A stretch of DNA of 24,773 bases, from NCBI GenBank assembly GCA_016840945.1, contig JAEORJ010000152.1:1-24773 (forward strand), written 5' to 3'. This DNA is from Candidatus Gerdarchaeota archaeon (GTDB taxonomy: Archaea; Asgardarchaeota; Heimdallarchaeia; JABLTI01). Shown here piece after piece: positions 1 to 24,773 of the stretch (the stretch's first letter is position 1; the number at the start of each line of letters is the position of its first letter). The position numbers were made by a program, and so were the translations under genes. The notes below the pieces were generated by a model. That model was not told where the DNA came from and ran no database searches. It worked only from the letters and a program-made list of their open reading frames with translations.

Positions 1-1
1 C

Positions 2-499
2 CAATTAAACATAAGTTTTGATCATAAATTTGCCATCCGTTTACCTCGAGAGTATCCTGCAAACTTATCACATATTAAAATGCGCTCAATTACAAGACTT
101 TGGCACCCAAGAATTTCAGCTGGTGGAGGAGATGCTTGTATCACAGTGAACGGAGAATTAGATAGGATTTTCATTGATTTAATGTATCATGTAATGATGG
201 ATCCAAAAAGAATTCGTCCACCTAAACTTTATCCTAAGGAAGACTCCGGTATGAATGCTCAAGCAATGCGTTGGTTTGAAAGTGATGCAGATAATATTCA
301 TAATTTGATGCTGGCAAAATGGGATGCTACCCATGAAAAATCATCACTCAAAGATGCTGGTGGAATTCGTATAATTGGTGGTGATTCTAAGGAACTGAAA
401 GAACCGGGGAAGCAAGACAAAACAATTCGAATAATTCCTAAAGATAAAGAGGAAGAAAAAGCAGAGAAAGAAGACAAGAGGAAGGTGCGGATTCTATGA
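2..499 (+). CDS. Ubiquitin-conjugating enzyme E2-like protein with motif-bearing C-terminal tail (5' end missing)
   Basis: The reading frame is open from the left edge, so the protein is N-terminally truncated; the ATG at 80 is internal to the fold. The visible part follows the E2 (UBC) order: a strand plus a YP turn (PREYPAN), then HPRI, a Cys 11 residues after that His (codon 137-139; E2s usually have about 10), a helix, an LNPEAA-like MNAQA segment near 257, and a final helix ending AKWD. E2 enzymes carry a ubiquitin-like protein on this Cys as a thioester. After the fold comes a charged, probably disordered tail of about 55 residues with three similar motifs, GIRII (362-376), TIRII (422-436) and a terminal VRIL (485-496). 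The tail overlaps the next gene by ATGA, implying translational coupling. E2 fold is fairly sure; conjugating activity is inferred from the Cys position. Confidence 0.72.
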   Translation, partial: QLNISFDHKFAIRLPREYPANLSHIKMRSITRLWHPRISAGGGDACITVNGELDRIFIDLMYHVMMDPKRIRPPKLYPKEDSGMNAQAMRWFESDADNIHNLMLAKWDATHEKSSLKDAGGIRIIGGDSKELKEPGKQDKTIRIIPKDKEEEKAEKEDKRKVRIL

Positions 500-771
500 A
501 GCAAAAAAAATTAGATGATGATTTAGAGGAACCTACAGAGTTTGCTTTTGAAATCAGCTCAAATAATAATGAAATGGACGAATTAGAAGAACTAAGAGAA
601 CTGGAAATAGAAGAAACACCAGAACCATCACCTAAGAAAACAATTAAGATAATATCAGAACGAGATATGGAAATAAAAGAGGTTCCTCCACCTAATTTTT
701 CTAAACATTTAGCTTGTGTTCTTCACTATAAAGGGAAAGATTATTCCAATAGGAAATTACTGAAGAAATAA
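496..771 (+). CDS. Small acidic protein of unknown function coupled to the E2-like gene
   Basis: This 91-residue protein starts at an ATG overlapping the stop of the E2-like gene (ATGA), so the two are co-translated. I do not recognise a family. Residues 1-45 are very acidic and low in complexity (many E, D and L), residues 49-53 are TIKII followed by SE, and the last 25 residues are basic with a possible small folded piece containing HLACVLHYKGKDY. There is no signal peptide or membrane segment. The TIKIISE element is nearly identical to SVKIISE in the RING-like protein at 9326-9679 and to TIRII in the adjacent E2-like tail, which suggests a shared partner. It could be an adaptor or scaffold for the E2; that role is inference. 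Confidence 0.7.
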   Translation: MKQKKLDDDLEEPTEFAFEISSNNNEMDELEELRELEIEETPEPSPKKTIKIISERDMEIKEVPPPNFSKHLACVLHYKGKDYSNRKLLKK

Positions 772-777
772 TACCAA

Positions 778-789
778 TCTCTTTTTTTT
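778..789 (+). terminator. T-run terminator of the E2-like operon
   Basis: Eight consecutive T follow directly after the 91-aa gene. A T-run without a stable hairpin is the usual archaeal intrinsic terminator. Confidence 0.45.
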
Positions 790-873
790 GACAATGCTTC
801 CAAACATTCAAAAATCGTTTAAAGTTGAAACTGTAATTATACACTTTGAACAAAAGTTTAAGACAAGTAGCAC

Positions 874-880
874 TATAAAG
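874..880 (+). promoter_or_regulatory. Candidate TATA box for the first ammonia-lyase gene
   Basis: CACTATAAAG stands about 28 bases before the ATG at 906, which would give a very short leader. The same CACTATAAA core occurs before hisS (7606-7612). A purine-rich AAGGAAG at 891-897 could act as a ribosome binding site if transcription starts further upstream. Confidence 0.4.
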
Positions 881-905
881 TACTTTTCACAAGGAAGAAT
901 AGCAT

Positions 906-2624
906 ATGCCAAAAATAATTCTCGATGAAAATGGTTTAACAATAGAGGATGTTTGTCAGATTGTCCATAAGGATTATTCACTGGAATTAGCTGATTCAGT
1001 AAAAGAGAAAGTCAATCTCTCGAGGATAGCTATTGAAAAAGCAGTAGAATCAGGACAAAAGATCTATGGTATTACTACAGGCTTTGGTGCACTTAGGGAT
1101 ATTGTCATTCCTGAAAAAGATGCTTCAAAACTTCAAACAAATCTAATTAAAAGTCACTCTGTTGGTGTGGGTGATTTTGCTCCAGATGAATATGTAAAAG
1201 CTATGATGGTTTTACGAGTAGCAGCTCTTGCGCGAGGAAATTCTGGTTGTCAATTACAAACACTTGAGAATCTTATTGCAATGATAAATGTAAATGCCTT
1301 ACCAGTTGTACCATTAAAAGGTTCAGTAGGTGCAAGTGGAGATTTAGCTCCTTTATCTCATATGGCATTGGCAATGATAGGTGAGGGAAAGAGCAACCTA
1401 AAATATAAAGGGCAAATTTATGATGCAGAGAAAGGATTGGCAAAGGCTAACATTCCTAAAACAATATTATCCTATAAAGAAGGATTAGCGCTAAATAACG
1501 GTGCTCAATTTTCAGCGGGGATAGGATGTATAACTATCATAAGAGCTTATAATCTATTACAAAATGCTATAGTAGCTACTGCCTTGTCAATGGAAGCATT
1601 AAAAGCTGCTAGACAGCAATTAGATGAACGAATACATTTAGCAAGAAATCATCCAGGTCAAACAGAAATAGCTAAAACAATCCTTAATTACACAGAAGAT
1701 AGTGTTTTCATAAAAATCCATGATAGTATCTTTACATGTGCTACTGAAAATTGTGGTTATTATTATGATAAAAGTGTAGGTGATTCTACACAAGTGATTG
1801 CTAAGGAAACAGATTTTGTTAGATTACCAGATACTTGGGTTTGTCCTAATTGTGGTGCATCAAAGAACAATTTTGAAAAGCAATGGCCAAAAGTACAAGA
1901 TGATTACTCAATACGATGCACACCTCAGGTATTGGGTCCAATAAAAGAAACATTAGACTTTTGCAAAGATATCTTATCTCGAGAGGTAAACGCAGCAACA
2001 GACAATCCATTGATCTTTATAACAAAAGAAGAGCCATTAGAATGTGACATTTACTCTGGTGGGAATTTCCATGGAGAACCAATAGCACTTGCAATGGATT
2101 ATGTCTCAATAGCAATGGCTGAAGTAGGAAATATTTCCGAGCGACGGAGCGCGACATTAATTGATAAGAAGAGAAATCAAGGATTGAGTCTCTTTTTAAT
2201 ACCCCAAAGCCAACTTGGCTTGAATAGTGGTTATATGATGCCACAATACACTGCTGCAGCATTAGTGTCTGAAAATAAAACATTGGCAACACCAGCATCA
2301 GTAGATTCCATCCCAACATCAGATGAAGCAGAAGACCATGTAAGTATGAGTCCTATAGCAGCAAGGAAAGCAGCAGCTATAATTGAGAATTTGGAATTCA
2401 TTATTGCCATTGAAATGATGTTAGCAGTACAAGCAATTGATTTACGATGCGAGATTCAGAAAATAGCTCCTGAAGATGCATTAGGGAAGAAAACAAAGAT
2501 AGCCTACAAAGCTATAAGAGAAGCAGTTCCAAAATTAATTGAAGATAGAGTCATTTATCCAGATATCAATAAAATAGCTGAAATCATAAAAGATAGCACA
2601 ATCATTAATGAAATAGAAAAATAA
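906..2624 (+). CDS. Histidine ammonia-lyase family protein with an inserted rubredoxin domain
   Basis: A 572-residue MIO-dependent aromatic amino acid lyase (histidine to urocanate plus ammonia if it is a true HAL). Family marks: YGITTGFG with the catalytic Tyr54; Ala-Ser-Gly at 143-145 (GASGDLAPLSH), which cyclises to the MIO cofactor; QDDYSIRC at 331-338; GGNFHGEP at 385-392; and AEDHVSM near 475-481. The specificity pair is Ser83-His84, as in HALs rather than HL (tyrosine) or FL (phenylalanine) lyases. Unusual: residues 276-324, just before the YSIRC active-site segment, form a rubredoxin-like domain (C278-x4-C283 GYYYD, then W311-V-C313-PN-C316-G), making the protein about 60 residues longer than ordinary HALs. 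There are no other hut genes nearby, so urocanate use is unproven; an aminomutase or other aromatic substrate remains possible. Confidence 0.85.
   Translation: MPKIILDENGLTIEDVCQIVHKDYSLELADSVKEKVNLSRIAIEKAVESGQKIYGITTGFGALRDIVIPEKDASKLQTNLIKSHSVGVGDFAPDEYVKAMMVLRVAALARGNSGCQLQTLENLIAMINVNALPVVPLKGSVGASGDLAPLSHMALAMIGEGKSNLKYKGQIYDAEKGLAKANIPKTILSYKEGLALNNGAQFSAGIGCITIIRAYNLLQNAIVATALSMEALKAARQQLDERIHLARNHPGQTEIAKTILNYTEDSVFIKIHDSIFTCATENCGYYYDKSVGDSTQVIAKETDFVRLPDTWVCPNCGASKNNFEKQWPKVQDDYSIRCTPQVLGPIKETLDFCKDILSREVNAATDNPLIFITKEEPLECDIYSGGNFHGEPIALAMDYVSIAMAEVGNISERRSATLIDKKRNQGLSLFLIPQSQLGLNSGYMMPQYTAAALVSENKTLATPASVDSIPTSDEAEDHVSMSPIAARKAAAIIENLEFIIAIEMMLAVQAIDLRCEIQKIAPEDALGKKTKIAYKAIREAVPKLIEDRVIYPDINKIAEIIKDSTIINEIEK
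1731..1877 (+). other. Rubredoxin-like domain inserted in the ammonia-lyase
   Basis: The segment encodes residues 276-324 of the lyase. It has CGYYYD, GD, LPDTWVCPNCGASKNNFE in the same order as free rubredoxins, and the second-to-third Cys distance (C283 to C313) is 30 residues, as in rubredoxin. The only deviation is C-x4-C instead of C-x2-C in the first knuckle, a variant I recall in a Desulfovibrio rubredoxin-2. All four metal ligands and the aromatic core (Tyr, Tyr, Trp) are present, so Fe or Zn binding is likely. The frame is continuous on both sides. Confidence 0.85.
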
Positions 2625-2699
2625 TGGTTAAAAAATCCAAAAAAAATATCTTCAATAAATTTTATTAAGTGGTAAAGAGCGAAAAAAGATAAAAGTAAT

Positions 2700-2808
2700 G
2701 CCGGGATGGTGTAGCGGCAACATTCGGGACTGTGGAATCTTTGAGATGTCCTCAGTCTCATCATGCAGCAATCCTGAGCCGAGAGTTCGATTCTCTCTCC
2801 CGGCACCA
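2700..2808 (+). tRNA. tRNA-His(GUG) with a 35-nt intron
   Basis: The acceptor GCCGGGA (2700-2706) pairs with TCCCGGC (2798-2804), followed by A73 (2805) and an encoded CCA (2806-2808). T8 is at 2707, the D arm is 2709-2723, and the T arm is GAGAG-TTCGATT-CTCTC (2781-2797). The anticodon stem CGGGA (2725-2729) pairs with TCCTG (2772-2776), and the loop CTGTGG + A gives anticodon GTG (2732-2734), i.e. histidine. The variable loop is 4 nt. The base before G1 is T, so the G-1 identity element is not encoded, and the discriminator is A rather than the C usual in archaeal and bacterial tRNA-His. hisS lies 5 kb downstream. Confidence 0.88.
2736..2770 (+). other. tRNA-His intron with bulge-helix-bulge
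   Basis: The intron sits between positions 37 and 38. The central 4-bp helix pairs CTGT (2730-2733) with GCAG (2765-2768). The three-base bulges are GG|A (2734-2736) and CA|A (2769-2771), each cut after the second base, which is the canonical substrate of the archaeal splicing endonuclease. Within the intron TGAGA (2742-2746) pairs with TCTCA (2756-2760). Confidence 0.82.
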
Positions 2809-2830
2809 AATTCTCCTTCTTTTATTGTTT
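2809..2830 (+). terminator. T-rich terminator after tRNA-His
   Basis: A pyrimidine/T-rich stretch (TTCTCCTTCTTTTATTGTTT) directly follows the CCA end, as is usual after archaeal tRNA genes. It reaches the end of the convergent membrane-protein gene. Confidence 0.4.
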
Positions 2831-3233
2831 AAATAATATAACCTCTGACCATATAAACAGCAAATAAACCAGCTAAGACTACTATTAAAATTGACACAAC
2901 AATAGAGACTACAAACATGATCCAATTTTTCCTATCAAAACATATTCCTGCATAAGTGAGATACGAGTATAACATCATGCCAGAGACGATGAAGTATAGA
3001 TAGTGGCCAAATATTTGCCCTGGAATAAGTAATCCTATACCTGAAATAATGCCAAGAATAGCAGTAAGAAATAATGCTATTGTTACAAATAAATCAGCTT
3101 TCGTTTCAGTTCTCTCTTTTCGTCCTTCAGGTGAAGCAATTTCCTTGATTTTAAATGCTAATGAAATAGCATTCCTACCAATCATAAATAAGCTGCAAAC
3201 ATAGATTATTGGAGCTAAAGCCATTCTTCTCAC
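2829..3233 (-). CDS. Small multispanning membrane protein of unknown function
   Basis: Up to 134 residues, from a GTG at 3233 or an ATG at 3224 three codons later. There are about four hydrophobic segments: roughly residues 3-20, 46-70, 77-98 and 104-130, with a charged loop between the first two (residues 28-44, many K, R and E). I see no family motif. It is convergent with tRNA-His and sits downstream of, but 98 bases from, the alpha-oxoamine synthase gene on the same strand. Function unknown. Confidence 0.6.
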   Translation of the reverse strand: MRRMALAPIIYVCSLFMIGRNAISLAFKIKEIASPEGRKERTETKADLFVTIALFLTAILGIISGIGLLIPGQIFGHYLYFIVSGMMLYSYLTYAGICFDRKNWIMFVVSIVVSILIVVLAGLFAVYMVRGYII

Positions 3234-3330
3234 TATAGAACTCTGGGTATATTTGCTGTTAAATGTTCTGTAATAAAAAAAGGAAAATCAATCGAATTTT
3301 TATTTTCGAATGATCCATTATAGCAGTTAA

Positions 3331-4548
3331 TTAGATGACTTCTAACTCTTTGCCGTGTCTAGTTATTATTTCAACAGCTTCATCAATGGTATCAAAATCA
3401 AATGATGATTGGCATGTTAAACGTAACATTTCACGACCAACATCCACTGCAGGTGCACGAACTGGATTGGTAAAGACACTTCTCGGACGTTCATCCATTA
3501 ATAGCTTGAAGAAATTAAAGGTAGTAAAATCATCACCAACAATAACAGGCAATACCGGTGTTTGTGATCTTCCAGTATCAAATCCTGCATCATTCAAGCC
3601 TTTGCGTAAACGTTCAGTGTTTGCCCAGAGATTTTGTCTTGGGGAGTCATCTTTTTCCATGATGTTTAGAACAGCTAAAACAGTTGCTAAAGCAGATGGA
3701 GGGGAGCTTGCACTGTAAATAAAAGCTCGTGCTTTATGTTTTATCCATTCGCAAAGTATCTTTGAGCCAGCAATGTACCCACCAATGGAGGCGAAGCTTT
3801 TAGAGAATGTTCCCATTATTATGTCAACTTTATCCTCAACTCCATAATGAGAAGCTGTTCCTCGCCCATGATCACCTAGAACACCAACAGAATGGGCATC
3901 ATCAACATAAATGCCTGCACTATATTGTTCTGCTAATTCTGTGATAACATCTAATTGAGCAATGGTCCCTTCCATTGAAAAGATACCATCAGTTACAATT
4001 AATGCATATTCATTATCAGGAATTAACTTTAGGCAATGTTCCAGATCTTCCATGTCATCATGGTTGTAAATTAATTTTCTCTCTTTGGGAATTCCGCTTA
4101 ATTTGATACCATCGATGATTGAAGCATGATTTTGTTTATCAGAGATCACCCAATCGTCTTTGCCAATAATACTGGATAATGCTCCAAGATTGGCTTGCAT
4201 ACCAGTTGAAAAAACCACACAATCTTCTTTTCCTAAAAATTCTGCTAAGCGTTTTTCCAACTCAATATGTAGATCCATTGTGCCATTTAGCAATCTTGAA
4301 CCAGTGGAGCCAACACCATATTTGTCAATTGCTTTCTTGGCAGCTTCTTTAACGACAGGGTTGATGGTCATTGATAAGTAATTGTTGCTACCGAGCATGA
4401 TTACTTCTCGTTCTTCCATATTTACTATTGGTCCTTGTTCACTACTCAATTCCTTGAAGTAGGGATAAAATCCAAGTTCCTTAGTAAACTCAATCTGCTC
4501 GATAATCTCAGATTTAGCTTGTTCCTCGTACCTAGTAAAATAGTTCAT
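3331..4548 (-). CDS. Alpha-oxoamine synthase, serine palmitoyltransferase-like
   Basis: A PLP enzyme of the alpha-oxoamine synthase family (serine palmitoyltransferase, KBL, BioF), which condenses an amino acid with an acyl-CoA and releases CO2. Numbering from the GTG at 4557: GVGSTGSR near 81-88, the PLP-stacking His144 in QNHAS, DDAHS with Asp219 and His222, and the Schiff-base Lys253 in TFSKSFASIGGY. The TFSKS...GG form resembles serine palmitoyltransferases more than the TLGKA form of KBL, but DDAHS is more BioF-like, so the substrate is uncertain. The start is placed at the ATG at 4548; a GTG three codons upstream is the alternative. It is divergent from an SDR reductase at 4704, the pairing expected for 3-ketosphinganine synthesis and reduction; that is inference. 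Confidence 0.85.
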   Translation of the reverse strand: MNYFTRYEEQAKSEIIEQIEFTKELGFYPYFKELSSEQGPIVNMEEREVIMLGSNNYLSMTINPVVKEAAKKAIDKYGVGSTGSRLLNGTMDLHIELEKRLAEFLGKEDCVVFSTGMQANLGALSSIIGKDDWVISDKQNHASIIDGIKLSGIPKERKLIYNHDDMEDLEHCLKLIPDNEYALIVTDGIFSMEGTIAQLDVITELAEQYSAGIYVDDAHSVGVLGDHGRGTASHYGVEDKVDIIMGTFSKSFASIGGYIAGSKILCEWIKHKARAFIYSASSPPSALATVLAVLNIMEKDDSPRQNLWANTERLRKGLNDAGFDTGRSQTPVLPVIVGDDFTTFNFFKLLMDERPRSVFTNPVRAPAVDVGREMLRLTCQSSFDFDTIDEAVEIITRHGKELEVI

Positions 4549-4642
4549 CCAAACCACTGACTTGGATTTCCGCGTAGTATTAATGAATCTTTCTTTTAAC
4601 TATCAAAAATGATACTCATAAAATGTATTTTTCAATAAAAAA

Positions 4643-4650
4643 TTTATATT
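4643..4650 (+). promoter_or_regulatory. Candidate TATA box of the SDR gene
   Basis: TTTATATT lies about 57 bases before the TTG at 4704. It falls inside the longer reading frame that begins at ATG 4623, which supports the downstream start. Confidence 0.35.
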
Positions 4651-4690
4651 GGCAATTGAATGGATATTCTAAAATTAGGACTCATATTCT

Positions 4691-4696
4691 GGAGAT
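4691..4696 (+). promoter_or_regulatory. Ribosome binding site that selects the TTG start at 4704
   Basis: GGAGAT, 7 bases before TTG 4704. The ATG at 4623 has no comparable sequence in front of it. Confidence 0.55.
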
Positions 4697-4703
4697 AGTT
4701 AAT

Positions 4704-5711
4704 TTGAATAAAATAGTTGTTATTACGGGTGCATCATCTGGCATTGGATTATCCCATGCTATTTACCTTACTTATTTAGGGTATACTGTTTTTGGGGCAA
4801 GCCGTTTTGAAGTTCCCAATAAAGATGATTTGAAAAAATTATATCTTCAAGACCATACTAAATATAGTTTTACAAATAAAGAGAAAACCAAAGTAAAAGC
4901 CAGGAAAGTCCTTCTTCCTAAGAAGCTCCTCAAAACTCTTGATGAGTTATTAGATAAGATAACTTTCTTCAAAATGGATATTACTTCTGATGAATCAGTA
5001 AATGAATCAGTAACTCAAATGGAGTTGAAAGCAAAAGAGATCAATGGAAAAGGTATTGATGTAATTCTCAACAATGCTGGTATTAGCTTCTTCAAGAGTG
5101 CTGAAGATTTATCAATTGAAGATTGGCAAAAAACATTCGATACAAATGTTTTTGGTTTAATAAGAGTAATAAAGGCAATTTTACCTTTTATGAGAGCTCG
5201 TCGAGAAGGACAAATTATCAACACTAGTTCATTAGGTGCTTATGCAGCAATTCCATACCAAACCCATTATTCAGCTTCAAAAATGGCTGTCAAATTATTA
5301 ACTGAGGGATTAGGGGTTGAATTGCGGGAATTTGGCATTAAGGTTTCAACTCTCTTACCCAGCGACATCAACACGAGTTTTAATGTAAACATGTTAAAAA
5401 TATCAAATTCTATTGAGCATACCTTTGATTCCTATGATTTAACTTCATTATTAGATAATATCCCTACTGATAAGGAGTCGCCATATTATAACTCAGTGAA
5501 AATTGTTTGGAAGGTAATAGTAAAGAACCTAATAGTTGCCCCGCCACCTATTATTATTTCTAAAAAAGTTGCTAAAATTATTCGAAGTAAAAATCCCAAA
5601 ATTAATTATAAATCAGGAAGTCTATCACAAATATTTCTAACCTATTTAATACAAAGAATCGTTAGTGATAAGTTCACTTATACTTTACTACCAAAGTATT
5701 TTGGTCTTTAA
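4704..5711 (+). CDS. Short-chain dehydrogenase/reductase
   Basis: A classical SDR oxidoreductase. From the TTG start the protein begins (M)NKIVVITGASSGIG, the nucleotide-binding TGxxxGIG at the usual place near the N-terminus; the ATG at 4623 would add 27 residues unlike SDRs. Then come NNAG (around 5070-5081), the catalytic Ser in NTSS (around 5221), and YSASK with catalytic Tyr and Lys (5268-5282). At 335 residues it is longer than the 250 usual, with a basic insertion after the first beta-alpha unit (about 4812-4960) and a C-terminal extension of about 90 residues. It is divergent from the SPT-like gene and could be a 3-ketosphinganine-type reductase; the substrate is not shown by sequence. 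Confidence 0.82.
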   Translation: MNKIVVITGASSGIGLSHAIYLTYLGYTVFGASRFEVPNKDDLKKLYLQDHTKYSFTNKEKTKVKARKVLLPKKLLKTLDELLDKITFFKMDITSDESVNESVTQMELKAKEINGKGIDVILNNAGISFFKSAEDLSIEDWQKTFDTNVFGLIRVIKAILPFMRARREGQIINTSSLGAYAAIPYQTHYSASKMAVKLLTEGLGVELREFGIKVSTLLPSDINTSFNVNMLKISNSIEHTFDSYDLTSLLDNIPTDKESPYYNSVKIVWKVIVKNLIVAPPPIIISKKVAKIIRSKNPKINYKSGSLSQIFLTYLIQRIVSDKFTYTLLPKYFGL

Positions 5712-5728
5712 CTTATTTTTCAGTTTAA

Positions 5729-5757
5729 GCCCTAATTATTAGGGCAATTATTTATTT
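5729..5757 (+). terminator. Hairpin terminator after the SDR gene
   Basis: GCCCTAA (5729-5735) pairs with TTAGGGC (5739-5745) around a TTA loop, followed by a T-rich tract. Confidence 0.5.
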
Positions 5758-5855
5758 TAACAACTTAGATGGTCTAAATTTATTAGTCTCTTTTAGATAA
5801 AGGTTTTAAAGAATGAGCACTTATTTTTCTAGATATTGAATTAAGGTGCAAAATA

Positions 5856-7415
5856 ATGACCTATATTATAACTGGTTCTGGACTAACAATTGAAGATGTT
5901 GTCAAAGTTGCACGACATAATGAAAAAGTAGAATTGCATCCAGATGCGATTGAACGAATGAAAGTTTGTAGAGCTATGCTTGAAGAAAAAATCGTAGCAC
6001 ATGAGATCATGTATGGTGTAAACACTGGCATTGGTGAATTTTCTGAAGTAGTGCTTAATGATGATCAAGTAAAGCAATTTCAAAAATATTTAATTTATAA
6101 CCATGCAGCAGGAATTGGGAAACCTGCTCCAATTGAACATGTAAGAGCTGCAATATTAGGTAGAATTAATGTTCTAGCACATGGTAATTCTGGCAATAGA
6201 CCAATCATTGCTCAAACAATGGTTGAAATGCTAAACAAGGGAGTAACTCCAGAAGTCTGTGAAAAAGGCTCTGTGGGGGCTTCTGGTGATTTATGTTCTA
6301 TGTCCCAAATAGCTTTATTGTTGATGGGAGAAGGCCGAGCATTTTACAAGGGCAAATTAATTCCAGGTAAGGAAGCTATGGAAAAAGCTGGTATTGAAAT
6401 CCCAGGCTTAAAAGCAAGAGATGGTTTAGCAGCTATTAATGGCTCCAATTTTCTTACCGCAATGAGTGCTTTATGGCTTTATGATGCTATGCAATTTATG
6501 AAGCAAGCAGAAATTGCTTGTGCAATGACGATTGAAGCTTTAATGGGTAATATGAAACCTTATACACCAATGTTACATGAAATTCGAGGTTTCCCAGGCG
6601 CGATAAGAAGTTCAAAAGCTCTAACCAAATTATTCAAAGGTGGAGATTTGTATGAAGCTAGATTAAAAGTTAAAGTACAAGATGCTTATTCAATGCGTTC
6701 AGCTCCACAAGTACTAGGTGCAGCTCATGATGCATTAGCATTTGCTCGTTCACAGGTAGAAATCGAATTAAATGGCGTAGGTGATAATCCTGTCTTCTTC
6801 CCAGATAAAAAATTACAATTGACAGGTGCTAATTTCCAAGGCACTCCTGTTTGTTTACCAATGGATATGGCTGGAGCAGCTATAACAATGGTTTGTGTAA
6901 TATCTGAACGAAGAATGAATAGATTAAATCATCCAGCGTTAAGTGTTGGCCTCCCACCATTCTTAACTAAAGGTGCTGGGATGATGTCTGGTTTAATGCT
7001 TAGTCAATATGCTGCAGATATGCAAATTGTTGAAATGCGAATTTTATCCATGCCAGCAAGCATACAATCAATTCCAGCTGCTGCTGATCAAGAAGATTTT
7101 GTCTCAATGGGTATGAATACTGCCCTAAAGAACAATCAAATTCTTGACAACGCTTATGGCGTTCTCGGCATTGAATTTATGGCTGCAGCGCAGGCATTAG
7201 ATTTACGTGAAGAACTCTTAAAATCTGATCAATTAAAAGACAGAAAAATCAAATTTGGTGATGGTGTAGCAAAAGCTAGGGAAGTTATTAGAAAACATGT
7301 TGCTTTCTTAGATGAAGACAGGCCATTATTTGACGACCACAATGCCATGAAGGCATTAGTTAAATCTGGTGAAATTCTCACAGAAGTAGAAAAAGCTGTT
7401 GGAAGCTTAGATTAA
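5856..7415 (+). CDS. Histidine ammonia-lyase family protein (second paralogue)
   Basis: A 519-residue MIO-type lyase, without the rubredoxin insertion of the first copy and distant from it. Marks: YGVNTGIG with Tyr53, MIO triad Ala-Ser-Gly at 141-143 (SVGASGDL), QDAYSMRS, and ADQEDFVSM. Several positions differ from typical HAL: Asn82-His83 instead of Ser-His, INGSN instead of NGTQ, NFQGTP instead of NFHGEP, and DLCSMSQ instead of DLAPLSH. The His that marks histidine-type lyases is retained, but these changes could mean another aromatic substrate or aminomutase activity. GGTG at 5845-5848 is a ribosome binding site 7 bases before the ATG. A terminator hairpin follows at 7433. No hutU, hutI or formimidoyltransferase gene is adjacent. 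Confidence 0.85.
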   Translation: MTYIITGSGLTIEDVVKVARHNEKVELHPDAIERMKVCRAMLEEKIVAHEIMYGVNTGIGEFSEVVLNDDQVKQFQKYLIYNHAAGIGKPAPIEHVRAAILGRINVLAHGNSGNRPIIAQTMVEMLNKGVTPEVCEKGSVGASGDLCSMSQIALLLMGEGRAFYKGKLIPGKEAMEKAGIEIPGLKARDGLAAINGSNFLTAMSALWLYDAMQFMKQAEIACAMTIEALMGNMKPYTPMLHEIRGFPGAIRSSKALTKLFKGGDLYEARLKVKVQDAYSMRSAPQVLGAAHDALAFARSQVEIELNGVGDNPVFFPDKKLQLTGANFQGTPVCLPMDMAGAAITMVCVISERRMNRLNHPALSVGLPPFLTKGAGMMSGLMLSQYAADMQIVEMRILSMPASIQSIPAAADQEDFVSMGMNTALKNNQILDNAYGVLGIEFMAAAQALDLREELLKSDQLKDRKIKFGDGVAKAREVIRKHVAFLDEDRPLFDDHNAMKALVKSGEILTEVEKAVGSLD

Positions 7416-7432
7416 ATAGCTTTAATTATTAG

Positions 7433-7475
7433 ATGAGAAGGCAAATCTTCTCATTATCTTTTATTTTTATTATTT
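7433..7475 (+). terminator. Hairpin terminator after the second lyase
   Basis: ATGAGAAG (7433-7440) pairs perfectly with CTTCTCAT (7447-7454) around a 6-base loop, followed by a T-rich tract. Confidence 0.6.
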
Positions 7476-7605
7476 TCATACCTTTAGATAGAAAATTTTA
7501 AATAATTTTGACGGGGAAAAACTGTCGGTGTAAATAAAAATGTGGGATAATTTTCACACAGATAAATAATCGAAAATTCTTTTTAGCTAGATTATTTTGT
7601 AACAC

Positions 7606-7612
7606 TATAAAT
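7606..7612 (+). promoter_or_regulatory. Candidate TATA box of hisS
   Basis: CACTATAAAT matches the element before the first lyase gene. The start point would be near 7635, leaving a leader of about 70 bases. The 290-base gap 7416-7704 otherwise holds the upstream terminator, this box and the leader hairpin. Confidence 0.4.
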
Positions 7613-7627
7613 CCCACTTCTGAAAGA

Positions 7628-7676
7628 GTTCTTTTAAAGGCATTGAAGTCTAATCTATTAGATGTTTTAAAAGAAC
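7628..7676 (+). promoter_or_regulatory. Structured leader of hisS (nested hairpin)
   Basis: GTTCTTTTAAA (7628-7638) pairs perfectly over 11 bases with TTTAAAAGAAC (7666-7676). Inside lies a second hairpin, TCTAA (7649-7653) with TTAGA (7658-7662). It ends 16 bases before the ribosome binding site GAGGT (7693-7697). Its position suits a cis-regulatory leader controlling hisS translation; the function is inferred. Confidence 0.45.
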
Positions 7677-7704
7677 GATTACCAGTAGTTTTGAGGTATG
7701 AAAA

Positions 7705-9195
7705 ATGACTAATGAACAGAATATATCAATAACCAAACCAGCAGGATTTCGAGATTTCTTTCCAGAAGATTTTGCAAAAGTATCCTTTGTATTAAACACC
7801 ATGCGACGTGTCTCACTTGAATTTGGTTATGTGGAGTATGAACCTCCCTCGGCTGAATTGCTAAAATTATATGAATTGAAATCAGGTGCAGGCCTTATTT
7901 CAGAAACTTTCAAAATTACTAGTAGAAGTGGTCAAAAGTTGGTTCTTATACCAGAGTTAACTCCGACATTAACTAGGATGTTAGCTGAAAGGCAGCAATA
8001 TTATACTAAACCTATTAGATGGTTCTCAATTCCTCGATGTTATCGTGATGAAACATTACAGAGAGGACGAGTCAAAGAATTTTGGCAGTATAATGCTGAT
8101 ATTCTTGGAATGGAAGAAATATATGCAGATGCAGAAATTATTACAATCCTAATTGAAGTTATCAGACAATGTGGTTTATCAGAAAAGCATTTTGTAGTTT
8201 ATATTAATGACCGATCATTCATGCAATCATTTATGGAAAGCATTGGTGTCACTGATTTTGTTGATATAATCAGAATTTTTGATCGTAAGGATAAATTGCT
8301 TCAAGAAAAGGTCCAAAAAATGCTGAAAAAATCCTTTAGTGATAATGAAGCTGAAACTATTGCTCTTTCAATAAGACAATCATATACACAAGGCGAAAAA
8401 ATATTCAAAGAAATACCTGATACTAAAGAAACACGAAAGATTATTGAAACATTTGAGGATATCCGTAAAGAAGCATTTATTGAAGCATTGCTAAAATACA
8501 AGATTACTAATGAACAAGCTGAAATTCTCTATAAATTATCAGAAATTAAAGCTCAACCAAAAGAATTCATCAAGAAAGTAACTGAGCTTTACGCTGGTGA
8601 AAATGCTGATGAATTAATTTCAAACCTAAAAGAATTAGCAATATTACTTGAGAGCTTTGGTTTGAATAAATACATACTCTTTGACGGTAGTTTAGCTCGA
8701 GGATTAGATTATTACACTGGAATTATTTTTGAGGCTTGGAGTAGAGAAGGAGTACTTCCAAGAGCGATAGCAGGTGGTGGACGATATGCTGATCTAGTAG
8801 CAACCTTAGGAGGTCAACCATTAACTGGAACTGGTTTCGGTTTTGGTGAAACGGTGTTAATGGAGCTAATGGATGAATTTGGTATCGAGTATCCACAAAC
8901 CACTAACAGCGATGTGTATATTGCCCCAATAAAATTAGATGATTTATCAATAGTAATTGATCTCTCAAATAAGTTAAGAAAGAGGGGCATTAGAGCAGTT
9001 TTGAATGCTTTCGATTGGAGAATAAAACGTCATTTTGAAAATGCTGAAAAACAGAATGTGCAGTGGATGTTAATTGTTGGTCAGAAAGATTTGGAAAATA
9101 ATTCCGTGACCTTACGGGATATTATTTCTGGAGAGCAAGAATTAGTACCAATAAAAGATATCGTTTCTGTTTTATCCAAGAAAATTAAAAAATAG
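7705..9195 (+). CDS. hisS: Histidyl-tRNA synthetase
   Basis: A class II aminoacyl-tRNA synthetase that charges tRNA-His with histidine in the cytoplasm. Seen: the motif 2 region RWFSIPRCYRDE followed by QRGRVKEFWQYNADILG (about residues 110-140), the HisRS-specific GLDYYTG near residue 333 and AGGGRYADLV near 353, and a C-terminal anticodon-binding domain from about 400 (VYIAP... with RAVLN and MLIVGQKD). At 496 residues it is slightly longer than bacterial HisRS because of a helical insertion around residues 200-300, as in archaeal/eukaryotic forms. GAGGT lies 7 bases before the ATG. Its tRNA is encoded at 2700. The terminal GLDYYTG and histidine A motifs argue against the HisZ paralogue, which lacks a complete anticodon domain. 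Confidence 0.95.
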   Translation: MTNEQNISITKPAGFRDFFPEDFAKVSFVLNTMRRVSLEFGYVEYEPPSAELLKLYELKSGAGLISETFKITSRSGQKLVLIPELTPTLTRMLAERQQYYTKPIRWFSIPRCYRDETLQRGRVKEFWQYNADILGMEEIYADAEIITILIEVIRQCGLSEKHFVVYINDRSFMQSFMESIGVTDFVDIIRIFDRKDKLLQEKVQKMLKKSFSDNEAETIALSIRQSYTQGEKIFKEIPDTKETRKIIETFEDIRKEAFIEALLKYKITNEQAEILYKLSEIKAQPKEFIKKVTELYAGENADELISNLKELAILLESFGLNKYILFDGSLARGLDYYTGIIFEAWSREGVLPRAIAGGGRYADLVATLGGQPLTGTGFGFGETVLMELMDEFGIEYPQTTNSDVYIAPIKLDDLSIVIDLSNKLRKRGIRAVLNAFDWRIKRHFENAEKQNVQWMLIVGQKDLENNSVTLRDIISGEQELVPIKDIVSVLSKKIKK

Positions 9196-9204
9196 TAGAA
9201 TAGT

Positions 9205-9232
9205 TAAGGGGACCCCCCCTTACGCTTTATTC
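9205..9232 (+). terminator. GC-rich hairpin terminator after hisS
   Basis: TAAGGGG (9205-9211) pairs with CCCCTTA (9216-9222), loop ACCC, followed by CGCTTTATTCTT. It stands out in AT-rich surroundings. Confidence 0.5.
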
Positions 9233-9315
9233 TTAATAGATACCCTAACATAGTTGAAAATTACTTAGATATTACCAGCAATTATAATTTAGAATTGTAA
9301 TATTATTATGAATTG

Positions 9316-9320
9316 GGTGA
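9316..9320 (+). promoter_or_regulatory. Ribosome binding site that selects ATG 9326
   Basis: GGTGA, 5 bases before the ATG at 9326, overlaps the coding sequence that an ATG at 9308 would require. Confidence 0.55.
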
Positions 9321-9325
9321 ATTGT

Positions 9326-9679
9326 ATGGTCAATCTTAGAACGGAGCAGATTCGTTGTGTGTTATGCAACAAGCAATTAGATATGACTATGCAAAGCAAC
9401 AATGAATTATTTATTTGTGCGAACTGTCAAGCGTATTTCTGTCCTGATTGCTTAGAAGCTATCAAAAATTATCGTTATTGCCCTGCTGCTAGTCTGATGG
9501 GCGTGGATGATCACAAGCCAAAATTTCTAAAAATTTTACCACCAAAACCAGTTATTTCAACAAGTCAACAGGTACCATATAGGGCTGAATCAAAATCCGT
9601 TAAGATAATTTCTGAGAAAAAAGTAAAGATTATTGACCAAAACGAAAAGGATAAAGCTAAATCCAAAAAGAAAAAATGA
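9326..9679 (+). CDS. RING-like zinc-binding protein with motif-rich tail (possible E3)
   Basis: 117 residues from the SD-supported ATG (123 from ATG 9308). Numbered from 9308, the cysteine-rich N-terminus reads C17-x2-C20, C37-x2-C40, C45-x2-C48 and C58-P, with His69 as a possible eighth ligand. This resembles the small RING-finger proteins found with archaeal ubiquitin systems (srfp of Caldiarchaeum), though spacing is not textbook and a general zinc-ribbon pair is possible. The tail (70-123) is basic and disordered with FLKIL (73-77), SVKII (98-102) followed by SE, and KVKII (105-109) followed by D, the same motif as in the E2-like tail at the left of the window. It is followed after 34 bases by the transglutaminase-like gene and is probably co-transcribed. 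An E3 role is inference. Confidence 0.65.
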   Translation: MVNLRTEQIRCVLCNKQLDMTMQSNNELFICANCQAYFCPDCLEAIKNYRYCPAASLMGVDDHKPKFLKILPPKPVISTSQQVPYRAESKSVKIISEKKVKIIDQNEKDKAKSKKKK

Positions 9680-9713
9680 CTTCAAATAACCAAGTGCTGA
9701 TTGAGGATTTAAC

Positions 9714-11429
9714 GTGCTGATAAAACCATTTATAGCTACTGAACAAGGAGAACTTCCCTTAAAAGATAATCGCACTATAAAGAATGGTGAGAAATTACGA
9801 TTAGTTATTGCTTCCTCTTCAACCGATAGTGTTACTAATCCTGCTACTTTAGTTGAGGTATTAAACCCTCTAGAGAGGCAAGTAGTAACTGGTGATTTGC
9901 CCGTTATTGATGAATCAAAATTACTTTTTTTTGATGTTATTATTCCTGAAAATTGGATTGCTGGTAATTATTGCGCAGATATACTTGATAGTAACCAAAA
10001 GATCTTAGATAGGTGTTATTTTGTCATAGCACCATTAACTCCATTACAATCATACTTGACTGAAAGATCCCTACATCCTAAATGGCGTATACATTATCGC
10101 TTAAAAATACGAAATACTACTACTAAACCAATAGGGAATTTTTCTGCTTATGTAGCATTACCAATGAGTATTACCCCTCATCAATTCACTAAGGAATTAA
10201 TGACAACACCAGAACAGCTAACAATTTCAACAGATGTGGAAGGGAATCAATGGACTCATTTTCAAGTAAAATTAATTAATCCAAGGGAATCAATGGAGAT
10301 GGGCTATTCAGGAATAGTTGAATGCAATCCGTTATTATTAAGCCAAAATCTTATAGTTGAATCAAAAGGGAATCCTTACGAATCTGACTTTTTGCGGAAA
10401 TACCTCCAACCTGAACCACATATCGAAAGTGATCATGAAAAAATAGTTGCAATGGCAACAAAAATAACAGATGGCAATCCAATAATATTTGCTAAAAAAG
10501 CAATCAAATTGGTTAACCAGTTAATTACTTACAAAGTTCAACCAAAGGAGTATGGGGCAGCATATGCTGTTGAGAAAAAAGAGGGTGATTGTACAGAATT
10601 TTCAGCGCTATTTGTTGCATTATGTAGAGCTGTGGGAATACCTGCTAGGACTACTGCTGGTTTTGCTTTAGCTCAAAAAAATTGGGAAAGACATGCAGCG
10701 GTAGAATTTATGGTTAGTGGGAGATGGATTCAGGCAGATGTTACAGGCCAAAGAAATAATGATATTTCTTTAGGTTATTTCCCAAATTATATAATGGTTA
10801 CTCGAGGGAATTGGATGGGAGGGACATTAGCTCAAGAAGTATCTTACAAATATCAAATTATGGAACAAAATCAAAAATTAGATGTTGATATTGATTGGAA
10901 GATTATTTTTGATAAGGATAATAAATCAGTAAAAGAGTTATCACCCCCTCCAAGTAAAGTTAAGATTCTTGAACCAACTATACAGGAGAGCTCTAAAGTA
11001 AAAATCTTGGATTTACAAGAAACCCCTCTTAAAATTAATATTAAACAGAAAGAAAAACCAACTAATGAATTAATCACTGTTTACAGTAATAATCTAAGTG
11101 TTGTTGGAATCAATCAAAAAGTTAAATCTGTTGAACTGAAAGTTAAATTACCAGATATAATAAAACATAGCAGTAAACGAAAGCAATTAGTAGAATTATT
11201 AAATAATTCAGAAGATGAACAACGAGGATGTATTGAAGTTCGTCAAATTGATGATGGAATTACCAAATTATTATATCTTAAAGGATTGAAATTACCTTCT
11301 ATCAGCAATCAAAAATTAAAGATTCCTTTTGTTTTAGATAAAATCGGAACTACCAACCTCGAAATCATTTTTACAAATAGAATTGGTCGAACAATTGCTA
11401 AAGAAGATGGGAAATTAAGCGTTTATTAA
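9714..11429 (+). CDS. Transglutaminase-fold cysteine protein with SIM-like motifs
   Basis: 571 residues from a GTG start with GAGGA 6 bases upstream. Residues 1-110 are beta-rich and 120-215 look like an Ig-type domain. A transglutaminase-like (papain-fold) core follows, with a complete triad: Cys293 in EGDCTEFSALFVALCRAVGIPAR, His327 (ERHAAVEF) and Asp342 (WIQADVT). A linker (about 400-450) carries two KVKIL copies (415-419, 428-432), and a beta-rich C-terminal domain follows (450-571). No signal peptide or membrane segment is visible, so it is probably cytosolic. In this superfamily the triad supports protease, peptide-N-glycanase or transglutaminase chemistry; the substrate is unknown. The pairing with a RING-like gene and the shared motifs make an isopeptidase or processing enzyme for a ubiquitin-like protein one hypothesis. 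Confidence 0.78.
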   Translation: MLIKPFIATEQGELPLKDNRTIKNGEKLRLVIASSSTDSVTNPATLVEVLNPLERQVVTGDLPVIDESKLLFFDVIIPENWIAGNYCADILDSNQKILDRCYFVIAPLTPLQSYLTERSLHPKWRIHYRLKIRNTTTKPIGNFSAYVALPMSITPHQFTKELMTTPEQLTISTDVEGNQWTHFQVKLINPRESMEMGYSGIVECNPLLLSQNLIVESKGNPYESDFLRKYLQPEPHIESDHEKIVAMATKITDGNPIIFAKKAIKLVNQLITYKVQPKEYGAAYAVEKKEGDCTEFSALFVALCRAVGIPARTTAGFALAQKNWERHAAVEFMVSGRWIQADVTGQRNNDISLGYFPNYIMVTRGNWMGGTLAQEVSYKYQIMEQNQKLDVDIDWKIIFDKDNKSVKELSPPPSKVKILEPTIQESSKVKILDLQETPLKINIKQKEKPTNELITVYSNNLSVVGINQKVKSVELKVKLPDIIKHSSKRKQLVELLNNSEDEQRGCIEVRQIDDGITKLLYLKGLKLPSISNQKLKIPFVLDKIGTTNLEIIFTNRIGRTIAKEDGKLSVY

Positions 11430-11536
11430 AAAGAATTTGTATTTTCCAATGTTGAAATACAACGATTTTTATTGTGAGAAAGCTATAAGAATCATATTAA
11501 CAAAAACAATATCATTAAAAAATTCACTAAAATCGT

Positions 11537-13417
11537 ATGGATGATAAAACAATGCTTTTTGTGGTCACAGCCCTTATTATTGGGTTAATTTTTGGTGTGA
11601 TAGCTGCAGGAGTAACTTGGGCTATTAAACGGCGACTATCACCTGCGGTTGGTATTATGAGTGGAGCAGCATTCTTGGCAGCTTTTATTATTGCTTCAAT
11701 ACAATTTTGGTTCGCAATGCCAACTTGGGGATCAATTATCCTAGTATCTTTACTAGTAATTGGTATTGGTATAATTGTACTTTTGAGAATAAACTCACGG
11801 AAATTTAAACAAGTTTGGCAAAAACCAGAAAGAATTGTTGTTCTACTAATTGGTGCGCTAATTATTGTTGTTCCTGCTTATTTTGGTGCTAGTAGTGCTA
11901 TTTTCAAGGGATTTGATCAAGCTAAATATTTTGATTCGATAATACAATTTCCAGAGGAAAAGACACCTTTCTCAAGTATAATTCATGGCGACAATTTACG
12001 TGTAGTTGACATGGATTTAGCAATTGAGTTAATCCAAAAGAACAATCCATTTGGTAGTAATTCTATGATTCTTGACATTCATATTGGGAATGTCTATGGA
12101 AAACTCATGTGGATTGGTGCAATAGGCTCAGATGATATTATGATTGGCTCGGATAATCTGGGTCGGAAAAGAAACTCTATTTTTGGTTTTGTAGGTGTTG
12201 ATTTAACAGATCCTTCAGAGGAAGTAGTAAAAATCGAACAAACATTCAGTATTAGCTCATATTTAGTTAGAATGAAGATGCTAGAAAGGATAATTTGGAA
12301 AATAAATCCAAATTACCGTCCTGGTGATAACAGCTACTTCTCAATGAACGAAGATGATGAAATGAGATTACTTGTGCCTTATTCTGTTTCAGAAAGCTGG
12401 CGTATTGAATCTGATCTTGGCCTTGGAATGACCACTTACCTCGAAAAACTAGGTGGTGTTTTGGAGTTCAATAGCGATGGTGAGCTTGTTGAAGATTATA
12501 AAGACTTAAATGATTTACCAGATTATGCTCAAATACAATGTTATCCTGAAAATTGGTTAGAATATAACATAAATAAATGGGGCAGGCATCGAAAAGATAA
12601 CCACGAATTTGCTTATTTCTTCACAACATCAGAACAACTTGGTATATCTTGGTATGATGACATTCGAGTAATTTATGATGCTAATACCGGTGAAACCTCA
12701 CAATATGTAATGCTAACCCAACCTGAATCAGAAAGTCAATTATTACGTGGAGCTATAAAAGCAAATCAAACAGGGATATACTTCTTTGATTGGTCTGATT
12801 TAAACAAAAAACCCATTGATACATATAACGCACTGATACATTGTAATACTAAAGTAGAAGATCATGCATATCTAGAAGGATACGATGCTGATAATTACAT
12901 TCCTATCCTACCACTACTATTTCCAATTAAAAATGAATTCAATAATATAAGTGACTATGCTTACGTTGTACCTATGCAATATAGTAGTATACGTTTTGGT
13001 GGCATTTGTATTACTAATCCTTTTGACACCACTGGTGTTGATACAATAGTGAAGATTGCAGGTACATCAGATAGTGTAGAGGATGTGCTGGATGAAGCAG
13101 TAACTGAATATCTTGAGTTAATTGGTAGTACACAAATAGTAGAAAATGAATACGATGAGAATTTCACAATCTATGATTTGGCTTCCTTTATACAAGATGG
13201 TGATACAATCTATGTTGCTTATGGAAATCTATCCTATATTCCTGAAGGTAACACCACACCTGTAAGTGTAAATACTACCGTTTGGTTTACTCAAGACTAC
13301 CTAAATATCTCTCAATGGCAACTAGTAATTTTCTTAGAAATTGGCGACATATTAGAATTGAATGTTGTTCAAATTAACTCCATCTATTATTGCATAGAAA
13401 TAATTACTATTACATAA
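11537..13417 (+). CDS. Membrane-anchored protein with large extracytoplasmic domain, unknown function
   Basis: 626 residues. Four N-terminal membrane segments (about 6-29, 37-59, 63-83 and 98-116) are followed by about 500 residues without further spans, rich in aromatic and acidic residues and probably outside the cell. The early part of this domain contains NLRVVDMDLAIELI and a beta-rich region through about residue 330 that vaguely recalls large bacterial membrane proteins I cannot name with confidence. I see no catalytic motif. It lies 107 bases downstream of the transglutaminase-like gene and may be transcribed with it or from its own promoter. A bidirectional hairpin follows. Confidence 0.75.
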   Translation: MDDKTMLFVVTALIIGLIFGVIAAGVTWAIKRRLSPAVGIMSGAAFLAAFIIASIQFWFAMPTWGSIILVSLLVIGIGIIVLLRINSRKFKQVWQKPERIVVLLIGALIIVVPAYFGASSAIFKGFDQAKYFDSIIQFPEEKTPFSSIIHGDNLRVVDMDLAIELIQKNNPFGSNSMILDIHIGNVYGKLMWIGAIGSDDIMIGSDNLGRKRNSIFGFVGVDLTDPSEEVVKIEQTFSISSYLVRMKMLERIIWKINPNYRPGDNSYFSMNEDDEMRLLVPYSVSESWRIESDLGLGMTTYLEKLGGVLEFNSDGELVEDYKDLNDLPDYAQIQCYPENWLEYNINKWGRHRKDNHEFAYFFTTSEQLGISWYDDIRVIYDANTGETSQYVMLTQPESESQLLRGAIKANQTGIYFFDWSDLNKKPIDTYNALIHCNTKVEDHAYLEGYDADNYIPILPLLFPIKNEFNNISDYAYVVPMQYSSIRFGGICITNPFDTTGVDTIVKIAGTSDSVEDVLDEAVTEYLELIGSTQIVENEYDENFTIYDLASFIQDGDTIYVAYGNLSYIPEGNTTPVSVNTTVWFTQDYLNISQWQLVIFLEIGDILELNVVQINSIYYCIEIITIT

Positions 13418-13429
13418 AAAATGAGCTGA

Positions 13430-13470
13430 AGCTTTCCTTTTAGGAAAGCTCAATTTTTTTCTTTTTATTT
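13430..13470. terminator. Bidirectional terminator between convergent genes
   Basis: AGCTTTCC (13430-13437) pairs perfectly with GGAAAGCT (13443-13450) around TTTTA. T-tracts follow on the plus strand (13453-13470), and an A-tract at 13416-13421 gives a T-tract on the minus strand. Confidence 0.65.
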
Positions 13471-14838
13471 AGCTTTTTTACGTTCTATACGACGTATTAG
13501 TGCATCTGCTACTTTTACTATAGGATAAATGGTTTCAGAAACTGCTGGAGCATAACAAAAATCAATATCCATTAAATCATAAACTGTTAAGCCAGTTTGT
13601 AAAGCTAATACAACATAATTTACATTGACTTCAACTTGTTCCTCACCAATAACCTCAGCACCTAATATTTTACCATCTTCACTATTTGCTATAAGTTTGA
13701 TAGTTACTTCTTTTGAATCTGGCATATAGTGAGGTTTTATAGGAGCGGTCAATTTTACATGTATTGCATCGATACCCAAATCTTTAGCTTGTTCCTCATT
13801 AATTCCTGCAACACCAATGAAAAAGCTACGCGTGGAAACAAGAAATGAATTTACATTACCAGGATATCTAAGATTTCCTCCTGCGGCATTAACACCTGCA
13901 ACACGTCCTTCTCTTACTGCTGGTCCCGCTAATTGAGCTAAGTTTGCTTTTTTAGTAATTAAATTATTAACGGAAACACAATCACCAGCAGCAAATATAT
14001 CTTGAGCGCTCGTTTCCATCTTGTCATTAACAATAATGGCTCTTGTTTCTTCAGAGATTTTTAATCCCATTTGTTTAGCTAATTCAACATTAGCTCTAAC
14101 GCCAGTAGCTAGAACGACTACATCAGCATCACTGGTTTCGTCAAAATTATCCTTACCATATTTTACCTGCTGAACATGGTCTTTTCCAATTATCTCTTTT
14201 ACAAGCATGTCAGTTTTAATTATAATGCCATCTTCTTCTAATTTTTCTTGAGCCAATTTGGCAAAAGCTTTAGACATTTTAAAGGGCATAAGTTGAGGTT
14301 GTAATTCTATAAGGGTAACAGAAATCCCTAGATGATTCAACTCAGTTGCTGTCTCAATTCCTATTGCACTACCGCCTACTACGATGGCCTTTTTAACACC
14401 TTTAGCATTGGCTGCTTGTTTAATCGCTTCTGCATCTTCAGCAAATTTTAGGCTAAAGACATTTTTTAAATCACGACCAGGTATAGGAGGAATAAACACA
14501 CTAGATCCAGTGCAAAGAATTAACTTATCATAAGGTAGAGATATTTTGTTATCTCCTTTCTTGACTAAAACTTCCTTTTTCTCAAGATCAACTTTTTCTG
14601 CAAATGAGCTTTTATGAAGATCAATTTTAGAGCTGGAATAATAATCTAAGGATTCAATAATAGAATCAATAGAGGGGAGATACCCACCAATTACAAATGG
14701 CATGGCACAAGGATGATATGTATCATAGTCTTTGGTATCTATTACAGTAATTTCAGCTGACCTATCAGTTAAACGAGCTGCTCCTGCAGCACTCATGCCA
14801 GCAGGGCCATTACCTATAATAACAATTTTTTGAGTCAT
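13465..14838 (-). CDS. FAD-dependent pyridine nucleotide-disulfide oxidoreductase (CoA-disulfide reductase/NADH oxidase type)
   Basis: About 457 residues. N-terminal FAD-binding GNGPAGMSAA; a single redox-active Cys in HPCAMPFVIGG (residue 44), the position of the catalytic Cys in CoA-disulfide reductases and Nox-type oxidases; LCTGSS; a second Rossmann motif VVGGSAIGIE for NAD(P)H; ATGVRANVELA; FAAGDC for the FAD ribityl chain; and a C-terminal dimerisation domain. It may reduce CoA disulfide, polysulfide or oxygen; motifs do not separate these. The start is placed at ATG 14838 with GTGA 6 bases upstream; ATG 14844 is the alternative. It follows the NYN gene by 10-16 bases, so the two are an operon. 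A bidirectional terminator lies at its 3' end. Confidence 0.88.
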   Translation of the reverse strand: MTQKIVIIGNGPAGMSAAGAARLTDRSAEITVIDTKDYDTYHPCAMPFVIGGYLPSIDSIIESLDYYSSSKIDLHKSSFAEKVDLEKKEVLVKKGDNKISLPYDKLILCTGSSVFIPPIPGRDLKNVFSLKFAEDAEAIKQAANAKGVKKAIVVGGSAIGIETATELNHLGISVTLIELQPQLMPFKMSKAFAKLAQEKLEEDGIIIKTDMLVKEIIGKDHVQQVKYGKDNFDETSDADVVVLATGVRANVELAKQMGLKISEETRAIIVNDKMETSAQDIFAAGDCVSVNNLITKKANLAQLAGPAVREGRVAGVNAAGGNLRYPGNVNSFLVSTRSFFIGVAGINEEQAKDLGIDAIHVKLTAPIKPHYMPDSKEVTIKLIANSEDGKILGAEVIGEEQVEVNVNYVVLALQTGLTVYDLMDIDFCYAPAVSETIYPIVKVADALIRRIERKKAK

Positions 14839-14853
14839 TAACATTCACTATTC

Positions 14854-15408
14854 TTATAATTCTAATTGAAAAGCCATGTCAGCAGCATTCTTCACCGCAA
14901 CACTAAAACCAGGTTGAAAACCGACAATAGCAGTATCCATACCATTCGCTTTTGCAGCGCGTAAAATTGGTGCACAACGAGCATGTCTACTAGCAACAAT
15001 AATCATACTGACATTTTTTTGAAAAACGCTATCCATAACTTCAATAGCCATACGAATATAGATATCATTCGATGCTACTATTGGTTCATAACCTGAATTT
15101 TCAATTGCCTTAAGCAAATTCCGTGGTGCATGGCGATTTAAAATAACCTTAGCAATTTTAATTTGCCCAAGCTTATTAGCAATAGCCTCTATATCCTCAA
15201 GGCGAATTTGTCTATTGTTAATTCTTCTAAGGATGTTTGGTGCATCAATTATTAATGCTACCTTCTTTTGTTTGGTGAAAATATTTTTCACAGTTTTAAA
15301 ACTAATATTTTTCTGTTCACTGATTTTGCCATCACGTAAAGCTGCTTGAGCTATAGAATCTTCAATTTCTTCATCGCTGTCAAAGTACTCTTCATTCTTG
15401 TCAGTCAA
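14854..15408 (-). CDS. NYN/PIN-like domain protein with degenerate active site
   Basis: 184 residues from a TTG start; no in-frame ATG exists near the N-terminus. Residues 1-45 are an acidic, flexible leader. From about 48 the sequence follows the archaeal NYN-domain family (LabA/PIN-like RNase fold): ALIIDAPNIL with Asp55 and Asn58, KVILNRHAP, EPIVASNDIYIRMAIEVM, then VASRHARCAPIL and VGFQPGFSVAVKNAAD. Active members usually have an acidic pair, TRDADF-like, where this protein has SRHAR, so two metal-binding acids are lost. It may bind RNA or a partner without cutting. It is the first gene of a pair with the flavoprotein at 13465-14838. Confidence 0.75.
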   Translation of the reverse strand: MTDKNEEYFDSDEEIEDSIAQAALRDGKISEQKNISFKTVKNIFTKQKKVALIIDAPNILRRINNRQIRLEDIEAIANKLGQIKIAKVILNRHAPRNLLKAIENSGYEPIVASNDIYIRMAIEVMDSVFQKNVSMIIVASRHARCAPILRAAKANGMDTAIVGFQPGFSVAVKNAADMAFQLEL

Positions 15409-15527
15409 TAATGGTTCAACCCCAACGGTTAGATAGTTAAACTTTTTTTAATCTATGTGTTAATTTAACAATCCAAAATAAAGAATTTATCGTTGATATA
15501 AAAGTGAATGTATCTTTCTAAAATAAG

Positions 15528-15536
15528 AAAAAAAAA
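15528..15536 (-). terminator. T-run terminator of the coiled-coil gene
   Basis: Nine A on the plus strand, i.e. T9 on the transcript, just after the stop codon of the gene at 15540-17171. Confidence 0.5.
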
Positions 15537-15539
15537 GAA

Positions 15540-17171
15540 TTAAACCTTAGAGACAAAGGTCTTATTCTCTTTCTTTGATACCTTTACTAATCCATCATCT
15601 TTTAGATCTGTAACAATATGCTGAACAACATCCGGGGTTTGGCCAACAATTTTTGCTAAATCATTAGTGGTTATTGATCCACCAATATCTTGAATGGCTA
15701 AAAAGACTCTAAATTTAGGAACTCCCTGTAATGATTTTGTTAAGCTTTTTACCAAGGTGTCCTTTTCATTGGTTGATTTTTCAAGTTCATCAATTCTTCC
15801 TTTGAGGTTCTCATATTGCACCATAATCTTGTCGCGTTCTTCTTGAAGTGCATCACGATCTTTCTCAATTACTTCTTGCGTCTTATTTACCTCAGAAACA
15901 GTCTTTTCTTTTTCATCAATAACTGATTTAAGCTCACGGATTTCTTTCTTAAGATTGTTAATTTCAGCTTCGTTGTTAGCTTTTTCTTTGATGAGTTCCT
16001 GCAACCTACCTTCTTGGCTTGATTTTTCTGACGAAATATTTTCTTTTGCTTCAGCTAATTGGCTTTTTAGTTCTCTGATTTCATTATCGCGGTTATCAAG
16101 AGTTTTCTCTTTTTCACTTAGCTCTTTGTTAATGTTTTCAAGTTTCTTTTCTGAACGATCAAGAGTATTTTTGGTGTCGGTTAATTGATGGTCAACACTT
16201 TTTAGCTGATCTTGTAATTTTTTGATTTGAGCATCTTTTTCTGATTCAGCTGAAGCGATTTCAGATTTTGTATCTGTGACAGTTTTTCTTAATTTGTCAA
16301 TTTCTTGGTCTTTCTGAGAAACAGCTTCTTTATAGCTGTTAATAGCTGTCAAGGATTCTTTTAATCGAATTTCTAAATCATCAGCTCTTTCTCGTTCCAT
16401 TTTTAATGTATCTTCTAACCGCTTTGAATCAGCTTCAAATTTCTCACTGCTAACAACTTTCATTTGTTGGATTCGTTTTTCCATAGAAGCCATTTGTTCT
16501 TTCATTGAATTAATGGTCTTTTCTTGTTCTTTTATTAAATCATCTTTATCTTGAAGTTCTTTTTCAAAATGATCTTTATCTTGTGAAACGTCTCCAAATT
16601 GACTTTGTAATTCTTCAATTTCAATTCGTTGTTGAGCTAAGGTTTCTCCATAATCCATTACTTGTTTCTCATACATTTCAATGGTTCGTTTTTGCTCATC
16701 AACCTGTTCTTGTAAACGATTTAATTCACCTATTTGATCCTCTCCTCGTTCACTAATACGAGTTTGCTCTTCATCAAACATTTTTTGTTTTTCAATTAAT
16801 TCAATTTTTAATCTATTATTTTCTTGTTCCAATTCAGCAATTCTTTGAGTAGCTTCACCACTAAAGCTTAAATTCCCAGACAATGCACTGCTCAATGTAT
16901 TCCCCAAAATTTTGCTACCATTACCAGAAGCATTAGTTAATATATTTCTCATAAATTCCATTTGCTGGTTTTTGAGAGCTTCGAAAATCTCTCCTATCTC
17001 ACTAGGAGTGTAACTTGATTTTGATGCCGATAAGAAATTATTCTTTTGTTCATCCATCTTTGAGGAGAATTCTAATTCTATTGATTGTTTCAAGCCTTGC
17101 ATTTCTGAAAGAAAACGTACGACTGATTGTCGTTTAATTTCTTCTATATTTGGTGGTTGAAGTCCAGACAT
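15540..17171 (-). CDS. Long coiled-coil protein with C-terminal winged-helix domain
   Basis: 543 residues. Residues 1-100 are a helical head (ends with G/S-rich NASGNGSKILGNTLSSALSG). About 108-475 is almost unbroken coiled coil, rich in E, K, Q and L with heptad spacing. The last 60 residues (from about 483) form a winged helix-turn-helix: FRVFLAIQDIGGSITTNDLAKIVG, then a recognition helix and a basic wing (VKVSKKENKTFVSKV). There is no Walker A/B motif, so it is not an SMC ATPase, and no membrane segment. The start ATG has AGAGGAT about 6 bases upstream. The architecture suits a DNA-binding or scaffold protein that dimerises through the rod, or a winged-helix protein acting in ESCRT-like assemblies; no specific function can be assigned. 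Confidence 0.8.
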   Translation of the reverse strand: MSGLQPPNIEEIKRQSVVRFLSEMQGLKQSIELEFSSKMDEQKNNFLSASKSSYTPSEIGEIFEALKNQQMEFMRNILTNASGNGSKILGNTLSSALSGNLSFSGEATQRIAELEQENNRLKIELIEKQKMFDEEQTRISERGEDQIGELNRLQEQVDEQKRTIEMYEKQVMDYGETLAQQRIEIEELQSQFGDVSQDKDHFEKELQDKDDLIKEQEKTINSMKEQMASMEKRIQQMKVVSSEKFEADSKRLEDTLKMERERADDLEIRLKESLTAINSYKEAVSQKDQEIDKLRKTVTDTKSEIASAESEKDAQIKKLQDQLKSVDHQLTDTKNTLDRSEKKLENINKELSEKEKTLDNRDNEIRELKSQLAEAKENISSEKSSQEGRLQELIKEKANNEAEINNLKKEIRELKSVIDEKEKTVSEVNKTQEVIEKDRDALQEERDKIMVQYENLKGRIDELEKSTNEKDTLVKSLTKSLQGVPKFRVFLAIQDIGGSITTNDLAKIVGQTPDVVQHIVTDLKDDGLVKVSKKENKTFVSKV

Positions 17172-17368
17172 TTTTAATCCTCTTTCATTTATAGTTTACA
17201 ATTCTAGATAATCAATTTTTTCTTCTAATAATAATTACTTGAAGCATTTTGATATAAGATTTCACACTTAATAATGCTTTAGTTAGGGATATGTAACCAT
17301 ATTATATCCTAATAAACGTTTAAAACATCCAGAGAATATATTTTTTGCTAATAATGAATAGTTGATTT

Positions 17369-18052
17369 TTAATTTTGAATAATTATTTTATGGATATCTT
17401 CAATATAGAGATAGAAATTTTGGAAGAATGATCGTAATTTCATAAATGGAACAACTGGTACCCCTTCATGAAAAATAAGATCATCATCTAACCAAGTAAC
17501 GATCATTGGTATAATGACTATTTTCTTCCAACGTTTTATGCTTAATTTTGGCCCTAAACTATCTAAGGATTCTGATACTGCTTTAGCGCGAGTTATTTGT
17601 TCTTCAGCAGCATTTTTTAAAACACTTTGTTTTCCTGTCCCCCCAAAATGTTTACAATCAACTAGTAATAGATAAGGTTTATTTTTCAAAAAAACGTCTA
17701 TCTGATATTTCCGTTCATTCGTTGAAAAATTCAATCCTTTAGTAGCGATATAACCAAATTCATCTCCTACGATTGTTGTAAGAATTTCAAACTCCTGCCA
17801 AGAAAGCTCCTTGATAATTTTCTCAAAATCGAATCCGTTTAAAGCACCAAATATCGCTAACTGAGCTCGTTGTTCTCGTGTTATTTGGTAGTTATTATCA
17901 ATTGTGATTTGCATTCTAATACCAAGCTGGTTCAATTCGGAAAGAAAGGATTCGACTCGACGATCACTGGTGGCTTCTTTCAGTTCTTGAACAATTAAGA
18001 ATGGTTCAACTTTTGATTGCTTTAATGCTAATAATAATAGTTCTTTATCCAA
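17369..18052 (-). CDS. PD-(D/E)XK nuclease with N-terminal helical/HTH region (Mrr-like)
   Basis: About 227 residues from the TTG at 18052, which has GGTGG 5 bases upstream; four further codons (to TTG 18064) are in frame. Numbered from 18064: residues 5-85 are helical and may form a winged helix; SWQEFE (89-93) has the first catalytic Glu; QIDVFL gives Asp123; LLLVDCKHF gives Asp136-x-Lys138. This is the PD-(D/E)XK core in the Mrr-like order (E-helix, D, D-x-K). A C-terminal beta/helix region follows. Such enzymes cut DNA in restriction, repair or recombination; no methylase or helicase is adjacent, so a housekeeping repair role is as likely as defence. It is divergent from the epimerase gene. 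Confidence 0.7.
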   Translation of the reverse strand: MDKELLLLALKQSKVEPFLIVQELKEATSDRRVESFLSELNQLGIRMQITIDNNYQITREQRAQLAIFGALNGFDFEKIIKELSWQEFEILTTIVGDEFGYIATKGLNFSTNERKYQIDVFLKNKPYLLLVDCKHFGGTGKQSVLKNAAEEQITRAKAVSESLDSLGPKLSIKRWKKIVIIPMIVTWLDDDLIFHEGVPVVPFMKLRSFFQNFYLYIEDIHKIIIQN

Positions 18053-18057
18053 CAAAA

Positions 18058-18062
18058 CCACC
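18058..18062 (-). promoter_or_regulatory. Ribosome binding site for the TTG start at 18052
   Basis: GGTGG on the minus strand, 5 bases before TTG 18052. It would be inside the gene if translation began at 18064. Confidence 0.45.
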
Positions 18063-18193
18063 AAATAATGAATGAGAGATTTTAGGTCTTAAAAATAATT
18101 TTGGTATTCTGGGGTTTATTCTCTTGATGAGAAAGTTTTTTACGAGATAGCTATTTTGTAAAAACATAAACTAATGCTATTTTGGTGTCATGA

Positions 18194-19141
18194 ATGAGTG
18201 AGAAAATTTTAGTTACTGGTGGTTGTGGATTTATAGGAAGTAACATTGTTCGAGCTTTGCTTAATGAAGACTATAGAGTTAAAATCATCGATGATTTATC
18301 AACAGGAAAAAAGGCTTATGTAAAAGATTGCTTGGAAGATAGCAATTGTGAGTTTATTCATGGTAGCATAACCAATTTAGCAACTGTAGAGAAGCAAATG
18401 AAAGATGTTAATACAGTTATTCATGAAGCTGCAAATCCTGATGTTCGAGCTAGCACAAAGAACTTGTTTAGCGTCTTTGAAACGAATGTTAAAGGAACAA
18501 TTAATATCTTATCAGCTATGGCTAAAGAACACACTCCAAAAATTATTTTTGCTTCATCTGCAGGCACAGTGTATGGAGAAACTGATGTTATACCTACCCC
18601 TGAAACTCTTCCTTTAGAACCAATCAGTCATTATGGCGCCTCAAAAGCTGCTTCTGAACAATATATCTCAAGTTTTTCTAGTTTATATGGAATCGAAGCT
18701 TTTTCATTACGTTTAGGTAATATTTTTGGTCCACCCTCTAATCATGGTGTAGTATACGATTTCTTCAAGAAATTGCAAAAAGACAGCGCCAAACTCGAGA
18801 TACTAGGTGATGGCCAGCAAATAAAATCTTACCTTTATGTTGAGGATTGTGTTAAAGCACATTTGAAAGCTCTTGAAACAACAGTGAAAGGACATGTCCC
18901 ATTAAACATTTCTACTAATGAAGGAGTCACAGTGATTAAGATAGCAGAAATAATAGTGGAAGCACTACAATTGAAAGATGTTTCATTTACATTCACTGGT
19001 GGTGAAAGAGGTTGGGCTGGTGATGTTCGAAAAACTGTTGCTGATATTTCTAAAGCTAAAACAATTTTACAATGGGAGCCAAAGATCTCAATAAAAGATG
19101 GTATTTACAAGTACATTTCATGGCTTAAGAATCTAAAATAG
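18194..19141 (+). CDS. NAD-dependent nucleotide-sugar epimerase/dehydratase (GalE-like extended SDR)
   Basis: 315 residues. TGGCGFIGSNI at 8-18 binds NAD; DDLSTGK follows at the second strand; HEAANPDVRAS near 79-89 is the active-site loop typical of UDP-glucose 4-epimerase-like proteins; SSAGTVYG contains the catalytic Ser/Thr; YGASK near 150 gives the catalytic Tyr and Lys; RLGNIFGPP and a C-terminal substrate lobe complete the family pattern. Likely reaction: epimerisation of a UDP- or dTDP-sugar for glycan or glycoprotein synthesis. GGTG at 18184-18187 precedes the ATG. It ends 17 bases from the convergent HAD gene; the nucleotidyltransferase beyond it may supply the substrate. Confidence 0.88.
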   Translation: MSEKILVTGGCGFIGSNIVRALLNEDYRVKIIDDLSTGKKAYVKDCLEDSNCEFIHGSITNLATVEKQMKDVNTVIHEAANPDVRASTKNLFSVFETNVKGTINILSAMAKEHTPKIIFASSAGTVYGETDVIPTPETLPLEPISHYGASKAASEQYISSFSSLYGIEAFSLRLGNIFGPPSNHGVVYDFFKKLQKDSAKLEILGDGQQIKSYLYVEDCVKAHLKALETTVKGHVPLNISTNEGVTVIKIAEIIVEALQLKDVSFTFTGGERGWAGDVRKTVADISKAKTILQWEPKISIKDGIYKYISWLKNLK

Positions 19142-19158
19142 TATAATGACTAATTAAG

Positions 19159-19815
19159 TTATAGTAGCTCTTGAAGTTCGCGAATAGATCTAATATGTTT
19201 CCAAATATCAATATCATATTTTGTAGTATCAAGGAGTTCTTGACGGATTAATACAAAACGTATATTTGCTTCTTTGGCAGCAGCACCATCAACCCAGGAA
19301 TCACCAACAAAAATGGCCTTATCAGGAGTTAGCTTTAATTTCTCAAGGATTACAATTAAACCCTCTTTGTCAGGCTTCATTTTTGTGATATCTTCTCTAG
19401 CAATAACAAGATCAAAATATTGCTCTATATTGTATCGTTCCAAAACCTCGAGAGTAGGTTTCTTGGCATTATTTGTTAAAATAGATAAAATAATACTTTG
19501 TTTTTTTAGAAAATCTAGTATGAAATAAACATCATCATCAATTGTGAGATTCTCCATTCCTTCTCGTTCAAAATCTTCAACCATTTTCCAAAGTTCGGTT
19601 CCTAATTGTGTCCCATTTTGCTCATCATATTTATCTGCTTCTTCAATCATTTTTCCAGCAGTATAATTAAAAGGTATCTCTTTTTCATCTCCGAAATCAA
19701 AGCCATATTGTTTCAACTTTCGAGCCATAGTGATTTTCAACCTTGGAAAATCTATATGAGAAGTTACAAGTGTGTTATCAAAGTCAAATATTATTGCTGA
19801 AAATTTGGAATTCAT
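19159..19815 (-). CDS. HAD-superfamily phosphatase
   Basis: 218 residues. Motif I DFDNTL (Asp11 nucleophile and Asp13), a helical cap domain (about 18-95), motif II LTNNAKK, motif III Lys in KMKPDK, and motif IV VGDSWVDGAAAKEA with the Mg-binding Asp pair. This is the phosphoglycolate phosphatase-like subgroup. GAGGAT (19821-19826) lies 5 bases before the ATG and overlaps the end of the nucleotidyltransferase gene, so the two are co-translated. In this context it may dephosphorylate a sugar phosphate, but HAD substrates cannot be read from sequence. Confidence 0.85.
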   Translation of the reverse strand: MNSKFSAIIFDFDNTLVTSHIDFPRLKITMARKLKQYGFDFGDEKEIPFNYTAGKMIEEADKYDEQNGTQLGTELWKMVEDFEREGMENLTIDDDVYFILDFLKKQSIILSILTNNAKKPTLEVLERYNIEQYFDLVIAREDITKMKPDKEGLIVILEKLKLTPDKAIFVGDSWVDGAAAKEANIRFVLIRQELLDTTKYDIDIWKHIRSIRELQELL

Positions 19816-19827
19816 ATACGATCCTCA

Positions 19828-21009
19828 TTAGCTTTTGGTTTTGTTTATTACTGAATGTGCTTCAATCTTTCCACTATTAGATATAATAACATTAATACCG
19901 ATGATAGTTTTAGCACCAATAACCAAGAGGTTGTCTAATCCTTTTGGTTCACTTCTAATTGGTTGGATGTTTGCATTATTCCCAACCACAAGCTCCTCTC
20001 CTGCAATTATAGCATTAATTGTGCAATCATTGCCAATTTTTGAATTGTCCATTAAAAGGCAATTTGAAAGTATTGTGTTGAATCCAATTTCACAATCTCT
20101 GCCAATGTAGGTGTAAGGTCCAAGCACTGAATTGGTTTTAACTAAAGTGCCTTTTCCAATAAGCACTGGACCAGTTATTTTTATGCTTGAAAAATCCACT
20201 TTTAATCCTTCTTCAAAGAAAACATCTTCTGCAGCTTTAAAACCAATTTCACCACCAGAATGGAATTGCATACATAATGATTTCTCATCAGGCTTAGCAT
20301 ATTTCTGAGCTTGAAAGAGATCAAATGGATGCTCAATACTTATCCAAGAATCGGTGGAAATGGCAGCTAAAACACCTTCTTTACCATATAAAGCAATAGA
20401 ATCTGTTATTTCATACTCGCCACGCTTTGATAACGGTGTTCTACGAATAACATCAAAAATCTCCTTGTTAAAAAGATAGATTCCAGCATTAATATATCCT
20501 TGAATTTTCTTAGCGTTCTCTTTGACTTTTTCTTGAATATCTAACAGAAACCCATCTTCTGAAATATGCATTAAACCATAACGTTCATTTTCACCTGGAA
20601 AACCAACCATTGTACAAACTGCATTAAGTTTTTTATGATGGGAGACTAATTTGGGTAAGATATCATCCAATGGAGCTAAAATATCACCATTAAATACTAA
20701 ACATAAATCCTCATCTTCTAGGAATTGTTCTGCTTGAACAAGAGCATCAGCAGTGCCTTTAGGGGGATCTTGTATAGCAATATTGATTTTATCAAAATAG
20801 ACCTTCTGTGAGAAGAGACCGAGCATTTCATCCTCTTGACCAGGTGAAATAACAATAACTAATTTGTCCAATAAGCCACTTTTTTCTATCATATCAGCCA
20901 TTCTTACTAAAAGTGCTTCATTCAAAATGGGCAATGAGCCTTTCAAACGAGTTTCAGTAAGAGGACGCATGCGAGTACCTTGGCCAGCTGCGAGGATTAT
21001 GGCAATCAT
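19828..21009 (-). CDS. Sugar-1-phosphate nucleotidyltransferase with left-handed beta-helix domain (GlmU-like)
   Basis: 393 residues from the ATG at 21009, which has GGTG 8 bases upstream (a GTG at 21018 is an alternative). The N-terminal nucleotidyltransferase domain starts IAIILAAGQGTRMRPLTETR; the usual RPKP is LKGS here, with the Lys kept. FNGDIL supplies the metal-binding Asp, and INAGIYLF the sugar site. From about residue 255 hexapeptide repeats build a left-handed beta-helix (GPVLIGKGTLVKTNSVLGPYTYIG and onward), as in GlmU and archaeal bifunctional sugar-1-P nucleotidyltransferase/acetyltransferases. Probable role: making UDP- or dTDP-sugars, possibly UDP-GlcNAc. It is the first gene of the operon with the HAD phosphatase. 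Confidence 0.88.
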   Translation of the reverse strand: MIAIILAAGQGTRMRPLTETRLKGSLPILNEALLVRMADMIEKSGLLDKLVIVISPGQEDEMLGLFSQKVYFDKINIAIQDPPKGTADALVQAEQFLEDEDLCLVFNGDILAPLDDILPKLVSHHKKLNAVCTMVGFPGENERYGLMHISEDGFLLDIQEKVKENAKKIQGYINAGIYLFNKEIFDVIRRTPLSKRGEYEITDSIALYGKEGVLAAISTDSWISIEHPFDLFQAQKYAKPDEKSLCMQFHSGGEIGFKAAEDVFFEEGLKVDFSSIKITGPVLIGKGTLVKTNSVLGPYTYIGRDCEIGFNTILSNCLLMDNSKIGNDCTINAIIAGEELVVGNNANIQPIRSEPKGLDNLLVIGAKTIIGINVIISNSGKIEAHSVINKTKS

Positions 21010-21114
21010 ATCATACACACCAATTTAAGCTAAAACAGTATTGTAAATAATCTTTCTATTTTTTAATACTCTTATATCATCAATTAATAAATATCTAACT
21101 ACAAACAGAAAATG

Positions 21115-21150
21115 AATAAAAAATAATAGAAACTCGAAAAAATCGAGTTT
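21115..21150 (-). terminator. Hairpin terminator of the UEV/ESCRT-I-like gene
   Basis: AAACTCGA (21130-21137) pairs with TCGAGTTT (21143-21150) around five A. On the minus strand the hairpin overlaps the stop codon and is followed by CTATTATTTTTTATTC. Confidence 0.6.
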
Positions 21151-21829
21151 AGTCTATCATAGAGATTAATTGAAGTTGTGTGCGAACTTGGAGATATCGT
21201 TTGGCAAATTCGATTGAAGTGAGATCTGCCCAATGGAATTGTTCTTCAATATCAAATAATTCCTCTTCAAGTTCTAATTTTCGTCTTTCAAGATACTTCT
21301 CACGTTCAGAATGGCGATCAATTGTTGATTTTCCACTCAAGCCAGCTCTTATGCGAGCGATTTCAGATTCCTTCTGAGAAAGGACATCTTCGAGTTGTTC
21401 TTTTTGACGATTATACACAGCGATAGCATTTTCTGGTTGAGCAGCAGCTTTCGCAGGTACATCTTTCTCAAGGAGATGTCTTGCTGGTCGTAAAGGTTCG
21501 CGTGCAAACAATCCTTTAATGGAATTCGCAACTTGGAAAAGGTGATAATCAGGACTCCAACGTCGAACAATCCATAAATCAATAATTTTGCCATCACCGA
21601 CACGTGGATGCTCTACTTCAGAAATCATTTTGACAAGAGGAGGAGTGGCTGGAAAACCATCTAAGATTTCAATTTCAACAGTAAAGAACCGGTTAGAGAA
21701 TTCACCTCGACCAGGAATCAATCCACGCCAACGAGTCATATCCCCCTTAATAGGTTCAAAACCACGGCCTTTTTCATACATCCACTTAGCTTCACGTGCT
21801 AAAATAATATCGGGAATATTCTTTACCAT
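21149..21829 (-). CDS. TSG101/Vps23-like ESCRT-I subunit: Cys-less E2 (UEV) domain, coiled coil, steadiness-box-like end
   Basis: 226 residues from ATG 21829 (230 from TTG 21841; numbering from the latter). Residues 10-123 follow the E2 fold: RWRGLIPG, FTVEIEILDGFPATPPLVKM, HPRVGDGKIIDLW, RRWSPDYHLFQVANSIKGLF. The catalytic Cys position (after GK at 84-85) is Ile/Asp, so this is a ubiquitin E2 variant rather than an enzyme. Residues 140-200 are coiled coil. The last 40 (LEEELFDIEEQF... SIEFAKRYLQVRTQLQLISMID) align by eye with the steadiness box of TSG101 (acidic helix, then helix ending in QFQLRAL). TSG101/Vps23 binds ubiquitinated cargo and bridges to later ESCRT complexes. Asgard archaea are known to encode ESCRT-I parts. 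No Vps28 or ESCRT-III gene is in the window. Confidence 0.75.
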   Translation of the reverse strand: MVKNIPDIILAREAKWMYEKGRGFEPIKGDMTRWRGLIPGRGEFSNRFFTVEIEILDGFPATPPLVKMISEVEHPRVGDGKIIDLWIVRRWSPDYHLFQVANSIKGLFAREPLRPARHLLEKDVPAKAAAQPENAIAVYNRQKEQLEDVLSQKESEIARIRAGLSGKSTIDRHSEREKYLERRKLELEEELFDIEEQFHWADLTSIEFAKRYLQVRTQLQLISMID

Positions 21830-21916
21830 AACTAATATCAACTCTTATGCTTACTTCTAAATGGTAAATGGAGCTTTTACATTATTAAACACTTTTATTC
21901 TGTCAAGGGGCAATGG

Positions 21917-23041
21917 TTATGTTTTATCACTAGATATAATTGCATTCTGATTTGTTTGAGATGTTTCATAATTCAGATAACCTCTACTTCTGGAGACTAT
22001 AATAGCTAAAAGGAAAATGAAAATGCTTGTATTACAAACACCAATCCAAGGCAAAGAAATTTCCCAAAGAGGGCCATAACCAAAAATATTACCCAAATAA
22101 GTTGGTCCTATCAATGCTACTGAAAAAATGATTGCTGCCAATGATGCAATATCAAATACAATGGTTCTAAAGCGTGAACTAAATCCTATCAAAATGCCAA
22201 TTATAACAGATTCAATGAAATACATACTGCCCATAAAACCAAAATAACCTGGAATATTTGACATATTAGTATATGCCACAATACCAAGTACGAAATTCAA
22301 AGAAGAACTAACAATACCACAAATTATAGTAATAATCAGCGTTTTTCCTAAAGCTTTCTTTCGTTCTTGAATGATCATTGGGTTGGTTTCTGAGCGAGGG
22401 ACAAATTGTGATTTATTAAAAACTAAAATCAATAAAAATAAGCTGATAATAAAAATAACTCCTATAATTGTAAAAGTAAATAGGAATGTACTAAATCCTT
22501 CTGTTGAATAATTGCCCATAGCTTTTGCAAGATGGATTAAATCATTGTTGAGTCTTAAACAAGAAAGATATCCTAAAAGCATTATAAAAGAACCTGTTGT
22601 TAAAAAACTAACCCCTAAAATACCAGGAGGTGATTTTTTAGAAACAAAACAATTTTTTTGAAGAATAACCAAAAATATCCAATAAGTAAAACCAAGGGCA
22701 AAAACGATTAACCCTAAAATTAAAAGGACTAAGATTATAGCATTGTAATGTATAGTTATACCATAAACAGCTAAAGCATAATTCTTAAACTCGGTTACTC
22801 CATAATAATAATATGAGTAGTCGATATTAATTGACCAATAATTGCTTATTAAATCTACATAAATGGATTTTCCACCACCATAGAATTTCCAAAATGTATC
22901 CTCAGTCTTAAAATTTGTTTGCAATAATAATAAGTTCATTACTAAAATAATCAAGATTGTTTGAAGAAATAACTTCCAATCATTAGTATGCATTGGTTGA
23001 TTTATTGTATCTATTCTAGAATTAATTGAATTAGATTGCAC
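21917..23041 (-). CDS. Multispanning membrane protein of unknown function
   Basis: 374 residues from a GTG start with a strong ribosome binding site (23048-23055). About nine hydrophobic segments: roughly 25-42, 90-125 (two), 143-165, 184-212, 234-262, 270-290, 297-317 and 328-352. A Tyr-rich, probably external loop lies at about 60-90 and a short polar C-terminal tail at the end. No transporter signature is recognisable. It is 75 bases upstream of the UEV gene on the same strand but looks independent. Function unknown. Confidence 0.7.
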   Translation of the reverse strand: MQSNSINSRIDTINQPMHTNDWKLFLQTILIILVMNLLLLQTNFKTEDTFWKFYGGGKSIYVDLISNYWSINIDYSYYYYGVTEFKNYALAVYGITIHYNAIILVLLILGLIVFALGFTYWIFLVILQKNCFVSKKSPPGILGVSFLTTGSFIMLLGYLSCLRLNNDLIHLAKAMGNYSTEGFSTFLFTFTIIGVIFIISLFLLILVFNKSQFVPRSETNPMIIQERKKALGKTLIITIICGIVSSSLNFVLGIVAYTNMSNIPGYFGFMGSMYFIESVIIGILIGFSSRFRTIVFDIASLAAIIFSVALIGPTYLGNIFGYGPLWEISLPWIGVCNTSIFIFLLAIIVSRSRGYLNYETSQTNQNAIISSDKT

Positions 23042-23047
23042 TTACAA

Positions 23048-23055
23048 CACCCTCC
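23048..23055 (-). promoter_or_regulatory. Strong ribosome binding site for a GTG start
   Basis: GGAGGGTG on the minus strand, 6 bases before GTG 23041: the best Shine-Dalgarno match in the window, complementary to a CACCTCC-type 16S tail. Confidence 0.6.
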
Positions 23056-23107
23056 AAATAGCAATCAAAATTACATATATTGATTGAGGATTAATAGTTT
23101 GTGCTAA

Positions 23108-23136
23108 TAAAAAATAAAGAAAAAAGGGAAAAAAAA
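23108..23136 (-). terminator. T-run terminator of the UPF0173 gene
   Basis: On the minus strand the stop codon is followed by TTTTTTTCCCTTTTTTCTTTATTTTT-like sequence (several T-runs), typical of archaeal termination. Confidence 0.5.
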
Positions 23137-23142
23137 TCAGAT

Positions 23143-23796
23143 TTAAAGGTCTAATTCTTTTCCAGGTTTAATGACTTTAACTTTAATATCAGGGTATTTT
23201 TTCTCAGCCTTTTTCTTGAAATCGTCAGGTTTTTGATTACCATAATGCATTGGAATAACAGCTTTTGGTTTAAATGCACCGATAGCTTCAACAGCTTCAT
23301 CAGGGCTCATGGTATAATGGCCATCAATTGGTAAAATTGCCACATCAATTTTCTGCAAATCCTTCATTTCCTCAATAAAATCAGTATCACCAGCAAAATA
23401 GATGCGTTTACCATTTGCTTCGATTATAAAGGCAGTTTCAATACCTTTGGGATGGAATGGTATGCCGGGTTCTCTAAATCTCTTATGGTTATAAGCAGGA
23501 ACACCATAAATAGTGATGTTTCCAAGCTCGAATTTTTGTCCGGGATCAAGTGCTTGTGCGTTACCACCTAGATTGGGTACATTATCAGTGGAAGTTAAAA
23601 CCACAGTGGATTCTTTTTTAGCAAAAGCAATTTTTTGCTTATTGCTATGATCACTGTGTCGGTGGGATGAGAGGATTATTTCAGCTTTATCTTTATAATC
23701 CCCTGCAGTTCCTCCATATGGATCAATATAGATAAATTTGTTATCTATTTTAATCTTAAAGGAAGCATGATCAATAAAATAGATAGTAATTCCCAA
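23143..23796 (-). CDS. Metal-dependent hydrolase, beta-lactamase fold (UPF0173/UlaG-like)
   Basis: About 218 residues from the TTG at 23796, which has GGTG 6 bases upstream; this start gives (M)GITIYFIDHASFKI, the usual N-terminus of the family, whereas the ATG at 23844 adds 16 unrelated residues. Metal ligands: the HxHxDH motif is present as HRHSDH, then AYNHKR, FAGDTDF with the bridging Asp, and a final IPMHYG His. This is the compact metallo-beta-lactamase form of UPF0173. It hydrolyses an unknown ester, lactone or phosphodiester in the cytoplasm. It is divergent from the M20 peptidase gene. Confidence 0.88.
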   Translation of the reverse strand: MGITIYFIDHASFKIKIDNKFIYIDPYGGTAGDYKDKAEIILSSHRHSDHSNKQKIAFAKKESTVVLTSTDNVPNLGGNAQALDPGQKFELGNITIYGVPAYNHKRFREPGIPFHPKGIETAFIIEANGKRIYFAGDTDFIEEMKDLQKIDVAILPIDGHYTMSPDEAVEAIGAFKPKAVIPMHYGNQKPDDFKKKAEKKYPDIKVKVIKPGKELDL

Positions 23797-23802
23797 GTTA
23801 TA

Positions 23803-23806
23803 CACC
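23803..23806 (-). promoter_or_regulatory. Ribosome binding site for the TTG start at 23796
   Basis: GGTG on the minus strand, 6 bases before TTG 23796. It lies inside the longer frame that begins at 23844. Confidence 0.45.
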
Positions 23807-23934
23807 AAGTAATGATATATATTAAGCTTAAATAAAAGTATCATATGATTTTTAACTTTATTCCAAAAAAGCTAATAATTTAAAAGCTCAAAAGCAATTA
23901 GAATTTAAAGAATGAAAAACTAGGTTGTTTACTG

Positions 23935-24773
23935 ATGGTTGAAATAGAGAAAGAACAATTAATTGGTTTGTTAGAAAAATTAGTTAGTTATAATACCGTC
24001 AATATCCCAAATGATAATATAAAAGCACCCAAAGATTGTGCTGATTATATTATTGGTTATTTGAAGAGCAAGGATATTAATACTAATCTCTTTGAAGATG
24101 AAGGTTATTATTCGGTTTATGGAAAAGTAGGAAGCGGGAAATTCCATTTACTACTAATGGCTCATTTTGATGTAGTACCAGTAGGTGATGGATGGGAGAC
24201 AGATCCCTTTAATATGACAATTAAAGATGGGAGCATTGCTTATGGTCGGGGGGTAATTGACAATAAAAATAATGTAGCATCAATAATGACCATTTTACCA
24301 CTGATACAGGAGTTGAATCTTAGTGATAAATTAACAGTTTGTTTTGAATTATCGGGGGATGAAGAGATAGGTGGGGTACATAGTGCTGGAAATTATCTGA
24401 AAAAATTTGAAAGAATGCCTGACGTAGTAATGAATCTTGATGGTGCTGGAGAAGTTATTATTTCCAGAAGAAGGAATGCTATGGGTGCAACAATAACAGT
24501 ACCAAAGAAGAAAGAGACAATAAAAGGCATCCTAAAAGAAATGACGTTTGAAACTGAACAATATGGTCGTCATACAGCTTATCAAAATCGAGGGGCTGAT
24601 GTTCATTGCATGGTCAAAGCATCAGTAGAAGTAGCAAATAATGGTTGGAAAGTAGTTAATTGCTTTGGAAAATTCATAAAAGGAAATGTTGTCCCTGACG
24701 AATGCACAATAACAATTATTGAACCAAGCGATGTACCAGAAGCAAGTAATCATGAATATGAGATCGGAAGAGC
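23935..24773 (+). CDS. M20 family metallopeptidase/deacylase (ArgE/DapE type), 3' end missing
   Basis: The frame is open from ATG 23935 to the window end, about 275 genuine codons. Zinc-site motifs of the M20 family: MAHFDVVP (His and Asp; 24160-24183), GRGVIDNK (bridging Asp; about 24247-24270) and GDEEIGG (catalytic Glu and ligand; about 24358-24378). The lid domain begins near residue 185. Family members remove acyl groups or single amino acids from small substrates (acetylornithine, succinyl-diaminopimelate, dipeptides); the substrate cannot be told here. The C-terminal metal-binding His is beyond the edge. The last 13 bases are adapter, not gene. Confidence 0.85.
   Translation, partial: MVEIEKEQLIGLLEKLVSYNTVNIPNDNIKAPKDCADYIIGYLKSKDINTNLFEDEGYYSVYGKVGSGKFHLLLMAHFDVVPVGDGWETDPFNMTIKDGSIAYGRGVIDNKNNVASIMTILPLIQELNLSDKLTVCFELSGDEEIGGVHSAGNYLKKFERMPDVVMNLDGAGEVIISRRRNAMGATITVPKKKETIKGILKEMTFETEQYGRHTAYQNRGADVHCMVKASVEVANNGWKVVNCFGKFIKGNVVPDECTITIIEPSDVPEASNHEYEIGR
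24761..24773 (+). other. Illumina adapter sequence at contig end
   Basis: AGATCGGAAGAGC is identical to the start of the common Illumina TruSeq adapter and is the very end of the window. It is a sequencing or assembly artefact; translation past 24760 is not real. Confidence 0.93.

Follow-up and report, generated by a model that had tools for sequence, protein, structure and literature searches.

Genes and motif copies at the locus

The stretch of DNA analysed here (the window, 24,773 nucleotides) carries genes for an E2-like enzyme, a small acidic partner protein, a RING-like protein and a transglutaminase-fold protein (TGase) (Table 1). The original prediction held that a short pattern, [VIL][KR]I[IL], recurs in these four proteins. 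A pattern scan of 22 selected ORFs of the 42 listed recovered all nine predicted copies in their places, spread over the four proteins. The scan gave 10 matches in total: three in the E2, one in the 91-aa partner, three in the RING-like protein, two in the TGase linker and one, at 18278-18289, within the folded part of an NAD-epimerase-like protein. Among these 22 ORFs, the motif is nearly restricted to proteins of a ubiquitin-like system. The codons differ from copy to copy, so recent DNA duplication is unlikely, as originally argued.

Table 1 Genes and motif copies in the window
Feature	Position	Strand	Evidence
E2-like enzyme, 5' end truncated by window start; charged tail with three motifs	2..496	+	ORF; relatives
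Motif IRII, first in E2 tail	365..376	+	Pattern scan; kept in relatives
Motif IRII then P, second in E2 tail	425..436	+	Pattern scan; family-1 relatives
Motif VRIL, extreme C-terminus of E2	485..496	+	Pattern scan; terminal or near-terminal copy in relatives
91-aa acidic partner, start touches E2 stop; core TIKIISERD...PPNFS...H conserved	496..771	+	ORF, alignment
Motif IKII in 91-aa partner	643..654	+	Pattern scan; 14/14 aligned partners
RING-like protein, 8 invariant Cys/His, then charged tail	9308..9679	+	ORF, alignment, profile
Motif-like LKIL directly after RING zinc domain	9527..9538	+	Pattern scan, alignment
Motif VKII, RING tail	9599..9610	+	Pattern scan, relatives
Motif VKII, RING tail	9623..9634	+	Pattern scan, relatives
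Transglutaminase-fold protein, Pfam Transglut_core 6.5e-19	9714..11429	+	ORF, Pfam
Motif VKIL, linker following transglutaminase core	10959..10970	+	Pattern scan, orthologues
Motif VKIL, second in TGase linker after transglutaminase core	10998..11009	+	Pattern scan, orthologues

The putative catalytic Cys codon of the E2 lies at 137-139, in HPRISAGGGDACITVNGE. The window E2 scored 17.7 bits against PF00179, under the cut-off. H124, P125 and R126 (the HP motif and the Arg after it) and C136 were invariant in 11 aligned E2s, and the model of a relative's E2 had UBC enzymes among its best Foldseek matches (E 5.8e-4, TM 0.55 by target). Pfam RING models matched the window RING-like protein below cut-off only; in a PDB search with the RING profile, an RNF4 entry with two matched stretches ranked first (E 1.1e-7), and other RNF4 entries had E values of 3.2e-4 to 6e-4. 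The RING-like protein is presumed from its sequence to be the E3 of the system.

The modifier, its enzymes and the gene order in relatives

Beyond the window edge, the gene order in relatives is JAMM - E1 - Ubl - E2 - acidic partner, with the RING and TGase genes downstream; read from these relatives, the gene of the ubiquitin-like modifier (Ubl) would lie upstream of the window start. In a second clade (clade 2), the Ubl, E2, partner, RING and TGase genes are contiguous with E1 and JAMM beside them, which bears out the proposal that the E2, RING-like, partner and TGase proteins belong to one ubiquitin-like system. Of 227 genomes, 19 carry the Ubl, and these very 19 carry the E2. A 20th match of the Ubl search (G077, E 0.008) was dropped as a MoaD-like sequence by eye. 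Searches of the 19 genomes found no partner in G063 and no RING in G008, G062 and G063. Ordinary ubiquitin is also present in 18 of the 19 (on a separate contig in G003), and in two of these Ubl-bearing genomes the ordinary E2 is tailless. Judged from the genes that it holds, the locus is apparently a second, complete and unannotated ubiquitin-like conjugation system beside ubiquitin.

The Ubl model had a pLDDT of 86.7, and its structural matches were of the ubiquitin fold, tied among a toluene monooxygenase subunit, EccD, SUMO (SUMO1), the parkin Ubl and others. A profile search with the Ubl against the PDB gave nothing useful (6 matches at E <= 10, SUMO not among them). The C-terminal VG was invariant in 13 aligned sequences; a short extension follows it in some relatives and in none of the 6 aligned window-clade sequences. 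The model, the structural matches and the alignment together describe a modifier that ends in glycine and has a beta-grasp fold, predicted with good confidence. In sequence, the E1 has an adenylation domain (ThiF, 2.2e-44) and a candidate catalytic Cys, the invariant Cys200; C53 and C80 are also invariant among the 8 aligned sequences, which share the zinc-type pairs C178/C181 and C277/C282. It is a short, one-domain protein that UBA5 matched over nearly its full length, ubiquitin E1 domains scoring higher. Inspection by eye of E1 and JAMM sequences revealed no tail motif.

No description of this system turned up in the papers covered on Asgard ubiquitin-like, SIM, UFM1 and SMC topics. The portion of PMC9192718 available to us counts four E2-like candidates for a single Heimdallarchaeota genome and assigns a catalytic Cys to two, and the available portion of PMC5654768 distinguishes archaeal gene Clusters I-III; the E2 of this system may be among these candidates and clusters.

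Conservation and enrichment of the motif

The motif was present in 79 of the 80 E2 tails counted (95 matches, of which 15 were left uncounted), in 17 of the 18 E2s found in the 19 Ubl-bearing genomes, in all 16 RING tails found in these genomes and in all aligned partners, those of G005 and G064 included. The E2 of G062 is exceptional in having a variant end alone, SKVVMLD. The site of the LKIL copy after the RING reads RFLGP or similar in the clade 2 alignment. The TGase linker motif occurred in 9/9 orthologues of the window's clade and in 0/15 orthologues whose genomes have no Ubl; it is also missing from the G062 and G063 TGases, and among seven clade-2 TGases it was absent from five and incidental in two. 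Since the TGase copies mark the window's clade in particular, the TGase is not a general bearer of the motif.

At aligned places in the E2, RING and partner relatives, the hydrophobic motif positions are kept and position 2 is variable. The K or R predicted there is non-essential, because distant relatives carry V, Q, T, A or E. The 178 E2-tail copies have R (122), Q (25) or K (24) in most cases, and V, T, E or I stand at this position in relatives of the RING and the partner. In the E2 copies, R, G, T, S or A usually precedes the core, and what comes next is D, E, G, P or the chain end in 149 of the 178; in 95 of the 178 it is D, E, T or S, with G, P and the chain end also common. The consensus is approximately [R/G/S/T]-[V/I]-x-[I/V]-[I/L]-[D/E/S/P/G/end]. 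The SUMO-interacting motif (SIM) rule given in the available part of PMC12751080 is psi-X-psi-psi, and the likeness to SIMs noted at the outset is apt because the motif in relatives boils down to psi-x-psi-psi. As far as sequence goes, the motif matches this pattern in disordered tails, and the core lies in segments marked as disordered by a simple scale and, for the E2 tail, by low pLDDT in the model.

Shuffled tails reached the observed count of [VI]x[VI][IL] with P=0.00015 for the window E2, 0.016 for the window RING and 0.018 for the window TGase linker, and with P=0.00055 and 0.0014 for the E2 and RING of the distant relative G067. The background was scanned in part of the genome of another relative, G003 (1.84 Mb, 1,672 ORFs). 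Under a crude disorder measure (a simple scale) and with a pattern picked from this same system, the strict form [VILM][KR]I[ILM] matched 5/81 disordered positions of the four proteins vs 2/2,944 elsewhere (odds ratio 97, Fisher 2.5e-7). At two more permissive settings of the disorder cut-off, the counts were 5/103 vs 9/8,442 and 5/158 vs 37/28,818, so that the enrichment over other disordered stretches was 25- to 97-fold depending on cut-off; zero strict matches came from the TGase. The loose form [VILM]x[VI][ILVM] was enriched just 3- to 12-fold, with 6/81 vs 20/2,944, 6/103 vs 99/8,442 and 7/158 vs 394/28,818 (P of 4.6e-5, 0.0016 and 0.0066, tight to lax). Enrichment and orthologue conservation had been proposed as the check on the motif, which held in the G003 scan, in the shuffled multi-copy tails and in the E2, RING and partner relatives.

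A probable docking role and its alternatives

We consider it probable that the motif is a functional, SIM-like docking motif common to the E2, the presumed RING E3, the partner and the window-clade TGase, with the system's own modifier as the receptor, a partner suggested purely by analogy. A flexible tail would dock on the VG-ending beta-grasp modifier as an added beta-strand, next to its strand 2 and helix 1; two or three tandem copies would confer avidity for the charged or multiply conjugated modifier, and the tandems would keep the E2, the E3 and the processing or editing enzymes together. As the protein families suggest, the modifier would be activated by the E1 and passed via the E2 and the RING, and the JAMM (or TGase) protein would trim the precursor and remove the modifier. 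When the Ubl and the E2 were modelled as one read-through chain, RVRILD at the C-terminus was the sole tail stretch with a pLDDT of at least 50 and formed a two-residue beta-bridge; in this model the pTM is 0.53, the strand paired with RVRILD is ambiguous and the other tail copies are undocked.

The docking motif may be genuine and yet be read by another component, namely the E1, the JAMM, a folded part of the RING, partner or TGase, or an SMC/kleisin/kite complex, a reading that we hold to be possible though rather unlikely. There are four bearers and the receptor is putative; since no tail motif was noted by eye in the E1 and the JAMM, both are candidate receptors too, and in 8/8 clade-2 loci the Ubl has as its neighbour an ORF with an SMC-type P-loop. 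However, psi-x-psi-psi in disordered tails is the recognised code for a beta-grasp modifier (PMC12751080, in the part available), and the partner, RING, E2 and TGase themselves bear the motif. Nor does the motif need a separate receptor if each copy forms a beta-strand, C-terminal or internal, that pairs with the fold of its bearer or with another copy (homotypic assembly, condensate). The copies are beta-prone hydrophobic patches within charged tails, and the Ubl-E2 model cannot separate an E2-paired from a Ubl-paired strand; yet the same motif in unrelated proteins, with variable linker lengths and with copies at extreme C-termini, makes self-pairing improbable.

Two further readings would remove the docking function altogether. 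Most copies have K or R at position 2, and self-modification of the Caldiarchaeum E2 takes place on a C-terminal lysine (PMC5654768, in the part available), so the motif lysine might be a conjugation site for auto-modification; but K occupies this position in just 24 of the 178 E2 copies, with R and Q or, in RING and partner relatives, V, T, E and I in its place, and an acceptor role for the lysine is very unlikely. Chance matches from the Lys/Ile/Glu-rich composition of the tails could account for a lone copy like the one in the partner, which is not significant by itself in the shuffles (P=0.14), and for the mild enrichment of the loose pattern at lax cut-offs. The strict enrichment, the shuffles of multi-copy tails and the conservation in orthologues, above all in the E2 tails counted, contradict composition as the source, and we give it almost no credence.

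Likeness to known systems

Many SIMs have acidic residues before the core. The motif shares with SIMs the psi-x-psi-psi core, the disordered tails, the frequent tandem arrangement and its presence in the E2, the presumed E3 and further proteins of a single modifier system; D, E or S often stands beside the core. Unlike SIMs, it is archaeal, its binding is putative, its acids follow the core instead of preceding it and its modifier is not demonstrably SUMO. Orthology of the modifier to SUMO was not found: its end is VG instead of GG, no SUMO sequence stood among the 6 PDB matches at E <= 10 and other ubiquitin folds tied with SUMO in structure. The RING-like protein resembles the SUMO-targeted ubiquitin ligase RNF4, its best PDB match, in joining a RING-like domain to tandem psi-x-psi-psi motifs, whereas its motifs stand after the RING, not before it, and any ubiquitin transfer by it is putative. 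The available part of PMC12751080 describes four close SIMs in the N-terminal region of RNF4.

The ubiquitin operon of Caldiarchaeum and Asgards (Ub, E1, E2, small RING and Rpn11/JAMM; PMC5654768 and PMC6043591, in the parts available) has the same set of parts beside a JAMM gene, and its modifier is encoded with a short C-terminal extension, as in some relatives here. In contrast to what those parts describe, the present system has a VG and not a GG end, an E2 with HPR and a long motif-bearing tail, an extra acidic partner and a TGase, and it coexists with an ordinary ubiquitin gene in 18/19 genomes.

In the UFM1 system, UFM1, UBA5 and UFC1 work with UFIM motifs that add a strand. The VG end, which some relatives follow with a short extension, and the short, one-domain E1 matching UBA5 are alike; for the E2, the matches listed were ordinary UBC enzymes. 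UFM1 and UFC1 were absent among the matches listed in the fold and sequence searches with the Ubl and the E2. The VG end had brought up UFM1 as the closest relative, which these searches neither confirm nor exclude.

An SMC6-like neighbour and wider implications

In relatives, an SMC6-like gene adjoins the Ubl locus; for the one SMC searched, Smc6 was the PDB protein that matched best along the full length (1.1e-14). Small kleisin-, kite- and RING-like genes accompany the SMC bordering the Ubl system, the kleisin and kite labels coming from gene order and weak winged-helix matches; Pfam recognises neither. Similar small genes also occur where the Ubl is absent, and the window has no SMC, kleisin- or kite-like genes. 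The RING paralogue of the SMC locus (151-163 aa, five loci) showed no motif-bearing tail by eye. In G003 and G001, the kleisin-like protein carries VRII or VRIV plus IAIL in an apparent linker; it was left uncounted as a motif bearer because a similar stretch was seen by eye in genomes without the Ubl.

Eukaryotic Smc5/6 has the SUMO ligase Nse2 and the RING protein Nse1. The Smc6-matching SMC of the relatives, with kleisin-, kite- and RING-like genes beside the Ubl system, recalls this complex; unlike it, these genes are missing from the window, their labels are weak and similar small genes occur in genomes without the Ubl. It is possible, though less likely than not, that some Asgards had a SUMO-like logic beside ubiquitin before eukaryotes, with a dedicated modifier, SIM-type motifs in the E2, an RNF4-like RING and editing enzymes, tied genetically to an Smc5/6-like complex. 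If true, the system would foreshadow, or closely parallel, the SUMO-Nse2-Smc5/6-STUbL genome-maintenance network. The locus gives a lineage close to eukaryotic origins a second, apparently complete ubiquitin-like conjugation system. Its parts seem to be glued by a SIM-type code, and recognition of a modifier by such motifs may therefore predate eukaryotes or have arisen twice. As most of the proteins involved are small, synthetic genes would allow this claim to be tested directly. Through the SMC6-like link, the question of why SUMO and Smc5/6 go together would become approachable outside eukaryotes.

Motif copies, specificity and conservation

The original prediction placed nine copies of the strict motif [VIL][KR]I[IL] in four proteins, and a motif scan of the window ORFs found every one at the position given for it. 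Across the 22 ORFs examined there were ten matches: three in the tail of the E2-like protein, one in the 91-aa acidic protein (hereafter the partner), three in the RING-like protein, two in the linker of the transglutaminase-fold protein (TGase) and a tenth inside an NAD-epimerase-like protein. The E2 gene is interrupted by the window start, and its upstream neighbours lie outside the window.

The motif is real, conserved and system-specific. Its expected enrichment over other disordered stretches was borne out in 1.84 Mb of the relative G003, where the strict motif occupied 5 of 81 positions in disordered context in system proteins and 2 of 2,944 elsewhere, a comparison in which the pattern was chosen from this same system and the background rate alone is independent. 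None of these strict G003 matches lay in the TGase. An excess persisted at looser disorder cut-offs, with odds of 48 and 25; the loose pattern psi-x-psi-psi was enriched 12-, 5- and 3-fold over three disorder cut-offs in the same genome. The tail is absent from the ordinary E2 of G001 and G003.

Conservation in orthologues, also predicted, was evident in 79 of the 80 countable tails of the 95 E2 homologues in the protein database; 15 were left out by the tail rule, and by eye nine of them terminated in a motif, two in part of one, and four were fragments or unlike. Among the 19 genomes with the ubiquitin-like modifier (Ubl), 17 of 18 readable E2 tails had at least one psi-x-psi-psi copy (G062 has a variant end; in G071 the E2 is truncated), and all 16 RINGs found had at least two, with F permitted at position 3. 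No RING was found in G008, G062 or G063. All 14 aligned partners carried the motif, its I50 and I52 being among the few nearly invariant residues. Hydrophobic positions 1, 3 and 4 are retained at aligned places in the E2, RING and partner alignments. In 178 E2-tail copies, from a search that itself demands hydrophobic residues at these positions, position 2 was R (122), Q (25), K (24) or another residue (7), and the core was followed by D (51), G (27), the chain end (26), E (25), P (20), T (11), S (8) or others (10). The motifs of E2 tail, RING and partner fit the psi-X-psi-psi rule for SUMO-interacting motifs (PMC12751080).

TGase linkers carried two copies in 9/9 sequences of the window's clade. 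Matches in the linkers of clade 2 (G064-G071) were incidental (2/7), and neither G062 nor G063 had the motif there. The stretch examined had no match in 15 TGase orthologues from Ubl-less genomes, drawn from 30 cut loci (the TGase search matched 87 genomes); the TGase of locus L074 has ISVL immediately ahead of it.

Gene order and distribution

With the TGase as query, the genome scan returned one relative, a Candidatus Heimdallarchaeota MAG (locus L001, genome G001). All nine genomes examined of its family have the E2, and six of the nine E2 loci, those with genes on the strand printed, show the order E1 (ThiF), Ubl (103-105 aa), E2 and partner, the last overlapping the E2 stop. A JAMM gene precedes E1 in G001 and G003; ammonia-lyase and HisRS genes, among others, lie between partner and RING/TGase in G003 and the window. 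Clade 2 has Ubl, E2, partner, RING and TGase in a single run, with E1 downstream facing it and JAMM beyond E1. Coordinates put Ubl and TGase on one contig in six of eight clade-2 genomes and on separate contigs in G069 and G071. By this gene order in relatives, the RING-like protein and the TGase are members of the system.

The Ubl search matched 20 of the phylum's 227 genomes, one weakly (G077, dropped as MoaD-like), and E2 profile matches fell in the same 19 genomes as the Ubl. A JAMM (PF14464) match lay on the Ubl contig in 13 of these, on the TGase contig in two more and on other contigs only in four (G007, G008, G062 and G063). Since ordinary ubiquitin (PF00240) was found in 18 of the 19, the Ubl system is a second one.

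Components of the system

The predicted Ubl structure (pLDDT 86.7) matched ubiquitin folds, with a toluene monooxygenase subunit, EccD, SUMO1, parkin Ubl and others tied. All 13 aligned sequences share the VG end, with 0-3 residues after it; homologues P0027, P0038 and P0037 have 4, 11 and 13, extensions that resemble those of a modifier precursor. Among the 36 database homologues, each one with a legible name was a "hypothetical protein". In the 154-aa homologue P0039 the Ubl runs directly into an apparent E2 start, which looks like either a natural fusion or a frame accident.

E1 has an invariant Cys besides zinc-type pairs; its best matches were ubiquitin E1 domains (3.6e-20), and UBA5 matched over nearly the whole length (3.3e-12). 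The E2 has an invariant HPR and an invariant Cys. Foldseek placed UBC enzymes among the top matches to the E2 model, at weak scores, and the E2 sequence profile reached them only at E 0.018 or worse. RNF4 was the top PDB match of the RING profile, and the TGase contains the Pfam transglutaminase core.

SMC-like neighbours

An ORF with an SMC-type P-loop adjoins the Ubl in 8/8 clade-2 loci; the one scanned by Pfam was SMC_N. G001 has an SMC-like gene upstream of JAMM, and G003 a 995-aa ORF at the equivalent position. The top match of the G001 protein, spanning all of it, was yeast Smc6 (1.1e-14); an Smc4-labelled protein came next (2.6e-10). Archaeal "SMC5/6-related" SMCs are already known (PMC9389158); the link to a Ubl system seems new.

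A neighbouring cluster of SMC-like, kleisin-like, kite-like and second RING-like genes occurs in L023, L093 and G003:C13 (about 20.6-25.7 kb). The kleisin and kite labels of the small genes are tentative, drawn from gene order and weak matches. By eye, the RING paralogue had no motif tail. In L096 and L097, from Ubl-less genomes, a TGase orthologue lies about 6-7 kb from kleisin-like and RING-paralogue genes, and the TGase might therefore have an older function connected with the cluster.

Other features of the window

Other features of the window with their coordinates
Feature	Position	Strand	Match
Ammonia-lyase-like protein	906-2624	+	
tRNA gene, 106 bases	2700-2805	+	Rfam, 47.7 bits
Second ammonia-lyase-like gene	5856-7415		
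626-aa membrane-type protein	11537-13417	+	No Pfam family above cut-off
UBC-fold protein	21149-21841	-	PF00179, 45 bits

The first ammonia-lyase-like protein has an insert, CATENCGYYYD...LPDTWVCPNCGASKNNFEKQW, which we take to be rubredoxin-like; relatives have a similar one. The tRNA gene, missed by ARAGORN, probably contains an intron, given its length. The membrane-type protein is next after the TGase, likewise in L001, L064 and G003. The UBC-fold protein lacks the active-site Cys, continues into a coiled coil and has orthologues in L001 and G003; it resembles Vps23, the UEV-bearing ESCRT-I protein.

Proposed role of the motif

A single-chain model of a Ubl + E2 read-through (371 aa; mean pLDDT 69.6, pTM 0.53) placed the tail from residue 323 below pLDDT 50, except for the last motif, RVRILD (361-366), whose residues 363-364 lie in a strand or bridge; the output names no partner strand. 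The model offers a hint, not proof, of motif docking.

The best reading, which we hold to be moderately probable, is that the motif docks on the modifier. Judging from the protein families, E1 would activate the VG end of the Ubl for transfer by E2 and RING; trimming of precursors or removal of the modifier would fall to the JAMM or TGase protein. Through the motif, E2, RING, partner and TGase would hold the modifier non-covalently, tandem copies providing avidity. The Asgard ubiquitin-like system in which the motif occurs is apparently undescribed.
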